A DNA stretch of 64,000 nt from a virus, in IMG/VR virus record IMGVR_UViG_3300009180_003294, positions 1 to 64,000 of that record; one strand, written 5' to 3'. Shown in pieces: positions 1-64,000 of the stretch. Under the pieces are notes generated by a model. The model was not told the origin of the DNA and did no database searches. It saw nothing but the letters and a program-made list of their open reading frames with translations. Positions within the stretch are counted from its first letter, which is position 1; every line of letters starts with the position of its first letter. Position numbers and translations under genes: made by a program.

Positions 1-745
1 GGTTTTTCTTTTCAATATTAAGGATGCGAGTGAAACTGTTGTCAATAGCGGCAGTATAATACGCAAAAGGGTTCTGCGATTTTGATTCATCGAATTGTAG
101 TCCTATCTGTGATAATTGTAGCAAGGCTTGAGAGCGCATCTCATCTACGTAAGTATAGCCACGCCAGTTAAAGCGCATACTATAGCGTTCGCAGAGTAAC
201 ATGTAACTCTTGGCTAGTTTTTTTGTTATGCTACCGTCCAGGCAAAATGTTCCAGTGTCCATGTCACCTTTCCAGTGACTCTTGCCCACGCAGATTAAAT
301 CGTCTTTACCTGCACCATCTTCCGTGCTGAATTTAAAATGTTGGAATGGAGGAAAATTACATTTGCTGTGATGATCTCCTCGGTTCTTGGGAGTCTTTTT
401 ACGTCCAGGTTCGAGAGGAACATGATCGTGTGTCATAATTCTAAACACAACGTCAGTCTTTAAAATCTTTTTGTAGTCAATTTCAACTTCTGCCAGTTTA
501 GTTTTTGGATTAATTGTCTGCGCTTCTGCCAGTGCTAGTTGACTAAGACGTAGTGCCTTGGTTCGTTTAGCATCAGCAATAGTTCTAATATTAATCTTAT
601 CAACACTGGGCAGAATTAAATCGTAGTCAGAATATTCCGGTTTGGAATAACTGCTGTACTGATTTTTACTTAAATGAATTTCTTTTAACAGTTCTTTGTT
701 AGTAAGATACTGTTTTGCTAGGGGGTTTGCTTGTGATGTTGCCAT
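1..745 (-). CDS. 55: T4 gp55-like late-transcription sigma factor (3' end cut by window)
   Basis: The frame starts at ATG 745 and stays open to the window edge, giving at least 248 residues without a stop. The visible C-terminal part contains the patches NWRGYTYVDEM and KSQNPFAYYTAAIDNSF, which match the sigma-region-2-like segment of T4 gp55, where the equivalents read NYSYRDEM and KTDNPFAYFT. In T4, gp55 directs host RNA polymerase to TATAAATA late promoters, and such motifs occur repeatedly in this window. The N-terminal half is longer than in T4 and I do not recognise a domain in it. A sigma70-type promoter lies just upstream on the same strand, as expected for a gene needed before late transcription. 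The missing end lies outside the window. Confidence 0.85.
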   Translation of the reverse strand, partial: MATSQANPLAKQYLTNKELLKEIHLSKNQYSSYSKPEYSDYDLILPSVDKINIRTIADAKRTKALRLSQLALAEAQTINPKTKLAEVEIDYKKILKTDVVFRIMTHDHVPLEPGRKKTPKNRGDHHSKCNFPPFQHFKFSTEDGAGKDDLICVGKSHWKGDMDTGTFCLDGSITKKLAKSYMLLCERYSMRFNWRGYTYVDEMRSQALLQLSQIGLQFDESKSQNPFAYYTAAIDNSFTRILNIEKKN

Positions 746-751
746 AGACTA

Positions 752-781
752 ATAATAACACATTTTTATTACTGCTGTCAA
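752..781 (-). promoter_or_regulatory. Sigma70-type promoter of the gp55-like gene
   Basis: On the minus strand TTGACA (781-776) is followed after 18 bases by TATTAT (757-752), a near-consensus host-type promoter. The -10 element ends seven bases before the ATG at 745, so the leader would be very short. Confidence 0.65.
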
Positions 782-812
782 GTCTTTTCATTAAAACTAT
801 ACATTATTTCAC

Positions 813-820
813 CATAAATA
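813..820 (+). promoter_or_regulatory. Late promoter CATAAATA, leaderless spacing
   Basis: CATAAATA matches the T4-type late -10 octamer. Five bases separate it from the ATG at 826. Late transcripts in T4 start about six bases after the octamer, so the predicted first base is close to the A of the start codon. No ribosome-binding site is present between the motif and the ATG. Confidence 0.75.
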
Positions 821-825
821 ATGAT

Positions 826-1488
826 ATGAGTACAGTATATCTACAACCAAGAAACCCTGTGGGAAATCTTAAGAAATTGGATTTCCCTTATACACCTCAG
901 ATTGAATACGGGCAAGAAGTCAAATATGATAGTTATGGTATGAGTCATACTAACTATCAAACATATGGTTATGGAAGAACTGAAAATCCCAGTATCAATA
1001 TGACCTGCAAGTTCAGTGCCCATACCAGCGAACATTTCAATTTAAGTGCGTATGCGCTGAGATTCTTGCGTACATATACAAAGATGAATTATGGTAGAAC
1101 CGATCCGTTGCGAGGATTGCCGCCGAGAATACTACGATTCTTTGCCTACGGCAATCAAGTATTTGATAACATTCCTGTGGTCATCAGTAAATTTAATATG
1201 ACATTTCCTGAAGATGTGGATTATGTTAAAGGCAAAATTGATCCAAACAGTGATATATACAAAGACATTGAATCTGTTAGAAAAAATAATGTACCAACAA
1301 ATGCCATTCCTGAAGGCGAAGTTCCGGAAATAGTTGTTACTGCTAGTCGACAAAAAGAGATTTATCTCCCTGTGTTTTTTACAATAAGCATTGGATTGTT
1401 AGTGCAACAGAATTTATATAAAACTGTTAATACTTTTAATTTAGAAGATTTTGCTTCTGGTAAGTTGAACAGTCGAGGATACATTTAA
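826..1488 (+). CDS. Putative baseplate/tail-tube junction protein (T4 gp48/gp54-like)
   Basis: This 220-residue protein has the segment ENPSINMTCKF followed by LRFLRTYTKMNYG, then GLPPRILRFFAYG and NIPVVISKF. This resembles the conserved core of tail-tube cap or baseplate proteins in T4-like marine phages. T4 gp48 and gp54 are longer (over 300 residues), so this would be a short version. It opens the hub/wedge block, directly followed by a gp53-like gene two bases downstream, and its own late promoter stands at 813-820. The position and fold-like patches support a structural baseplate role; the specific T4 equivalence is inferred. Confidence 0.55.
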   Translation: MSTVYLQPRNPVGNLKKLDFPYTPQIEYGQEVKYDSYGMSHTNYQTYGYGRTENPSINMTCKFSAHTSEHFNLSAYALRFLRTYTKMNYGRTDPLRGLPPRILRFFAYGNQVFDNIPVVISKFNMTFPEDVDYVKGKIDPNSDIYKDIESVRKNNVPTNAIPEGEVPEIVVTASRQKEIYLPVFFTISIGLLVQQNLYKTVNTFNLEDFASGKLNSRGYI

Positions 1489-1490
1489 TC

Positions 1491-1814
1491 ATGGCAGTAA
1501 ATAATTTTTCTGGAACGATGTATGATACAAAAAGTTATCTACGTGACAGTCGATATCGAAGTTTTTATTTAGATGTAGCTAAACTTCCGGTAATGTCTAC
1601 TGTCAATGGTGACTACGTAGTGGTACCTACAGAATGCGAAAATAGAATAGATTTATTCAGTTACCAACAATATGGGTCTAGTAGATATTGGTGGATGATT
1701 GCATTAGCCAATGCAGATTTGATAAAAGATCCCATTTGGGATTTTACAGCCGGACTAACAGTTTTAGTTCCTAGAGATACGGCATTGTTAGAAAAACTCG
1801 CAGGAGTTAACTAA
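1491..1814 (+). CDS. 53: Baseplate wedge protein, gp53-like with LysM-type module
   Basis: The 107-residue product contains ENRIDLFSYQQYGSSRYWW and MIALANADLIKDPIWDF. This is the LysM-like pattern (start of the module, Tyr-Gly, then Trp-x-x-hydrophobic) found in T4 gp53, where the equivalent reads YGNPQLYWVLLMCND. T4 gp53 has 196 residues; here only the conserved half is present. In T4, gp53 joins neighbouring wedges during baseplate assembly. The stop codon shares its last A with the ATG of the next gene (TAATG), which suggests translational coupling. Confidence 0.7.
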   Translation: MAVNNFSGTMYDTKSYLRDSRYRSFYLDVAKLPVMSTVNGDYVVVPTECENRIDLFSYQQYGSSRYWWMIALANADLIKDPIWDFTAGLTVLVPRDTALLEKLAGVN

Positions 1815-2458
1815 TGGGTTATATTAATGATGGATGGGGCTGGAGAATACATCCTATAACTGGTAAAAGAACTTGGCATAATGGAGTTGATTACACAACC
1901 GCCACAGGAGTTCCTATAACTACTAATATTCCTATGACAGTGGTCAGTGCTGACAGGGATGGTGTTCAAAGCGGATATGGAAACATTGTCACGTTAAGAG
2001 ACGATGCTGGTAATACCTACAAATATGCTCATTTAGATCAAATGACTGTGAAAAAAGGCGAAAGAATACCTCCCGATACATTAATAGGTTATGTGGGCAA
2101 CACTGGAGGTAGCACGGGTTCGCATTTACATTTCGAAGCTGCCAATGCCGCAGGTAAATCAGTTGATCCAAATTCTATTAACCCTGCCACAGGCAAATTA
2201 TGGTCAGATGTGTCTGGGTTTAAAAAAGGTCAAACATTAAACGAATCAATTAAAGATGCAGCGCCTGATAAGAACAGATACAATCGTCCTACTACTCCCC
2301 CTGCACCACCTCCAGATTCGGCTATCAACGACATAGTCAAAAGAAGAGAACAAGAAAAGAATAAAACAGGTCCTGGAAGTAATACAAGACCTAGACCAAC
2401 AAAATCGGATGTTGGTGTATTAATAAATCCGAGACATAAATTAGGTGATGGCGGCTAA
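1814..2458 (+). CDS. M23-family peptidoglycan endopeptidase, virion-associated
   Basis: This 214-residue protein carries the M23 (lysostaphin-type) zinc-peptidase signature: H22-x3-D26 in WHNGVDY, H73 in YAHLD, and H104-x-H106 in GSHLHFE. These are the expected metal and catalytic residues, so the enzyme looks active. M23 peptidases cut peptide cross-bridges in peptidoglycan. There is no signal peptide. The C-terminal third (about 150-214) is rich in Pro, Arg and Lys and looks disordered, so it may be a tether to the baseplate. Its place between gp53-like and hub genes suggests that it is carried in the baseplate and opens the wall during infection, rather than acting as a lysis enzyme. Confidence 0.85.
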   Translation: MGYINDGWGWRIHPITGKRTWHNGVDYTTATGVPITTNIPMTVVSADRDGVQSGYGNIVTLRDDAGNTYKYAHLDQMTVKKGERIPPDTLIGYVGNTGGSTGSHLHFEAANAAGKSVDPNSINPATGKLWSDVSGFKKGQTLNESIKDAAPDKNRYNRPTTPPAPPPDSAINDIVKRREQEKNKTGPGSNTRPRPTKSDVGVLINPRHKLGDGG

Positions 2459-2460
2459 AA

Positions 2461-5409
2461 ATGGCAGATACATATTATTCGAGATTAACCATTGTTAATC
2501 CACAAAACGTAAACAAATTAGATCCTAGGCTAGGAGTAGTTATTTCAGAAACTGCGGCCACTGGTAGATTTGTCATGGGAGAGATCAATTGGGACAATTT
2601 AGTAAGTCCTAACTTTCAAACCAGTGTAGCATACAACGGCTATGGAGATTTAAAAATCTTTGAACCCATGGGTTTTACATTCTTTGATTATATAAGAGCT
2701 GCCGCCTTTGAAGTAGGCTGTGATAATCATTTAGATGCAAGATTCTTATTGGAGATAGAAATACTTGCTGAAGATTTTATCAGCGAAACTGGCATAGACA
2801 GTCCTTTTAAATACGTTTGGCCTATTATGTTGATAAGCACAGACGTTAAAAGCAGTGTCAGTGAAAAAGGCAGTGAGTATGTATTAAAGTTCATTCATGC
2901 AAATCATCACAGTCAAACGGATTTGGTACAGCCAATTAAAGATACTACTAAGATTCAAGTAGAAAATGTTAAAACATTCTTTGAACTATTATCTGTAGAA
3001 TTGGAAAGTAAAGAATATAGATATGCAGAAGCAAGACAAAAGGCTGGCAGCGGAGAAATTAAATCCGGTCCACATCCAGCGGCACTAGATGATTTCCACG
3101 ACGAGTATCACTTTCTTGTACAACCGGATATAGAAAATTTTACATTTACCAGTAAAGGCAAAGCAGATCCAGCAGTAAAGGAATCGTTTTTATCTCGCTT
3201 TGGAATAGGCAAACAAAAATGGGACATTACTGCTCGACCAGGAACAACTATTATTTCTTGGATTAACAGAGTGTTGATGAGTACTAAAGAAGTGTCTGAC
3301 TTAATGCCTGGTAAAAAGCAAGGACAAAAGCAGGGTGCCAGCGGTAGTAGTGAAGCTAATAAAAAAATCATTGAAGACAATATGGGCAAGCCATATCAAT
3401 TCTTTAGAATTGAAACTTATACAGTCAATAAAAACTTTGACTACATTCGAGGTCGTTATGCAGTAAAACATATCTTTTTAATATTCTTAGCCGATCAGCC
3501 AAACATGTATCAGTATCCCGACGAACTTGACTTATTGAATAGACAATCAAGCAAAGACAAAGTTATTAGCAAGCTGAGATATTATATTCAAGAAGGACTA
3601 TTGCGAAAAGTATATTATCATAACTACACAGGTTTGAATACAGATATTATTAAAGTAGATCTACAGTTTAATCAAAGTTATAGTTTGCCCAGTTTTCCAG
3701 TTATATGGACAGATCGAGGACAAACCGGACCAGGAGCAATGAATGTACAAAATTATAGAAAAGATGTAACACCTTATGTACAAAATGATAAGAATGGTGT
3801 TGCACGTAAAGAACTTAAAGAATTACAACAAAGTGCTATTGTAGCATCTGCTGAAATAAACAGAAAAGGCACAGATAAAGCAAGAAAAGCCGCCTTGGAA
3901 AACTATATTCAAACAATTAATAAAGCGATTGTTGAAAAAGAAAATGTACTGAGAGCAAAAGAAAAAGCATCACAGCCGACTAACTCTATTAATAATAGAA
4001 CAGAGTTATTAGAAACTATGTCTCCAAAGTTTGCCGAAGACGTAGACTTTAAGAAAATTTACAATGAAATTTTATCTATTAATTATTCTAGTCTAAGACC
4101 TAGAATGGAACCAGATGTAATTGGTGAAGACATAGACATCGCAAAATCAGAAAACGAAAAGTTAATGGAAAAAATCTTTACGGTGCTATTAGCGCCAAGA
4201 GATTTGATTGACTTGGAGTTAGAAATAATAGCAGATCCTTATTGGTTAGGCATGCCCAACGTTATGTTAGCGGGCAAAGACCAATTAGACAAAATAGAAT
4301 TTTCCAGCAGTAATGATGAACAGATTAAAAATTTACTTATAGATAGCCTTGGCGGCGTAGATGGTAAGCCAGGATTAGATCCAGATTGGGGTACTAGAGG
4401 CAACGCATGGGGAGGCTACGGCCAAGCGCAATTTTACAAAGGTGCTAATTTATTTTATTTTAATAGTCAAGCGCCTACAGCAGACTGGGATAATAATGAT
4501 ACAATGCTGTTTAATACCACAGATCAAATTCTTGGAATCTACCAAGTTTGGTCAGTGACAAATTCTTTTAAAGAAGGTAAGTGGACTCAGAAATTAAAAG
4601 CAAGAAAAGATCTTACTATACCTAGTTATATATTACCCAAAGGGGTAGTAGGTGAAGTTACATTTGAACAGTTTATGACAAGTGCCATAGAAAGCGATGT
4701 AAGGGAAGCAGACAAAGTAAACGAATTACGACTACAAGCTCAACGAGAAAGAACAGGTGCCGCTCAACTGGATAATTTATCCGGCGAATCTGGCATGGGA
4801 GCCGCTGGCGTTGTTCGCGGCGATGTTAACAATTCGTCCACTCCTGTACTAACTGCTTTAAATAGTTATAGGGAAAAAATTGCAAATAATCCACCTCCAG
4901 TTGTAAATGACCCAGTTGCAAATGCTAAAAAACTCATGACAGATCGTCCGCAACAGTACGATAAAGAAACAGCATACTCTGCCGCCAAAGAACAATATAT
5001 CGCAGAAACCAAAGCTCACTTTGAATATACTAATAAATTATCGGCAGAATCATATGCAGAGGCAGGCATTTCTAATTATAAACCATATCCAGCAGAAACA
5101 CTGGCAGCAGAAGTATTACAAAAAAGTGGCAGCGGGGGATTAGAAGATTGGAAACGAAATAATACAATGCGTCCGGGACCGGCCGCTGTTAACAATCCTG
5201 GTGGGTTGGGCTACGATGTCAGAACTGGAACATATAATAAGTATGAAACATTCAATGATGGTGTTAAGGGAACAACTGAATATTATAACTTTGGCATTGG
5301 CGTTCCGCCAAGTGGTAATCAAGGTCAGGATAGATTATTATTACCCAGCGATTGGAAAGGCTCAGCCAGTGATTATATTATTAAAAAATCAAAAAGAGGA
5401 AGAATTTAA
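2461..5409 (+). CDS. Baseplate hub protein (gp27-like), with C-terminal NPGG domain
   Basis: This is a 982-residue protein. The N-terminal 500 residues contain FDYIRAAAFEVG, YVWPIMLISTDVK and a long beta-rich stretch, as expected for a gp27-type hub that carries the spike. The gene lies directly before the gp5-like spike gene, with the stop codon abutting the next ATG, as hub and spike genes often do. Residues 440-560 look helical and charged. Near the C terminus (about 895-975) NNPGGLGYD is followed by YETFNDGVKGTTEYYNFG, which resembles the NNPGN...F...G layout of phage wall-degrading domains, although no catalytic Glu is obvious to me. T4 gp27 has 391 residues, so this is a much enlarged version. 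Confidence 0.65.
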   Translation: MADTYYSRLTIVNPQNVNKLDPRLGVVISETAATGRFVMGEINWDNLVSPNFQTSVAYNGYGDLKIFEPMGFTFFDYIRAAAFEVGCDNHLDARFLLEIEILAEDFISETGIDSPFKYVWPIMLISTDVKSSVSEKGSEYVLKFIHANHHSQTDLVQPIKDTTKIQVENVKTFFELLSVELESKEYRYAEARQKAGSGEIKSGPHPAALDDFHDEYHFLVQPDIENFTFTSKGKADPAVKESFLSRFGIGKQKWDITARPGTTIISWINRVLMSTKEVSDLMPGKKQGQKQGASGSSEANKKIIEDNMGKPYQFFRIETYTVNKNFDYIRGRYAVKHIFLIFLADQPNMYQYPDELDLLNRQSSKDKVISKLRYYIQEGLLRKVYYHNYTGLNTDIIKVDLQFNQSYSLPSFPVIWTDRGQTGPGAMNVQNYRKDVTPYVQNDKNGVARKELKELQQSAIVASAEINRKGTDKARKAALENYIQTINKAIVEKENVLRAKEKASQPTNSINNRTELLETMSPKFAEDVDFKKIYNEILSINYSSLRPRMEPDVIGEDIDIAKSENEKLMEKIFTVLLAPRDLIDLELEIIADPYWLGMPNVMLAGKDQLDKIEFSSSNDEQIKNLLIDSLGGVDGKPGLDPDWGTRGNAWGGYGQAQFYKGANLFYFNSQAPTADWDNNDTMLFNTTDQILGIYQVWSVTNSFKEGKWTQKLKARKDLTIPSYILPKGVVGEVTFEQFMTSAIESDVREADKVNELRLQAQRERTGAAQLDNLSGESGMGAAGVVRGDVNNSSTPVLTALNSYREKIANNPPPVVNDPVANAKKLMTDRPQQYDKETAYSAAKEQYIAETKAHFEYTNKLSAESYAEAGISNYKPYPAETLAAEVLQKSGSGGLEDWKRNNTMRPGPAAVNNPGGLGYDVRTGTYNKYETFNDGVKGTTEYYNFGIGVPPSGNQGQDRLLLPSDWKGSASDYIIKKSKRGRI

Positions 5410-7734
5410 ATGACAGGTCCAATGAATCCATTCGGACAGAAAAAAGTCCCACAAAACTATACTGGCAATACTAATAATAAAGGTGTTGCTAATAGTCCTG
5501 GTATATATGTCGGTATTGTTAAGAAAAATGACGACCCTCAGCACATGGGAAGACTACAGGTATGGATCGAAGAATTTGGCGGAGATCCCGATGTTGAAGC
5601 TAGTTGGATAGGAGTGAGCTATGCCAGTCCATTCGGCGGATCGACCAGCATTTATGATCAAGGCACTAATGTAAAAGAATATGACGACACGATTAAAAGT
5701 TATGGCTTTTGGGCAGTACCTCCAGATTTAGACGCCAGGGTATTAGTTGGATTTGCGGCCGGAAAGTTAGATAAAGGTTTTTGGTTTGCTTGTTTATTTC
5801 AACGAGGTACACAAGTTAGTATTCCTGGAATTCCTTATAAAAATACATTGACAGGAGAAAATAAACCAGCCGCTCCAAAGAATAGAAAAGACACTGATCC
5901 TGATTTAGAAAAATACGTAGAGCACAAACCAATGAGCAATGCTCTCAAGCAACAGGGTCTTGAAGGTGACACCATTCGAGGAGTAACTACCAGCAGTGTG
6001 ACTAGAGAAACACCAAGCAAGGTCATGGGTATACTAACTCCGGGACAACATCAATTTGTCATGGATGACGGAGACAAAGACGGTAACAGTAAATTAATCA
6101 GACTTCGTACTACCAGCGGCACCCAGCTATTATTAGATGATACAAGTGGACATGTTTATATTATCAGCAAAGCCGGCGAAAGCTGGATGGAACTCAGCGC
6201 CGATGGCAGAGTACATATTTACGGCAGCAAAGATATCAGCATTAGAACACAGGAGAATTTAAATCTCTACGCAGACAAAGATGTTAATATTGAAGCTGGT
6301 ATGAATGTCAATATCAAAGCTGGCGCAGATGTACATGCAGAAGCAGCCGAAAACGTAAGAACAAGAGCAGGGCTAGATACAACTATAACAAGTTTGATAT
6401 CCAGTAATATCAACAGTTCGCTGGGACACTATGAAACAGCGGGAGTTATACATATGAATGGACCTGAAGCAAGTACCACAGATTCAATCGTATTAAATTC
6501 TTTAATAGTTAATCAAGGTGTCACCGAAAGTATTTGTTCCACAGTTCCAGAACACGAACCTTGGTTTGGTCATAGCAGTAGTATAAATCCCGTGGGCCCA
6601 GGAAATCAACAAATGCAAAAAGATCCGGCACCTGCACAGACTCCTCGACAACCTAAAGAAAACGAACAAGGTCTGCCTATTAATAAACAAGTATCAGAAG
6701 TTGTAGAAGTTGATGTAAATGCCGCTGTTACCAGCGAACAAGCACAGGCAAAGATAAAGGAGAATAATGGCTATTCTCCGGTTAATCACGATGATGGTAA
6801 AGGACAAAGTGCAGGATTTGCCAGCAAAGTATCTGATATGCCCGCATCAAATCCCAACCAAACAGATGCAGAAACTGCCAGGTTAAATAGACAAAATGCA
6901 GAGATACAGCGTTCACAACTATCCGACGCAATAACCCGGGCTAATGTAGCTACAACTCAAGCAGAAGCAAAAGGTCTTGCAGTTCTAAACTCTTTAACTT
7001 CGCCATTCGTTCCTGGCGGCAACACGGGCTCAATAGATCAGGCTATTAATAATTTAAATGATCCTAATGCAGAACCGTATACCGGAGATGATCCTATAGT
7101 TAAAGCAAGGCTTGCTAGAGCTAAAGGAAATGATAAATTTACAAATCCGGAGTTATTTACACAAGGTGTAACTGCTGATAAAGCTAATCAACTATTTGCC
7201 AATGATCTAACAAAGAATGAATCAGGCGTTAAGACAATGCTGTCGGGAGCGGGTGTAAGCAAACTTCCACAAAACGCATTTGACAGTTTGGTAAGTTATC
7301 AAAATCAAACAGGCGATGCCAGTTATGCTTATGTCAAAGGTGAAAAGATTGACTTAACCAGTATGTATAAAAATGGTGAATGGGATAGGGCCGCTGGCTT
7401 TATTGCCGCAGATGAAAGAGATCGTCCAAGAAGAATCCAAGAAGCCGCGATAATGGCAAACAACAACTATGGCAGAATTGCCACAGAAGAACAAGTAATT
7501 AATCAAGGACTGTCACAGTCTAATGAGTTACTGCGTAAAGATCAGCTTAACAAGCAAACCGGTAATGCAGTTACTCCACAGCAGGCATTTGCTCTTGGTA
7601 GTAGCTATCTTGCACAAACCGGAACTGCTTTACCTAGTCTAAGTTTTTCAACTAACGCTGTTATTAAAGCAAATGCTTTAACGGGCGATATAACACAGGT
7701 CCTTAGAAAACAACGGGGACCGTGGCCCTATTAA
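5410..7734 (+). CDS. Baseplate central spike, gp5/VgrG-like, with lysozyme-like C-terminal segment
   Basis: This 774-residue protein has three recognisable parts. Residues 28-190 form a gp5/gpV-type OB domain (GIYVGIVKKNDDPQHMGRLQ, then GFWAVPPDLDARVLVGF). Residues about 205-330 form a beta-helix like the VgrG/gp5 needle, with LRTTSGTQLLLDD and repeated short periods such as DVNIEAGMNVNIKAG. Residues about 585-695 resemble the C-terminal lobe of T4-type lysozymes (TADKANQLFANDL, then NAFDSLVSYQNQTGDASY and RRIQEAA), but the N-terminal catalytic Glu region is not apparent. In T4 gp5 the lysozyme lies between OB and needle; here the related segment follows the needle. The stop overlaps the convergent MazG-like gene by four bases. 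Confidence 0.8.
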   Translation: MTGPMNPFGQKKVPQNYTGNTNNKGVANSPGIYVGIVKKNDDPQHMGRLQVWIEEFGGDPDVEASWIGVSYASPFGGSTSIYDQGTNVKEYDDTIKSYGFWAVPPDLDARVLVGFAAGKLDKGFWFACLFQRGTQVSIPGIPYKNTLTGENKPAAPKNRKDTDPDLEKYVEHKPMSNALKQQGLEGDTIRGVTTSSVTRETPSKVMGILTPGQHQFVMDDGDKDGNSKLIRLRTTSGTQLLLDDTSGHVYIISKAGESWMELSADGRVHIYGSKDISIRTQENLNLYADKDVNIEAGMNVNIKAGADVHAEAAENVRTRAGLDTTITSLISSNINSSLGHYETAGVIHMNGPEASTTDSIVLNSLIVNQGVTESICSTVPEHEPWFGHSSSINPVGPGNQQMQKDPAPAQTPRQPKENEQGLPINKQVSEVVEVDVNAAVTSEQAQAKIKENNGYSPVNHDDGKGQSAGFASKVSDMPASNPNQTDAETARLNRQNAEIQRSQLSDAITRANVATTQAEAKGLAVLNSLTSPFVPGGNTGSIDQAINNLNDPNAEPYTGDDPIVKARLARAKGNDKFTNPELFTQGVTADKANQLFANDLTKNESGVKTMLSGAGVSKLPQNAFDSLVSYQNQTGDASYAYVKGEKIDLTSMYKNGEWDRAAGFIAADERDRPRRIQEAAIMANNNYGRIATEEQVINQGLSQSNELLRKDQLNKQTGNAVTPQQAFALGSSYLAQTGTALPSLSFSTNAVIKANALTGDITQVLRKQRGPWPY

Positions 7735-8099
7735 TTTTTTAAGAACTGCGCCAATTCAGGTGCAGTCCATCCTTGGGGCTTGAGAACTTTACCATCTTCA
7801 CGTTTGCGAACCTTCCCGGTTATGGGATCAATCTTGGCAAAGTTAGTTCGCATGACTTCATTCCATGCACCTTCGCCGTCAGCACCCATGCTATGGATAG
7901 CACCAACTGTAACGACCAAAATGTCAATAAGTGCATCTAGTTGTTCCTCACGATCGTCTGACAACGTTGCCTCTAGTAATTCTTGATGTTCTTCGGTGAT
8001 AAGATTAGTATACAAGGCAAACTGCCCTTCATTAAACTCACCCACTGTTTGATCGCAGGCAGTCATAAATCGTTCTTGGTCTCTAAAAGGATTTGTCAT
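7731..8099 (-). CDS. MazG-like nucleotide pyrophosphohydrolase
   Basis: From ATG 8099 the product has 122 residues. It shows the MazG/HisE-type metal-binding pattern: TEEHQELLEA (E36, E37, E40) followed by LDALIDILVVTVGA (D55, D59), then NFAKID. All-alpha NTP pyrophosphatases of this superfamily hydrolyse (d)NTPs to (d)NMP and pyrophosphate, and phages often carry them in nucleotide metabolism. I chose ATG 8099 over an upstream in-frame start because it overlaps the stop of the preceding gene as ATGA. The gene is the last of a minus-strand operon and converges with the spike gene. Confidence 0.75.
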   Translation of the reverse strand: MTNPFRDQERFMTACDQTVGEFNEGQFALYTNLITEEHQELLEATLSDDREEQLDALIDILVVTVGAIHSMGADGEGAWNEVMRTNFAKIDPITGKVRKREDGKVLKPQGWTAPELAQFLKN

Positions 8100-8326
8100 T
8101 TTGTTAGTTCTTCCATAAAGTGTTCGTGTACGGGTTGATGTGCTACTGGCTTCAACCATCCATTGTTGATACATTCAACAATGATTAGTTTATATTCCCT
8201 GGGGCATTTATCGTCGATTTGAAAACCAGCCCTGGGTACTATAACAATATTATCTGGACTAAAATGAAATCCAGGTTCTTTATTTGTATAGGTCTTATAC
8301 TTTAGTCTTGAGTTTGTTGTAAACAT
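8096..8326 (-). CDS. Small protein of unknown function
   Basis: This 76-residue protein is basic at its start, then has FHFSPDNIVIVPRAGFQID, ending in an acidic helix. I do not recognise a family. It overlaps the MazG-like gene as ATGA, so the two are probably translated together. About 126 bases upstream separate it from the next minus-strand gene; I see no gene in that gap. Confidence 0.6.
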   Translation of the reverse strand: MFTTNSRLKYKTYTNKEPGFHFSPDNIVIVPRAGFQIDDKCPREYKLIIVECINNGWLKPVAHQPVHEHFMEELTK

Positions 8327-8452
8327 TTTTAATACTTTGAAAAAGATTATAAAATCTCATAGAATGAGAATTAATTATAGGTCTGTGAAGAGGACATCGT
8401 CCTTGATTGTAATCACAGAGAATCGAATATTCTTGGCGGCAAGTAGTGCATT

Positions 8453-8689
8453 TCATTTTTTAAGATTATCCATGATAAGTTGCTCGGCCTCTTCTTGCCT
8501 GCGTTTTGAATCACATTCAATTGCTTTGATAAACATTAGTTCTACTAGTTCTGACATGATTTTTTTACCAGGATCGTATAAATGTGAATATTGGGAACCC
8601 ACACTGCTTACATAAGACTGCTCTTTATTTCGAATAGTGGCCATTAGCTGTGCCGCTAGTATTTGGCCTATTTCTTTTTCAGTGAACAC
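8453..8689 (-). CDS. Small helical protein of unknown function (GTG start)
   Basis: I place the start at GTG 8689, where AAAGGG stands seven bases upstream and the preceding gene ends four bases before it (stop 8696-8694). A longer frame up to 8842 exists but would overlap the preceding gene by about 150 bases. The product has 79 residues: it begins FTEKEIGQILAAQLM and ends in a charged helix containing SKRRQEEAEQL. It looks like an all-helical cytoplasmic protein; no domain is recognised. Confidence 0.55.
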   Translation of the reverse strand: MFTEKEIGQILAAQLMATIRNKEQSYVSSVGSQYSHLYDPGKKIMSELVELMFIKAIECDSKRRQEEAEQLIMDNLKK

Positions 8690-8693
8690 GGCA

Positions 8694-9011
8694 TTACCCT
8701 TTTTTAAGGAGTTCGATGAACGCAATCTTTCCAATGCTTTCTCCAAAATCCTCGTCATTGTTAATAATATGTAAGCTCGTATTGTTTCGATCTGTTTTTT
8801 GATCATAGTGACTGATTTCGACAATTTTGCCTCCTGAAGCATTGTATATTGTAAATCTCAAAGGTTCGGTTGCACTGCTTAATGTACTATGACCGTGATG
8901 TCTAGCACTATTAATAGAATTCACTTTTATATCGCTGCCATAAGGATCCCTTGATGCCTCTTGCATTGGCCATAAAAAGTTGTGTAGTTTTGTTCGTAAC
9001 CAGTTTTTCAT
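8694..9011 (-). CDS. Protein of unknown function
   Basis: The 105-residue product starts at ATG 9011 behind AAGGAGAGAG, a strong ribosome-binding site, and overlaps the preceding gene as ATGA. The N terminus (MKNWLRTKLHNFLWPMQEA) is amphipathic with two Trp residues and might touch a membrane, but it is not a signal peptide. The middle part (PLRFTIYNASGGKIVEISHYD) reads as beta-strands. No family is recognised. Confidence 0.6.
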   Translation of the reverse strand: MKNWLRTKLHNFLWPMQEASRDPYGSDIKVNSINSARHHGHSTLSSATEPLRFTIYNASGGKIVEISHYDQKTDRNNTSLHIINNDEDFGESIGKIAFIELLKKG

Positions 9012-9307
9012 AATCTCTCTCCTTGATTGTCATAAATCACGTATCTATTCTTTTCATAGTCCCAGTGCCTGTTATCGTATATACTTGCATTAAAACTGTA
9101 GCCGAACAGTCCCAGACGGAGCGTGGCGCCTGCATGATCGCATCGAGTTTTTATAGTAAAGTCAATCTCGACAATGCAGCCATTCTTTATCAGCTCAAAC
9201 TCCCAAAACTTGTTCTTTAAAGGAGTACTGCCGGACCAATTGCGAATGTTCTTAAAATTCCAATCTCGAAAGCTGGGATTTTGTATAGCTATTATAATGG
9301 CTATCAT
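9008..9307 (-). CDS. Protein of unknown function
   Basis: This 99-residue protein has several aromatic beta-like segments (NKFWEFELIKNGC, LRLGLFGYSFNASIYD, HWDYEKNRYVIYD). It has no signal peptide or transmembrane helix. The gene is linked by ATGA overlaps to both neighbours (9304 and 9011), so the three form one translational unit. The C-terminal half of the next protein has a similar IYN/ISHYD pattern, which may mean the two proteins share a fold; this is only a visual impression. Confidence 0.6.
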   Translation of the reverse strand: MIAIIIAIQNPSFRDWNFKNIRNWSGSTPLKNKFWEFELIKNGCIVEIDFTIKTRCDHAGATLRLGLFGYSFNASIYDNRHWDYEKNRYVIYDNQGERL

Positions 9308-9525
9308 ACAAACTTGCCGAGACCTAACCAGATCAGTTGTTCAAGTTCTGTTTGATAGTCTTGACCTAATCTACGTTTTTCATAGATAGACATCAAGATG
9401 CTTTTGCCATCACCGTAGTCTGTGGCACCGGCTCCACGTGAGTCTAGTTCTTCAATTAGATCATCGGTTTCAAAGTCTGACAAGTCGACATCCACTTCAA
9501 CTTCTTTGTACATAGTTTTATACAT
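9304..9525 (-). CDS. Small acidic protein of unknown function
   Basis: The 73-residue product begins at ATG 9525 with AAGGAAA six bases upstream. The N-terminal part is strongly acidic (EVEVDVDLSDFETDDLIEELDSRG). The remainder is helical and ends in LEQLIWLGLGKFV. An acidic small protein in an early operon could be a decoy or inhibitor, but there is no direct evidence for that. It overlaps the following gene as ATGA. Confidence 0.6.
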   Translation of the reverse strand: MYKTMYKEVEVDVDLSDFETDDLIEELDSRGAGATDYGDGKSILMSIYEKRRLGQDYQTELEQLIWLGLGKFV

Positions 9526-9545
9526 ATATTTCCTTATACAGTTCG

Positions 9546-9797
9546 TTAATCTGTGTATTCACGCAATGCCTTAATATCCCTGTGTTTTACTATTATAACA
9601 TGATGTATTTGTTTGTCAAACCTGATGGGCAAATCCAAATGCACACTAATACGCGGCCCTTCTGTGTGATTGATTACTGTGTCGTTGCCAACTGTTCCGA
9701 TAAATGGAATTTTATTCCAATAACCAAACACTCGATCTCCAAGGTACCATGTTGGTTTGTATCCAATTTTTTCAAAGTAATCAGTTTGATTGCCCAT
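9546..9797 (-). CDS. Small protein of unknown function downstream of DNA ligase
   Basis: The 83-residue product contains KPTWYLGDRVFGYWNKIPFIG and ISVHLDLPIRFDKQIHHVIIV, suggesting a compact beta-barrel such as an SH3-like fold; this is inferred only from the strand and turn pattern. Its ATG shares an A with the ligase stop (TAATG), so it is probably translated by ribosomes coming from the ligase gene. Confidence 0.6.
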   Translation of the reverse strand: MGNQTDYFEKIGYKPTWYLGDRVFGYWNKIPFIGTVGNDTVINHTEGPRISVHLDLPIRFDKQIHHVIIVKHRDIKALREYTD

Positions 9798-11113
9798 TAT
9801 AGTTTTTCTCCTGCTTCAAATCCGCGGAAGCGTAGAAATCTAGGAAATCGCAGACTATATGTGCCGTCTTGGTTCTGTGTAACAGCATCTGCTCTTACTT
9901 CAACCACTGCTCCAAAAAGTGTATTACGACTAGTCCAATAGTCAATGCGGTCATTATCAGTGAACCCGCTACCACAATTAACTTGAATAAACTTGCCTCC
10001 GTCGTCTCCACTGCATATGAGCGCACCCAATCGTCCTTCATTTCGTCCTGTACCTTCTTCAACACCCTGTACCTCCAAACTTACTTCAATAAAAGGCTTT
10101 AGTTTTAACCAAGCATGACTTCGCTTGCATTCATAAGGAGCCATAGGATCCTTGATCATAATGCCTTCATAGCCGCCTTCGATGGCCAGTGCATTGATCT
10201 CTTTGTATTTGCGTTGTCCTGCTTCAGAGTCCAAATCTACAAGTTCTTGTCCCACCATTGTCATATTAGGCAATGAATCTTGATGATGATTCATAAACTC
10301 TGTTAAATGATTACTGCGGAATTCCTGTGTAGCATTCCAAGTGCCTCGTTCAAAATGTACCAACGGAATACAATCAAACAAATGTAGCACAGCATCCTCG
10401 GCTTGTACGTCACTTTTACGATGCACCTGCTTCATTAAGTCCTGGAAACTACTGCTCATGATCTCGCCATCAAATACCCAAGGCTCTAATAATGTGTCTG
10501 CAATAGCGGCAAACTGCTCTGCTATATGTGGAAAATTGACAAACTCTTTGCCATTGCGACTAAACATATTGACACGGCCATCAGGGTGTACAATAGTGAT
10601 AACACGAACACCATCAAGTTTAACTTCGATAAATCTCTTCCCTGTGACTTTGCTTTCATGGTTAGCACTATCGTGAGCAAGCTGACAGCCAAAAACAGGA
10701 ATAGCATAATCAGCATATTTCTTCTCCACTACTTTGTTAATTGTTTTTTCGCTGACACCACAGCGTAGATCTTTGATAAGGATACGACGATACCAATCGT
10801 TCCATTGTGCATTAGTACAGTTAGACATTAATTGGTCAATGGTATCGCGAGCAAGATTGCCAGTGATTTGACGAGTAACAAAACCAGTGAGTACTAGGGT
10901 AAATGAATCCCAATCAACACCAGGACCATCAGGACCACTGCGTTCTGGAACTTGTTTAATACCAAATGTAATTGTACTGTCTAGTGCAAGACGACAGCCA
11001 TGAAAAAATTCATCGTTACCTGCTTCTGCTTGAGCCAGGATAATTTGTTCTTTGTTAGTGCGAAGATTGTGGTCTTCTAAACTACTGATAACATAATAGC
11101 AGGGATCGGACAT
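9797..11113 (-). CDS. 30: ATP-dependent DNA ligase (T4 gp30-like)
   Basis: This 438-residue protein has the nucleotidyltransferase motifs in order: motif I FIEVKLDGVR with the adenylated Lys at 165, RNGKEF nearby (motif Ia-like), WVFDGEIMS (motif III), EGIMIKD (motif IV) and AWLKLKPF (motif V). A C-terminal OB domain follows (EGTGRNEGRLGALIC). The length is close to T4 ligase (487). It seals nicks during phage replication. SD GGAGA precedes the ATG at 11113, and a consensus sigma70 promoter stands at 11143-11171. It heads a unit with the small gene that overlaps its stop codon. Confidence 0.93.
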   Translation of the reverse strand: MSDPCYYVISSLEDHNLRTNKEQIILAQAEAGNDEFFHGCRLALDSTITFGIKQVPERSGPDGPGVDWDSFTLVLTGFVTRQITGNLARDTIDQLMSNCTNAQWNDWYRRILIKDLRCGVSEKTINKVVEKKYADYAIPVFGCQLAHDSANHESKVTGKRFIEVKLDGVRVITIVHPDGRVNMFSRNGKEFVNFPHIAEQFAAIADTLLEPWVFDGEIMSSSFQDLMKQVHRKSDVQAEDAVLHLFDCIPLVHFERGTWNATQEFRSNHLTEFMNHHQDSLPNMTMVGQELVDLDSEAGQRKYKEINALAIEGGYEGIMIKDPMAPYECKRSHAWLKLKPFIEVSLEVQGVEEGTGRNEGRLGALICSGDDGGKFIQVNCGSGFTDNDRIDYWTSRNTLFGAVVEVRADAVTQNQDGTYSLRFPRFLRFRGFEAGEKL

Positions 11114-11122
11114 GTTGTCTCC

Positions 11123-11161
11123 AAAAAAAGTCTCTATGCCATATTATAACAGCATAGAGAC
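11123..11161 (-). terminator. Intrinsic terminator with the ligase promoter's -10 in its loop
   Basis: On the minus strand GTCTCTATGC (11161-11152) and GCATAGAGAC (11139-11130) form a perfect 10-bp stem with a 12-base loop, followed by seven T (11129-11123). This would stop transcripts leaving the 96-residue gene upstream. The loop contains TATAAT, the -10 of the ligase promoter. Confidence 0.75.
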
Positions 11162-11171
11162 TCTGTGTCAA
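11143..11171 (-). promoter_or_regulatory. Consensus sigma70 promoter of the DNA ligase gene
   Basis: On the minus strand TTGACA (11171-11166), a 17-base spacer and TATAAT (11148-11143) match the sigma70 consensus at all twelve positions. Transcription would begin near 11136, inside the downstream arm of the terminator hairpin, so transcripts from this promoter cannot form that hairpin. Confidence 0.88.
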
Positions 11172-11462
11172 TTATTTTTTGGCAATTTGTTTTGCTGCCT
11201 CAAAAATACGCATGGCATCTTGCAAACGAAAGTTTTCCTGACGATAGTGCCAATCTTTTTTACGTTGTGCTATGTCTAGCGCATCCATTAATGTATATTT
11301 GTCTTTTAAATTATTTGTTTGCATTAACATAGAAGACATATCTACAATATCTAACGCATACTCTACCCATTTGTGTGTGCTATTAATTTTATCTTTTTTG
11401 AGAAAAACTAATTTACTTGAACCCGTTTTTGCATACTTTTGTTTGTAATTTGCTACATTCAT
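11172..11462 (-). CDS. Small helical protein of unknown function
   Basis: The 96-residue, lysine-rich product reads as mostly helical (YTLMDALDIAQRKKDWHY, FRLQDAMRIFEAAKQIAKK). No family is recognised. It has a consensus sigma70 promoter and a predicted 5' hairpin in its leader, and it is closed by the hairpin terminator at 11123-11161, so it looks like a single-gene early transcript. The ribosome-binding site is weak. Confidence 0.65.
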   Translation of the reverse strand: MNVANYKQKYAKTGSSKLVFLKKDKINSTHKWVEYALDIVDMSSMLMQTNNLKDKYTLMDALDIAQRKKDWHYRQENFRLQDAMRIFEAAKQIAKK

Positions 11463-11471
11463 AAAATACTC

Positions 11472-11489
11472 GCTTGTTGTGGTACAAGC
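11472..11489 (-). promoter_or_regulatory. Predicted 5'-terminal mRNA hairpin
   Basis: The minus strand reads GCTTGT-ACCACA-ACAAGC (11489-11472), which is a 6-bp stem beginning at the predicted transcription start. Including flanking bases the two arms pair over twelve positions with one mismatch. A hairpin at the extreme 5' end could stabilise the mRNA or hold back translation. Confidence 0.45.
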
Positions 11490-11493
11490 AAGT

Positions 11494-11522
11494 ATTATAC
11501 AATATTATCGAATTTGTGTCAA
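11494..11522 (-). promoter_or_regulatory. Consensus sigma70 promoter of the 96-residue gene
   Basis: On the minus strand TTGACA (11522-11517), 17 bases, and TATAAT (11499-11494) match the sigma70 consensus at all positions. The -35 box abuts the 3' end of the upstream DUF465-like gene. Confidence 0.88.
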
Positions 11523-11732
11523 TTATTCGTAGTGATGTTCTTGCATAAGCTCATGCCGTTTCCGGTAAAGCATGGTTAGCTCGTCTTTGAGTTTGAGTTT
11601 TTCTTTTTTAAGTGTTTCTACTTGATATTCGTCCCAAGATTTTTGGGACACGATTTGTTCGATTTGTCTTGCTACTTGGGTGTGACGATTGTCCACAGTT
11701 CTGATGTGATGTTCCAGTGAGTCGATGTCCAT
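11523..11732 (-). CDS. DUF465/YdcH-like small coiled-coil protein
   Basis: I place the start at ATG 11732, with AAGGAG six bases upstream, giving 69 residues; a longer frame starting from a TTG is less likely. The pattern RTVDNRHTQVARQIEQIV, then VETLKKEKLKLKDEL, matches the short DUF465 (YdcH/SlyX-like) family, in which LKKxKLxLKDE is diagnostic. The protein is probably a two-helix coiled coil. The family's function is unknown in bacteria. A possible late promoter (ATTAAATA, 11777-11770) lies upstream on this strand. Confidence 0.7.
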   Translation of the reverse strand: MDIDSLEHHIRTVDNRHTQVARQIEQIVSQKSWDEYQVETLKKEKLKLKDELTMLYRKRHELMQEHHYE

Positions 11733-11758
11733 TTCAATCTCCTTAAAAATTGTCATAG

Positions 11759-11787
11759 TTGACAATACATATTTAATGCTGTATAAT
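11759..11787 (+). promoter_or_regulatory. Consensus sigma70 promoter of the HNH gene
   Basis: TTGACA (11759-11764), 17 bases, TATAAT (11782-11787): another full match to the sigma70 consensus, here on the plus strand. The predicted leader is about 34 bases. A second, late-type motif lies at 11815-11822, so the gene would have an early and a late start. Confidence 0.85.
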
Positions 11788-11814
11788 TATTTTTACGGCT
11801 TACCGATTTATAAG

Positions 11815-11822
11815 ATTAAATA
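11815..11822 (+). promoter_or_regulatory. Late promoter ATTAAATA, leaderless spacing
   Basis: ATTAAATA is separated from the ATG at 11828 by exactly five bases, the same spacing as at 813 and 12425. It differs from TATAAATA at two positions, so it is weaker than the other examples. Confidence 0.55.
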
Positions 11823-11827
11823 AAAAT

Positions 11828-12367
11828 ATGAGTGATACACTACTACTAAACAGCGACGGCACTCCGCTGTCGATGTTGCCACCCAGCGTTGTTGATTGGA
11901 CCATGGCGATCAAACTTACTTTTTTAAACAAAGTTTCAGTGATCAAAGAATATGATGATTGGGTAGTACATAGTCAAAAGCTGTCAATACCAGTGCCCAG
12001 CATCATAATGACCAAGCGTTATGTACGACCAAAAAACAAGGTTTTGTTTAATCGTAAAATGGTTTATCTGCGGGATAACTATACCTGCCAATACTGTGGA
12101 GATCAGTTCCAAGCCAAAGACTTGACACTGGATCATGTCACACCAAAAAGCAAAGGTGGCAACAGTTCTTGGAGTAACTTAGTCACTTGTTGCGGCACAT
12201 GTAACTGGCTCAAAGGTGCTAAAGTAATAGAGCCGTTGTCCAAGCCCAAAGAGCCAAATTACTGGCAAATGGTTAAAGTCGTCAAACAACATAACCCTTA
12301 TCAAATGCGAGATCCTGCGTGGGCAGAGTATCTAGGCTATGACAGTAAGCTGATAGCAACAGGATAA
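11828..12367 (+). CDS. HNH endonuclease family protein
   Basis: The 179-residue protein contains a complete HNH fold: C87-x2-C90 (YTCQYCG), D102-H103 (LTLDHVTPKSKGG), then NLVTCCGTCNWLKG with the second zinc pair (C122, C125). Residues 1-75 form a conserved N-terminal part (WTMAIKLTFLNKVSVI) common to a family of stand-alone HNH proteins in bacteria and phages. It may nick or cut DNA, for example in packaging, recombination or host DNA breakdown; its target is not evident. It is not inserted into another gene and no intron or intein sequence is visible. It has early and late promoters and a strong terminator downstream. Confidence 0.85.
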   Translation: MSDTLLLNSDGTPLSMLPPSVVDWTMAIKLTFLNKVSVIKEYDDWVVHSQKLSIPVPSIIMTKRYVRPKNKVLFNRKMVYLRDNYTCQYCGDQFQAKDLTLDHVTPKSKGGNSSWSNLVTCCGTCNWLKGAKVIEPLSKPKEPNYWQMVKVVKQHNPYQMRDPAWAEYLGYDSKLIATG

Positions 12368-12393
12368 AAAAAGGCACATAAAGTGCCTTTTTT
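12366..12393. terminator. Bidirectional intrinsic terminator
   Basis: AAAAAAGGCAC-ATAAA-GTGCCTTTTTT forms a 5-bp GC-rich stem extended by A/T pairs, with a T run on each strand. It separates the HNH gene from the late wedge block and would work in both directions. Confidence 0.85.
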
Positions 12394-12424
12394 GTTGACT
12401 CGTTATCTACATACATTATTCTAT

Positions 12425-12432
12425 AATAAATA
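12425..12432 (+). promoter_or_regulatory. Late promoter AATAAATA, leaderless spacing
   Basis: AATAAATA is followed by five bases and the ATG of the gp25-like gene at 12438. The ATG at 12434 is out of frame and runs into a stop after 11 codons. This promoter probably drives the 11.7 kb wedge transcript. Confidence 0.75.
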
Positions 12433-12437
12433 CATGT

Positions 12438-12818
12438 ATGAGAAAATTCAAAGGTTACAGTACTGTTGATAAAACGTGGGGAAATTTCAAACTCTACGAT
12501 ATTAACCTTGCAAAACGCGACTTGCTTAACGAGTTCTATACTCGCAAAGGTGAACGAGTAATGAGTCCTGAGTTCGGAAGCATTGTTTGGGATCTATTGT
12601 TTGATCCATTAACTGATGAAACTATAGACACTATTAGAGCAGACTGTCTGCGTATTGTAACTAAAGACCCTAGACTAGATTTATTGGACATAGATATAGT
12701 AGACAACGAACATACAATTATAGTAACTATTATTTTAAGATATGTTCCAACAGCCACAGAAACAGAATTAGTAGCGGTGTTTAACAGAAACTTGACCGCA
12801 GAACGAGAACTCGGATAA
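12438..12818 (+). CDS. 25: Baseplate wedge protein gp25
   Basis: The 126-residue product matches the GPW/gp25 family in length and pattern: NEFYTRKGERVMSPEFGS, then LLFDPLTDETIDTIRADC and a C-terminal beta sheet (EHTIIVTIILRYVP). The KGER and PEFGS segments are characteristic. T4 gp25 (132 residues) sits in the wedge and touches the sheath-initiating region. Directly followed, ten bases on, by the gp6-like gene, the usual wedge order. Confidence 0.93.
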   Translation: MRKFKGYSTVDKTWGNFKLYDINLAKRDLLNEFYTRKGERVMSPEFGSIVWDLLFDPLTDETIDTIRADCLRIVTKDPRLDLLDIDIVDNEHTIIVTIILRYVPTATETELVAVFNRNLTAERELG

Positions 12819-12828
12819 AGGACAAACT

Positions 12829-15800
12829 ATGCCAAAGGCAATTAGACAAGAAAACTTATACGGAGCAGAAGACTGGACAGTAGTCTATTCTAGTTTTAAG
12901 AACGCAGAATTCCGTAGCTACGATTTCGACACACTGCGCCAGTCGATGATCAACTATGTGCAATTCAACTACCCCGAAGAGTTCAACGACTATACGCAAA
13001 ACAGCGAATTTATTGCATTAGTGGACTTGGTTGCTTATGTAGGTCAAAATCTAGCATTCCGTATGGATTTAAATGCCAGGGAAAATATTTTAGACACAGC
13101 AGAAAAACGTGAAAGTGTGTTGCGTATTGCACGTATGCTTTCATATAAACCCAAGCGTGTTCGTCCAGCACAGGGCTTTATGAAAGTCGTTGCAATCAAT
13201 ACGTCAGAGTCGATATTAGACAGTACTGGTGTGAATCTTTCTAATAAGACAATTATGTGGGGAGCAGATCCCAGTGAATTAGAATACGAACGTTTCATTA
13301 AAGTAATGAATGCGGCATTTAATTCCAACAATCAGTTTGGTACACCCACAAAAAGAAGCACTAATACTTCCACAGGGAATTTATTTGAAGTTTATAATTT
13401 TAATAATTTAGGTACAGAGTTATTAACAAACTACTCTATTGGTGGAAACGTAGATGGTTTAAATTTAACTTTCGATATATTACCCATCGATATCAGCACA
13501 GACGGCATGTTAACTCAGTCTGAACCAAATTTAGACAGTGCATTCAGTGTCATGTATAGAAATGACGGCAAAGGTGTGGGCAGTACAAAAACTGGTTTTT
13601 TCTGTTTAGTCAAACAGGGAACATTGGTTAGTATTGTAGAACAAATTTATAGTCCTAGTGCTAATTTAGTCATCGACATTCCCAGCACAGGAAATATCAG
13701 TGAAGAAGATTTTTATGTGCAATCAATCGACGACACAGGCGCAATATTAAAATCATGGAAAAAAGTCGGCGACTTAAACTTCTCTAATATTGTGCTCAAC
13801 GAATACAACGGCAGCGAACGAGATTTGTATGAAGTAATTTACAGCGATGCTGATATAACAAGTATTAAATTTGGCGATGGCGCCTTTACTAATGTTCCAA
13901 CAGGACAAATAAAAGTTTGGTATCGAATTGCCGAAAATGATTTTGTAAGAGTTAAAGCAGGTGATGTAACTAATATTACTTTCAACATTGGTTATGCCAA
14001 TGCTAATAATCAAGCGCAGACGTTGACAATGACCTTGGAACTACAGGACAACATGATCACTGGTCTGCCCAGTGAAACAGTTGATGAAATCAAACGCAAT
14101 GCGCCTGAAGCATTTTACAGTAAAAATAGAATGGTCACCGGCGATGACTACAATGGATTCTTGCCCACATTAAACAGCGATGTATTAATTATGAAAGCTG
14201 AAAATAGAACATTCAGTGGACACAGTCGCTACGTTGATCTAAGCGACCCAACAGGTAAAAGCCGACCATTAATCGAATTCGGTGACGATGGTTACATGTA
14301 CAAAGACGAAGTGACCAAGAACACATATATTGCTGATGATGCAAGTCGCCGCTCAGTTGATCTATTAGACGAATACATTGAAAAACAGTTGACAGACATT
14401 GGATTACTGAACTTTTATTACGGCAAGTTAAATCTTTCAGGAATCACTGGCAGTGCCAGCACACAATATTTTCCCAGCGTAAAATTAGAAAAAACAATAT
14501 ATTATGCCACTACAGTTGATGCTATGGATGCAACATCTACTATTATAACTATTCCGGTAGAAAGCCTTAATACGCTGAACGCATTTGATAATTTTGACAT
14601 TGACGGCGGCATGTTACAAATAGATAATGAATTGTTTACATATACTAACATTATTAATAATACATTCACAGGAGTGCGTAGAGCACAGCAAGGAACAAGC
14701 AAAGCGGCACATGCCAGTGGATCACAGGCATTTAAAGTCAGCGACTATCGTTGGAGATATTCGTACAATGATTTAACTTCGAGTAACGGCTTTATATCGG
14801 AGTCATTGGCATCCAAAGTTCCTATGAAACTGGGATTCACCACAGGCGGCGAGCTACGAGCAATGCGCCCTGGATCATTAATTAAATTAAAGAACGATAC
14901 AGGCGATACTCGTTGGGTCACTGTATCTGATATTCGAGGCGATGGACTTGGTATAGAAAACATCGACTATGTTTATACAGGTTTATTATCTAATGGCCAT
15001 GGTCCAGTGGAAATTAACGCATCTGTCACAGACACTGAAAGGCTTGTTGAAATATTACCGCCATTTGCCAGGGTATTTGATACTGTTACACGAGAATTAA
15101 TTATTGAAAAATTAGAAGAAAAAGTTTCGTTTGCATTAAAATTTGACAACTTAACTCCTAAATGGACTATAATAACTACGCCAGTAAATACAACTGCCAA
15201 TTATAATTCAAACAGCAACAGCACAGGCTGGATATTAAATGTAACGCGGGAAAGCAATGGTTGGTCTATTACCAGTCGTCAGTTAGACTATGTATTTGGC
15301 AGTGAAGGATTGATTCGTTTTTACAACATTAATTTTGCAGCCACGTTTAATCCCAACTTTAAATCAGTTAGCAATGATTACATCAGTTTAGTTACATTAG
15401 ACTCTAGTTCCAAATTATCAGTACTTAAGAAATATCGCATCAGCGGATATTATGTCTACGACGACGGATACACTGATAACAGTAAAGTCAAAGTAACTCC
15501 ATTGGATTTAGACAATAACTTTTTGCCTGACGATCCGGACCATTTTAATGCTATTATAGGAGCCAGCGAAATTGCGTTAATCAACTACGAAGAAGGAAGT
15601 TTTTCTTACAATGTTCCAGCGCCACTGACCACCAACGAAACTATTTTAGAAACAGTTAATGGAAAAATGGATCTTGCGTTTAAGTGGGAACACAATACTA
15701 ATATTGACCAAACGTTGAATCCTAGTTTAACTAATATTATAGATGCATATGTGTTAACTAAAACATACAATGATGATTATGTATCATGGAAAAAGAAAAA

Positions 15801-16290
15801 TGATGCAAACATTGTTGCACCACTACCTCCTACTACTGAAGAACTACGAGACAATTTTGCAAATCTAGTTGAATATAAAATGATCACAGATGAAGTGATA
15901 TTCCATCCCGTTAAGTTTAAACCTTTATTTGGAACACTTGCAGATCCAGAATTTCAAGCACAGTTTAAAGTAGTCAAGAGTCTTAAAACAAAACTAACAG
16001 ACAGTGAAATCAAAAGTAAAGTCATTGATGCAATAGATACTTTCTTTACTCCAGGAAACTTTGGCTTTGGAGAAATCTTTTACTTCACAGAATTAGCCGC
16101 ATACATACACACTGCATTGAAAACAGAACTCAACAGTGTTGTCATAGTTCCAATAAGTGCAGAAGGTAGATTCGGTACGTTATTTCAAATACAACCAGAC
16201 AGCAACGAAGTTGTAACAAGTGTTACAGGAGTCAGCGATATTATTGTTATTAGTGAAATTACAGACAGCAACATTAGGATCAGTCGATGA
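12829..16290 (+). CDS. 6: Baseplate wedge protein gp6 (gpJ-like)
   Basis: The 1153-residue protein starts behind AAAGGA. Its N terminus has FNYPEEFNDYTQNSEFIALVD and GQNLAFRMDLNARENILDTA, followed by RMLSYKPKRVRPAQG. These are typical of gp6/baseplate J-like proteins of T4-like phages, which form the continuous wedge ring that switches between hexagon and star states. T4 gp6 has 660 residues; here about 500 residues are added in the middle and C-terminal half, with a cadherin- or fiber-like region around 540-640 (FDNFDIDGGMLQIDNELF). The stop overlaps the next gene's ATG as ATGA. Confidence 0.88.
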   Translation: MPKAIRQENLYGAEDWTVVYSSFKNAEFRSYDFDTLRQSMINYVQFNYPEEFNDYTQNSEFIALVDLVAYVGQNLAFRMDLNARENILDTAEKRESVLRIARMLSYKPKRVRPAQGFMKVVAINTSESILDSTGVNLSNKTIMWGADPSELEYERFIKVMNAAFNSNNQFGTPTKRSTNTSTGNLFEVYNFNNLGTELLTNYSIGGNVDGLNLTFDILPIDISTDGMLTQSEPNLDSAFSVMYRNDGKGVGSTKTGFFCLVKQGTLVSIVEQIYSPSANLVIDIPSTGNISEEDFYVQSIDDTGAILKSWKKVGDLNFSNIVLNEYNGSERDLYEVIYSDADITSIKFGDGAFTNVPTGQIKVWYRIAENDFVRVKAGDVTNITFNIGYANANNQAQTLTMTLELQDNMITGLPSETVDEIKRNAPEAFYSKNRMVTGDDYNGFLPTLNSDVLIMKAENRTFSGHSRYVDLSDPTGKSRPLIEFGDDGYMYKDEVTKNTYIADDASRRSVDLLDEYIEKQLTDIGLLNFYYGKLNLSGITGSASTQYFPSVKLEKTIYYATTVDAMDATSTIITIPVESLNTLNAFDNFDIDGGMLQIDNELFTYTNIINNTFTGVRRAQQGTSKAAHASGSQAFKVSDYRWRYSYNDLTSSNGFISESLASKVPMKLGFTTGGELRAMRPGSLIKLKNDTGDTRWVTVSDIRGDGLGIENIDYVYTGLLSNGHGPVEINASVTDTERLVEILPPFARVFDTVTRELIIEKLEEKVSFALKFDNLTPKWTIITTPVNTTANYNSNSNSTGWILNVTRESNGWSITSRQLDYVFGSEGLIRFYNINFAATFNPNFKSVSNDYISLVTLDSSSKLSVLKKYRISGYYVYDDGYTDNSKVKVTPLDLDNNFLPDDPDHFNAIIGASEIALINYEEGSFSYNVPAPLTTNETILETVNGKMDLAFKWEHNTNIDQTLNPSLTNIIDAYVLTKTYNDDYVSWKKKNDANIVAPLPPTTEELRDNFANLVEYKMITDEVIFHPVKFKPLFGTLADPEFQAQFKVVKSLKTKLTDSEIKSKVIDAIDTFFTPGNFGFGEIFYFTELAAYIHTALKTELNSVVIVPISAEGRFGTLFQIQPDSNEVVTSVTGVSDIIVISEITDSNIRISR

Positions 16291-19200
16291 GCAAGCAAAC
16301 AAAAAAGCCAGCAGAACTAGCCGCTAAAAAAGTTAAAAATATAAACCTTTTACCGCAGGTATTTGTCACAGAGCCTAACAAGAAAATGTTAGATTCTAGT
16401 TTAGATTTAATGACCAGCAAAGGCCAATTATCTAACTTTAAAGAAACACTGGGGTTGAGGTCTGCTACAAACGGTGTCACTGAATTCTTCAAAGTAGAAA
16501 GCAATGAAGTTCGTCGAGAAAGCCAAGCTAATAACATGCTTGTTATGAGAGACGGCGAAGATGCTTATTTGGGCAAAGCAAGTTACTTGGACATTGAAAA
16601 TTATTTCCGAGTAAAAGGCTTGGAACTAAAAGATGGCATTCAATTAGATAAAGATATTAATATTTTAGACTTGCCGATAATCTCTGCAAGATTATCTGAC
16701 TATCATTTATACTATTGGGTTGCCAATGATTTACCTGCGATGAGACTGCATTTTGCAGAAGCAGTTGGAGGCGGAAATAAATTTTCCATGGCCACTGATG
16801 TTATCGGGAAGCCAAGTGTGACACTGGTAGACGATGAAACTGGTAAATCATTAACATTACAAAACGGCATGGTTGTTTACTTCACTGGTTTTGTTGATTC
16901 GGATTATAAAACAGATGACATAGACGATCCGAAGACTTATTTTGTTACGGGCACGGGAGAAAATATTTCTTTATTAAGAACAACAAATATAGATAAAAGA
17001 ATTCCAAACAGCTATCTTAAAAAACGTCCTTGGGATAAATCAGACCCATTAGTCGATGCGCCTGCCATTAAATGGGACAGCGAATTATGGGACGGAAGTC
17101 AAATTGTTACTTCAGAGCCGGAATATATAACCATGGACAAATATATCGCCAATGAAAATCATTGGGGTGTAATCGATCACTGGTATCATATTAATTTAAT
17201 TAAAACTGTGGCAGATTTTTTAGATGTTTCTGTTAATAACATTGTAACAGAAGCTAATAAAGCAAAACGTCCTATTATTACTTTTAATAGGCATACAAAA
17301 CTTTATAATTGGCCCAATAACTTAAGAACAGCAGTGTCAACAATGCTCACCGGACAAGTTTCAGATTATACAGGAAAAGCCGGTATTAAAGATTTGTATG
17401 GTTACACATTGGTCAACGGCGACAGATTAGTATTTGAAGAATCACCTGGAATTTATACAGTTTCTAATCCTGATACAAATGCAAGTTTTGTGCAAACAAC
17501 TTCGACTGTAACAGGTGATGGTGCGTTAGTTGCAGTCGATTCTGATATTAGATATTATAGATTAATTTATAAAAACAACAGATGGCAGTTTGCACAGAAT
17601 AAAACAACAAAAAATCAATGCCCTAGATTTGAATTTTATACCAGCAATGACGAACACTTAGAAACATTTAATGAAATTGATTATAAGGGCGGGGTTATTC
17701 TCGACTTTGCTCCGGGTCCAGTCTATGATTATACATTAGACAGAAGCATACAAGTCAGTAGCATCGATTTTGATATAATTAATGAAAATAATTCACTGAA
17801 TATTAGTCCTAATCAAATAAAGTTTACAACTGATATAGATAAAATGTTTTCCTATAATGATGAAATCACTGGAGAAGAAATAGAAATTAAAGGGCCGTTT
17901 GGCTACAAGTATTTGTCAGCTTCTGCAATATCGTTTTATCAGCCTCGACGAGGTTTGGATATTACAAAGCAAACACAGGATTTGTTCTATAATGATAATA
18001 CAGAAACTCAATGGAGCGAAGAGATAATCCCCACTGCTAATGGATTTGATACTATTCATATATTTTATGATGAAACAGAAAAGTTAAAATTCTATTTTAA
18101 TGTGCAAGGCCACGGTTTAATCAGATTTTCTAGTAAAAGAGGATTTCACAATCTTGAACAAGTTATGCCTTTGATATCTGGCAGCAATTTTAAAATAGTT
18201 TGTCATGATTTACCTTACCCAATAACTTTTTATCGAACAGAAGTAATAGATAATATTTCTAGACCTGTATTATTAGAAGAACCATATTGCTTTAATAATG
18301 GAGTCAGCAATGGTGTCATCGAATTAGATCTGTCCGCCAGTATTTTAGAAGATTCTAGTTATATCGATAATTTATTAAACATAGACACTACTAGATTATT
18401 CTGGACAGCCAACAACATAACTAAATCGGCGATTATTCGTCCTGTAAATAAATGGAGGTTCTTACAGTTTGCTTATCTACGAGACAAGACTAATCCGATT
18501 TATGAAAGCTACGATTATACTATCAGTGATATAACTCTGGAAGACGGCTCGTTGAGTTATTATCAGCAATTGATCTCTACACCCATATTAAATCAAAAAT
18601 CAAAATACGGAGATAAGATTTGTTTGGATACTTTGATATCCGATCCAGTGAGTAAAACAGCTCCGTTGAGTTTAACTACGAATCCGTTGAATGCTAAACT
18701 CAACGTTATTAATTATTATTCATTGTATCAACATACAATTAATCTAAAGTCAAATGCTTCAAATGCAAAAGAAGCATTGCAAACTGATCCTTCATTGATT
18801 ATCTCTGGCATGGGCGGCGGCACATTATTAAAACATAATAGTCCGTTGGCAAAAGCGGCAATTGTTGCAACCAACTTGCCCTATGACTTCAGTGAAATCA
18901 TTATTAAACAAGGCAAGCACTACGACTCATTTTTAAATAAGTTAACATTTGAACTTCAACAAGTCATCGATAAAAATAACACATCTATTATGTCTAGTTT
19001 AGATATTTTAAATTTAGCAGTCAGTAACATCTTTTTAAATCAAACTAATAATGAGAACTTTTGGTATCACAGTAACATGTTAGGCTGGGGAAATTCTATT
19101 AATTATATTGAAAAGAAAATAACAGTTACCAATGTTTTTGCTATTCCACTTGACAATGGATTAAGTTTAATCGATCACGGTGCTGGCAAAGAAACTATAC

Positions 19201-22200
19201 TACACCTTATTGCTGATAATAAACTATTGACACGTGGTGTAGATTATACACTATCATCATCAGAAGACTATTATACTAGTATTGTATTGGACAATAAATT
19301 TGCCAACACAGAATTAACTATTAGACAATGGACTGACGAATTCAATTCTAAGATTCCTGCCAGTTTGGCAAAAATTGGATTGAACCCAGTTTATCAACCT
19401 GAAATTTACGCAGACACAAGTTATGCCGATACAAAATACTTCTTATGCAGACACGATGGCACACGTTTATATTTAGAAGATGGTGTAGACGAAAACAATT
19501 ATCCAAACAACAGCATTGAACAGTTATTATTTGAATATGAAAAAGCTGTGTGGTCAAGTATTGCATATGACATAGAAAATAACAGCAATGCTTCTTTGCT
19601 GGAAGATCAACCTGGTTATTTTAGATCAGGCAGATACACATGGTCAGAAATAAGAACTGTGGTCAACAGCGAAGTCTTATCATGGATGGCAGAAAATAAT
19701 ATTTTCACAATGTCTAATGATACATACAGCGAAGCTGATCCTTTTACTTACACATATCAACTAGGCAGCGATGACGGTAACACTACAATGACTGGCTCTT
19801 GGAGAGCAATCTACAAATATTTGTACGACACTGATCGTCCACATTCACACCCTTGGGAAATGTTAGGTCATACACTAAAGCCAACATGGTGGGACACTTA
19901 CTACTCTTGGACTGATTCAGCTAAAAGAACAGCATTGGAAAAAGCACTGCGTACAGGAAACACTAATACACCGACACAGCCTAAAACCAATCCATTCTTT
20001 GCTAGAGTACGCAATGTGGATGATATAGAAACTTTTCCAGTAGACTCTGCTGGTAAATTACTTGCGCCCACAGAGTTATTATGGCTAGATGCAGAGCCAT
20101 TGAATAGCGGCAATTGGGTAGTAGGAGAACAAGGTCCATTCGAAACTGTGTTTCTTAATACTCAAAGAGGTCTAGCCGCAGAAGCGAAATTAAAATTCTT
20201 AGCCAGTCCTGCTAGATATGTCAACACAAACTGGGTGCCTGGACAATTAACAACCAACAAATGGGGAATTAAATTAGATTCCACTAGTAAATTTTGGCAG
20301 ACAAGTAACATCGAACACAACTATCATAGAAAAGTTGTCAACGGAGTCATAACATATACTGCCGGTATAGAAAGTTTGTATGCAGAATTTTGTGCGCTCA
20401 ATAACCGAGATTTTAAATCAACTGTTATAGATAAATTTAACAACTTAGCAGTTAACAAAGAATTCTTACTCGGCGGATTCAGTAATAAAAATAATATTAG
20501 AATTGAAAGTACAAGTATTGCAAGTCAACGCAAAACATTATTCGTACCCGAAGAAAATTATGCAGTTAGATTAATTAAACATTATTCAGATAGAGAAATA
20601 TTCTATTCTGCAATGCGAATAATTTGGAACGGAACATCATATTCTGTTCATGGATTTGCCAATGAACAGGGATATTTTAATTATTTTACTCCTGTGGCAA
20701 ATAGTGGTGTTACTGCCAAAACTATAGGCAATATTGTAGTCAAAGAAAAAAATGTTTACAGCAACGAACTAACATCTCTGACCTACGGACAAGAGTTTGC
20801 GAGCAGACAAGAAATATATGACATCATTGTCGGCTATGGAAAATATTTAGAAAGCCAGGGATTTAAATTTGAAGAAGTTGAATCCTATGATCTACGTAAT
20901 TGGCAGTTGAGTGCAAGTCAATTTATATATTGGAGCAATGAAATTATTGCTCCCGGTAATTACATTGATTTAAATCCAGCGGCTTCTGGTATTGTATTGA
21001 CAATGCCTCGGGGACAATTAGAAAATTTAGAAGGCACCAACGAAAACGTTGGACAATGTGTGGATCGCAAAAATAAACCATTGTTCAGCAAAGATTTATT
21101 AGTTGAGCGCAGTGATAATATCACAGTTAAAACCAAGGATACTGGCAATCCAATTTATGGCATTAAATTAACATTTGCTACCTACGAATCGGTTGTACAT
21201 TTAGATTCCATCAGCGTGTTCAATGACATATACTTCCTGCCGGATCAGTGTACAACCAAGCGTAGTTTTGTAATAGGCGGCAAAAAGAGTCAAATTTGGG
21301 ATGGGAAATATTTTGTTCCTGGGTATGTTGTCAGCGATGATTCTATTATTCCCAACTACGACACGTTCTCTGAAGTTGGAAGAAATTTATTAGACATAGA
21401 AAACGTTGTCGACGATAAAACAATACTGGCTGCTAGCAGAGCTCAATTTGGATTAACTAGAAATCCAGAATTACGCCAATTGTTTTTGCAAGAAGAAACA
21501 GAGACGCTGTTTAAAAATGCGATTACTTATACAAAAGGTACCAAGCAGGTATTTGCAGGCCTGGAGCCACTGACTCACAGCGACGGAAGTTCGACCAAAC
21601 CCCTGGAAGAATACATGGTACGCATAGGCGAGTTTGGAAATACTAAAAATATTGAATTCTATGAATTTGAATTAGCATCTGATGACTTGGCCCGCAATCC
21701 ACAGGTTATTAGTTTTGTAGCCGACAATGATGATAGAGTAAGTCCTTATATTCACTATATAACTGATAATTCACAGAAATGGGTGCATAAACCGTATAGA
21801 AAAAATTTAACATTTAAACCATTAGATAGAACATACACTGATTTAAAAACCAGCGGTCCTGTCATCGAAGGAGATACTAATTTTAGTGTTGCTACATTAG
21901 ATGATCTGCCTGCATTGTACAGTGATTTTTCTGAACTATATAATATAGAATCATATTCAGCCAATAAATCTTATAAGAAAAATTCGCAGGTTCGATACAA
22001 CGGATTCTTGTACTATTCGATAACCACTGTTAGTCCAAATACATGGACTAATAACAGCGATAAATTTACTCGTATAAACGAACCATTTTTGCCTAACATA
22101 TTTGTTGCAAATTATAATAAACCTAACCCTAATTTACTGGGCACAAGCAACAGTATGTTCACACCCGGCACTTGGCAAGTATTACAAACGATAGACAGAA

Positions 22201-24542
22201 ATATTGCAGTAACAGAAATATGCCCAGGCCCCACAGATGTGAGTAAAGCTAGAGTTACTTGTAATTTCCCTCACAGAGCAGAAGTTGGCGATTATGTATT
22301 AATTATTAACGCAAGCTCTGTAAATTCCTCAGTCAATGGTATATGGCGTGTAGATTCCATTGAGAATAATTTTGGATTTTATATTAACACTAGAGTCACA
22401 GAAGCTATTACCACAGGTAAAGTATTTGCATTTAAGCCAATTAGATTTAAAAATCTTGCTGAATTAAATGCTGCCACTGGTGCAAATGCAGGAACATACG
22501 GGTATGCGTGGAAGAGAAAATATAATCCTTTTAGCAACGTGATAGGTACTACTAATTTTACATTACCGATTACTCCCAGCAAATATAATGCCGCTTTTCC
22601 TATTGCAATCATCGATGACGGCATGGGCAATAGCAAGGGCGACGTCAGCTTTGACTTTGGAAACTATAAAGTCTACGAAATAATTCAAACTGATGTCATT
22701 AGAAAAACAGTTGTTAAAACCGATTCACTGCCATTAGACCTCAGTGACATAGAACATTTGATAATCTACGACTATGATTCCAATAAAGTCATGGCCAAGT
22801 TAGAATTATTCGATCCTAGAAAAATGTATCTACCAAAAGCGTTTAAAGACGACATAGAAGTTATAAGTCGTGTGGATCCTGCAAAATATACTCGCACTAC
22901 AGATGAATATAAGAGTGCTTATGCAAGTCTCGGCTGGTATGAAGAATATGTGGGACGCCGCTGGTGGGATACCAGTACTACACAGTTCAGTGACTATGAA
23001 AGTGGCGACGCATTGACAAGAGCAAGATATTGGGGAACAACTGTTGACAGTAAACTACCAGATATCTATGAATGGACCAAAAGCCCGGTGCATCCCACAC
23101 AATGGAATAAGTTAGTAGAAGCCAAAGGCACTGCATTTGGTCAACGTGCTTCGGGTGAAGTTTATGTTGACACTACTTCTGGAAAAGATAATTACCACTG
23201 GGTTGAAGAACAAGATTATGTCAACGGTAATACTTATAATGTGTTTTATTTCTGGGTAAAGAACAAAGACACTATCAGTCCAGAAAGCAAAGCTGTGAGA
23301 ATTTATTCTACTAAACAGTTGAGTAAAATAATATTAAATCCAAGTGCAGCCGGCTTGGCATGGTGGGCACCTATTAACAGTAACAGCATTATGCTAAAAG
23401 GTGTTGAACATCTTTTAAATAATTCCAGCACAGTAGTTCAAATCAAGAAGAAATTAAAAGGCGAAGAAAAACATCAACAATGGTTATTTGTGTCTGAAGC
23501 AAACACTTCTGAAACCATACCGCAGTGGATACACACACGTTTTCGAGACAGTATTGCTGGTGGCATACACTACGAATTAACACATGAAGGCATTGATTAT
23601 TCTGTGACTACAAATGTTCCGGATGCTGCCAAGTTGCATAGATATTCTCGAGCAGGAAACACTATTAGACCATACCCACAGAGTTGGTTCAGTGATATCT
23701 ACGAAGCAAGAAGAACATTTATTAAAAAAACAAATCAGTTATTATTAAACGTTGACATCAGTTCCTTGCCAAATTGGGGAGACATTTTAAATCAAACTGC
23801 GTATTCATTGTTTGATAATATATACGACATGACCAGCTATTGGACATTTGTAGATTACCAAAGCGAAGACTATGATCCTACAAAAGAAATATCCTTGACT
23901 ATATCCAAATTAGCTGAAATTTATACATCTTATGTAACAGCGAATTCATATATCAAAGTATTGGAAGATAATTCTATATATGAAAAAGATGTTGCTGGAG
24001 GATTCAAAGTAGTTTATAGAACTGCTGATAAAACAAATCAACGTGGTGCCATTAAACTCAGCGACGAATTGTTTGATCCCAAAGGCACATGGGATGGCTC
24101 TAAATGGGACGCAATTAACATTCCATGGGACTTTGACTTCTGCAATGTATTTTATGCAATAACAGAAGCACTGCGAAATAATCTTTTTGTAGATACATAC
24201 AAAGTCGGTTATTCTAAAATGATGTGTGCCATGTTTAGGTATGTGTTAAGCGAACAAACTAATGTAGATTGGCTACAAAAGTCCAGCACAATAGAACCTA
24301 TTAATTTAATAAACAAGGTCTTGGATAAAACAAATACACTTCGTCGTGATGATATTGACGTATTTTTAAACTTTTATACCAGTGTAAAAAGTTATAGAGA
24401 TAAAATTCGAAGTTCCACAGTTAATAAACAATTGATAGAAAATACCAATTTGTCCATGGATGAAACATTGTCGATAGAAGACACTGAAATTAACATTGGA
24501 TATGGCGGCGAACTTGCCGGAGAAGGCACTGTCTTTAACTAA
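16287..24542 (+). CDS. Giant baseplate/tail protein, gp7 position
   Basis: This single open frame of 2751 residues occupies the place of T4 gene 7 (gp7, 1032 residues), directly after gp6. The N terminus is Lys-rich (QTKKPAELAAKKVKN), then LLPQVFVTEPNKKMLDSSLDLM. The long middle part is rich in Tyr, Trp and Asn and has many beta-type segments without obvious exact repeats. Around 2200-2330 are Trp-rich stretches (GWYEEYVGRRWWD, KSPVHPTQWNKLV), which T4-like marine phages share in very large proteins at this position. It is probably a wedge arm or peripheral baseplate fiber that binds the host. No enzymatic motif was recognised. Gene position supports the role; direct homology to gp7 is uncertain. 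Confidence 0.6.
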   Translation: MSKQTKKPAELAAKKVKNINLLPQVFVTEPNKKMLDSSLDLMTSKGQLSNFKETLGLRSATNGVTEFFKVESNEVRRESQANNMLVMRDGEDAYLGKASYLDIENYFRVKGLELKDGIQLDKDINILDLPIISARLSDYHLYYWVANDLPAMRLHFAEAVGGGNKFSMATDVIGKPSVTLVDDETGKSLTLQNGMVVYFTGFVDSDYKTDDIDDPKTYFVTGTGENISLLRTTNIDKRIPNSYLKKRPWDKSDPLVDAPAIKWDSELWDGSQIVTSEPEYITMDKYIANENHWGVIDHWYHINLIKTVADFLDVSVNNIVTEANKAKRPIITFNRHTKLYNWPNNLRTAVSTMLTGQVSDYTGKAGIKDLYGYTLVNGDRLVFEESPGIYTVSNPDTNASFVQTTSTVTGDGALVAVDSDIRYYRLIYKNNRWQFAQNKTTKNQCPRFEFYTSNDEHLETFNEIDYKGGVILDFAPGPVYDYTLDRSIQVSSIDFDIINENNSLNISPNQIKFTTDIDKMFSYNDEITGEEIEIKGPFGYKYLSASAISFYQPRRGLDITKQTQDLFYNDNTETQWSEEIIPTANGFDTIHIFYDETEKLKFYFNVQGHGLIRFSSKRGFHNLEQVMPLISGSNFKIVCHDLPYPITFYRTEVIDNISRPVLLEEPYCFNNGVSNGVIELDLSASILEDSSYIDNLLNIDTTRLFWTANNITKSAIIRPVNKWRFLQFAYLRDKTNPIYESYDYTISDITLEDGSLSYYQQLISTPILNQKSKYGDKICLDTLISDPVSKTAPLSLTTNPLNAKLNVINYYSLYQHTINLKSNASNAKEALQTDPSLIISGMGGGTLLKHNSPLAKAAIVATNLPYDFSEIIIKQGKHYDSFLNKLTFELQQVIDKNNTSIMSSLDILNLAVSNIFLNQTNNENFWYHSNMLGWGNSINYIEKKITVTNVFAIPLDNGLSLIDHGAGKETILHLIADNKLLTRGVDYTLSSSEDYYTSIVLDNKFANTELTIRQWTDEFNSKIPASLAKIGLNPVYQPEIYADTSYADTKYFLCRHDGTRLYLEDGVDENNYPNNSIEQLLFEYEKAVWSSIAYDIENNSNASLLEDQPGYFRSGRYTWSEIRTVVNSEVLSWMAENNIFTMSNDTYSEADPFTYTYQLGSDDGNTTMTGSWRAIYKYLYDTDRPHSHPWEMLGHTLKPTWWDTYYSWTDSAKRTALEKALRTGNTNTPTQPKTNPFFARVRNVDDIETFPVDSAGKLLAPTELLWLDAEPLNSGNWVVGEQGPFETVFLNTQRGLAAEAKLKFLASPARYVNTNWVPGQLTTNKWGIKLDSTSKFWQTSNIEHNYHRKVVNGVITYTAGIESLYAEFCALNNRDFKSTVIDKFNNLAVNKEFLLGGFSNKNNIRIESTSIASQRKTLFVPEENYAVRLIKHYSDREIFYSAMRIIWNGTSYSVHGFANEQGYFNYFTPVANSGVTAKTIGNIVVKEKNVYSNELTSLTYGQEFASRQEIYDIIVGYGKYLESQGFKFEEVESYDLRNWQLSASQFIYWSNEIIAPGNYIDLNPAASGIVLTMPRGQLENLEGTNENVGQCVDRKNKPLFSKDLLVERSDNITVKTKDTGNPIYGIKLTFATYESVVHLDSISVFNDIYFLPDQCTTKRSFVIGGKKSQIWDGKYFVPGYVVSDDSIIPNYDTFSEVGRNLLDIENVVDDKTILAASRAQFGLTRNPELRQLFLQEETETLFKNAITYTKGTKQVFAGLEPLTHSDGSSTKPLEEYMVRIGEFGNTKNIEFYEFELASDDLARNPQVISFVADNDDRVSPYIHYITDNSQKWVHKPYRKNLTFKPLDRTYTDLKTSGPVIEGDTNFSVATLDDLPALYSDFSELYNIESYSANKSYKKNSQVRYNGFLYYSITTVSPNTWTNNSDKFTRINEPFLPNIFVANYNKPNPNLLGTSNSMFTPGTWQVLQTIDRNIAVTEICPGPTDVSKARVTCNFPHRAEVGDYVLIINASSVNSSVNGIWRVDSIENNFGFYINTRVTEAITTGKVFAFKPIRFKNLAELNAATGANAGTYGYAWKRKYNPFSNVIGTTNFTLPITPSKYNAAFPIAIIDDGMGNSKGDVSFDFGNYKVYEIIQTDVIRKTVVKTDSLPLDLSDIEHLIIYDYDSNKVMAKLELFDPRKMYLPKAFKDDIEVISRVDPAKYTRTTDEYKSAYASLGWYEEYVGRRWWDTSTTQFSDYESGDALTRARYWGTTVDSKLPDIYEWTKSPVHPTQWNKLVEAKGTAFGQRASGEVYVDTTSGKDNYHWVEEQDYVNGNTYNVFYFWVKNKDTISPESKAVRIYSTKQLSKIILNPSAAGLAWWAPINSNSIMLKGVEHLLNNSSTVVQIKKKLKGEEKHQQWLFVSEANTSETIPQWIHTRFRDSIAGGIHYELTHEGIDYSVTTNVPDAAKLHRYSRAGNTIRPYPQSWFSDIYEARRTFIKKTNQLLLNVDISSLPNWGDILNQTAYSLFDNIYDMTSYWTFVDYQSEDYDPTKEISLTISKLAEIYTSYVTANSYIKVLEDNSIYEKDVAGGFKVVYRTADKTNQRGAIKLSDELFDPKGTWDGSKWDAINIPWDFDFCNVFYAITEALRNNLFVDTYKVGYSKMMCAMFRYVLSEQTNVDWLQKSSTIEPINLINKVLDKTNTLRRDDIDVFLNFYTSVKSYRDKIRSSTVNKQLIENTNLSMDETLSIEDTEINIGYGGELAGEGTVFN

Positions 24543-24557
24543 GTAGTTAAAAAAACA

Positions 24558-24565
24558 GTTAAATA
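24558..24565 (+). promoter_or_regulatory. Possible late promoter GTTAAATA
   Basis: GTTAAATA lies 18 bases before the ATG at 24584; transcripts from it would have a leader of about 13 bases containing AGGA. The match is weaker than TATAAATA. Confidence 0.45.
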
Positions 24566-24583
24566 TAGTATACAGGAAATAAA

Positions 24584-25195
24584 ATGATAGATTCGACAAA
24601 TATTAACATCGATGGTCACGTAAAGATTTGGGATCCAAAGACTCAAGAAGTCTTTGTCAGTGAGCATAACGCAATTAATCCTGAGACAATGACGTTGATT
24701 ATTGCCACTATGTTACAAGGAAACAATAATTCTTATGTATATGAAATGCATTTCGGCAACGGTGGCTTGATCATAGACGAAACTGGAAACATCACTTACA
24801 ACGATGTCACTGATAATTTATCCACAGGTTTAGAAGCAGGACTGTATAATCCAACGTATTTCAAAGTTGTTGACAAAGTCGACACTGCAAACAACTCTGA
24901 TATTATTAATAACAATGTGGTGGTAAATCATACAACTGGTTTAAACTACACCGATTTAGTGGTTACATGTACGCTGGAAGAAAATGAACCAAATGCAGAC
25001 AGCGACGATAGTTTAGTGGTCAGCCCTGAAGAATACAACGGAGATTATATTTTTAACGAATTAGGCTTAAAAAGCCGCGGCAGTAATGGAAAAAACTCAG
25101 GATATTTGCTGAGTCATATTGTGTTTGACCCAGTGCAAAAGTCCGCAAATAGAGTAATACAGATTGTCTATACTTTAAGAATTAGACTAAACTAA
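24584..25195 (+). CDS. Tail fiber/baseplate-associated structural protein
   Basis: The 203-residue product has a short N-terminal part (NINIDGHVKIWDPKTQEVFV), then alternating beta strands with many Asn and Asp (NSDIINNNVVVNH). This is typical of small baseplate or fiber-attachment proteins in T4-like marine phages. It lies between the giant gp7-position gene and the fiber genes and has its own SD (AGGA). No T4 equivalent can be assigned with confidence; the gp8 or gp10 position would fit. Confidence 0.5.
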   Translation: MIDSTNINIDGHVKIWDPKTQEVFVSEHNAINPETMTLIIATMLQGNNNSYVYEMHFGNGGLIIDETGNITYNDVTDNLSTGLEAGLYNPTYFKVVDKVDTANNSDIINNNVVVNHTTGLNYTDLVVTCTLEENEPNADSDDSLVVSPEEYNGDYIFNELGLKSRGSNGKNSGYLLSHIVFDPVQKSANRVIQIVYTLRIRLN

Positions 25196-25199
25196 AATA

Positions 25200-25207
25200 G
25201 ATAAATA
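25200..25207 (+). promoter_or_regulatory. Late promoter GATAAATA with short leader
   Basis: GATAAATA precedes the ATG at 25231 by 23 bases. The predicted leader of about 18 bases contains AAAGGA, a normal ribosome-binding site, so this late transcript is not leaderless. Confidence 0.7.
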
Positions 25208-25230
25208 ATGCAACAAAGGAATTTTTAAGA

Positions 25231-26169
25231 ATGGCATATGATGTTACAAAAACAGACGGAACACGATTAGCTATTGTACGCGATAGGGAAATAGATACCA
25301 GTACTCCCATTAAACTGCTGGGTAAAAATTATTCTGCTTATGGCGAAATAATGGCAGAAAACCTAGTTCAAATGTTAGAGCACTTCAGCAATCCAGTTGC
25401 TCCAACAAACCCAATTACCGGTCAATTTTGGTGGAACAGCAATACACGAGTTGTCAGCGTCTATGACGGCGTAAAATGGAATCCCATTGGCGGAACAGAT
25501 TTAATAGGCGGTCCAGTAGACGGATTCAGTACAGCACTAATTAAAGACGTTGCAGGAATTTTTCACCGTGCTATTAAAATTCACGTCGGAGCTTCATTAA
25601 ATGCAACCGTGGGCACAATAGTTGCTATTATCAGCAGTGAAGCTGCCACTTATACCCCACATGCAGATACCGGACTACAAAATAGATTTCCAACTATTGG
25701 CTGTGGCATTAACATGAATGACGGTCGAGATGTTGGTTCTGAATATGGTAACTTTAAAATACGTGGCCGTGCAATGGAAGCAGAATTTGCTGACATGGCA
25801 GAAATATACAGAAGTGACGTTGAGCTAGTCCCAGGTAATATTGTTCGTCTTGGCGGCGAATTAGAAATTACTAAAACAATTAAAGCCTATGACGAAGAAG
25901 TATTTGGTATTATATCAACTGCTCCTGGCTTCTTACTAAACAGCAAAATGAAAATGCAGGAAAATGCTTATCCTGTGGCATTGAAAGGTCGAGTACCTTG
26001 TTTAGTAACGGGCACAGTTCGAAAAGGTCAGCGTATTGTATCCAGTGAGATACAGGGCGTGGGAATGGCTACAAATGAATATAATCCTATAAACATTATC
26101 GGCAGAGCATTAAACGATAAAACCAGCAGCGGCATTAGCGCAGTAGAAGTAGCTGTCGGAGTAAGATAA
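25231..26169 (+). CDS. Tail fiber protein with conserved marine-phage head domain
   Basis: The 312-residue protein begins TKTDGTRLAIVRDREID, then IKLLGKNYSAYGEIMAENLVQ and NPVAPTNPITGQFWWNS. This N-terminal unit is repeated in many fiber proteins of T4-like marine phages. The C-terminal part (AEFADMAEIYRSDVELVPG, then GIISTAPGFLLNS and YPVALKGRVPCLVTG) resembles the G2-type or chaperone-like trimerising domain found at the ends of phage fibers. Together these suggest a short trimeric adhesin or fiber joint. Its late promoter is at 25200. Confidence 0.75.
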   Translation: MAYDVTKTDGTRLAIVRDREIDTSTPIKLLGKNYSAYGEIMAENLVQMLEHFSNPVAPTNPITGQFWWNSNTRVVSVYDGVKWNPIGGTDLIGGPVDGFSTALIKDVAGIFHRAIKIHVGASLNATVGTIVAIISSEAATYTPHADTGLQNRFPTIGCGINMNDGRDVGSEYGNFKIRGRAMEAEFADMAEIYRSDVELVPGNIVRLGGELEITKTIKAYDEEVFGIISTAPGFLLNSKMKMQENAYPVALKGRVPCLVTGTVRKGQRIVSSEIQGVGMATNEYNPINIIGRALNDKTSSGISAVEVAVGVR

Positions 26170-26170
26170 A

Positions 26171-27220
26171 TTGGCATCAAAAGGGCAATTAATCACAGCC
26201 AGTGACTATAATTTGTTGGTTAATAATACCAACAAAGTTTTTGCCGACATTTATCCCAGTAGTATTCCCAGAACAGTATTAGCTGATAAAATTAGACAGG
26301 GTTATGGATGGGGAAACACATCTGCTAGTTTAGCCAACACCGGAACAAAAATTACGGCAGCACTGGTCAATGAAATGATTGACCGTATTAATTTAGGCGC
26401 TGAACACACAGGTAGTGTCTACGAATTAGATCGTGTTATAATCGGACAAAAGATCACTGCCAGTATTTGGAATGATATAGAAACAGTGTCATCTGATGTT
26501 GACACAAGACATAATTTATCAGCCATTGGACAACGGGCATTGGCTACTTTGGGAAACATTCCAAGAAACACACCATGGAATTCTAACTTAACATACACTG
26601 TGACTTTAAATTTTCAAAATTATGACAAAGCCCGTTATTTCTTCAACAGTGACAGTAGCATTAATTTAAGTTTAACAGGCACCGGATCCGGAGCGTCTGG
26701 ATTATGGCAATCAGTGTACGCTAGATTTGGAGTTGTTAGTGTGAAATTAACCAACACAGTTTCAACTACTGCAAATATTATCAGCGAAAATAAAGGCTTT
26801 AGAGACTTGAACTCTACAGAGCAGTTATTACTAACTTGTAACAGTTCAGGCGGCGGCGGGTATGGCTACGGATATGGCTACGGATATGGCTACGGATATG
26901 GCTACGGCAATGGCGGCGGCTATGGATATGGTAATGGCGGTGGTTATGGATATGGCAATGGCTACGGATATGGCTACGGTTATGGTGGCAGTAGAAGAAG
27001 TATACGAGTGTATGGTTCAATTGTAGCGGCAAACGGAAACTATACAACAGGACCAGTTCAGTTGGTATTGCGGGTCGTGTTACATAGCGCGGATTCAACG
27101 GAAGTAAATGGAATTCATACCTTGCACGTTGAAAGTAATAAAGCTACTACAAAATCCAGTGGCAGTGCAACATTCTCGATTGCCCAGCCTGCCTTTTCTG
27201 GAATAGCTACTTCTCCTTAA
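26171..27220 (+). CDS. Fiber-tip adhesin candidate with long Gly-Tyr repeat (TTG start)
   Basis: The frame begins with TTG at 26171, one base after the previous stop; GGAG eight to nine bases upstream supports it, and the first in-frame ATG would cut into conserved sequence. The 349-residue product has an N-terminal region with QLITASDYNLLVNNTNKVF and QGYGWGN, a form seen in marine T4-like virion proteins. Residues about 227-273 are almost only Gly and Tyr with a few Asn, as (GY)n runs broken by NGGG. A beta-type C-terminal domain follows (RSIRVYGSIVAANG). Glycine-rich runs form the host-binding tip of gp38-type adhesins, which is the nearest known analogy. Confidence 0.6.
   Translation: MASKGQLITASDYNLLVNNTNKVFADIYPSSIPRTVLADKIRQGYGWGNTSASLANTGTKITAALVNEMIDRINLGAEHTGSVYELDRVIIGQKITASIWNDIETVSSDVDTRHNLSAIGQRALATLGNIPRNTPWNSNLTYTVTLNFQNYDKARYFFNSDSSINLSLTGTGSGASGLWQSVYARFGVVSVKLTNTVSTTANIISENKGFRDLNSTEQLLLTCNSSGGGGYGYGYGYGYGYGYGYGNGGGYGYGNGGGYGYGNGYGYGYGYGGSRRSIRVYGSIVAANGNYTTGPVQLVLRVVLHSADSTEVNGIHTLHVESNKATTKSSGSATFSIAQPAFSGIATSP
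26851..26985 (+). repeat. In-frame Gly-Tyr coding tandem repeat
   Basis: Short units of the type GGCTATGGATAT/GGCTACGGATAT are repeated for about 135 bases, in frame with the adhesin gene. The 6- and 12-base periods mean that gain or loss of units changes length without shifting the frame. The codons vary (TAT/TAC, GGC/GGA/GGT), so the tract is not a perfect microsatellite. Confidence 0.9.
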
Positions 27221-27238
27221 AATATTTCATTTTGCTAC

Positions 27239-27246
27239 TATAAATA
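27239..27246 (+). promoter_or_regulatory. Late promoter TATAAATA (exact consensus)
   Basis: An exact T4 late-promoter octamer, 28 bases before the ATG at 27275. The predicted leader of about 22 bases contains ATGGAGT, with GGAG placed as a ribosome-binding site. It is probably the main promoter for the sugar/SGNH block that follows. Confidence 0.85.
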
Positions 27247-27274
27247 CATTATACTAGTATATAATGGAGTCAAA

Positions 27275-27628
27275 ATGGATGACAAACTCAGAGAAGCGTT
27301 AGAGTTCAGTAACTATCGCTTAACTTTAAACAATCAAAAACTAAACCTTAAACAGCGAATGAATACCATGTTAACCATTGGTTATTCAAATTCAATGTTT
27401 ACAGCCACACTGGAACTAATCAATTTTGTTCAGCACTTGTTAGATAGAAAAGTCGAACAATTTGTTTTTATAGATGACAATGAAAACCCAATACTAATAA
27501 CAGCATTACAAGACTTTCATGTCAAGTTGTTCAGTGCATATACAGAAGCACTGAATGAGTATTACAACGACTACGAAAAACTAAAAAAGAAAAGGGACAC
27601 TAAAGGATTGGTAGGTTTAGATGTCTAA
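27275..27628 (+). CDS. Conserved small virion-type protein
   Basis: The 117-residue protein has FSNYRLTLNNQKLNLKQRM and ATLELINFVQHLLDRK, followed by two long helices (FSAYTEALNEYYNDYEKLK). I associate this pattern with a small conserved protein found near fiber genes of T4-like marine phages, but the function is not known. It overlaps the following gene by eight bases. Confidence 0.55.
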   Translation: MDDKLREALEFSNYRLTLNNQKLNLKQRMNTMLTIGYSNSMFTATLELINFVQHLLDRKVEQFVFIDDNENPILITALQDFHVKLFSAYTEALNEYYNDYEKLKKKRDTKGLVGLDV

Positions 27629-28517
27629 ATTTGATAAAGGTGTTTTGCTGATTGCGTATAACAACGGCAAAATAGCCTACGAAAAATTAGCAATAATAGC
27701 GGCAGCAAATGTAAAACTGCACATGAAAAACAATCATGTCACTTTGCTCACAGATTTAAACACTCTCAATGCTTTAACTGCGGAACTCACTCCCGAGCAA
27801 TTATCTCTTACATTTGATCATATCATTGTGGAAGATATTCAGCACGAACGTAATACAAGAATGCACAGGGACAGTCCTTGGACAGAATTCAGCACACAGT
27901 TCAATAATAAAAATAAACACAGCATTTTTCAAAAAAGCCCTTACCGACAAACATTGATGATAGACGTTGACTACATTGTAGGCAATGACAGTTTAGATGC
28001 AGTGTTTGACACCGACTATGAACTTGCAATGTACAAAGACGCTGTCAGTGTTCGTAATTACAAGCCCAGAATCTGGGAACAAAAATTGCATCCGGACGGT
28101 ATAGACATGTGGTGGAGCACCGTTGTGTATTGGAGAAAAGACAGTGAAATCGCTCGCTTGTTCTTTGGCGTGTGGGAACATGTCAAAGAGAACTATCATT
28201 ATTACAAGTGGTTATACAAGTTTCCCGGAGTGTTATTCAGAACAGACTATGCTGCCAGTATTGCCGCACATATCTTAAATGGACAAACAGTGGGAAATAC
28301 AGTGGCAGTGCTGCCAGGAAAAGTAATGCGTTTCAGTGAGCAAATTGATGATATTGTAGAGTTTAAATCTCTCAATGACTACGTGTTATTATGTCCAGAT
28401 CCCAAAGAGCTATGGAAAAATATTTGCAGTAGAATAATAAATGAAAACATACACTTGATGAATAAAATGGCAATTTTAAGACACTACACTAAACTCAAGG
28501 AGTTGATTTATGAGTGA
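27621..28517 (+). CDS. Glycosyltransferase-like protein, GT-A type
   Basis: The 298-residue product starts KGVLLIAYNNGKIAYEKLA and has a nucleotide-sugar-type DxD at D115/D117 (QTLMIDVDYIV), followed by WWSTVVYWRKDSEIARLFF and a segment with a hydrophobic core (KFPGVLFRTDYAAS). This is the layout of GT-A transferases, in which DxD binds the metal and sugar nucleotide. The donor and acceptor are unknown. The gene overlaps both neighbours by eight bases and opens the sugar-related block after the fiber genes. It could glycosylate a virion protein or a host surface glycan. Confidence 0.6.
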   Translation: MSKFDKGVLLIAYNNGKIAYEKLAIIAAANVKLHMKNNHVTLLTDLNTLNALTAELTPEQLSLTFDHIIVEDIQHERNTRMHRDSPWTEFSTQFNNKNKHSIFQKSPYRQTLMIDVDYIVGNDSLDAVFDTDYELAMYKDAVSVRNYKPRIWEQKLHPDGIDMWWSTVVYWRKDSEIARLFFGVWEHVKENYHYYKWLYKFPGVLFRTDYAASIAAHILNGQTVGNTVAVLPGKVMRFSEQIDDIVEFKSLNDYVLLCPDPKELWKNICSRIINENIHLMNKMAILRHYTKLKELIYE

Positions 28518-29325
28518 AGGTTATTTAATAGTTAATGGAACTGTTGAAAACTCTACGGAAGTAAATCTATTAATAACCAGCATTAAAAAAATAGATCTCA
28601 ATAGACCTGTCAGCGTCATTGTTAATAGCACAAATGCAAAATTTATAGAAGCAGACAATGTCATTTTTTTAGCGGAAAAAAATCCAACATTATGTTATTT
28701 CAAATCAATGTTAATGAGTCCGTATACCAAGACCATTGGATTACTGCCCGATCAATTGCTGACTTATTTTGATCTGGGAATATGGGAAAATCTGCGAAGT
28801 TTAGATCCCATTGTTCTTCCAAAGCATCGCTATTTGTTTAATAATGAAATCGTAGATCCTTTGATGTATAGTACTGCTGGCATCGAATTTAAAAATTTTG
28901 GAGTCAGCAGTATTCCAAATGCAATATTTTTTAACAAAGACAAGGGCTGTGATTACATATTTGGACTGGCCAGCGTTTTATGTTCTAGTTATGATCAAGA
29001 TAATTATATAAAGTTTTTTGCAGATAAAGAACATGAAATGCCACCGTTTCCCAAATATATATGGCCTAGTTGGGTGCTATCCCTATTGCAGTCTATAACT
29101 GAGAAAAAAATATCAACTTTTGATTTTATGCATTGTATAGATTTGTCTAAACAAGAAAATAATTACATTAATAACAATTGGACCAAGCGTTGGAGCGAAT
29201 TTTTAACATACTGGGTCAATGATGAATGTACTCTTAAAATTGAAAATTTTGTACAACATGGTTTGGTTAAATATGAATCCAAGGGCTGGCTCACTGATGA
29301 GATATTAGAAAATTTTAAAAAATAA
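28510..29325 (+). CDS. Protein of unknown function in the glycosyltransferase block
   Basis: The 271-residue protein shows alternating beta/alpha segments (GYLIVNGTVENSTEVNLLIT, VSVIVNSTNAKFIEADNV). The region RPVSVIVN through LLPDQLLTYFDLG runs parallel to the start of the preceding gene product, so it may be a degenerate transferase without a clear DxD. It has no signal peptide. It overlaps the upstream gene by eight bases and abuts the next, so it belongs to the same transcript. Confidence 0.45.
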   Translation: MSEGYLIVNGTVENSTEVNLLITSIKKIDLNRPVSVIVNSTNAKFIEADNVIFLAEKNPTLCYFKSMLMSPYTKTIGLLPDQLLTYFDLGIWENLRSLDPIVLPKHRYLFNNEIVDPLMYSTAGIEFKNFGVSSIPNAIFFNKDKGCDYIFGLASVLCSSYDQDNYIKFFADKEHEMPPFPKYIWPSWVLSLLQSITEKKISTFDFMHCIDLSKQENNYINNNWTKRWSEFLTYWVNDECTLKIENFVQHGLVKYESKGWLTDEILENFKK

Positions 29326-30318
29326 ATGAGTGACTTCGTAAGTGACAAGGATGATCAAGTTGAAGAATTTGACATACAAAAAAGAGTTCTTAAAAGTAGA
29401 AATACAGATAAAGAACAACGAGTGTATGTTGAATATAATAGACTTACAGGTTTACCTGTTGTTGCTTCACCCATGGAAATTTTTCCATCAGAGAAAAGAA
29501 ATTCTATAGCTGTCATAACTGCTTCTACACTGACAAAAAAATTATTCGAAAACAAATTATCACTGTCCAAGCTCATAGTTAAAAAAAATCAAACAACCAA
29601 TGAATTTGAATTAACGCACAACAAGCAACGCAGAAAAGGAGAATTTGATTTTATTTTCGCTACAAATGCAGAACGGTCTTTTATACACTTACACTGTGAT
29701 GTAGTAACTAAAAAAATACAGCTAATTTTTGATTATAATATTTTTAAATTAAATATGTTATTGGAAAAAATCTCAGAAAAACACTTGGAAGAATTGCCTG
29801 ATTACATAGAAATATATTGCATTGATAAAAATGAAAGATCCAAGCTGTTTGGAAAATTTACAGTGTCTTCCAGGGAATTATTTGAAAAACATGACATCAG
29901 TTTTAAGTGTAGTTGGTTACCCGATGACGTGTCTGGATTAAAGAACATTGGATTTTTATATTACAACGACAACCAAATTATATCATACGACTATAAATCA
30001 AATGAAAACTTGGTTGCAGAAAATAATTTAGATTATCTTCCAAATTTGCTTTACAAACAGGAAGGTAATATGTTAAAATTACAAAGTACAATACAAGACA
30101 TCAACACGTTTAGATTAAATGAAGACATAGAATTATATATTTGTGAAAAACATGACCCGACAATGATGTTGGGTTCTATCAAGTTAAGTAGTAACCAACT
30201 TAACAACTATAATAATTTTGAGATAAAATTAACAAGTGAAAAAGAAGTTAAATTAGTATGTAACTATTTTCATTTACATGCAAAGGAAGAAGATGCTAGC
30301 ACCGATTACCAGTTTTGA
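29326..30318 (+). CDS. Protein of unknown function, beta-rich
   Basis: The 330-residue protein begins with a charged, probably disordered tail (SDFVSDKDDQVEEFDIQKRV). Two related beta-rich halves seem to follow: each has a phrase of the type IYCIDKNERSKLFGKFTVSS and LYICEKHDPTMMLGSIKLSS about 120 residues apart. This internal repeat suggests a duplicated domain. I do not recognise a family. It could be a virion decoration protein or a binding module. Confidence 0.5.
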   Translation: MSDFVSDKDDQVEEFDIQKRVLKSRNTDKEQRVYVEYNRLTGLPVVASPMEIFPSEKRNSIAVITASTLTKKLFENKLSLSKLIVKKNQTTNEFELTHNKQRRKGEFDFIFATNAERSFIHLHCDVVTKKIQLIFDYNIFKLNMLLEKISEKHLEELPDYIEIYCIDKNERSKLFGKFTVSSRELFEKHDISFKCSWLPDDVSGLKNIGFLYYNDNQIISYDYKSNENLVAENNLDYLPNLLYKQEGNMLKLQSTIQDINTFRLNEDIELYICEKHDPTMMLGSIKLSSNQLNNYNNFEIKLTSEKEVKLVCNYFHLHAKEEDASTDYQF

Positions 30319-31263
30319 TATTATATTTTTAAGCTACGACGAACCCAACGCTGATAAGAACTATTCTGATCTATGTAACAAAGCTCCTTGGGCCAAGCGT
30401 GTACATGGAGTAAAAGGCTTTGATGCGGCACACAAAGCCGCTGCCGCTGCCGCTGAAACAGATAGATTCATTACAGTAGATGCAGATAACATTGTACGTG
30501 ATGACTTTTTAAGCATTGAATTAGACATGTCGAAAATTAGTCGCCATGACGTTATATCATGGGCAGGCAAGAATGTTGTCAACGGACTAGTATATGGCAA
30601 TGGTGGTATTAAACTTTGGCCCAAACATGTGGTAGAACAAATGCGTACACACGAAGCCGCAGAAGATCCCAAAGCACAAGTTGACTTTTGCTGGGACATT
30701 TACTATCATCAAATGAATAACATCTACAGTGACGTTTTTAATAATGCCAGTGCTTACCAAGCATATCGTGCAGGCTTTCGAGAAGGTGTTAAACTAGCAT
30801 TAGAAGGTGGCGTAACAGTGGATCCTCGACAACTAAAACAGCGAGTACACGATAGAAACTATAAACGTTTATTAGTATGGCCAGTGTCGGCGCTGATGTG
30901 TACAATGGGCTATGGGCCATGTATGGAACTAGATTGGGTTGCTACATGTCTAATATCGCCAGAAATGACTTTGATTTTACGTTGGTGCGTGATTTTGAAT
31001 GGCATGATGATTTTTGGAAAAATGCTGTTCAGCCCCGGTTTGCTGGAGAGTCAGAAAAATGTTTGACCAGCGGTTGGACATACGATAAGAAAAAACTACA
31101 AGACGAAATATTCAAACTGGGAGAATCATTGAGAACAAACCTAGGATTAGAGATTGCAGAACTTGACTATAACGGAAGTAAAATGTTCAAGGAAAGCTGG
31201 ATTAACCCACCAAGACTTGGTGCACAGGTCAAAGAAAATCAAGTAGATAACTCAATAAATTAA
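30293..31263 (+). pseudogene. Frameshifted GT-A-like glycosyltransferase (paralogue of 43983)
   Basis: The start at ATG 30293 has AAGGA upstream and overlaps the previous gene by 26 bases. The frame codes for FDIIFLSYDEPNADKNY, the DxD motif in FITVDADNIV (D63, D65) and NGLVYGNGGIKLW. After LLVW (about 30880) the reading continues in another frame as SVGADVYNGLWAMYGTRLG, which aligns with SVGRDVENGDWVIYGARLG of the intact paralogue at 43983. A one-base loss near 30883 explains this. No slippery heptamer is visible at the junction. The two halves together have the full length of the family. It may be a real mutation or an assembly error. Confidence 0.75.
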
Positions 31264-31264
31264 T

Positions 31265-32665
31265 ATGGAACACAATAAAGATATCATTGCATTTCAAAAA
31301 AAGATTAACGATGTTAGTCCTAGTTTTTGTATTGCCAAATGGAAGCAGGTAACTCTGCATCTACAAACAGGTCACAACCACAGTTGTCACCATCCCACTA
31401 CGCACAAAATTCCCTTGGACGAACTGGCCGCAGATCCCAGTGCATTGCATAATACACAGTTTAAAAAAGAACAGCGTAAAAAAATGTTGGAGGGCGACCG
31501 TCCTAAAGAATGTGACTATTGTTGGAAAGTAGAAGACAGCGCACCAGATGCACTCAGCGATAGAATCTATAAGAGCTATGACGTATGGGCAAAGCCTCAC
31601 TTTGACGAAGTTCGTAACTTACCATGGGACAGCAACGTTGTTCCCAGTTATCTCGAAGTTAGTTTCAGTAACGTCTGTAATTTTAAATGTAGCTATTGTA
31701 GTCCGCAGGTCAGTAGTTTGTGGATGGAAGAAGTTAAACAGCACGGCCCATATCCAACACATGGTAAATTTAATGACATTGCTGGACTTAAACAAATTGA
31801 CCAAATGCCTATTCCGCATAATCAATATAATCCCTATGTTGAAGCATTTTGGAAATGGTGGCCCACTGTTTATAAAGAACTTCAGCACTTTAGGATAACC
31901 GGTGGAGAACCTTTATTGTGTAAAGACACATTTAAAGTTCTCGACTACGTAATCGAGAATCCTAATCCAGATATCCATTTAAGTATCAATAGCAATTTGT
32001 GTGTACCACCGCAGTTATTTGACAGATTCCTTGAAAAAGTTAAAATTATCTGTGAAGAAAAGAAAGTTAAAAAGTTTAAAATCTTTACAAGCTGTGATGC
32101 TCATGGCAAGGCCGCAGAATATATTCGCGACGGCATGAATTATGAACTTTGGTTAAGTAATATCCGTAGGGTATTAAAAGAAATCCCCCAGTGTACTATT
32201 ACTATCATGAGTACCTATAATGTTCTCAGTGTACCTACATACACATTGTTCTTACAAGATGTGTTAGACATTAAAAACGAATTCGGCGGGCACGATGCAG
32301 TTCATGCTCCGTTGATTTTAGATGCACCTTTCCTAAGACATCCTGCACATCAAAGTATCTTTCATGTAATGCCTTCGGCATGGGCCAAGGAATACATTTT
32401 CAATCAAGTAACAATGATGTATCGTAATTTAGAAAACGGTGAATGGTACGGAAGTGCTAATCAGGGATTTTTCAAATGGGAAGCTGAAAAATTTAAACGT
32501 ATATACGAATTAACAATGAATCAAACAGATCTAGAAGAAGTCACAGTATATCAAAAAGATTTAGTTGCGTTTGTAGACGAACATGATCGACGCAGAGGAA
32601 CAAACTTTTTGGCTACATTTCCTGAGTTTGAACCTTACTATACTAAATGGAAAAATGCCAAATGA
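31265..32665 (+). CDS. Radical SAM protein, N-terminal twitch/auxiliary-cluster type (divergent)
   Basis: The 466-residue enzyme has the radical SAM cluster C138-x3-C142-x2-C145 (CNFKCSYC), then RITGGEPLL, the SAM-contacting GGE motif. N-terminal cysteines C22, C41, C83 and C86 fit an auxiliary Fe-S module like that of the other twitch-type proteins here, but the usual Cys-Cys pair is replaced by a single Cys (HSCHH). It is the only radical SAM gene in the glycosyltransferase block, about 14 kb before the main cluster. A sugar or a protein is possible as substrate; the sequence does not say. The next gene overlaps as ATGA at 32662. Confidence 0.85.
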   Translation: MEHNKDIIAFQKKINDVSPSFCIAKWKQVTLHLQTGHNHSCHHPTTHKIPLDELAADPSALHNTQFKKEQRKKMLEGDRPKECDYCWKVEDSAPDALSDRIYKSYDVWAKPHFDEVRNLPWDSNVVPSYLEVSFSNVCNFKCSYCSPQVSSLWMEEVKQHGPYPTHGKFNDIAGLKQIDQMPIPHNQYNPYVEAFWKWWPTVYKELQHFRITGGEPLLCKDTFKVLDYVIENPNPDIHLSINSNLCVPPQLFDRFLEKVKIICEEKKVKKFKIFTSCDAHGKAAEYIRDGMNYELWLSNIRRVLKEIPQCTITIMSTYNVLSVPTYTLFLQDVLDIKNEFGGHDAVHAPLILDAPFLRHPAHQSIFHVMPSAWAKEYIFNQVTMMYRNLENGEWYGSANQGFFKWEAEKFKRIYELTMNQTDLEEVTVYQKDLVAFVDEHDRRRGTNFLATFPEFEPYYTKWKNAK

Positions 32666-33510
32666 AAGTGGCTATTTGCATCAGTGGACAACCTCGAACA
32701 TGGGAAAAGTGTTATCATACGTGGTTTAAACTAATTGATAAAATTAAACAATCATATGAAGTCGATGACATAGATATATTTTGTCATTTATGGGATTATA
32801 ATTCTCCGCCCCATCGTTTGCTGATGCATGAAGGCTGGGATTATAATACTGTGCCCGGGGACAAAATATCCGATGATGAAAAGAAAAGATTCGTAGACGC
32901 AATAAAACCCAAAGCGTGTATATTTGAAGATGAAATTTCTAACAAAAATAAAATCAAAGACCTGCGCGAACAAAATGCTGTGCATCTCAATGAGCACGGA
33001 GAAACTAAATTAGATTGGGCCGCAGGACAATTCTATAGTGTAATGCGAGCGGCACATTTAAAGAAAATCCATGAGTTTGAAAATGATTTTCATTATGATC
33101 TATGCATTAAGATAAGATGTGACATGTTTTTTGATGACTATCAAATTGATCATTTTGTAAAGTATGATCTAGTATATCCAGAAGTCAACACTTTTTACAC
33201 TTGTCATACTACCAAGGATGATGTACAGTTTCCTTTTCACAGATTGGGTGATGTATTTTGGTTCGCTGACACTGTTACATTTAATCGTATCTGTGAATTT
33301 TATAGATGGTTGCCTGTAATAGGAAAGAGAAGCTTCAACAGTAATAATCTAGTGGGCACAGAACATGCATTGTATTTTTATGCAAAGATGTTAAACATGG
33401 AAATATCTCCATTGTCAGTGGATCCTAAAATATATAGGGCGCAGGATTATTTAGATAGAAAAATAAAATCAGGTTTGGAAGGAGAATTAGGCGGTCATGA
33501 GCTTATTTAA
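32662..33510 (+). CDS. SGQxR-type glycosyltransferase-like protein
   Basis: I start at ATG 32662, which overlaps the previous stop as ATGA; the frame extends five codons further upstream. The 282-residue protein begins KVAICISGQPRTWEKCYHTW and has DIFCHLWDYN and, about 100 residues on, YDLCIKIRCDMFFDDY. The SGQxR start, xHxWD and the IKIRxD segment define a family of GT-A-like proteins present in phages, giant viruses and bacterial surface-glycan clusters. RxD takes the place of DxD. A paralogue follows directly. Substrate unknown. Confidence 0.65.
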   Translation: MKVAICISGQPRTWEKCYHTWFKLIDKIKQSYEVDDIDIFCHLWDYNSPPHRLLMHEGWDYNTVPGDKISDDEKKRFVDAIKPKACIFEDEISNKNKIKDLREQNAVHLNEHGETKLDWAAGQFYSVMRAAHLKKIHEFENDFHYDLCIKIRCDMFFDDYQIDHFVKYDLVYPEVNTFYTCHTTKDDVQFPFHRLGDVFWFADTVTFNRICEFYRWLPVIGKRSFNSNNLVGTEHALYFYAKMLNMEISPLSVDPKIYRAQDYLDRKIKSGLEGELGGHELI

Positions 33511-34342
33511 TATAGAAGAACAACCTAAAAGAAAATTCAGAATTGCAGTTTGCTTCAGTGGCCAGGCACGTTATTGGCAAGAAAGTGCTGCCAATATCAA
33601 ACGTTTTTTCGAACACGAATATCCTCATCCAGAAAACGGTTTAGATGTAGAAACTGACTATTTTATTCACACATGGGATACAAACTCATGGCGCTTACCT
33701 AAAACAGATCACAGCGTGTATGAGGATGTAAAACACAACGACAGAGATGCCATCATAGAAACATATAAGCCCAAGGGTTTTATACAACAAGAATTTCATA
33801 AAGATGATTTTAAAAGAGCATGGGATCCTATGTTTTATAGTTTTGCAAGAAGTTTAATGCTTAAAAGAGACTATGAATTGCAACAAAGTTTTCAATATGA
33901 TTTAGTTATTAAAGCAAGATTAGATGTAGTTTATAACCCCAGTCATCGATTCCCTTTACAACGAGTTTGGCCAGGCGTTTGTTACACAGCCACACCTATA
34001 AGCAAATTTGCCTCAGAATTTAATTCTAATAATTTTGATGATGTATTGTTTTATGGCGATAGTCCTACCATGGATTTAATAGGAGATTTATATTTGTCTC
34101 ATTTAATTGCTCGACCCATGGAATATCAATATAAAAATCAACAAGGGCTGAACCTGGATAAAGTATTATGGCTTGGCCCTGGTTGTTTATTATATAATTA
34201 TATGATGAACCTGTCTATACATCCAACCTGTGTAAATCCATTTGAGTATGCAGTGATGCGAAGTACAGCAGTTGAAGCAAAACTGAATTCAATTTATAAC
34301 TATGAAGAAATTAGGAGAAAATGGTTTGAGTGGTACATCTAA
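33497..34342 (+). CDS. SGQxR-type glycosyltransferase-like protein (paralogue)
   Basis: The 281-residue product repeats the signature of the preceding gene: RIAVCFSGQARYWQESAAN, DYFIHTWDTNSW and YDLVIKARLDVVYNP. The two are tandem paralogues that have diverged, probably toward different acceptors. The ATG at 33497 has GGCGG upstream and overlaps the previous gene by 14 bases. Like its neighbour it lacks a membrane segment and is expected in the cytoplasm. Confidence 0.65.
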   Translation: MSLFNIEEQPKRKFRIAVCFSGQARYWQESAANIKRFFEHEYPHPENGLDVETDYFIHTWDTNSWRLPKTDHSVYEDVKHNDRDAIIETYKPKGFIQQEFHKDDFKRAWDPMFYSFARSLMLKRDYELQQSFQYDLVIKARLDVVYNPSHRFPLQRVWPGVCYTATPISKFASEFNSNNFDDVLFYGDSPTMDLIGDLYLSHLIARPMEYQYKNQQGLNLDKVLWLGPGCLLYNYMMNLSIHPTCVNPFEYAVMRSTAVEAKLNSIYNYEEIRRKWFEWYI

Positions 34343-34346
34343 ACGA

Positions 34347-35258
34347 ATGATTGACATCATCGATGTCAACATAGAACCAGAAATTATATGTGATGGTGAC
34401 AGCTGGACATTTGGCTGTGAAATCGTCGATCCTGATATTGCAAAAAGATATCCAGACACTACGCATCCAGGGCAATATGATTTTGTAGAAGAAAATGATG
34501 CTTATAGAACGCCTAAAATATATCCAACTCATTTGGCAAAACTTTTAAATGTTCCAGTGACTAATCTCAGTTGGCCAGCTGATGACAACGGTACTATTCT
34601 GCGTAGAACTATTAACTATATTTCTCAAAAATACATAGCAAATAATATTCCAACTGATAAGTTGTTTGTTATAATTGGCTGGACAAGTCCTGAACGCAAC
34701 AGTTTTTGGTACAAAGACGATGGATTATCGCATCTATTTAGATTGTGGCCTCAGGTCAAACATTTTGACGCAGTTGCACAAGAAAAGTTTTGGGAATTAT
34801 ATGTTGCATATCTATGGAATGAAGAAGAATATATTCCTAGATATGTATTAAATGTTTTGCAGTTACAGAATTTTTGCAGAGTCAACAATATTAAATGGAT
34901 GTGCTTTAATGCGTTCTATCAAACGCCCAATGCTAATCCCAATGATTGGCAAGATTTAAAAATCAACGAGGAAGTTAAAAAGTTAAAAGGCCGTATTGGT
35001 GGTCATAGATACCAACAGTCTAAAAATACAATGATTCGCGAACTGCACGTCAATGATTATACTGCTCTATGGGATAGTATAGATCCTGTTAGATTTTATA
35101 AAAAAGATTATTCTAATAATACTTTTAAGAGTTACATAGAAGATCCTGTTAATAATGTCAATCCTCCTTTGACTGGATGGCATCCCAGCCCGGAAGGACA
35201 TGAAGCATGGGCCAATGAATTAGTTAGATATATTAAAGAACATAAGTTGTATGTCTAA
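34347..35258 (+). CDS. SGNH/GDSL-type hydrolase
   Basis: I prefer ATG 34347, four bases after the previous stop; another in-frame ATG lies at 34302. The roughly 303-residue protein has block I IICDGDSWTFG with the nucleophile Ser, an Asn/Gly block (VTNLSWPADDNG) and block V WHPSPEGHEAWA with the catalytic His. SGNH enzymes remove or transfer acyl groups, often acetyl groups on glycans. There is no signal peptide, so it acts inside the cell or in the virion. It is the first of three SGNH proteins interleaved with glycosyltransferase-like genes, which suggests glycan acylation or deacylation. Confidence 0.75.
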   Translation: MIDIIDVNIEPEIICDGDSWTFGCEIVDPDIAKRYPDTTHPGQYDFVEENDAYRTPKIYPTHLAKLLNVPVTNLSWPADDNGTILRRTINYISQKYIANNIPTDKLFVIIGWTSPERNSFWYKDDGLSHLFRLWPQVKHFDAVAQEKFWELYVAYLWNEEEYIPRYVLNVLQLQNFCRVNNIKWMCFNAFYQTPNANPNDWQDLKINEEVKKLKGRIGGHRYQQSKNTMIRELHVNDYTALWDSIDPVRFYKKDYSNNTFKSYIEDPVNNVNPPLTGWHPSPEGHEAWANELVRYIKEHKLYV

Positions 35259-36051
35259 CACTGCGGTTATTATTTCTGGAGTGATGCGACATCTAGTCGA
35301 AGCGTCCGGTAGTTGGATAATTGATGCTGATTATTATTTGGTCACTGAAGATAAAATCTATAAACCACAATCTATTACAGTTGATGAAAAAACAGCAGTA
35401 AAAAGTATTGCAGACACAGTTAATGCATGTAGTGTGACATTTTCGTCTATTAATATTTTATTAAATAATACAATGATGTTTTCAGAATATCAACTGAAAT
35501 CACATCCAGAATTTTCATATCATCCAATTATAGCAATGGCATTTAAATGGAAATATGCTTTTAAATTATTGAGCATTGTTCAACCAGTTAAGCAGTATAA
35601 TAAAATACTGTTACTGCGCCCGGACCTTTATTTAAGTTTTAAAAAACCTATTAAACATTTTGATAAACAGTTGCCAATACCCAGGCACTTTCATGGAACC
35701 AACAATTTACATATAGATCCTGTTTCTAATTATCCATCAATAGGCGATACTTGTTTGATGGTAGACTGGGAACTATTTGGACTATTATCTGAATTTTTTG
35801 ATTATTACGTTCAATTTTACAACGATACAATTAATCATAAGTATGATGTTCATAGTTTATTAGCTAGATATTTAACAGAACGAGGAATTACCATGGACAA
35901 GTTGTTGTTTGATTATTTAGATTATATAATACTGCGAGACAACTCCACTGATATGTTTTTAAATGGAATGTTACAGCCCCAGTATAGTATCAATGATCTA
36001 CGAAATAGACAACAGGAATGGTGGAAGGAAAATACACACAATGAACAATAA
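35251..36051 (+). CDS. SGQxR-family glycosyltransferase-like protein (divergent)
   Basis: This 266-residue protein starts TAVIISGVMRHLVEAS, a variant of the SGQxR motif, and carries YNKILLLRPDLYLSF, equivalent to the IKxRxD segment of the genes at 32662 and 33497. It also has GDTCLMVDWELFGLLS, a typical late block of the family. It overlaps the SGNH gene before it by eight bases and the next SGNH gene by eleven, so transferase and SGNH genes alternate. Confidence 0.55.
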   Translation: MSNTAVIISGVMRHLVEASGSWIIDADYYLVTEDKIYKPQSITVDEKTAVKSIADTVNACSVTFSSINILLNNTMMFSEYQLKSHPEFSYHPIIAMAFKWKYAFKLLSIVQPVKQYNKILLLRPDLYLSFKKPIKHFDKQLPIPRHFHGTNNLHIDPVSNYPSIGDTCLMVDWELFGLLSEFFDYYVQFYNDTINHKYDVHSLLARYLTERGITMDKLLFDYLDYIILRDNSTDMFLNGMLQPQYSINDLRNRQQEWWKENTHNEQ

Positions 36052-36838
36052 ATTAATAATCTGCGGTGATAGTTTTAACATAGGCATAGGCTGTATAGAT
36101 CTATACACAGAACCATATGGTATATTATTATCAAACACGCTGAATAGAAAATTAGTAAATCTAGCCAAGGGGTCTAGTACAAATTTAAGCATTTACTTAC
36201 AAGCTGAATACGCAGTTAATAACATTGCTGGTCCCAATGATATTGTAATTGTAAGTCATACCAGTTATGATAGAGTGGATTGGTTTCCCTGGGATGACGA
36301 TATTAAAGGTCAGTTAACGAACACGGATGTTAACTATCATCAATATCCTCCCTATGGAGATTGTACATATCATCAGCTACTAGAAAATCATCCCATGTCC
36401 AAAGATAATAGATATAAAGGAAGAATGTTTACAGAAAACTTCATGGGTGTAATCGACTTTTGGGAAACATTTAGAAAACATGATAAAGAAAGCGGTTACT
36501 ATGCTAGGTTTATCAATGAGCCAAAAGAAAGAATGAAAACATTGTACGACTTTGCCACCACTATACATGACAGTAGAATAAATCGATTACAAAGTATTGG
36601 TGTAATGACCATGGCACACCAATTGTTAAATAAACATAACATTAAGCATTTAATTCTTACACATGAACCGAAAGAGTATGCTAAATTCATGGATGAAGAG
36701 AATTTAGTTGAATTATCTTGGGGCAAGTTAAGTGTAGATTATCCCGACGAAATTAAAAGTATGCATTCAAGTCCAGAAGGACATAAACAAGCATATAATA
36801 TTATATTAAATAAATTAAAAGAAAATGGATGGGCATGA
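36041..36838 (+). CDS. SGNH/GDSL-type hydrolase (second)
   Basis: The start at ATG 36041 has GGAAGGAA upstream; the 265-residue product begins NKLIICGDSFNIGIG (nucleophile Ser in GDS). It has LVNLAKGSSTNLSI as the Gly/Asn block and IKSMHSSPEGHKQAY with the catalytic His. It shares the SSPEGH layout with the first SGNH protein (HPSPEGH), so they are paralogues. No secretion signal. Role in acyl transfer or deacylation of the glycan made by neighbouring genes is inferred from context. Confidence 0.72.
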   Translation: MNNKLIICGDSFNIGIGCIDLYTEPYGILLSNTLNRKLVNLAKGSSTNLSIYLQAEYAVNNIAGPNDIVIVSHTSYDRVDWFPWDDDIKGQLTNTDVNYHQYPPYGDCTYHQLLENHPMSKDNRYKGRMFTENFMGVIDFWETFRKHDKESGYYARFINEPKERMKTLYDFATTIHDSRINRLQSIGVMTMAHQLLNKHNIKHLILTHEPKEYAKFMDEENLVELSWGKLSVDYPDEIKSMHSSPEGHKQAYNIILNKLKENGWA

Positions 36839-37278
36839 TGGAAATTAAAAAAGTAACTAAACACTGGGGCTACGAGCTTTGGATTGCAGACGGTTCAGCG
36901 ACTCCTTATGCCAGTAAACGTATTTTATTCAAAGCGGGCAATAGAACCAGCTTACAAGTACACGAATATAAGATAGAAACTAACTATGTTCTAAGTGGCA
37001 CAGGCATGTTACATCGCAGTCGAGAACCACTGGACATTGCCAAATTTTTAGAACAAGGTATGACTAGTCGACAAGTAGAAGCCTACGAATATACATTTGA
37101 GCGTATAGAACTTAAAGCCGGCGTTGTATTCAATGTACAACCAGGCTATGTACACAGAGTAATCGCTGACACTGATTTAGAATTCATGGAAACCAGCACC
37201 ACTGAATTAGACGATGTAATTCGATTACAAGACGATGCTGGAAGAACACATGGCAGAATTAGCTACGAACATGAGTAA
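36835..37278 (+). CDS. Cupin of the mannose-6-phosphate isomerase type
   Basis: The 147-residue product has HWGYELWIADGS, SLQVHEYKIETNYVLSG and VFNVQPGYVHRVIA. This is the single cupin barrel of type II phosphomannose-isomerase C-terminal domains: His and Glu in the first motif, PGxxHR in the second. It may isomerise a sugar phosphate or only bind one. It overlaps the previous stop as ATGA and is followed, with an 8-base overlap, by a sugar-nucleotidyltransferase fusion. Mannose-6-phosphate isomerases and mannose-1-phosphate guanylyltransferases are often fused in one protein, so the neighbourhood supports sugar activation. Confidence 0.75.
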   Translation: MMEIKKVTKHWGYELWIADGSATPYASKRILFKAGNRTSLQVHEYKIETNYVLSGTGMLHRSREPLDIAKFLEQGMTSRQVEAYEYTFERIELKAGVVFNVQPGYVHRVIADTDLEFMETSTTELDDVIRLQDDAGRTHGRISYEHE

Positions 37279-38809
37279 TATTGTTGTTATTCCCACAGCC
37301 GGGCTTGGCAGTAGAATGGGAAATTATACTAAGAATCTCAATAAGGCATTATTGCCTTATAAAGATAAACCAGTTTTGGCACATATCATAGACAATTTCC
37401 CCAAAGACAGCAAATTTATTATACCTGTTGGACATTTAAAAGAACAAATCATAGATTTTTGTAGTGTAGCATACAGTGATAGAAACATAGAGTTTTTACA
37501 CATCGACGACTGGACCAGTGCTAAGTCAGGAACTGGGTACACATTGCTACAATGTAAAGAGTTAATAGATACACCCTTTTGGTATGTGCCTTGCGACACT
37601 TACTTTGATGAAAGTATATTGAATAAAGTTGATAGGTCAGACTGTTACTTTGTCAAAGATGTCAGTGAAAAAGATTCACACTTGTACACAATGTTTGAAA
37701 CTGATATGCAGTGGAAAATCACAGACATCAAGTTTAAACAGTCATGTGACGACTCGTGGAGAGCATTTACCGGTTTAATGTATATCAAAGACTGGGAATT
37801 ATTCTTTAGAGATTTATCCAACACAGACAGTAATGAATTTATTGGCATAATTAGGCATGGCAGTGAAGTGGCTTCTTTGGACTCCTGGTTAGACTTCGGA
37901 AGTCCGACAATATATCAAACTGAATTAAGTAAAAGCCAAAAATTCGACTTTACAAAAAAAGACGAAGTAATATATATCTGTAACAATCGTGTAGTTAAAT
38001 GGTGGTTAGATAGCACAGTTGCTAAAAAGAAGTATGACAAAGTATTGGCCAATCCACATGTGTTCCCTGCCAACTGTACGCACAGCGGCAATTATATGGC
38101 CTATGATTTCTTTCCAGGCAAAACACTCTATGAATTTAATAACCCAGTGGCATTTAATGAATTGCTTAATTGGCTAGAAACAAACGTGTGGCGAGACATA
38201 GATGCTGATATACATGACGCCAGCATTGAGTTCTATAAAACAAAATCACTGTCACGTATCAACAAGTTTTTAGAAAAGTATCCTAGTTTAAAACCAGTGA
38301 CCAACATTGACGGCGTAGAAGTCCGAGACCACAGTTATTATTTAGATAAGATAGACTGGGAATATTTTGCACAAGTTACACGTCCGGGATTCCTACACGG
38401 TGATTTACAGTTTGATAACATTGTTATCAGTGACAACGGAGAGTTTAAGATCATAGATTGGCGACATGAGTTCGCAGGCCTAGTCGAGTACGGCGATATA
38501 TACTATGACTTGGCTAAAATGGCCGGGGGATTGATCATCAATTATGCCAACATTAAGAATCATAATTTTAACATAGAGATTGACAACGGCAGTGTAACAT
38601 TGAGTATTCCCAATGTTGACCATATCACTGTATATCAACAGCGTTTGAAGAAATATATCATAGATAATAATTTAGACTATAATAAAGTACAGCAATTGGT
38701 ACCTATAATCTTTTGGAACATGAGCCCGTTGCATACTGCACCATTTGATATATTCCTGTGGTACTTGGGAATTAAATTATTTGCGGAATTAGAAAGCGGT
38801 GATGTTTAA
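37271..38809 (+). CDS. Fusion of sugar/alcohol-phosphate nucleotidyltransferase and APH-type kinase
   Basis: From ATG 37271 (512 residues) residues 1-230 form a nucleotidyltransferase: IPTAGLGSRMGNYTKNLNKA (G-x-G-x-R-M and Lys), then WYVPCDTYF with the metal Asp and LDFGSPTIYQ. Residues about 250-500 form a choline/aminoglycoside-kinase-like domain: FLHGDLQFDNIVIS (H376, D378) and KIIDWRHEF (D396). The protein could phosphorylate a sugar or amino alcohol and then couple it to a nucleotide, as LicA plus LicC or AmgK plus MurU do as separate proteins. Which substrate is not evident. It lies between a cupin and an SGNH gene. Confidence 0.8.
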   Translation: MSNIVVIPTAGLGSRMGNYTKNLNKALLPYKDKPVLAHIIDNFPKDSKFIIPVGHLKEQIIDFCSVAYSDRNIEFLHIDDWTSAKSGTGYTLLQCKELIDTPFWYVPCDTYFDESILNKVDRSDCYFVKDVSEKDSHLYTMFETDMQWKITDIKFKQSCDDSWRAFTGLMYIKDWELFFRDLSNTDSNEFIGIIRHGSEVASLDSWLDFGSPTIYQTELSKSQKFDFTKKDEVIYICNNRVVKWWLDSTVAKKKYDKVLANPHVFPANCTHSGNYMAYDFFPGKTLYEFNNPVAFNELLNWLETNVWRDIDADIHDASIEFYKTKSLSRINKFLEKYPSLKPVTNIDGVEVRDHSYYLDKIDWEYFAQVTRPGFLHGDLQFDNIVISDNGEFKIIDWRHEFAGLVEYGDIYYDLAKMAGGLIINYANIKNHNFNIEIDNGSVTLSIPNVDHITVYQQRLKKYIIDNNLDYNKVQQLVPIIFWNMSPLHTAPFDIFLWYLGIKLFAELESGDV

Positions 38810-39644
38810 TAAAGATTTTTATTATAATAATGAAATTGCAAACAGGGCGAATACTGAGAGTAATTGGCATGCATATGATACGCCGGAAAACTATTTAGAA
38901 GTTAATAGTAAAGGTTCGAATACATATCTCAAAGATTGCAACGATATTTGTTATACTTTTAACAATCACGGTTTCAGAAGTGACGAGTTTGACAGTCATT
39001 CTGATATCCCAATTTTATTTACTGGTTGCAGTTATACCGAAGGTGTGGGCTTGCCTGTGAATAAAATATGGTCAACTCGATTATTAAATAAACTAAAAGT
39101 AAGAACAGGTAAAACAATTCCCCATTGGAATCTTGCATTAGCAGGCGCCGGATTAGATTCTATTGCCAACGGTCTTTATTGGCATTCTGTGAAGTTTAAA
39201 CGTAAGTTAGATTACATTGTAATATTGTTTCCGTCATTTACTAGAAGAGAATACTGTTATAATACCAAAGAAATAAAAACATGGTTTCATCCTGGAAGTC
39301 CAGGATTATCATCCGATAGTAACATAGTAGATAAACTGTTCATAGATAGGGAGTTTATCGAATATCAATCAATTAAAAATTTAGCATTAATAGATGCTGT
39401 GTCGAAAAGTTTAAATGCCAAAGTGATATATTCTGTGTGGTCATTCCTAGGAGTAGCCGCAAAACGTGAAATCGATATTATTCAAGAAAATTTTACAAAT
39501 TTTCAATATATTAAATATCCGGATTTAGAATATGACATCGACTTTGCAAGAGACAGTGTACACCCCGGACCATCTATGCATGAAAAAATCAGCGAAGTAT
39601 TTTTCGAAGAGTATTTTAAAAAAGAAATTATAGGAAATAAGTAA
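38802..39644 (+). CDS. SGNH-type hydrolase (third)
   Basis: The 280-residue product, started at ATG 38802 (a GTG precedes it in frame), has a longer N-terminal part before PILFTGCSYTEGVGLP (nucleophile Ser in GCS), then HWNLALAGAGLDSIANG as Gly/Asn block and DSVHPGPSMHEKI with the catalytic Asp-x-x-His. FNNHGFRSDEF is a further conserved segment before the nucleophile. It differs from the two earlier SGNH proteins in layout, so it belongs to another subfamily. Overlaps the nucleotidyltransferase-kinase gene by eight bases. Confidence 0.75.
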   Translation: MFNKDFYYNNEIANRANTESNWHAYDTPENYLEVNSKGSNTYLKDCNDICYTFNNHGFRSDEFDSHSDIPILFTGCSYTEGVGLPVNKIWSTRLLNKLKVRTGKTIPHWNLALAGAGLDSIANGLYWHSVKFKRKLDYIVILFPSFTRREYCYNTKEIKTWFHPGSPGLSSDSNIVDKLFIDREFIEYQSIKNLALIDAVSKSLNAKVIYSVWSFLGVAAKREIDIIQENFTNFQYIKYPDLEYDIDFARDSVHPGPSMHEKISEVFFEEYFKKEIIGNK

Positions 39645-39983
39645 ATGGGTAAAGCCACACAAAGCCAAATTGCCATGCTATACTTAAAGGCCTTCAGTGA
39701 AAAGGACTTGACCGGCTTGGAAACAATGTTTGCTGACAATGTGATACTAACAGACTGGGACGGACAAATGATTGGCAGAGAAAATGTATTAGCATTTAAT
39801 CAAACATTGTTTTCACAGTTAGGGAATATTCGAATAGAAATTGATAAAATTGCCATGGGTCACAATACTGTTATAGCAGAAATTAAAGTTATATTAGATA
39901 ATAAGGTCGTAATTCCAGTAATAGATGTTATAGACTTTGATCAAGATAATAAAATAAGAGAAATAAGAGCGTACAAACGATGA
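39645..39983 (+). CDS. NTF2/SnoaL-like small protein
   Basis: The 112-residue protein fits a SnoaL-type NTF2 fold: QIAMLYLKAFSEKDLTGLE as the first helices, FADNVILTDWDGQMIG, then a beta sheet ending VIDVIDFDQDNKIREIRAYK. Members bind or isomerise small molecules, or serve as accessory subunits in biosynthetic clusters. It lies between an SGNH hydrolase and an AroE-like dehydrogenase and is joined to both without gaps, so it probably serves the same pathway. Substrate unknown. Confidence 0.72.
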   Translation: MGKATQSQIAMLYLKAFSEKDLTGLETMFADNVILTDWDGQMIGRENVLAFNQTLFSQLGNIRIEIDKIAMGHNTVIAEIKVILDNKVVIPVIDVIDFDQDNKIREIRAYKR

Positions 39984-40720
39984 AAAAATTTATAAGTTTA
40001 AGTCAATTCCCAGGAAAGACTGGGCAATATTTTTACACAGAATTCTTTAAACATTATAATATAGATGCAACATATGAACCATTGGCCTGTACTAACATTG
40101 AAAAAGCAATAATTCAGGCCGTCGAAGATGGCGTCTCTGGAATCAGTGTTAGCATGCCTTTTAAACAGTCTACTATATCATACTTGAATAAAAAACATCC
40201 CTATGTAGAACTTTATAATAGCTGTAATACTATTAAAATAAACAAAGGTCAAACTCATGGATATAATGCAGACTTGGCCGGCGTTGAGAAGGTCGCAAAG
40301 AATATTTTACCCGGCGACAGAATTACTATATTAGGTGCCGGTGCAATAGGTTCAATGTTTATTAAGTATTTAGAAGATAGTCACTATGATGGTCTGAATG
40401 TATGTGCGAGAAATTTAAGAACATGGAATGAACGGTATAAATCTGCAGACGTTGTAATTAATTGTACAGCATTGGGAACAAGTACGGAAGAAAGTCCATT
40501 TAAGCTGGGACAAATACCTCCTACTACAAGGTTAGTAATAGACTTGGCCATCAAAGACAACGAGTTTAAACAACAATGTCAGAATTACAATATTAAATAT
40601 GTATCTGGGCGTGAGTTTTATCGCAGTCAATTCTTAAAACAATTTGAGATTTACACCGGGATAAAACCCAGCGAACAAGTTTATAACGAAATCGAAAGCA
40701 GACAATATGAAACAATTTAA
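39980..40720 (+). CDS. Shikimate-dehydrogenase-like (AroE family) oxidoreductase
   Basis: The 246-residue protein has the AroE layout: GVSGISVSMPFK with Lys62 at the catalytic position, NSCNT and GYNADLAG with Asp98 as partner, then a Rossmann motif ITILGAGAIGSM and VVINCTALGTS. Lys and Asp are both kept, so it is probably active. Family members reduce 3-dehydroshikimate or related cyclic and amino-sugar-derived ketones with NAD(P)H. No other shikimate-pathway gene is in the window, which argues for a special substrate rather than aromatic amino acid supply. Overlaps its upstream neighbour as ATGA. Confidence 0.8.
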   Translation: MKKFISLSQFPGKTGQYFYTEFFKHYNIDATYEPLACTNIEKAIIQAVEDGVSGISVSMPFKQSTISYLNKKHPYVELYNSCNTIKINKGQTHGYNADLAGVEKVAKNILPGDRITILGAGAIGSMFIKYLEDSHYDGLNVCARNLRTWNERYKSADVVINCTALGTSTEESPFKLGQIPPTTRLVIDLAIKDNEFKQQCQNYNIKYVSGREFYRSQFLKQFEIYTGIKPSEQVYNEIESRQYETI

Positions 40721-41774
40721 GTTGGGCTTCGGACCAATGAGCAGGGAAATTATAGAAATCCTTGCCAAGCACACAAAAGATAATAATTATCCATTGATGA
40801 TTATTGCCAGCCGCAATCAAGTTGACTATGCCACTGGTTATGTTTGCACTACTGCGGAACTAGCAGAACAAGTAAAACAATATAAGAATCCGAACTTGCT
40901 GTTGTGCAGAGATCACTGCGGACCTTACTTCAGTGATTTAGATCGTGGCCTGTCCATTGATGATGCAATTATTCGTTGTATGAAAACAATTGCCACCGAC
41001 ATTACGGCTGGATTTGATTTAATACACATCGATGTTAGTCGTATTAAGGATAATCAATTACATTACGCAAAAAAATTAATTGAATATGCTATAAGTTTGA
41101 ATCCTGATATTATGCTGGAATTTGGCAGTGAAGACAACACCGGCATTGATATTAACAGCAGTATTGCTAGAATAGACATACAACTAGGATTTTTAAATCC
41201 TTACAAAAACAACGTTAAATTCTTTGTAACACAAACAGGCAGTTTGACCAAAGACGGTCAGGCAGGAACATTTGATGTTGACCGCAATCACGCAATAGGT
41301 GAACAAATACGTGCCGCAGGCTTTTTGTTCAAGGAACATAACGCAGATTACTTTACTGCCAGTGATATTAAAAACCGCATTGATGCCAGCGTCGACAGCT
41401 TGAACATTGCTCCTCAATTAGGTGTTATGCAAACAGACTTATTAAAAGAATTTGCACCCAAGGATCTATGGGCAATATTTGCTGACTTAGTTTATAATCA
41501 GAATTACTGGCAACGATGGGTTCCTGAAGGTGTCACTGATAAAGATGTGGCGGTAAGTGTCAGTGGACATTATTTATTCAGTAGCCAAACATACAAAGAT
41601 ATTATTGCAAGCATAGATGCTAATGCGTTCAATTCTGAATTAAACAAAAAAATAGAAGATTTATTAAATCATTATAAAACATTTGATCACGAGCATCCTG
41701 AAGTACAGTTTCAAGTCAAATTAAAGAAACGCTTAGAAGAACTACGCCAACGAGATCCTTTTATATACAGATGA
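40707..41774 (+). CDS. GatZ/KbaZ-like TIM-barrel aldolase-family protein
   Basis: The 355-residue protein has YPLMIIASRNQVDYATGYV (GatZ: EATSNQVNQFGGYTG-like), LLLCRDHCGPYFSD and FDLIHIDVSRIKD. This is the D-tagatose-1,6-bisphosphate aldolase subunit fold (GatZ/KbaZ). GatZ is regarded as a non-catalytic subunit beside the class II aldolase GatY, but no GatY-type gene occurs here. It may therefore act alone on another sugar phosphate. The AroE-like gene overlaps it by 14 bases and the carbamoyltransferase follows as ATGA, so all three are co-translated. Confidence 0.72.
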   Translation: MKQFKLGFGPMSREIIEILAKHTKDNNYPLMIIASRNQVDYATGYVCTTAELAEQVKQYKNPNLLLCRDHCGPYFSDLDRGLSIDDAIIRCMKTIATDITAGFDLIHIDVSRIKDNQLHYAKKLIEYAISLNPDIMLEFGSEDNTGIDINSSIARIDIQLGFLNPYKNNVKFFVTQTGSLTKDGQAGTFDVDRNHAIGEQIRAAGFLFKEHNADYFTASDIKNRIDASVDSLNIAPQLGVMQTDLLKEFAPKDLWAIFADLVYNQNYWQRWVPEGVTDKDVAVSVSGHYLFSSQTYKDIIASIDANAFNSELNKKIEDLLNHYKTFDHEHPEVQFQVKLKKRLEELRQRDPFIYR

Positions 41775-43243
41775 ACATTTGGGGAATTAGTGCCAACAGT
41801 CACGATGCTGCCGTGTCAGTCTGGCATGATAAACAATTACAATTCGCAGCACACAGTGAAAGATACTCTGGAATTAAAAACGACGGAGATCTCTGTGCAG
41901 GTATCATCGAAGATGCTGAACAGTACGGCAAGCCAGACTTAATCGTTTGGTACGAAAATCCTGTATTAAAAACTGCCCGCCAGTTTCAAGCCGGCCAAGG
42001 CAACCGTACAGTGGAAAATGATGTACGATCATATCTAGCAAAATACAATCTAAATCAGCCTTTGGTAATAGGCGAACATCATAAAAGCCATGCTGCCGCA
42101 GGTTATTATACCAGTGGGCTAGCAGATGCCACTGTAGTAGTAATTGACAGCATAGGCGAGTTTGAAACGCTGACTGTTTGGCAAGGCATTGGCAATGACC
42201 TAAAGAAAGTATATGCACAGGGATACCCAGATAGTCTGGGACTATGGTTCAGTGCTATGACACAGCGCATTGGACTAAAGCCCAACGAAGAAGAATATAT
42301 TCTCATGGGCATGGCGGCTTATGGTGACGCCAACAAATATAAAGCAGACATATACAATGATTTCTTTGCTGTGATCAACGGACCCGAAGTTAAATTCAAA
42401 CGTAACCTGCATCGTGGCTGTCCAGATTGGCGTTTAGATTTATTAAAAGAACAAGATACTTTTGATCTAGCTGCCGCTACTCAACAAGTGTATACTGAAA
42501 TACTACAAGGTATCAGTCGTTGGGCTAGAGCAACGTTACCTAGCAAGAACATTGTATTAATGGGTGGATGCGCCCTTAATTGTGTGGCCAACAGTGAGAT
42601 CACAGGAGACTGGGATCGAGTTTGGATTATGCCAAACCCCGGAGATGCTGGAAGTAGTGTTGGTGCAGTTGCTGCCTTCTTTGGCGAACAAGTTACGTGG
42701 CCGGGGGCATATCTTGGCACAAACATGGGCAAAGAATATCCAGTTGAACAGACTATTGACATACTTACAAAAGATAAAATTGTAGGTGTTGCCACAGGAC
42801 GTGCAGAGTTTGGACCAAGAGCATTGGGACACCGCAGTTTATTGGCAGACCCCCGAGGCCCAGAAATCAAAGACACAGTCAATGCTATTAAACGCAGACA
42901 ACAATTCCGTCCATTCGCACCAGCAATCCTAGAAGAATACGTGCATGAATATTTTGACATGCCCACAAACATAACAGCCAGCCCATTCATGCAATTTGTT
43001 GCTAAATGTACAAAGCCTGAAGAGTTTCCTGCTATTATACATAAAGATGGCACTAGTCGTGTACAAACTGTGAGTAAAAATGACAGTCCTGGATTTAGAA
43101 AGCTGTTAGAAGATTGGCACAGCTTAACTGGATGTCCAATGTTACTTAATACTAGTTTGAATATCAAAGGCCAGCCAATGGTTAATAATATTGAACATGC
43201 TAGAGATTTTTATTTAAAGTACAATGTTCCTGTAGTAACGTGA
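41771..43243 (+). CDS. Carbamoyltransferase, NodU/CmcH family
   Basis: The 490-residue protein begins IWGISANSHDAAVSVW and has GEHHKSHAAAGYYTSGL, VVIDSIGEFETLTVW, EEYILMGMAAYGD and FGPRALGHRSLLADPRG, all hallmarks of the family, which transfers a carbamoyl group from carbamoyl phosphate (via carbamoyl-AMP) to a hydroxyl of a sugar or natural product. Length is shorter than the usual 550-600, mainly in the middle. The C-terminal YrdC-like part is present (RRQQFRPFAPAIL). The acceptor may be the sugar made by the preceding genes. Related genes occur in other marine T4-like phages. Confidence 0.88.
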   Translation: MNIWGISANSHDAAVSVWHDKQLQFAAHSERYSGIKNDGDLCAGIIEDAEQYGKPDLIVWYENPVLKTARQFQAGQGNRTVENDVRSYLAKYNLNQPLVIGEHHKSHAAAGYYTSGLADATVVVIDSIGEFETLTVWQGIGNDLKKVYAQGYPDSLGLWFSAMTQRIGLKPNEEEYILMGMAAYGDANKYKADIYNDFFAVINGPEVKFKRNLHRGCPDWRLDLLKEQDTFDLAAATQQVYTEILQGISRWARATLPSKNIVLMGGCALNCVANSEITGDWDRVWIMPNPGDAGSSVGAVAAFFGEQVTWPGAYLGTNMGKEYPVEQTIDILTKDKIVGVATGRAEFGPRALGHRSLLADPRGPEIKDTVNAIKRRQQFRPFAPAILEEYVHEYFDMPTNITASPFMQFVAKCTKPEEFPAIIHKDGTSRVQTVSKNDSPGFRKLLEDWHSLTGCPMLLNTSLNIKGQPMVNNIEHARDFYLKYNVPVVT

Positions 43244-43251
43244 GTAAAAAT

Positions 43252-43259
43252 ATTAAATA
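43252..43259 (+). promoter_or_regulatory. Late promoter ATTAAATA, near-leaderless
   Basis: ATTAAATA precedes the ATG at 43268 by eight bases, giving a predicted leader of two or three bases. Only the last six bases of the late octamer match exactly. Confidence 0.5.
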
Positions 43260-43267
43260 CTAGTACA

Positions 43268-44011
43268 ATGCTAGATGTTTTTTTCCTCAGTTACAACGAG
43301 CCATATGCAGATGAAAATTATGCCCGACTTAAAGAGCTTGTTCCTAATGCTCGTAGAGTAAATGGTGTAAAAGGATTTGCAGCCGCACATCAAGAATGTG
43401 CTCGAAGAAGTTTTACCAACAATTTTTATGTAGTTGACAGTGACGCGATTATTGTCGACGATTTTGATTTCTCTTTTACTCCCAGCAAATATAATACATG
43501 GTGGTATAAACCAGAATGTGATTATATATGCATATGGTCGAGTATAAATCCAATAAATGACTTGATTTATGGTCACGGAGGTGTTAAAATATTACCTAAG
43601 CAACCGCTGATGTGTGAAAATAAAGATGTCATTGATTTTACAACTGGGTTTGGATTAAGTACCAAAGTATTTGACGAAGTCAGTAATATCACTGCATTTA
43701 ACTACGACGAGTTTAGCACATTTAGAAGTGCATATAGGGAATGTGCAAAACTAGCAGCCAACTTGACTAATAAAGAATTAGTAAATAAGCTGGACGTTGA
43801 AACAAGTATTAGATTACGCAATGAAGCGGAACATAGATTACACGCTTGGACCACAGTTGGTGCAGGGAGAAGATTTGGTGAGCAATCTTTAATAGGGGCT
43901 CGACAAGGTAAGAAATATGGTCTACAATATCAAGACGATGATGTAGCGTTAAAAATGATCAATGACTACGAATGGATGCAAAATGAGTTTAATAAATTCT
44001 TTAGAAAGTAA
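43268..44011 (+). CDS. GT-A-like glycosyltransferase of the phage 'YG(N/H)GG' family
   Basis: The 247-residue protein starts LDVFFLSYNEPYADENYAR and has VNGVKGFAAAH, the DxD-type motif NFYVVDSDAII (D57, D59) and NDLIYGHGGVKILP. These motifs recur in three other genes of the window (30293, 43983, 44989), so they are paralogues. The family resembles GT-A transferases: a short Rossmann half, DxD, and a conserved Gly-rich loop. Donor and acceptor are not known. It opens a group of three adjoining copies and has its own late-type promoter. Confidence 0.68.
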   Translation: MLDVFFLSYNEPYADENYARLKELVPNARRVNGVKGFAAAHQECARRSFTNNFYVVDSDAIIVDDFDFSFTPSKYNTWWYKPECDYICIWSSINPINDLIYGHGGVKILPKQPLMCENKDVIDFTTGFGLSTKVFDEVSNITAFNYDEFSTFRSAYRECAKLAANLTNKELVNKLDVETSIRLRNEAEHRLHAWTTVGAGRRFGEQSLIGARQGKKYGLQYQDDDVALKMINDYEWMQNEFNKFFRK

Positions 44012-44987
44012 AAGTAAAAATAATATATTAAAACTAAAAGATATACCTGTTATATTTCTTAGTTTTGATGAACCTAATGCCGATGAAAATTTTAATTTTT
44101 TAAAAGACAATCATCCTAATCCTAATTTAGTAAAACGTGTACACGGTGTAAAAGGCTTTGATGCCGCACATAAAAAAGCCGGCGAAGAAGCAGGCAGTAA
44201 ACGATTTTTTACAGTAGATGCAGATTGCAGAGTAGATTCAGAAATATGGAAAAAGAACATTGAAATTACCAATGACATCAAACACGCTACACTGAGCTGG
44301 AGTAGTCGCAATATTGTCAATGGCTTAGTATACGGCAATGGCGGTGTCAAGCTATGGTATGCCGAGCATGTCATGAACATGAAAAGTCACGAAGCAGCCG
44401 ACCCAGAAGATGGTACAAACAATGTAGACTTTTGCTGGGATCCTGAAAATTACAAACAAATGAATAACACATACGGTGTCGTTCATAACAACTCTAGTTC
44501 CAAGCAAGCATTCAGAGCGGGCTTCCGTGAGGGTGTTAAGATGGGTTTGGATCAAGGCAAAAAAGTTAAAATAGAAGATTTTAAAAATAAAATGTATCCT
44601 GCAAACTTTGCCCGTTGGTTAATATGGATGTCAGTGGGCCGTGATGTTGAAAACGGAGACTGGGTTATATATGGTGCTCGCTTAGGCGCATATAAGTTAT
44701 ATGTAGAAAACTTTGATCATACTGTGATTTCTGACTATGAATGGTTTGATAAGTTTTGGCAAGAACAGTTAGAACTATTAGATCAAGGTGAATTCATCAA
44801 TGATCATAGCCATAAACTAATGTTGGACTTGACACATAAACTAGAATTACCTTTAGTTGAATTGGACTCTAACCAAAGTGTTTGGTTTAAACATGTTCAT
44901 TTTAGTCCAACAAAAGGACAGGGCTGGCCTTCATTGTTAAATCAAAGTGCGTTGCCGTTGTATGGATTCGAGCTACCTAGATATTAA
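43983..44987 (+). CDS. GT-A-like glycosyltransferase, paralogue (intact copy of 30293 type)
   Basis: I use ATG 43983 (334 residues), which overlaps the previous gene by 29 bases. Motifs: IPVIFLSFDEPNADENF, KRVHGVKGFDAAH, FFTVDADCRVD (D79, D81) and NGLVYGNGGVKLWY, then SVGRDVENGDWVIYGARLG. It is the closest relative in this window of the frameshifted gene at 30293 and shows what the intact protein looks like. The C-terminal part (residues 250-334) is extra compared with the 43268 copy. Confidence 0.7.
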   Translation: MSLINSLESKSKNNILKLKDIPVIFLSFDEPNADENFNFLKDNHPNPNLVKRVHGVKGFDAAHKKAGEEAGSKRFFTVDADCRVDSEIWKKNIEITNDIKHATLSWSSRNIVNGLVYGNGGVKLWYAEHVMNMKSHEAADPEDGTNNVDFCWDPENYKQMNNTYGVVHNNSSSKQAFRAGFREGVKMGLDQGKKVKIEDFKNKMYPANFARWLIWMSVGRDVENGDWVIYGARLGAYKLYVENFDHTVISDYEWFDKFWQEQLELLDQGEFINDHSHKLMLDLTHKLELPLVELDSNQSVWFKHVHFSPTKGQGWPSLLNQSALPLYGFELPRY

Positions 44988-44988
44988 T

Positions 44989-45669
44989 ATGACACCTGTT
45001 TACTTTTTATACACAGACGAAGCAAACCTAAACGAAAATTGGGAACGTTTACAGACTAAAACTAACCATGCAGTTGCAGTTGCAGCCGTGGGTAATATAT
45101 TCGAAAGTCACAAACATATTGCAAGTTTGTGCAAAGGCGACAGATTTTATGTCGTGGATGCTGATTCGTGGATAGTAGATAGTTTTAACTTTGATAAAAA
45201 TATAGATATAACAGCAAAAAGTGTAGCAGTATTTCGCAGTAAGAATCCCATTAACGGATTGATTTACGGCCATGGCGGAATCAAACTATTCAGCAAAGAT
45301 TGTTTTAGTGCAGAACGTTTAGATCGACCTGACATGACTACTACACTGGCAGATAGTTATATTAAAGTAAATGTTCTCGCTACGGAGCATAGATTTAATT
45401 ATAGTCCATATGCTACTTGGAGAACTTCGTTTCGTGAAGCAGTTAAATTAAGTGCTGGCATTAATAAAAATAATAATGACCAAGAAAGCCAAGAACGTTT
45501 GACAATGTGGTGTGAAGCCGGCCTTGAAACAGAACATGGCTATTTCGCTGTATACGGTGCCAGACAAGGTGTTGCTTACGCTAAATCAAAGGACTGTGAT
45601 TTTACACTGGTCAATGACTTTAAATGGTTAAAAAATAAATTTATAGACTGGACTGGCTGTAATGGATAA
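44989..45669 (+). CDS. GT-A-like glycosyltransferase, paralogue (shortest copy)
   Basis: ATG 44989 stands one base after the previous stop (TAATATG); the product has 226 residues. Motifs: TPVYFLYTDEANLNENWER, RFYVVDADSWIVD (D57, D59), NGLIYGHGGIKLFS and WRTSFREAVKLSAG. It keeps the DxD and Gly-rich loop but is more divergent than its two neighbours, without the long C-terminal part. Overlaps the following gene by eight bases. Confidence 0.65.
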   Translation: MTPVYFLYTDEANLNENWERLQTKTNHAVAVAAVGNIFESHKHIASLCKGDRFYVVDADSWIVDSFNFDKNIDITAKSVAVFRSKNPINGLIYGHGGIKLFSKDCFSAERLDRPDMTTTLADSYIKVNVLATEHRFNYSPYATWRTSFREAVKLSAGINKNNNDQESQERLTMWCEAGLETEHGYFAVYGARQGVAYAKSKDCDFTLVNDFKWLKNKFIDWTGCNG

Positions 45670-46516
45670 TGATAATTTAACATGGTTGTTTGGCATTGAA
45701 AAGTTTTTCAATTTTATCAATGAATCCGAAAAAAAGAAATTTATCAGGAATATTATCAATATGAAATATTCCGAAGCTAATTCTAAACCATGGCCATTAA
45801 AAGATTTAATTTCTTCGGACTATGAGCTATATCCTGACTCATACAGAAGTGATCGTTTGAATTTTTATGCAAATATCTGTGCCGAAGATAAATTGGTTAC
45901 TAAAGAATTGATTTATATTATGAATTCAATATGGACAGATGATTCTGTACTTCAGAAGTTACATAAAATAACATTATTAAATGACAGTATACTTGCAACT
46001 ATTTTTAGTAAAAGTCAAATACTCAGCAAATTATGGATGGCAGAAACACTGAGTAAACATAATTTATCGTTTAACAATATTTTGTTAATTGGTGGCTGGC
46101 TGACTCATCACAGTCTATTTCTAAAAGATATAAATTATAAACATTTGTACAGTATAGATCCGGATGTTAGTATGAATCCTTTAATTAATATCATGAATCC
46201 AAATGCATTTATCTGTAATAAAAATATCGAACACTGTTTTAATGGAAACGACGACATCATCTTTAATGATAGTATAATTACTCCGGACTTGGTTATTAAT
46301 ACCAGTGCAGAACACATGGATAATACTTGGTTCGAAAAGTTAAAGCCTGGCACTACAGTATTATTGCAATCTAACAGCAGTCCGGATTACCAACATATAA
46401 ATTACTGTCAAGACTTTGGTGTGTTTTTAAAAAAATATCCAGTAACTAAATTGTATTTTAGAGGAGAAACTGTTCTTCCTAGTTACAAACGTTATATGTT
46501 ATATGGAGTTAAATGA
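45662..46516 (+). CDS. Class I SAM-methyltransferase-like protein
   Basis: The 284-residue protein has a helical N-terminal half and then a Rossmann-type stretch: NNILLIGGWLTHHSLFL in the place of motif I, YSIDPDVS with the acidic residue after the second strand, then TPDLVINTSAEHMDNTWFE and KPGTTVLLQSNS. This is the order of a SAM-dependent methyltransferase, although motif I (LIGGWLT) is atypical. The gene is the last before the radical SAM series and overlaps it as ATGA. It could methylate the same product; this is inferred. Confidence 0.5.
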   Translation: MDNDNLTWLFGIEKFFNFINESEKKKFIRNIINMKYSEANSKPWPLKDLISSDYELYPDSYRSDRLNFYANICAEDKLVTKELIYIMNSIWTDDSVLQKLHKITLLNDSILATIFSKSQILSKLWMAETLSKHNLSFNNILLIGGWLTHHSLFLKDINYKHLYSIDPDVSMNPLINIMNPNAFICNKNIEHCFNGNDDIIFNDSIITPDLVINTSAEHMDNTWFEKLKPGTTVLLQSNSSPDYQHINYCQDFGVFLKKYPVTKLYFRGETVLPSYKRYMLYGVK

Positions 46517-47688
46517 TGTATAAATCGTCTGAAATTACCACAGTTCATTTAGAAGTCACCGAACGTTGTAATGCCAGCTGTCCGCAGTGCGCCAGGAACA
46601 TCAATGGCGGAGAAGTAAATCCGCAGTTACACAATGCTGAATTAAGTTTAGACGATGTTCGAATAATCCTCAAGCCCGAATTTATCAAGCAATTAAAACG
46701 TTTGTATATGTGCGGTAACTACGGCGATCCTATCAGCGCCAACGATACACTGGAAATATTTGAATACATTCGCAGTCACAATGCCAAAATGCAACTGAGC
46801 TTTCACACAAACGCCAGTGCTAAAACTCCTGAATGGTGGAGCAAGTTGCCAGCAGCCATGGGCAAAAGTCATTACGTTGTATTTAGCGTGGATGGATTAG
46901 AGGATACCAATCACTTATATCGTCAAGGCACTGTTTGGAAAAAGATCATGGAAAATGCTCGAGCCTTTATACAAGCTGGAGGCAGAGCACGTTGGGACTA
47001 TATCGTATTTGGACACAATGAACATCAAGTAGAAGAAGCCAGAGCATTGGCAACCAGCATGGGCTTTGAAAAATTCAATGTTAAAAAATCCAATAGATTC
47101 TTTAGCAATACCAAAGGTGCAGTCAAGACAAATCATCAGGCCGGAAACCGTAAAGGCAGTACTACTCAAATGTTAAGCATGCCGACTAATCCAGAATATC
47201 AAAATGCCGCACTAAAACAATTAGAAAGCCTAAGCAAAGATAAAGGCGAAATTAAAATTGATTTCATGACAACTGTGGCAGAGTTAAAAGGTAAAATAGG
47301 ACAACAAAAATTTAATATAAATCCTGCTGAGAAAAAAGACATGGAAAAGTATTGGGACTCTGTGGAAATCAAATGTAAAGTTGCTGAAGAGAAAAGCATT
47401 TATATTACAGCAGAAGGATATTTACAACCATGTTGCTGGACTGCGGGTCAGATGTATGTTTGGTACTGGAAAGAACGTGGCGGACAGATCTGGGATGCAA
47501 TTAATGCCGCCGGGCTAGATTCTTTAGATCTGCGAGTACATGATTTAAATGAAGTCATTGACGGCAAGTTTATGCAAGAAATTATTCCAGAATCATGGAA
47601 TAAACCTAGTTGTGCTGAAGGTAAACTAGCAGTATGTGCCAAGACCTGCGGGAATAAATACGATGCGTTCAGTGAACAATTTAAATAA
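46513..47688 (+). CDS. Radical SAM/SPASM-type enzyme, CPQC subtype (first copy)
   Basis: The 391-residue enzyme has C19-x3-C23-x2-C26 (ERCNASCPQC) at the very N terminus, MCGNYGDPISA in the place of the GGE motif, and VVFSVDGLEDTNHLYR. The C-terminal part carries cysteines in QPCCWTAG and CAEGKLAVCAKTCG, fitting a SPASM/twitch module with an auxiliary Fe-S cluster. SPASM enzymes modify peptides or carbohydrates, for example by dehydrogenation, cross-linking or epimerisation. A second copy of this subtype lies at 53186; both share the segment AGGRARWDYIVFGHNEHQVE. Confidence 0.85.
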   Translation: MMYKSSEITTVHLEVTERCNASCPQCARNINGGEVNPQLHNAELSLDDVRIILKPEFIKQLKRLYMCGNYGDPISANDTLEIFEYIRSHNAKMQLSFHTNASAKTPEWWSKLPAAMGKSHYVVFSVDGLEDTNHLYRQGTVWKKIMENARAFIQAGGRARWDYIVFGHNEHQVEEARALATSMGFEKFNVKKSNRFFSNTKGAVKTNHQAGNRKGSTTQMLSMPTNPEYQNAALKQLESLSKDKGEIKIDFMTTVAELKGKIGQQKFNINPAEKKDMEKYWDSVEIKCKVAEEKSIYITAEGYLQPCCWTAGQMYVWYWKERGGQIWDAINAAGLDSLDLRVHDLNEVIDGKFMQEIIPESWNKPSCAEGKLAVCAKTCGNKYDAFSEQFK

Positions 47689-47719
47689 GTTAATGTAAAA
47701 ACTTAAACAGGCATCGGAA

Positions 47720-47727
47720 ATTAAATA
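47720..47727 (+). promoter_or_regulatory. Late promoter ATTAAATA, leaderless spacing
   Basis: ATTAAATA-CTAAT-ATG: the octamer is followed by exactly five bases and the ATG at 47733. The five bases CTAAT are identical to those at the divergent promoter 58442-58449. It would start a late transcript in the middle of the radical SAM series. Confidence 0.65.
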
Positions 47728-47732
47728 CTAAT

Positions 47733-49133
47733 ATGGCAGAACCAAGCAAAACTTTTTGTATCTTACCGTGGGTACATCTGAGCACAAGACCCAACGGGCA
47801 TATGCGTGTGTGTTGTACCGCAAATGCAAGCAGTGTAGGACCTACAAATGATAAACTACATGGCGGAGAAGTAGGCATTCTTAAAAATGCCGACGGTAAA
47901 CCTGCTAACTTAAATCACACAGACTTTCTAAGTAGTTGGAATAATGACTACATGAAGAATACAAGACTTAAAATGCTGGCCGGCGAAGAACCAGATAGTT
48001 GTACCAAGTGCTACAAAGAAGAACGCGAAGGTCATAAATCTAAACGACAATGGGAAACCAAGTACTGGAGTCAGCGTGTTGATTTAGATAAGCTATTGGC
48101 AGATACTCAAGAGGACGGCAGCGTTCCTCCTCATATTGCTTATATTGACATGCGCTTTGGTACTAAGTGTAACTTGGCCTGTGTGATGTGCAGTCCGCAT
48201 GACAGTAGTTTGTGGGTACCGGAATGGCAAAAGATGTATCCTAATGTTACTAACCCTGTGCTTAAAGATAGTATGCAGTGGGGCAACAAGGGACAGGAAA
48301 ACGGTGCCAGTTACAATTGGCATAAAAACAATCCTCAGTTCTGGGAACAGCTATGGGAACAGATCCCTAACATGAAACAGTTATACTTTGCTGGTGGTGA
48401 GCCTTTGATCATTGAAGAGCATTATGCTATTCTAGAAGAATGTATTAAGCGCGGCTATGCCAAAGACATGGAAATTCGTTACAACAGTAATGGTGTTGAA
48501 TGGCGTGAAGATTTGTTTGAACTATGGAGTCATTTTAAACTGGTTCGTTATCACTACAGCGTTGATGCAGTGGGCGAACGCAATGACTACATTCGTTATC
48601 CCAGTGTGTGGGAAAGAAACTTGGAAGCATTTAGACAGTTAGACAACGAAACTGGAAGTAATGTGGAAATTTCGATTGCCTGTGCTGTACAAGCACTAAA
48701 CATTTATTACATTCCTGAGTTTCTAAAATGGAAACTAGAGCATGGCTTTAAGAAGATTAACATGTGGCCGTTTGGCGCGGGCGGCATTAACTACCACTTT
48801 GTTTATCATCCACCACACTTAAATGTTAAGATATTGCCAGCCTGGTTCAAGGATGAGATCGAGCGTAAGTACGAAGAGTTTATTCCTTGGTGGAAAGAGA
48901 ATTGGAAACTAGGTGTACCTGCATGGTATGAAGGTAAAGTCACAGAAGAGATGTGGTTGAACGCTGACTACGGCATTGACCGTTTGCGCGGCATGGTTAA
49001 ATTTGCCAAAAGCGAAGACTGGAGTGTACGTTTACCAGAAATGAAAGAATATTTAGAGTTACTGGATAAACAGCGTGGTACCAATTTCTACGAAACATTC
49101 CCCGAGATGAAAGACATCTTCAAAGGACTATGA
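47733..49133 (+). CDS. Radical SAM protein with N-terminal twitch module (copy A)
   Basis: This 466-residue protein starts with the auxiliary-cluster cysteines C9 (FCILPWVHL), C27-C28 (MRVCCTA), C90 and C93 (DSCTKC). The SAM cluster follows at C146, C150, C153 (CNLACVMC), then LYFAGGEPLI. The order 'C...PW...CC...CxxC then CxxxCxxC' is that of the family annotated as 'twitch domain-containing radical SAM protein'. Conserved C-terminal segments (GINYHFVYHPPHLNVKILP) suggest a full TIM-barrel plus extra domain. Its role is unknown. Three such genes lie in a row here, joined by ATGA overlaps. Confidence 0.88.
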   Translation: MAEPSKTFCILPWVHLSTRPNGHMRVCCTANASSVGPTNDKLHGGEVGILKNADGKPANLNHTDFLSSWNNDYMKNTRLKMLAGEEPDSCTKCYKEEREGHKSKRQWETKYWSQRVDLDKLLADTQEDGSVPPHIAYIDMRFGTKCNLACVMCSPHDSSLWVPEWQKMYPNVTNPVLKDSMQWGNKGQENGASYNWHKNNPQFWEQLWEQIPNMKQLYFAGGEPLIIEEHYAILEECIKRGYAKDMEIRYNSNGVEWREDLFELWSHFKLVRYHYSVDAVGERNDYIRYPSVWERNLEAFRQLDNETGSNVEISIACAVQALNIYYIPEFLKWKLEHGFKKINMWPFGAGGINYHFVYHPPHLNVKILPAWFKDEIERKYEEFIPWWKENWKLGVPAWYEGKVTEEMWLNADYGIDRLRGMVKFAKSEDWSVRLPEMKEYLELLDKQRGTNFYETFPEMKDIFKGL

Positions 49134-50461
49134 CCATGCAATTAAATCAAAAAACATTTTGCATAGTTCCTTTTGTACAACTTAATACTCGTGGCAAAGG
49201 TGATGCTAGAGTATGCTGTAGTATTTCTAATGTAGACCGTGGTATTCCTAAACACATGACTATAGACGAAATCAACAATGAATCGTATAACAACGACACT
49301 GAAGTTTTTAACTTATTCAATGACAGCATTTCTGATCTTTGGAACAGTAAGTTTATGAAAGACTTTCGTATTAAGATGCTCAACGGCGAAACTATTCCAA
49401 ATTGTAGCTTTTGTTATCGCATGGAAGAAAGCGGATTAGGCAGCAAACGCACAGGTAAGAATAAACGTTTCTTAGATAAAGTGCTACCTTTATTGCAAAG
49501 TTATTACGACACAAACGGTTATGTTGATGTAATGCCACAATGGTGGGAAATACGTTTGAGTACTAAATGTAATTTGTCTTGCATTATGTGCAGTCCTAAC
49601 TTGTCCAGCATGATGTACAAAGAATACACCAAGTGGGAACCGAGTTTAACCAAGCAAATGAAGGGCAGTTTAGATATTGCACGTTCATTTGGTGAAGAAT
49701 ATTTAAGCGAAAGTCAATTCTTTAAAGATCAAGTTTTAGACAATTTAAAGAATGTGTTGTACATGGAGTTTAGAGGCGGAGAAGTATTTGCAGATAAACA
49801 CAGCGTAGACTTTATGCGAGAAATATCACTGACAGAACATGCCAAAAACATATCTCTGGATATCAGTACTAACGCAACATTAATCGATGATGATATTGTA
49901 GAGTTGTTGAATAGATTCAAAGGCGGATTGCTTCGCTTTAGCATTGATGCATACAAAGACGCAGACGAATATATTCGCCCACATACAAATTGGGATCATG
50001 TAATCACTAGTATTAACAATTCAACTAACTTGCACAGTGAATGGGAAACAGTTACGCAAACTTGTTTGCAAACACTGAACTGTATTGGTATAACAGAGTT
50101 AATGAAATTCTTTGATAACTACTGTGAAACCGCTAATAATACTAGATTCCATTTAGGTGTTACCAGTGTTAGGGGTAAAGAATGGTTGAGACATGAGCTT
50201 GTGCCATTAGAACTTAGATTAGAAGAAGTCAGTAAGCTAGAAGAGTTTATGACTACCAGCTGGTTATGCACAAAAAGCCCGCATAAGAAACGAGAAATTA
50301 AAGCAGTACAAGGTTTAATTGTAGCATTACGCACAGAAGAAATCAAAGATCAAAGTCTCAACGATAAAGCAAGAGAATATTATCTCAAGTTAAATGAGTT
50401 GAGAAATGTCGATTACTGGGAAGTATTCCCGCACATAGAATTTTTAGGAACGAATAAATGA
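49130..50461 (+). CDS. Radical SAM protein with N-terminal twitch module (copy B)
   Basis: 443 residues. N-terminal cysteines C11 (FCIVPFVQL), C29-C30 (ARVCCSI), C92 and C95 (NCSFC) precede the SAM cluster C147-C151-C154 (CNLSCIMC) and the GGE segment (MEFRGGEVF, a variant of AGGEP). The C-terminal half is less similar to copies A and C, so it may recognise another substrate or partner. The gene overlaps both neighbours as ATGA, so the three copies would be made in similar amounts. Confidence 0.87.
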   Translation: MTMQLNQKTFCIVPFVQLNTRGKGDARVCCSISNVDRGIPKHMTIDEINNESYNNDTEVFNLFNDSISDLWNSKFMKDFRIKMLNGETIPNCSFCYRMEESGLGSKRTGKNKRFLDKVLPLLQSYYDTNGYVDVMPQWWEIRLSTKCNLSCIMCSPNLSSMMYKEYTKWEPSLTKQMKGSLDIARSFGEEYLSESQFFKDQVLDNLKNVLYMEFRGGEVFADKHSVDFMREISLTEHAKNISLDISTNATLIDDDIVELLNRFKGGLLRFSIDAYKDADEYIRPHTNWDHVITSINNSTNLHSEWETVTQTCLQTLNCIGITELMKFFDNYCETANNTRFHLGVTSVRGKEWLRHELVPLELRLEEVSKLEEFMTTSWLCTKSPHKKREIKAVQGLIVALRTEEIKDQSLNDKAREYYLKLNELRNVDYWEVFPHIEFLGTNK

Positions 50462-51831
50462 ACATAGATAATAAAGCAACACTGTGTCCGGTACCTTGGA
50501 TGAGTCAAAGTTTAAGAGCCAACGGCGACATTCGTATCTGCTGCCAAGCACAGCACGGACCCACTGGCGGTATCTTAAAAGATGAAAACGGCAAAGTCTT
50601 AAATGCAAGAACTTCCGAACTTATCACTGCAAGAAATAGTCCATTGGCCAAAGAAATTAGAAAAGACATGATGGAAGGCAAATGGCATGATGAATGTGTC
50701 AGATGCAAAACTGAAACAGATTCTGGTATGCGTAGCCGTTTAGAATATGAAAACGAAATTTGGGTTGAACGAGGAAGATTTGACTGGGATGATCTTTTAT
50801 CTAAGACTCAAGCAGATGGTACCATTGACACTGAAGCAATAGATTGCACATTCTATGATCTACGTTTTGGTAACTTATGTAATTTAAAGTGCCGTATGTG
50901 TGGACCCACTGACAGCAGCCAATGGTATGACGATCAAGTAGCATTGTGGAGTGACACGTACAAAGACAGTCACGGTAAAGTTAAGTTAGTTCTAAACGAC
51001 AAGGACAAATACGAGCCTGAAGTCAACGTATACAACTGGCACGAAAGCGAAAACTATTGGGCACAAATGGATGCCAACATTCCGCAGATCACCAAGTTAT
51101 ACATTGTAGGCGGTGAGCCGTTGATGATTGACAGACACTACGAGTTTCTGCAAAAATGTGTAGATGCTGGTCAAGCTAAGAAAATGATTGTCGAGTATAA
51201 CACAAACTTAACAAACATTCCTCCTAGAGCATGGGAAGTATGGAAGCATTTTAAACAAGTTAATATCGGAGCAAGTGTAGATGGTGTGGGAGATATTAAT
51301 CATTACATGCGCTATCCTGCAGACTTTGCAACAATACACAAAAACTTATTAAAGCTAAGTCAAGCCGAAGGTAACTTTAAAGTTTGGATTGCGGCAACAA
51401 TTAATGTATTCAATGTATTACACTTTCCAGAATTCATGGAATGGATACTGTTAAACAAGATGCCACGAATCAATGACGACGAATGGCGCCCAGTGATAAC
51501 TCCGCATCCGTTGCATGGACCAAAGTTTTACAATGTTCGAATGTTGCCCAAGTTTGCCAAAGACGCAGTTAAAGCAAAGTACGAAGCATATAAGCCCAAG
51601 TTATTAAAAATAATCGACGACAGTGATTTCGCAGAAGAACGAAAAGTCAGTAGTAGAAAAGAAGTAGTATCATTGTTAGATCAATATGTTGATTACATGT
51701 ATGCACAGGACTTCAGCGAACACGTTCCTGCGTTCTGGCATGCAACTAGAAAGCTGGATAAAATTCGCGGACACAGCATAGAAGATTATATTCCAGAACT
51801 ATATGAATTAATCAAAGGAACAGAACCGTGA
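50458..51831 (+). CDS. Radical SAM protein with N-terminal twitch module (copy C)
   Basis: 457 residues. Auxiliary cysteines C10 (LCPVPWMSQ), C28-C29 (IRICCQA), C80 and C83 (ECVRC); SAM cluster C141-C145-C148 (CNLKCRMC); YIVGGEPLM as the GGE motif. C-terminal ITPHPLHGPKFYNVRMLP parallels VYHPPHLNVKILP in copy A, so A and C are closest in this array. The stop overlaps the GTG start of a PP-loop gene (GTGA), coupling it to the ATP pyrophosphatase pair. Confidence 0.88.
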   Translation: MNIDNKATLCPVPWMSQSLRANGDIRICCQAQHGPTGGILKDENGKVLNARTSELITARNSPLAKEIRKDMMEGKWHDECVRCKTETDSGMRSRLEYENEIWVERGRFDWDDLLSKTQADGTIDTEAIDCTFYDLRFGNLCNLKCRMCGPTDSSQWYDDQVALWSDTYKDSHGKVKLVLNDKDKYEPEVNVYNWHESENYWAQMDANIPQITKLYIVGGEPLMIDRHYEFLQKCVDAGQAKKMIVEYNTNLTNIPPRAWEVWKHFKQVNIGASVDGVGDINHYMRYPADFATIHKNLLKLSQAEGNFKVWIAATINVFNVLHFPEFMEWILLNKMPRINDDEWRPVITPHPLHGPKFYNVRMLPKFAKDAVKAKYEAYKPKLLKIIDDSDFAEERKVSSRKEVVSLLDQYVDYMYAQDFSEHVPAFWHATRKLDKIRGHSIEDYIPELYELIKGTEP

Positions 51832-52493
51832 TAGTAAATTGCATTAATAATAAAACTATTGAATTTAATTTACCCCGGCATTTTAAGAATGTTGGCTTGA
51901 AGATTTCCGGCGGCGCCGATAGTGCTCTAATTGCGTATATGCTGGCAAAATACATTGTAGAAGAGCGACCCGATCTGACTATTATTCCTATAACAGTTAC
52001 TCACGCTGACAAAAATTATCAAGTAGAATTTTCTAATAAAATAATTAAATTTATAGAAGCACAGTTTGGTATTAAATTTGGCGAACAGTTTACCAGCATG
52101 GCAGAGTCTGAAGAGACATATACACAAACACAGGTAGAATTAGTTAATAAAGTATTTTCAGAAAATGCTATAGACTGTTTGTACATGGGTTTAACTCACA
52201 ATCCTCCCATGGAAGTCATGATGACATTTGCACCAATGGTAGTTGCTTACGGTTTTCCAGACAGAAACCATACTTCGCCTAAAAGTCAAAAAATCAGTAC
52301 AAGCAGATATGCACCATTGATTAATATGGATAAACAAGAAATAGCAGAGTTATACAAGCAATTTAATCTAATGGATACATTGTTTCCGTTAACAAGGAGT
52401 TGCGAAGATGTTACTACAGATTTTAGCAAACATTGTAAAATAAAATGCTTTCATTGTCACGAAAGATTCTGGGGCTTTGGTAGATACGAATAA
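51828..52493 (+). CDS. PP-loop ATP pyrophosphatase, QueC-like, with C-terminal Cys cluster (GTG start; copy 1)
   Basis: The 221-residue protein starts at GTG, overlapping the previous stop. VGLKISGGADSALIAYML holds the PP-loop SGGxDS (27-32), used to adenylate a carbonyl or similar group of the substrate. The C terminus has C192, C203, C207 and C210 (CKIKCFHC) followed by ERFWGFGRYE, recalling the zinc site and end of QueC, although the spacing C-x10-C-x3-C-x2-C differs from QueC. QueC converts a carboxylate to a nitrile with ammonia; relatives form amides and other products. The true substrate here is unknown. Confidence 0.78.
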   Translation: MIVNCINNKTIEFNLPRHFKNVGLKISGGADSALIAYMLAKYIVEERPDLTIIPITVTHADKNYQVEFSNKIIKFIEAQFGIKFGEQFTSMAESEETYTQTQVELVNKVFSENAIDCLYMGLTHNPPMEVMMTFAPMVVAYGFPDRNHTSPKSQKISTSRYAPLINMDKQEIAELYKQFNLMDTLFPLTRSCEDVTTDFSKHCKIKCFHCHERFWGFGRYE

Positions 52494-52502
52494 AGGATTA
52501 AT

Positions 52503-53186
52503 ATGATAATAAACACATCACAGGGCAATTTAGAATTTAATTTGCCAGAAAATTTTAAAAATGTCGGCATTCGACTATCGGGCGGCTGCGACAGTGCTAT
52601 CATCGGATATTTGTTGGGCAAGTATGTAAAAGAAGAACGCCCTGACATATCTTTAGTTGCCATCAGTTTAGATGTGCAGGGCAAGGATTATCAAATCAAT
52701 ATTGCAAAAAAAGTAATGAACTTTATTGAAAATGAATTCGATATTAAATTTAAAAATCATTTTACTGGTTTAATAGAAGATCAACGAATATCTGGAAAGA
52801 TGCAAACAGATCTATGCAGTCGATTACTAGCCAACAACGAGATAGATTGTTATTTTACAGGCTTAACACGCAATCCTCCAGACGAAGAAATGAGAAAATT
52901 TGCAGTTAATATTTTTGATATTCCAGCAGCCGAAAGTACGATTCATAGAAGTCACAACGGAACAAAACTCACTGTTGATGGCAACAGATATTTTCCTTTG
53001 ATTAACATAGATAAAAAAGGCGTTGCTGAGTTATATCAACAGTTTGATTTATTAGATCGTTTATTTCCATTGACAAAAAGCTGTGAAAATTTTTCACCAG
53101 AATCAATGGCAGCAATCAGTGTTCACTGTGAAACATTGTGCTGGCAATGCTGTGAAAGAGGCTGGGGCTTTGGTAGGTTCATTTAA
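52503..53186 (+). CDS. PP-loop ATP pyrophosphatase, QueC-like (copy 2)
   Basis: The 227-residue protein is a tandem paralogue of the preceding gene: VGIRLSGGCDSAIIGYLLG (SGGxDS 26-31), ERPDISLVAISLDVQGKDYQ and GLTRNPPDEEM align with copy 1. The C terminus has C194, C209, C213, C216, C217 (CETLCWQCC) and ERGWGFGRFI. Both copies keep the nucleotide motif and the Cys cluster, so both are probably active or form a heterodimer. SD AAAGGATT precedes the ATG. Located between twitch-type and SPASM-type radical SAM genes. Confidence 0.78.
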   Translation: MIINTSQGNLEFNLPENFKNVGIRLSGGCDSAIIGYLLGKYVKEERPDISLVAISLDVQGKDYQINIAKKVMNFIENEFDIKFKNHFTGLIEDQRISGKMQTDLCSRLLANNEIDCYFTGLTRNPPDEEMRKFAVNIFDIPAAESTIHRSHNGTKLTVDGNRYFPLINIDKKGVAELYQQFDLLDRLFPLTKSCENFSPESMAAISVHCETLCWQCCERGWGFGRFI

Positions 53187-54355
53187 TGAAATATTTAGAT
53201 ATCAGTGAAATCGAAAGCGTACAGATTGACCATACAAGTCGTTGTAATCTGGCCTGTCCACAGTGTGCAAGAATATACAACGGACAGCCAAATCCGGAAA
53301 TGCCGCTGGGTGAGTTGAGCTTAGACGACTATAAAAACTTCTTTACTCCCACGTTAATTAATAATGTAAAGCAAATAACACAGTGCGGTAACTACGGTGA
53401 TATAATATCTAGTTCTAATATATTAGAATGTTTAGACTGGCTACGTTCAGCAGGCAGTCGAGCCAACATCACAATCATGACCAATGGCAGTGCTAGAACA
53501 GCAGACTGGTGGAAAGACTTGGCTAGAATATTGGGCAAAGAAGGCAAAGTTGTTTTTAGTATAGATGGTTTAGAAGATACAAATCATTTGTACAGAGTTA
53601 ATAGCAATTTTAACAAGATTATCGAAAATGCTCGAGCATTTATATCAGCGGGCGGCAGAGCTCGCTGGGACTATCTAGTGTTTGCACACAATGAACATCA
53701 AGTAGAACAAGCAAAAAAAACAGCACAAGACTTGGGCTTTATACAATTCTCCGTTAAGAAAACAAATAGATTTATCAACGAAAAGAATTATCAAGGCTGG
53801 GTCAAAACTGAATTAGCTGAGCCTGTTATTAAAAGACAAAAAGCACCTCCCGGTGTTATGTCAATGATGACGTTGCCGCAGGGAGCAACACATATAATTC
53901 AAAGTCCCACAACAGACAAGTACAAAGCACAGAGTAGTTTGCAGTTTGATGACATTGTAAAAGAACATGGTAGTTGGCAGGGATATATTGATTCTACTTC
54001 AATTAGCTGTAAATTTAAAAAACAAAAAGCAGTCTTCTTAGACTTCGAAGGTAGAGTTTGGCCCTGCACTTGGACTGCCAGTGGAATATATCACTATGGA
54101 GAAAATACTCAAAAAGAACAGGCAAAACGTTTGTTGGATCATTATGGCTGGGACTTTAATTCCATTAGAAGCCACAGCATAGAAGATATAATGAATCACG
54201 AGTGGATGTCAAAGACATTGGTAGAAAGCTGGGGACTAACTTCGGATAGTAGACCAATTGAAAAGCTAATGTGCTGTGGCAGAACCTGCGGAACCAGCTA
54301 TGATTTTTCTAGTTCCAGTAGTGCCAATAGGGAGGTAATCAGTTTACAAAAATGA
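53186..54355 (+). CDS. Radical SAM/SPASM-type enzyme, CPQC subtype (second copy)
   Basis: The 389-residue enzyme has C20-x3-C24-x2-C27 (SRCNLACPQC), TQCGNYGDIISS in the GGE position, VVFSIDGLEDTNHLYR and AGGRARWDYLVFAHNEHQVE, nearly the same as the 46513 copy. C-terminal cysteines (ISCKFKKQ, WPCTWTAS, LMCCGRTCG) fit an auxiliary cluster. The two copies are clear paralogues set on either side of the three twitch-type genes and the PP-loop pair. The last residues (SSSSSANRE) are low complexity. Shares an A with the previous stop (TAATG). Confidence 0.86.
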   Translation: MKYLDISEIESVQIDHTSRCNLACPQCARIYNGQPNPEMPLGELSLDDYKNFFTPTLINNVKQITQCGNYGDIISSSNILECLDWLRSAGSRANITIMTNGSARTADWWKDLARILGKEGKVVFSIDGLEDTNHLYRVNSNFNKIIENARAFISAGGRARWDYLVFAHNEHQVEQAKKTAQDLGFIQFSVKKTNRFINEKNYQGWVKTELAEPVIKRQKAPPGVMSMMTLPQGATHIIQSPTTDKYKAQSSLQFDDIVKEHGSWQGYIDSTSISCKFKKQKAVFLDFEGRVWPCTWTASGIYHYGENTQKEQAKRLLDHYGWDFNSIRSHSIEDIMNHEWMSKTLVESWGLTSDSRPIEKLMCCGRTCGTSYDFSSSSSANREVISLQK

Positions 54356-54918
54356 ATAACATTAAAATATTAAATAATTTTCCAAAAGAACTAATGGACG
54401 AGTTTAAAAATTACTACGAATTAAAATACAAGGGCAAGGATCCTGAAAACGTATGGAGTGATAAACACAGTGCTTCGGTGATATCAAATAGAGATATAAA
54501 TTATTTCAACAAATTTCTACCCGAAAATGCCGACACTATAGACTTGTATTTTATTTACAAAGGAAGAATGATGCCACACATTGATAGAGGACGCAAAACT
54601 GCATTTCAAATTCCCATAGACATAGATTTAGAAAATAGTTATACATACTCTTTAAAAAATAGAGACCTTTCTATATTAACACCTTCTTCTATAACTTTCA
54701 GTAGAAAAAACAATGAATCTATTAATCGACCAGAACATTGGTTTTATGAATGGAACGAAGATGCATTTGATCGATACAATTTAGAAAAACCCATTTTACA
54801 AAATGCAGGAATGCCGCATGGTGGAGCAAATTTTGGAGACACTTGTAGAATATTTTTCTCCGGATCGTATACAAATGATTTCGACGACATGGTTGAAAAA
54901 TTTAAGAATTGGCTATGA
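54352..54918 (+). CDS. 2OG-Fe(II) oxygenase-like protein
   Basis: The 188-residue protein shows MMPHIDRGRKTAFQIPI, with H76-x-D78, and GMPHGGANFGDTCRIFFSG, with H156 and R166 ten residues later. HxD...H...R with this spacing is the iron- and 2-oxoglutarate-binding pattern of the dioxygenase superfamily. In cyanophages such enzymes hydroxylate unknown substrates. It lies between two radical SAM genes and overlaps both as ATGA, so hydroxylation or desaturation may be a step of the same pathway. Total length is close to the minimal jelly-roll domain. The family call rests on the motif, not on an alignment. Confidence 0.72.
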   Translation: MNNIKILNNFPKELMDEFKNYYELKYKGKDPENVWSDKHSASVISNRDINYFNKFLPENADTIDLYFIYKGRMMPHIDRGRKTAFQIPIDIDLENSYTYSLKNRDLSILTPSSITFSRKNNESINRPEHWFYEWNEDAFDRYNLEKPILQNAGMPHGGANFGDTCRIFFSGSYTNDFDDMVEKFKNWL

Positions 54919-56060
54919 CAATTTCTAAATCATTCTGCATTATGCCCTGGACAGGGATATCCACCGAAGCCAGCGGAGGTTATCGCCCCTGTTGTTGGAT
55001 GGATGGCACACATCTGTATAGAGGTTCTATCGACGATTACGAAACCAGTAAATATTTGTCTGATATGAAAGAAGATTTTTTAGAAGGCCGATATCCCAGT
55101 ACTTGCAATCGCTGTAAATGGAATGATGAAAATGACATGGTGTCTAAACGTCAACGCGAAAATAAAAAATGGTTGGAAAAAAATAACATAGAAGATTATG
55201 CAGTCACTAATTATTCTATTATCGATCTAAGGCTTAATAACAAATGCAATTTACTGTGTGTAAGTTGCGGACCAAAAAGTTCTAGTTCTATATTTGAAGA
55301 AGTAGAACAGAATCAAGACAAGCACTTAACGCATTATAAATTTATATACAACAAAGTTAAAAATATGAATTTGTCTACTCCATACTCTGACGAAGAAGTA
55401 GATAAACTTATAGAACGTATCAATCCCACTAGCAGAGTATATTTCACAGGCGGTGAGCCTACACTAGTTAAGCCTGCATTTAGAGTGCTGGAAAAGATGC
55501 TGGAAAAAGGTTATAACAAAGATGTACCCATTGAGTTTAACAGTAACTTTCAAGCACTGAATAAAAAGTGGATAGAGCAATTAAAACAGTTTAAAGGCTT
55601 GATGATGCCTAGTATTGATGCTGTTGGTTCACAAGCAGAATTAATTAGATATGGATCGAAGTGGGAAGACGTAGACTACAATTTTAGATATTTTTTTAAA
55701 GAGTGTACGGGCTTTAGAATTAAAATTTGGCCCACTATATCGACATTAAACATATTGTATATCAAAGATATTATTAATTGGGCAGAAAGCTTTGAATCTG
55801 ACAGAATAGAAATATCATTGGATAATCGTTTGTCGGCACCTGCCTGGCTTGATATAAAAAATATGCCGGATAGTTTAAAAGATAAAGCCCGAACATATTT
55901 AAGCGACGATCCGAGATTCTCGGATATATTAAGACACTTAAATGAAGTTTCAAATGTCGCCGAACAAAAAAACTTTATAATTAATATGGATAAATTAGAT
56001 GCCATACGAAATACAAATTGGAGAGAAACATTAAATGAAATTGCTAATGGCTGGGAATGA
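54915..56060 (+). CDS. Radical SAM protein with N-terminal twitch module (copy D)
   Basis: I use ATG 54915 (ATGA overlap; a TTG two codons upstream is in frame). The 381-residue protein has C8 (FCIMPWTGI), C26-C27 (YRPCCWM), C64 and C67 (STCNRC), then C111-C115-C118 (CNLLCVSC) and VYFTGGEPTL. It is about 70 residues shorter than copies A-C, mostly at the C terminus. The gene overlaps the SDR-like gene that follows by 26 bases. Confidence 0.87.
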   Translation: MTISKSFCIMPWTGISTEASGGYRPCCWMDGTHLYRGSIDDYETSKYLSDMKEDFLEGRYPSTCNRCKWNDENDMVSKRQRENKKWLEKNNIEDYAVTNYSIIDLRLNNKCNLLCVSCGPKSSSSIFEEVEQNQDKHLTHYKFIYNKVKNMNLSTPYSDEEVDKLIERINPTSRVYFTGGEPTLVKPAFRVLEKMLEKGYNKDVPIEFNSNFQALNKKWIEQLKQFKGLMMPSIDAVGSQAELIRYGSKWEDVDYNFRYFFKECTGFRIKIWPTISTLNILYIKDIINWAESFESDRIEISLDNRLSAPAWLDIKNMPDSLKDKARTYLSDDPRFSDILRHLNEVSNVAEQKNFIINMDKLDAIRNTNWRETLNEIANGWE

Positions 56061-56604
56061 AGAATATGGACTGGCAAAGTCCTTGAAAATGCTGTATCCT
56101 GACACAGTGAGCCTAAGTAGAACCACAGGCTATGACATTAAAAAGTTAGAAACAAAAAAGCAAATTGCTGAAATGAGTTTAGACTATGATGTTTTCTTTT
56201 GCGTAAGTGCATTGGGAGACTTCCATCAATCTTTGTTAGTTGAAAAGATCATGGAAAAATGGCAGGAAAAGAACCACACAGGATACTTAATTGTATTAGG
56301 CTCTAGTGCAGATACTCCGGTCAATGGAACGTTAAGAATGTATAACGTGGAGAAAAGAGCGTTAAGAGCATATTGCAGGCAGCTCAGTCAAATAGCTGCC
56401 AGCGAAAAACCCAGTAATTGGAAAGTAACATACGTTGCTCCTGGCAATTTGCATACGCCAAATCAGGATGCAAAGATGCCTTCTACTCTTAAATTGGACT
56501 GCGATTACGTTGCCGGAGTTATAAGTTGGTTATTAGAACAGCCCTTTGATATTAATATCAGCGAACTGTGCTTGGACAGAAAACAACTTATCTGTGAAAA
56601 GTGA
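56035..56604 (+). CDS. Short-chain-dehydrogenase-like protein (paralogue of 61994)
   Basis: The 189-residue protein has an N-terminal Rossmann start (KLLMAGNEEYGLAKSL), YDVFFCVSALGDF, VLGSSADT with the catalytic-type Ser, and MYNVEKRALRAYCRQL, in which Y103-x3-K107 is the SDR active site. The G-x3-G-x-G motif is imperfect (GNEEYGLA). It is a paralogue of the gene at 61994, which keeps the same order and has the same C-terminal LEQPxxxxIxExxxD. The pair frames the second half of the radical SAM array. Probably an oxidoreductase acting on a sugar or keto group; cofactor unproven. It converges with the nitroreductase gene, overlapping by 17 bases. Confidence 0.7.
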   Translation: MKLLMAGNEEYGLAKSLKMLYPDTVSLSRTTGYDIKKLETKKQIAEMSLDYDVFFCVSALGDFHQSLLVEKIMEKWQEKNHTGYLIVLGSSADTPVNGTLRMYNVEKRALRAYCRQLSQIAASEKPSNWKVTYVAPGNLHTPNQDAKMPSTLKLDCDYVAGVISWLLEQPFDINISELCLDRKQLICEK

Positions 56605-57316
56605 CATTGATAGGTTGTTTTATTTTAGTCGGATACACAAAGTCTCCCAATGACTGACTTGCATTCCTTATTTTAGTGTCATCTGGATATCCTACTCCTA
56701 CCATTAACAATGGAAGACGTTTTAATCCTAGAACTTTTTTAATATCTTCCTGCTTCATACAACTGCAAAAGCCAGTTGAATAACCGGCCTGTACTGCAAC
56801 TAGTGCAAGATAAGCAGAGCCGATTCCAATTGCAACATCTCTATCAAAGTGTACTACTTGTTGGTTAACACCAGTGGGATCATTGCCGTGTTCAATAGAA
56901 TAAAATTGTTGATAATTCTCAGCGTATTTTAATTTGTCAACATCTCTCCATAACGTCAAATCGGTGTTGTCTTCAAATATAAACAAAGCATTAGCAAGAA
57001 CTTGATCATTTGGTATGAATTCTACAGGATCTTCGGGTCCTAACTTTACTGTGGGAATTAGTACATTATTTTCGTCACGCCTGGCTGCAAATCCAGCGGT
57101 GTGACTATGTATTTGTGCTATTAAATCTTGATTTGTCACAACATGTACATTATAAAATGCAATGTTCTGTTTGCTTGGGCAATGACTTGCCGCGGACACT
57201 AACAATCCTATATCTTTGTCAGGTATCTTTTTTGACAAATCCCAGTTTCTCTGACAATGTTGGCTTTTGTTAATTGCATTAATTAGCTCTATGCGTTTTT
57301 CTGAAGAGAGTTCCAT
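56588..57316 (-). CDS. Nitroreductase-family flavoprotein
   Basis: The 242-residue protein fits the FMN-dependent nitroreductase superfamily: SQHCQRNWDLSKKIP at the FMN-phosphate-binding start, AASHCPSKQNIAFY, IGIGSAYLALVAVQAGYST and a C-terminal LGDFVYP. Such enzymes catalyse oxidation or reduction of small molecules, or of peptide azolines in natural product clusters. On the minus strand with its own late promoter inside the 3' end of the next gene; SD AAGGAAA. Together with the radical SAM gene at 57330 it forms a two-gene inverted block inside the plus-strand array. Confidence 0.83.
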   Translation of the reverse strand: MELSSEKRIELINAINKSQHCQRNWDLSKKIPDKDIGLLVSAASHCPSKQNIAFYNVHVVTNQDLIAQIHSHTAGFAARRDENNVLIPTVKLGPEDPVEFIPNDQVLANALFIFEDNTDLTLWRDVDKLKYAENYQQFYSIEHGNDPTGVNQQVVHFDRDVAIGIGSAYLALVAVQAGYSTGFCSCMKQEDIKKVLGLKRLPLLMVGVGYPDDTKIRNASQSLGDFVYPTKIKQPINVTFHR

Positions 57317-57329
57317 AATAGCAATTTCC

Positions 57330-58436
57330 TTAGTTTGTTATATATTTATATATATTCCTGAAATCTTGTCCTCTGGAATTATCTAAGAAACTTGTTATAC
57401 GCATGAACTTTGCTGTCAAATGACTATCGTCTCTAGATAGCATTAGCTTTGAAATATATTCGCATTGACTTCGAACATTTTCGTCAGAATAATTAAAGTT
57501 TTTAAACTTATCAGCAATAAGCTCTTTTGATTCTTTTGGCAGCACAGTTATACATAAAAAATCCGGAAAGCTAAGGTGAGTTGTATTGAATTTAATTTTT
57601 TTAGCTGTAAGCCATTCCAAAGTCTCGGGCAAGTGAAGTACATTAAAAATACTGATAGTCGGTCGTGCTTGCAATCGAAGATCAAACTCATCTTGTAATG
57701 TAATGAATTTTTCTATGTTAGTTATAACAGCATCATAGTCGCTGGGGTAACGAAGATATTCGAATTCCTCCTTGACAATGCTGTCCATGCTGACCACTAA
57801 TTCAACATGTTTAAATTGTTTCAATCTATCTACAATTTCCGCTTTTGGATATACTGTGCAGTTGGTACTGTAATTAAGGAAAATATTTTTACTGTGTCCA
57901 GAGTCTATAATATAATCTAATAGGCGCCAATGATCAGGAGTTACAAATGGTTCGCCTCCAGTGATTTTTAAATGTTTTAAATTTGGAACAAACGGGAAAA
58001 TGTCTCGTATGTCTATTTTTGTTGTTTTTGTGGCAAAGCCCTTTAATGCAAGTTCTTCTTCGTACCACTTATCGCTGTACTTACTATCGCACATGCGACA
58101 TTTCAAATTGCATTCGTTGCTGATTGCAAGCTCGAGCCATTCTATCTTTGGATTGTCGGTGTCTACTTGACCCAGTAACTGATTTTCGTTGTAACGTTGT
58201 CTCAAACTCTTCTTACCGTTGTCTTCTTCTTCGTTGCAACGAACACATCCTGCAATTCTTTCTCCGGCGAAACTTGCTCTGCGTAATTCGTTCATTTCCT
58301 CGCTGAAGAAATTTCCTTCGATTGTATTTTGAAAATACGGAACGTTATTTGATTCAAATCGGCAGCAGGGTTTAATCCTGCCAGTGCCATCAACAAATTG
58401 ATGATTCCAAAAGGCAGAGCATATATTATTGTTCAT
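57330..58436 (-). CDS. Radical SAM protein with N-terminal twitch module (copy E, minus strand)
   Basis: I set the start at ATG 58436, because a TATAAATA octamer lies five bases upstream and includes any earlier start (a frame up to 58457 runs through the promoter). The 368-residue protein has C6 (ICSAFWNH), C24-C25 (IKPCCRF), C64 and C67 (AGCVRC), SAM cluster C109-C113-C116 (CNLKCRMC) and LKITGGEPFV. It is the only radical SAM gene here in the minus direction. It is followed 13 bases on by the nitroreductase gene. Confidence 0.87.
   Translation of the reverse strand: MNNNICSAFWNHQFVDGTGRIKPCCRFESNNVPYFQNTIEGNFFSEEMNELRRASFAGERIAGCVRCNEEEDNGKKSLRQRYNENQLLGQVDTDNPKIEWLELAISNECNLKCRMCDSKYSDKWYEEELALKGFATKTTKIDIRDIFPFVPNLKHLKITGGEPFVTPDHWRLLDYIIDSGHSKNIFLNYSTNCTVYPKAEIVDRLKQFKHVELVVSMDSIVKEEFEYLRYPSDYDAVITNIEKFITLQDEFDLRLQARPTISIFNVLHLPETLEWLTAKKIKFNTTHLSFPDFLCITVLPKESKELIADKFKNFNYSDENVRSQCEYISKLMLSRDDSHLTAKFMRITSFLDNSRGQDFRNIYKYITN
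57343..57350 (-). promoter_or_regulatory. Late promoter TATAAATA for the nitroreductase gene
   Basis: Exact TATAAATA on the minus strand (57350-57343), inside the end of the radical SAM coding region. The predicted leader of about 20 bases contains AAGGAAA, a proper ribosome-binding site. Confidence 0.7.
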
Positions 58437-58441
58437 ATTAG

Positions 58442-58449
58442 TATTTATA
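58442..58449 (-). promoter_or_regulatory. Late promoter TATAAATA (minus strand), leaderless spacing
   Basis: On the minus strand TATAAATA-CTAAT-ATG: exactly five bases separate the octamer from the ATG at 58436. It is back to back with the plus-strand late promoter at 58460-58467. Confidence 0.82.
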
Positions 58450-58459
58450 GATAGCAAAT

Positions 58460-58467
58460 AATAAATA
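58460..58467 (+). promoter_or_regulatory. Late promoter AATAAATA (plus strand), near-leaderless
   Basis: AATAAATA is followed by six bases and the ATG at 58474. The leader would be one base or none. No ribosome-binding site lies between. Confidence 0.72.
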
Positions 58468-58473
58468 TCATAT

Positions 58474-59607
58474 ATGAAACCAGTTGCAAGTTATTTTAAA
58501 TTTAATCCAACGGGTGCTTTTTCGGTAGATTGGTATATAGGAAAACGTTGTAACTTTGCTTGTAGTTATTGCGTTGATTACTTACACGATTATACAAGCC
58601 CGCATGTTCCTTTAGAGAACATGAAAAAATTAGTTGATGTACTATACGAAAAACACAAGTCGAATATATTATGGAGCCTAACAGGCGGAGAACCCACTAT
58701 CAATCCTGGATTTATGGATCTGTGCAAATACATAAAAGAAAAAGGCAGCAGGTATGTCAGTTTGACTACTAACGGTACACGTACATTAGACTATCACAAA
58801 GAATTATTTAGATATATTGATGGTGTAACATTAAGTTTTCACTTTGAATTTATGGAACAGCGCATTGAAGAATATATTCACAAGTGTATAGAACTAGACA
58901 AGTGGCGACTTGAACTTAATAAAAATCTAGTTCAGGGTCAGCCTAAAAAAACTCTAATACTTAGATTTATGGTAGAGACCGGTCAGTTACCCAACGTTGA
59001 ACGCATGGAAAAGGCTTTCAGAGACGCAGGCATTACTAATATAGAACATCGTTATATTCGTCCTCCTAGTGCAAATGCAAAGAACATGCAAACTGAGGAG
59101 AAGTATGCGTTTACAGATGAAAACGATCCTAATCAGATTGTTAATCCTGAACAAGTACAACGCATAGAAACTAAAGAAGCAACTTTTTATAAAAAAGAAG
59201 AATTAGAATCCCTTAGCACAATATATAAAAGTACCGCAGATCCTGACAAACGCAAACTTAAATTTTGGTTTCAAGATGAACAAGGCAAGTACGCTGACAC
59301 AGATTATCATTACAATGAGTTAAACTTTGACAAAAAGAATAATTATCAAGGATGGCTATGTTGGGCAGGCGCCAAGCATTTAAAAATCATTCCTGATGGC
59401 GGAATTTATATTGGTAGTTGTCACGTGGGCGGACGTCGAGGCAACATATATGATAAAGACAGCATAGACTTGCCAGACGATCCTATTCGTTGCAATAAAT
59501 GGCGCTGTACCGATAACACAGATTTAAAAGTACCCAAGATCAAAGACTGGGAACATTATCATTTAGTCAAGGATATGATAGAATGGGAAAAGAACAATGA
59601 CAAATAA
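58474..59607 (+). CDS. Radical SAM protein, CSYC subtype (copy 1)
   Basis: The 377-residue protein has VDWYIGKRCNFACSYC (C26, C30, C33), LWSLTGGEPTINPGF and TTNGTRTLDYHKEL. C-terminal cysteines occur in WLCWAGAKHL, SCHVGG and CNKWRC, suggesting a partial SPASM/twitch module, with GGIYIGSC and DLKVPKIKDW as family marks. This N-terminal Trp-(x)IG-(x)RCN form is shared with the next two genes. The neighbourhood and the absence of a precursor peptide make a small-molecule or protein substrate possible, but neither is shown. Confidence 0.86.
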   Translation: MKPVASYFKFNPTGAFSVDWYIGKRCNFACSYCVDYLHDYTSPHVPLENMKKLVDVLYEKHKSNILWSLTGGEPTINPGFMDLCKYIKEKGSRYVSLTTNGTRTLDYHKELFRYIDGVTLSFHFEFMEQRIEEYIHKCIELDKWRLELNKNLVQGQPKKTLILRFMVETGQLPNVERMEKAFRDAGITNIEHRYIRPPSANAKNMQTEEKYAFTDENDPNQIVNPEQVQRIETKEATFYKKEELESLSTIYKSTADPDKRKLKFWFQDEQGKYADTDYHYNELNFDKKNNYQGWLCWAGAKHLKIIPDGGIYIGSCHVGGRRGNIYDKDSIDLPDDPIRCNKWRCTDNTDLKVPKIKDWEHYHLVKDMIEWEKNNDK

Positions 59608-60838
59608 CAATCCGTATTCGGTAATATCAAACAGTCATCCAGAGACTATGCACATAGAATGGGTGGTTAATAATGTTTGTAATTACAAATGTAGTTACTG
59701 TATGCCAGATCTACATTCTGGATCCAGCGGACAGCCTCATTTCGAAAATAGTTTAAAGTTTTTGGACTTTGTACATGAAAAGGTTAACCCCAATTATAAG
59801 ATGCTGACACTCAGTGGCGGTGAGCCCACTATGTGGCCTAGACTAAGTGAGTTTTTGCAAAAAATGAATCCTAACTACTACACGACTATTGTAACTAATG
59901 GAAGTAGAACATTAAGATGGTGGGAAGAATTTGTAGTTGATGCAACAAATTTGTCAGTTGTTACTATCAGTATACATTTAGAATATGCCGACATGGAACA
60001 TATTATAAACGTTTGTAAAATACTTCACAAAAAGATAAGAACAACAGTGTTGATATTATTTAATCCTGCCAAGAGAGAACAAGCAAAAATGTTTGCAGAA
60101 AGATTCAAGGCCGAACAATTAAATATAACTTACACGATTAAACCAATAACCACACGCTATGAAGAAGACACTGATAATGCTTCTTTAGAGTATACCGCAG
60201 AAGATAAAAAATTTATCAAAGACAATACAGTATATTCACAAAAAGGATTTCCATCGTTGCCAACTTCTGCAGAGATGGTAGTCGACGGTGTTAAAAAAGA
60301 TTCGTTTTTCGCTGGTAGAATGATCGCAGATAAAACTAATAAATTTACAGGTTGGTGGTGCGAAGCTGGAAGAAAACGATTGACTATATGGCATGATGGC
60401 AATGTTTATGGAGCACAGTGCCATACTGCCAAGAAAAATGTGTTGGGGAACATCAATGACGGCGAAATCAAAATTATCAACGGATTAGTATGTGATATTA
60501 TGCACTGCGCTTGCTTGCCTGATCTACGAATTCCGAAAAGAAAACATTATGATTTGAAAAAAGAACTGCAAGGAGATTCTGCGGCAATTGTTGCATTAGA
60601 TGCAGCCGGTAGCTTAACTACTATGCCTTTGCGTCAATTACAATTAGAAGCAGCCAGGGTGATAAGTAGCATGGAAGCTACTAACGATAATATACATAAA
60701 TTTAATGTAGAAAGCAGACACAACAGCCAACTATGGTATAGGTCTGCTCTTATATGGTATATTAACAAATATGGAAATTTACCAAGTATTACCGGTCCAG
60801 GAAAAGAAATAAAATTTATCTACGAACAAAATGAGTGA
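59597..60838 (+). CDS. Radical SAM protein, CSYC subtype (copy 2)
   Basis: The 413-residue protein has IEWVVNNVCNYKCSYC (C28, C32, C35), MLTLSGGEPTMWPRL and VTNGSRTLRWWEEF. C-terminal segments WWCEAGRKRLTIWHDG and GAQCHTAKKN parallel WLCWAGAKHLKIIPDG of copy 1, and MHCACLPDLRIPKRKH parallels its end. An extra C-terminal tail of about 85 residues (from GDSAAIVALDAAG) is present only here. Overlaps copy 1 by 11 bases and copy 3 by 8. Confidence 0.86.
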   Translation: MTNNNPYSVISNSHPETMHIEWVVNNVCNYKCSYCMPDLHSGSSGQPHFENSLKFLDFVHEKVNPNYKMLTLSGGEPTMWPRLSEFLQKMNPNYYTTIVTNGSRTLRWWEEFVVDATNLSVVTISIHLEYADMEHIINVCKILHKKIRTTVLILFNPAKREQAKMFAERFKAEQLNITYTIKPITTRYEEDTDNASLEYTAEDKKFIKDNTVYSQKGFPSLPTSAEMVVDGVKKDSFFAGRMIADKTNKFTGWWCEAGRKRLTIWHDGNVYGAQCHTAKKNVLGNINDGEIKIINGLVCDIMHCACLPDLRIPKRKHYDLKKELQGDSAAIVALDAAGSLTTMPLRQLQLEAARVISSMEATNDNIHKFNVESRHNSQLWYRSALIWYINKYGNLPSITGPGKEIKFIYEQNE

Positions 60839-61997
60839 TTTAAAAACAAGCGAATATGACTTTACTAAGATTCCTTACAGTGACTTAGTTAGAGTTGGAC
60901 AAAGAACAATGCTGTACCGTGACTTGTTCACAGTAAGCTGGCTACTGGGACGTTACTGTAACTATCGATGCAGTTATTGCTGGCCTTATGCCCGCAGTGA
61001 TACCAAGGATCACCGCCCCACACCGTTGATGCTACATACAGTAGACGAGATCAAACGACAGGCTAGACAAAATGGATTTAATAGTTTCCACTTTAGTCTA
61101 AGTGGCGGCGAACCTACATTCCATCCTGCTTACATTGACATACTTAATCATTTAAACGATGACGCAGGGAATACAAACTATACCAGCGTACACATGACCA
61201 GTAATATGAGTCGACCGATTAAATGGTTCGAAGAAAAGTATGTGCCAGCAGTTCGTGATTTCCATCGTGCTAGTATTACTGCTAGCTGCCATTTGGAACA
61301 TGTGGACACTGATAAAAAGATAGAAGAGTTTGCTGACAAGCTAGTGTTATGCCAAGAATATGATACACAAATCACAGTCAATCAAGTCATGGTACCCGAA
61401 CAGTTCTATAAAATTTATGACCTGGCACTTTACTTTCATGAACGTGGTATTAATGTTACATTAAAACCGCAGAGTGATCCCACTGCTAGTCGTGTAGTGG
61501 ATGGTTATACTGATGACATGTTGGAAAAACTACACAATGGAATGCCGCAACGTGCATTTACAGAAAAGAAATCTCTTAAAGCTGGTTTAGTTAAACGTCC
61601 TAAACCGACATATTTGATACATGTTGCTGATCCAGGTTTTAAACAACAATCAGAAGTAGATGCACATTACCAAATTGAATTCATCGACAAAGACGGCAAG
61701 GCATGGTTCATGGATCAAGCGGAACGTTTCAATGCATTTAACTTTAATAATTTTAAAGATTGGGAGTGTAGTAGTGGTTATCGCAGTATTATTATTCGCG
61801 AACCAGATGGCACAATTAAAAGAAGTTATAGCTGTGCCGAAGTTCCATTGGGTCAAATTGAAACGGGATTTAAATTATACGACAAGCCTATGCCCTGCGG
61901 AAGTAAAAGTTGTGTGAGTAGTGCCGACAGTAAGATACCTAAAAGATTCCCCGGTACCAAACTTCCATTATTTCCCGGAGATACAACATTCTTATGA
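60831..61997 (+). CDS. Radical SAM protein, CSYC subtype (copy 3)
   Basis: The 388-residue protein has VSWLLGRYCNYRCSYCWPYA (C43, C47, C50), FHFSLSGGEPTFHPAY and MTSNMSRPIKWFEE. The C-terminal part has WECSSGYRSIIIREPDG, RSYSCAEVP and CGSKSCVSSADSKIPKRF, the same order as in copies 1 and 2. An N-terminal extension of about 15 residues is specific to it. It overlaps the SDR-like gene that follows as ATGA. Three CSYC genes in a row parallel the three twitch-type genes at 47733-51831. Confidence 0.86.
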   Translation: MSDLKTSEYDFTKIPYSDLVRVGQRTMLYRDLFTVSWLLGRYCNYRCSYCWPYARSDTKDHRPTPLMLHTVDEIKRQARQNGFNSFHFSLSGGEPTFHPAYIDILNHLNDDAGNTNYTSVHMTSNMSRPIKWFEEKYVPAVRDFHRASITASCHLEHVDTDKKIEEFADKLVLCQEYDTQITVNQVMVPEQFYKIYDLALYFHERGINVTLKPQSDPTASRVVDGYTDDMLEKLHNGMPQRAFTEKKSLKAGLVKRPKPTYLIHVADPGFKQQSEVDAHYQIEFIDKDGKAWFMDQAERFNAFNFNNFKDWECSSGYRSIIIREPDGTIKRSYSCAEVPLGQIETGFKLYDKPMPCGSKSCVSSADSKIPKRFPGTKLPLFPGDTTFL

Positions 61998-62548
61998 AAA
62001 TATTAATATCAGGTAATCCTGCTTTTGGCCTAGCAGAAGCATTAAATTTAGAATTAGTAGATTACGAACTTACGTTTGTAAGCAGAACAACACATGATTT
62101 GGATTTAACTAAAATAGAAAATCAACAAAAATTTGCAGATATGAGTGTTGATTATGATGTAGTAATTATTAACAGTGCATTATGGAAGTTTAATCAAGTT
62201 TTGTTACTTGAAGCGGTGTATAAGAAACTCAAGACAGCCGGTAAACAAACTTTGATTATCTGTATAGGCAGCACCACGGACAGAGTAATGAAAGCTACTG
62301 ATTGGTTATATAATGCTGAAAAGAAAGCATTACGTGATTATACCAATAGCTTGGGTATGACTGGTGTATGGGCAAAGAATCCCAGAGTTACATTGATTAG
62401 TCTTGGTACTTTATCTAATAATCAAACTAAACATCCAGACAGAAAAACAATGCCAATAAGAAAAGCTGCCGAATATGTTAAATGGATACTCGAACAGCCC
62501 GCTGAGTTTCACATAAATGAAATCAGCATAGATCCTTTACAGGCCTAA
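61994..62548 (+). CDS. Short-chain-dehydrogenase-like protein (paralogue of 56035)
   Basis: The 184-residue protein has KILISGNPAFGLAEAL, YDVVIINSALWKFNQ, CIGSTTD (Ser93) and WLYNAEKKALRDYTNSL with Y106-x3-K110. These fit an SDR active site Ser-Tyr-Lys. The C terminus (ILEQPAEFHINEISIDP) matches that of the 56035 protein. As there, it follows a radical SAM gene with a direct overlap, so each SDR copy is tied to a radical SAM block. Converges with ThyX, overlapping by 12 bases. Confidence 0.7.
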   Translation: MKILISGNPAFGLAEALNLELVDYELTFVSRTTHDLDLTKIENQQKFADMSVDYDVVIINSALWKFNQVLLLEAVYKKLKTAGKQTLIICIGSTTDRVMKATDWLYNAEKKALRDYTNSLGMTGVWAKNPRVTLISLGTLSNNQTKHPDRKTMPIRKAAEYVKWILEQPAEFHINEISIDPLQA

Positions 62549-63421
62549 TTTTTCTTTAAACTCTTTTAATTCACGAACACCAAGCCCTGCGTCCAAACCC
62601 AGGGCTTTTTCGTCATTGCCATACTTGGCAATCAATGTTACCCACTTGTCCTGACTAATTAAATTCTTAACTAGATCATATTCTCCGGCACTTAGCTTAA
62701 CTGAGTTAACAGCATAGTCTTCGAATGCAGAGCAGGCTTCTGGAAATAATGGCTTAACCAAGTCATACATAGCGCCAGCAAACTCTCTGATCTCCCATTG
62801 TGCATGTGGATCCATACGCAATCGAGCCATGTGTAGAAAGTTCTTCAAGTTGGCTTTCCAATACAATTCTGTATATCCGCCTACTGGAAGCACACTTCTA
62901 GCCAACTCACGTGCAAGTCCAGAATCTTCCTTGCCCAGCAAACTTGCATATTCTTTGTATGCATTATGAAAGCTACGTTGGAAGGCATGTTGAACACTGC
63001 GCTTTTCATCAAAGCCCCACTCAGCATCTTCACGTCCCTGCTTGTTAGTTGTGCTCTGCTTTTGGATTTGTTCAAACTCAGGAATGTAAAACTCATCTGT
63101 GAGCACACTATAACGAGCACTATATTCGTTCATGCTGGCAGTACGATGCCGTACCAGTTGCCGCATGACAAAGATAGGAAGTTTGATGTGAAACTTTACT
63201 TCACACATTTCAAATGGTGTAGTATGTTCGTGACGCATTAAGTACCGAATCAAGTTACGGTCGTCTTGAACTTGTTTTGTACCATCGCCATAGCTAACAC
63301 GAGCGGCCTGCACTATTGCACTATCACTGCCCATGTGGTCTACAAGACCTACAAAACCATGATCCAATACTGGAACATAGTTTTTGTCTGTTTCAAAATT
63401 AATTTCAGTTCTTAGTGTCAT
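62537..63421 (-). CDS. thyX: Flavin-dependent thymidylate synthase ThyX
   Basis: The 294-residue protein carries the ThyX signature RHRTASMNEYSARYS (residues 91-105; family pattern RHRxxSxNExSxRY), with HTTPFEMCEVKFHIKLPIF before it and WKANLKNFLHMARLRMD later, where the FAD- and dUMP-binding residues lie. It makes dTMP from dUMP with methylenetetrahydrofolate and NADPH. Phages of this type often carry thyX to raise dTTP for replication. It overlaps the gene before it as ATGA (63421-63418). Confidence 0.95.
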   Translation of the reverse strand: MTLRTEINFETDKNYVPVLDHGFVGLVDHMGSDSAIVQAARVSYGDGTKQVQDDRNLIRYLMRHEHTTPFEMCEVKFHIKLPIFVMRQLVRHRTASMNEYSARYSVLTDEFYIPEFEQIQKQSTTNKQGREDAEWGFDEKRSVQHAFQRSFHNAYKEYASLLGKEDSGLARELARSVLPVGGYTELYWKANLKNFLHMARLRMDPHAQWEIREFAGAMYDLVKPLFPEACSAFEDYAVNSVKLSAGEYDLVKNLISQDKWVTLIAKYGNDEKALGLDAGLGVRELKEFKEKLGL

Positions 63422-63723
63422 TTTTCGTCGCCGAATTGAGTAGATAATATACCACGTACATACTTTATAACGCGATTTTTGATTTTACTGCTATCAATAA
63501 AAACCTCGATGTCTTGAATATTATCACGCAAGTGCTCTAGACCTTGTGCTTTGAGAATTTCGCTGGCATCTTTTAAGCCTTCTAGTTCTTCCTGATTAAA
63601 TTCAAGAACATCTCCAGATACAAGTTTAAGTTGAATGTGTGTTATGTATTCTATAGGAACTTCTTCCATGACAACATCTTTAAGGATTTCTTCAAAACTT
63701 CTATCCTTTTTCCTAATAGCCAT
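63418..63723 (-). CDS. Conserved small phage protein of unknown function
   Basis: The 101-residue protein starts behind AAGGAA at ATG 63723. It is acidic and helical with one beta pair (YITHIQLKLVSGDVLEF) and ends VIKYVRGILSTQFGDEK. I think similar proteins stand beside structural or nucleotide genes in T4-like marine phages, but I cannot name a function. It is coupled to ThyX by an ATGA overlap. Confidence 0.65.
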   Translation of the reverse strand: MAIRKKDRSFEEILKDVVMEEVPIEYITHIQLKLVSGDVLEFNQEELEGLKDASEILKAQGLEHLRDNIQDIEVFIDSSKIKNRVIKYVRGILSTQFGDEK

Positions 63724-63739
63724 GGCTCGGGTTCCTTAC

Positions 63740-64000
63740 TTACTTTTTTTTGTTGTATGCTCGCTTAGGCTTCAAAGCCTCAGCAACGGGCGAGGCAGTT
63801 ACCGCTGTTGGATCTAAATTGTCTGCTTCTTTAAGCAAACGTTCTGCTTCCTTGCGAAAGAAGGCAGCTTGTCCACGCATTTGATTAGCAATGTCTTTTT
63901 CATCCAATATACCTGCAGGCTTGCCTTCTGGTGCTGGCTGACTAATATCACTGCTAGTTGTTCTACCTGCTTGATCTAATTTTTGGTTAAGATCGCTGAG
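63740..64000 (-). CDS. C-terminal end of a conserved phage protein (cut by window edge)
   Basis: An open minus-strand frame runs from the window edge to TAA at 63742-63740, giving at least 86 residues. It contains DEKDIANQMRGQAAFFRKEA, then ERLLKEADNLDP, and ends in the basic tail KPKRAYNKKK. The middle part is a charged amphipathic helix, probably a coiled coil. The family is unknown to me. The start lies outside the window. The gene ends 17 bases before the next one and seems to belong to the same operon as thyX. Confidence 0.7.
   Translation of the reverse strand, partial: LSDLNQKLDQAGRTTSSDISQPAPEGKPAGILDEKDIANQMRGQAAFFRKEAERLLKEADNLDPTAVTASPVAEALKPKRAYNKKK

What the first reader, a model, noticed from the sequence alone, without database searches (positions are those of the whole stretch)
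51828..53186. Tandem QueC-like PP-loop pair sandwiched by radical SAM genes
Both copies keep SGGxDS and a C-terminal CxxxCxxC followed by ER-x-x-GFGR. QueC acts after the radical SAM enzyme QueE in making 7-cyano-7-deazaguanine, so a PP-loop/radical SAM pairing has a precedent. No QueD, FolE or base-transferring partner is in this window, and the Cys spacing differs from QueC. This suggests a QueC-derived activation (amidation, nitrile formation or thiolation) of another acid.
Basis: partly seen in the sequence, partly recalled or inferred. Interest (0 to 1): 0.78.

Follow-up and report, generated by a model that had tools for sequence, protein, structure and literature searches.

The report
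Virus-only QueC-like ligase pair
An uncultured T4-like ocean virus carries two side-by-side copies of an ATP-using enzyme related to the queuosine enzyme QueC but lacking the residues QueC needs for its own substrate, set in a large island of radical-SAM enzymes beside the tail genes, so it probably activates some other acid to build an unknown virus-made chemical decoration.

Summary
In detail: two intact adjacent PP-loop genes (51828-52493, 52503-53186; 45% identical) keep SGGxDS and a four-Cys C-terminus and lie between radical SAM (rSAM) genes. Orthologous pairs evolve under strong purifying selection (dN/dS 0.07-0.08); a related virus has three tandem copies. They belong to a large family seen here only in uncultivated virus contigs: eight members matched none of 50,697 phage records, and a signature scan of 84,980 cellular genomes gave one chance hit. 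Fold and profiles place it in the N-type ATP pyrophosphatases; of four relatives tested only QueC (PF06508) aligns end to end. It is not ordinary QueC: YxQxHxxE, VPxRN and YPDC are in 20/20 canonical QueC and 0/30 family members, and the essential Tyr after the first zinc Cys is Glu, as reported for Cap9. No QueD or TGT is in the record. The window subgroup is tied to rSAM enzymes (32/32 records; one rSAM-PP fusion), but more distant members often sit beside terminase, RNR or DNA polymerase instead. Best guess: adenylation of a carboxylate other than CDG, then amide formation, as a tailoring step in the virus's host-recognition island. Substrate unknown.

The parts
51828..52493 (+). PP1: QueC-superfamily PP-loop ATPase, 221 aa (GTG start)
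   Evidence: PF06508 27.8 bits, above Pfam cut-off 22; AF2 model pLDDT 93.4
51906..51923 (+). PP1 SGGADS pyrophosphate-binding loop
   Evidence: sequence; columns at least 90% conserved in A5
52401..52484 (+). PP1 C-terminal four-Cys region SCE...HCxxxCFHCHERFWGFGR, aligning with the QueC zinc site
   Evidence: 58-residue local profile alignment to QueC, 34% identity; Pfam QueC match 161-219
52503..53186 (+). PP2: tandem paralogue, 227 aa, 45% identical to PP1
   Evidence: dN/dS to orthologue 0.067
52578..52595 (+). PP2 SGGCDS loop
   Evidence: sequence
53082..53177 (+). PP2 four-Cys region SCE...HCxxxCWQCCERGWGFGR
   Evidence: sequence
50458..51831 (+). Twitch-domain radical SAM protein, overlapping PP1 start by 4 bp
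   Evidence: NF033640 374 bits
53186..54355 (+). Radical SAM/SPASM-like protein, sharing 1 base with PP2 end
46513..47688 (+). Radical SAM (SPASM-like paralogue of 53186)
   Evidence: PF04055; E 1.5e-87 to 53186
47733..49133 (+). Twitch rSAM; its cluster recurs in 17 of 23 records holding the family
49130..50461 (+). Twitch rSAM
54352..54918 (+). Small oxygenase-like protein (2OG/Asp-hydroxylase-like reading by eye only; no Pfam assignment)
   Evidence: sequence; one search gave no significant family
54909..56060 (+). Twitch rSAM
   Evidence: NF033640 279 bits
56035..56604 (+). SDR-like protein
   Evidence: weak PF13561 6e-4
57330..58457 (-). Twitch rSAM
   Evidence: NF033640 300 bits
58474..59607 (+). 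rSAM
   Evidence: PF04055 52 bits
59597..60838 (+). rSAM fused at its C-terminus to the about 74-aa conserved SMALL domain (60614-60835)
60831..61997 (+). rSAM; its cluster recurs in 11 of 23 records
31265..32665 (+). Twitch rSAM near the tail-fibre end of the island
41771..43243 (+). Carbamoyltransferase
   Evidence: PF16861 183 bits
37235..38809 (+). Nucleotidyltransferase-APH-like fusion
   Evidence: PF12804 26.8 bits, PF01636 27.3 bits
43268..45669 (+). Three paralogous glycosyltransferase-like genes with a DxD-like motif (GT role inferred, no Pfam hit in the window copies)
16287..24542 (+). 2751-aa virion structural protein upstream of the island, VrlC candidate (inferred)
   Evidence: PHROG 10938 626 bits

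Best explanation
PP1 and PP2 are two working, diverged copies of a virus-restricted subfamily of the QueC superfamily. They most likely bind ATP through SGGxDS, adenylate the carboxylate of a substrate other than 7-carboxy-7-deazaguanine, and hand the acyl group to an amine or ammonia, giving an amide or an amide-linked conjugate rather than a nitrile. The four C-terminal Cys would hold a structural zinc as in QueC. The acid or the acceptor is probably made or modified by the neighbouring radical SAM enzymes, as one tailoring step of the host-recognition island of a T4-like marine myovirus, whose product most plausibly decorates a surface glycan or tail fibre. Shown here: gene structure, selection, QueC-superfamily relation, loss of QueC motifs, rSAM context of this subgroup. 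Inferred: zinc, adenylation, amide product, nature of the acid, final target.
For: Intact SGGxDS and four Cys in both copies; dN/dS 0.07-0.08 against orthologues. 26/30 members match PF06508; hhalign global alignment works only for QueC (prob 93.6, 201 columns) against TilS, NadE, TtcA (prob about 0); last 58 residues 34% identical to QueC. Motifs YxQxHxxE, VPxRN, YPDC 20/20 in canonical QueC, 0/30 here; Tyr after the first zinc Cys 20/20 in QueC, Glu in 26 of 28 readable members here. PMC13329287 reports Y35, R99, Y131 and Y189 as essential for queuosine formation and gives Cap9 as CE(x)6CxxCxxCxD; Cap9 aligns. rSAM in 32/32 records of the signature set; 26 of 32 distinct genes have an adjacent same-strand rSAM or are fused to one; rSAM-PP fusion of 830 aa in two contigs at 99.96%. 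Carbamoyltransferase and nucleotidyltransferase in the same island; UDP-sugar dehydrogenase in relatives.
Against: No enzyme assay or substrate. Top Foldseek PDB hits are NcsA (a tRNA thiolase) and TilS, QueC not in the top 50. The island is so rSAM-rich (198/636 ORFs of 100 aa or more) that adjacency is expected about half the time. More distant members often have no rSAM nearby (40 of 74 loci have one), so the rSAM partnership may be secondary. The glycan target rests on neighbours whose own functions are weakly supported.
Confidence: 0.45

Rival explanations
1. Cap9-like protein conjugation: PP1 and PP2 join an rSAM-made acid to the amine of a viral protein (tail fibre or the 74-aa SMALL protein), giving a modified protein rather than a small molecule.
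For: Cap9 and QatC show that QueC-family proteins are used or proposed for protein N-terminal modification (PMC11996544, PMC13279940). The family shares Glu after the first zinc Cys with Cap9 (PMC13329287). A highly conserved small protein sits in many of the same islands, directly beside PP in G054, G058 and the L206-type loci.
Against: SMALL starts M-D or M-E, not the M-G of the known acceptors. SMALL is widespread without PP nearby (PP in 4 of 80 loci). The Cap9 substrate motifs are absent: [YF]xQ(x)5E in 0/30.
Confidence: 0.2
2. Sulfur transfer: the four Cys bind an iron-sulfur cluster and the enzymes thiolate a nucleotide, tRNA or rSAM product, like NcsA, TtcA or LarE.
For: NcsA is the best PDB fold match (E 1.5e-7, TM 0.48) and best PDB profile match; PP2 matches TtcA at 1.4e-7.
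Against: The TtcA match covers the N-terminal P-loop half and TtcA has no global profile alignment. The Cys region aligns with the QueC zinc site, and no other Cys is conserved.
Confidence: 0.12
3. RNA modification of the TilS or related kind, acting on virus or host tRNA.
For: TilS is second in Foldseek and 15/30 members match its NCBIfam model weakly. PMC7029224 reports a tRNA(Ile)-lysidine synthetase in some pelagimyophage genomes, which could include members of this family under another name.
Against: All matches are far below the TilS cut-off (22.8 against 93.6 bits for PP1). TilS fails global profile alignment. Length about 221 aa leaves no room for a C-terminal tRNA-binding domain. No tRNA gene in the window.
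Confidence: 0.08
4. Ordinary QueC making preQ0 for virus DNA or host tRNA.
For: PF06508 match. Two jumbo records (G055, G061) hold QueD, and FolE/QueE-like ORFs flank it in G055, with no canonical QueC found in them.
Against: Canonical motifs 0/30. QueC equivalog score 23 against cut-off 150. QueD in 4/32 and TGT in 0/32 records.
Confidence: 0.05

Closest known systems
QueC, 7-cyano-7-deazaguanine synthase (PF06508 / TIGR00364)
   Same: N-type ATP pyrophosphatase fold, SGGxDS, P-L-x4-K motif, C-terminal Cys region with 34% identity over 58 residues
   Different: Lacks YxQxHxxE, VPxRN and YPDC; Tyr after first zinc Cys is Glu; score far below the equivalog cut-off; no QueD or TGT in the window record
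Cap9 of type IV CBASS (QueC-like, N-terminal deazaguanylation)
   Same: Small QueC-like protein with SGGxDS and CE...CxxCxxC...[ED]R (PMC13329287)
   Different: Cap9 keeps a YxDC and a Y/FxQ(x)5E motif (PMC13329287), not kept here; no CD-NTase or Cap10 partner seen; rSAM context instead
QatC of qatABCD
   Same: QueC-superfamily protein with a replaced CDG-recognition motif (PMC13279940)
   Different: QatC is about 400 aa with N- and C-terminal extensions needed for defence; these are about 220 aa; no PADLOC match
NcsA / TtcA / LarE PP-loop sulfurtransferases
   Same: PP-loop fold; NcsA is the top Foldseek PDB hit
   Different: QueC-type four-Cys C-terminus; no global profile alignment with TtcA
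WbpG-type N-acetyl sugar amidotransferases
   Same: QueC-superfamily PP-loop used in O-antigen synthesis (PMC13329287), a precedent for a glycan role
   Different: WbpG-type has a CxxC(x)6CxC motif and is 300-400 aa (PMC13329287); not compared by profile here
Host recognition cluster of pelagimyophages (PMC7029224) and rSAM-rich T4-like ocean viruses (PMC5332604)
   Same: Island beside baseplate and tail-fibre genes with rSAM cassettes and glycosyltransferases; a T4-like genome with 12 rSAM genes
   Different: The QueC-like family and the GTx-MT-SMALL core were not found described in the passages read

Membership tests
N-type ATP pyrophosphatase / PP-loop superfamily | SGGxDS loop and PP-loop fold | tested here: met
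   29/30 members SGGxDS (the exception is an N-terminally cut sequence); AF2 pLDDT 93.4 with Foldseek hits to NcsA, TilS, NadE
QueC superfamily PF06508 | Pfam QueC match above curated cut-off | tested here: met
   PP1 27.8 bits against 22; PP2 15.5, below; 26/30 members match at E 0.01
Canonical QueC | TIGR00364 equivalog cut-off 150 bits | tested here: not met
   23.1 bits for PP1, 12.9 for PP2
Canonical QueC | YxQxHxxE, VPxRN, YPDC motifs | tested here: not met
   0/30 against 20/20 in a QueC sample
Canonical QueC | C(x)8CxxCxxC zinc motif | tested here: not met
   Four Cys present, but first gap 10-28 residues and 0/30 match the exact pattern; only 3/20 of the canonical sample do, so the pattern is loose
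Canonical QueC | Neighbouring or genomic queD/queE | tested here: not met
   No PF01242 in the window record; 4/32 family-holding records
Canonical QueC | preQ0 synthesis from CDG | not testable with these tools
   needs enzyme assay
Cap9 | CE(x)6CxxCxxCxD | tested here: inconclusive
   CE and CxxCxxC present in most members, but spacing differs and the end is xER
Cap9 | Y/FxQ(x)5E and YxDCxxxF substrate motifs | tested here: not met
   [YF]xQ(x)5E 0/30; Y.DC in 3/30 and these are not shown to be in register
Cap9 | CD-NTase partner with N-terminal Gly | not tested
   no such model was run on the records; none was seen among the proteins scanned
QatC | about 400 aa with QatB-binding extensions; PADLOC model | tested here: not met
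   221/227 aa; no PADLOC match for PP1 or PP2
TilS | TIGR02432 cut-off 93.6 bits; tRNA-binding C-terminal domain | tested here: not met
   22.8 bits for PP1; length 221 aa; no global profile alignment
NcsA/TtcA sulfurtransferase | Cys set binding [4Fe-4S] and thiolation | tested here: inconclusive
   fold match only; metal not testable
Pelagimyophage host recognition cluster | Island between VrlC and gp14 with tail fibres | tested here: inconclusive
   baseplate wedge and a 2751-aa structural protein upstream, tail fibre genes beside the island in relatives; gp14 not looked for

The most novel reading that the evidence does not exclude
Marine T4-like viruses carry an undescribed, exchangeable biosynthetic system: a fixed core of glycosyltransferase-like protein, methyltransferase-like protein and a 74-aa carrier or substrate protein, followed by variable sets of radical SAM enzymes and QueC-like ligases that together build new chemical groups on a virus-encoded protein or glycan, with the tandem QueC-like ligases joining rSAM-made acids to it.
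Probability: 0.17. Interest if true: 0.86.

Novelty: new variant of a known kind. Interest (0 to 1): 0.6.

Why it matters
QueC-type enzymes have lately turned out to modify proteins in bacterial immunity, and a recent survey of the family (PMC13329287) does not describe this group in the parts read here. A large virus-only branch that has lost the QueC substrate motifs but keeps the catalytic loop and Cys site implies new acid substrates. Its place among about a dozen radical SAM enzymes beside tail genes makes the question of what these rSAM islands of ocean viruses produce open to test: the fused rSAM-PP protein and the small conserved protein are compact starting points.

Tried and rejected
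1) Ordinary QueC or deazaguanine DNA: rejected on motifs and missing partners. 2) Chance or decayed copy: rejected by dN/dS and conservation. 3) A rule that the family always pairs with rSAM: held in the first signature set (32/32 records) but a looser scan showed many members beside terminase, RNR and DNA polymerase, so the claim was cut back to the window's subgroup; on a 97-sequence tree the rSAM/no-rSAM label needs 18 changes against a shuffled mean of 27.5 (minimum 18 in 300). 4) SMALL as an acyl carrier or RiPP recognition element: no Foldseek hit with E below 5, so no assignment. 5) A cellular origin: the one genome hit is an antisense chance match. 6) Cultured relatives: eight family members and SMALL gave no phage record; a ninth member, run at E 1, gave only two weak hits, E 0.3 or worse; only a weak rSAM match in Vibrio phages K566/K567. 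7) Solved relatives of the GT-like, MT-like and flanking rSAM proteins by sequence: none.
Full report
Observation. PP1 overlaps the end of the twitch rSAM gene 50458..51831 by 4 bp and PP2 shares a base with the rSAM/SPASM-like gene 53186..54355. Both carry SGGxDS and four C-terminal Cys. Against orthologues in L005, PP1 has dN/dS 0.077 (80% identity) and PP2 0.067 (91% over 152 codons). L005 carries three tandem copies, of which the middle one has no counterpart in the window.

Family and distribution. A DNA pattern for CxERxWGF[GN]R[YF] hit 33 stretches of 2.9 million virus contigs. Searches show family members in nearly all of them (the very short L024 and L028 gave no match). The same pattern in 84,980 cellular genomes gave a single hit that is an antisense chance match. 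Eight different members gave no tblastn match in 50,697 phage records; a ninth, run at E 1, gave two weak hits. The family is therefore known here only from uncultivated virus contigs, within the limits of those scans.

Relation to known families. A 30-sequence alignment (A5) has invariant T123, P126, K169, S191-C192, C203, C207, C210, E212-R213. The AF2 model of PP1 has pLDDT 93.4 and pTM 0.92. Foldseek against the PDB gives NcsA (E 1.5e-7, TM 0.48), TilS and NadE, with QueC outside the top 50; against viral models the top named hits are phage proteins annotated 7-cyano-7-deazaguanine synthase (TM about 0.54). These are superfamily-level matches. Profile against profile, only QueC aligns globally (prob 93.6, E 3.4e-8, 201 columns), while TilS, NadE and TtcA do not; in local mode NadE (90.8) and QueC (86.8) both score through shared segments, NadE at the P-loop and QueC at the Cys region. 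The QueC local match is 34% identical over 58 residues. 26/30 members match PF06508.

Not canonical QueC. In a sample of 20 canonical QueC from one bacterial phylum, YxQxHxxE, VPxRN and YPDC occur in 20/20; in this family, 0/30. PMC13329287 reports Y35, R99, Y131 and Y189 as essential for queuosine formation in E. coli. The residue after the first zinc Cys is Tyr in 20/20 QueC and Glu in 26 of 28 readable family members; the same paper gives CE for Cap9, and the Cap9 chain aligns there. PP1 has GFPDR and many members GPxDDR in a region that may be a degenerate YPDC-R, but that register is my reading and not a structural alignment.

Pathway partners. The window record has no PTPS/QueD and no TGT. 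Of 32 records with the signature, 4 have QueD and none TGT; DpdA-type proteins may be too divergent for that model. In one jumbo record (G055) ORFs that read as FolE, QueD and QueE lie together, far along the contig from the PP gene, with no canonical QueC found, so CDG as a substrate cannot be ruled out in those few viruses.

rSAM link. All 32 signature records have rSAM genes, 1 to 22 each. Of 32 distinct PP genes in 23 records (33 rows, one gene cut across two loci), 26 have an adjacent same-strand rSAM gene or are fused to one, and 30 have one within three genes, but 198 of 636 ORFs of at least 100 aa in these loci are rSAM, so adjacency alone is weak. The best single item is L013:159-2648, one 830-aa frame with a twitch rSAM domain and a PP-loop domain, found again in a contig from another sample at 99.96% identity; in L021 the two parts are adjacent genes. 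Against a universal link, only 40 of 74 looser-scan loci have an rSAM in the held DNA; others lie beside what read as terminase large subunit, ribonucleotide reductase and family-B DNA polymerase (by eye). On a tree of 97 sequences the context label is partly clustered (18 changes, shuffled mean 27.5, minimum 18). The window pair groups with the L005 copies among mostly rSAM-island members.

The island. Upstream lie a baseplate wedge protein and a 2751-aa virion structural protein, and in relatives tail-fibre genes directly precede the island. This matches the host recognition cluster described for pelagimyophages, where rSAM cassettes were noted as variable content (PMC7029224), and T4-like ocean genomes with 12 rSAM genes (PMC5332604). 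The window island also has a carbamoyltransferase, a nucleotidyltransferase-APH fusion, aldolase-like and shikimate-dehydrogenase-like genes, glycosyltransferase-like genes, SDRs and a nitroreductase.

Mechanism. Established chemistry of the superfamily (QueC, Cap9, NadE, asparagine synthetase) is adenylation followed by attack of a nucleophile. With SGGxDS, the conserved Lys and the Cys site kept and the CDG motifs lost, I judge adenylation of another acid and amide formation most likely. Glu in place of the QueC Tyr, as in Cap9, leans towards stopping at the amide, which is an inference from one residue. Whether the acceptor is ammonia, a sugar amine or a protein is open; the sugar reading is favoured slightly by the neighbours, the protein reading by the Cap9/QatC precedents.

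SMALL. A 74-aa protein, a C-terminal domain of the rSAM 59597..60838 in the window, is a separate gene in 13 of the 23 records, and at least 252 virus stretches encode a relative. In 80 loci examined, of the 71 where its upstream gene was called, that gene is the 45662-type putative methyltransferase in 61 and a GT-like protein in 10; 74 of 80 loci have an rSAM and 4 a PP gene within the held DNA. Mean column identity is 71%, median pN 0.17 against pS 0.76, a three-helix model (pLDDT 86) without a PDB match. It may be the more informative lead on what the island does.

Noticed in passing
window 60614-60835 (C-terminal domain of 59597..60838); free-standing in L026:8987-9214 and many other loci: A highly conserved about 74-aa protein of unknown fold class follows a GT-like and a methyltransferase-like gene in hundreds of marine virus contigs, with variable rSAM and tailoring genes after it.
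   Followed up: partly
L013:159-2648 and L153 (G066): Natural fusion of a twitch rSAM and a QueC-like PP-loop domain, 830 aa.
   Followed up: partly
L160:11600-13697: A family member next to an ORF that reads as SufB (Fe-S assembly), by eye only.
   Followed up: no
L250:4810-8717 (G055 jumbo record): ORFs reading as FolE, QueD and QueE in one run, with no canonical QueC found in the record.
   Followed up: partly
L264, L266, L267, L262, L283: Other family members directly beside terminase, ribonucleotide reductase or DNA polymerase genes of T4-like viruses, a second genomic niche without rSAM.
   Followed up: partly
window 37235-43243: Nucleotidyltransferase-APH fusion, shikimate-dehydrogenase-like, class II aldolase-like and carbamoyltransferase genes in a row, suggesting an unusual sugar or cyclitol pathway.
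   Followed up: no
OZ196521.1:161-167 kb (Vibrio phage K566): A sequenced phage with several rSAM genes in a row, a possible laboratory relative of the rSAM part; no PP-family or SMALL match in the fetched 24.8 kb.
   Followed up: partly
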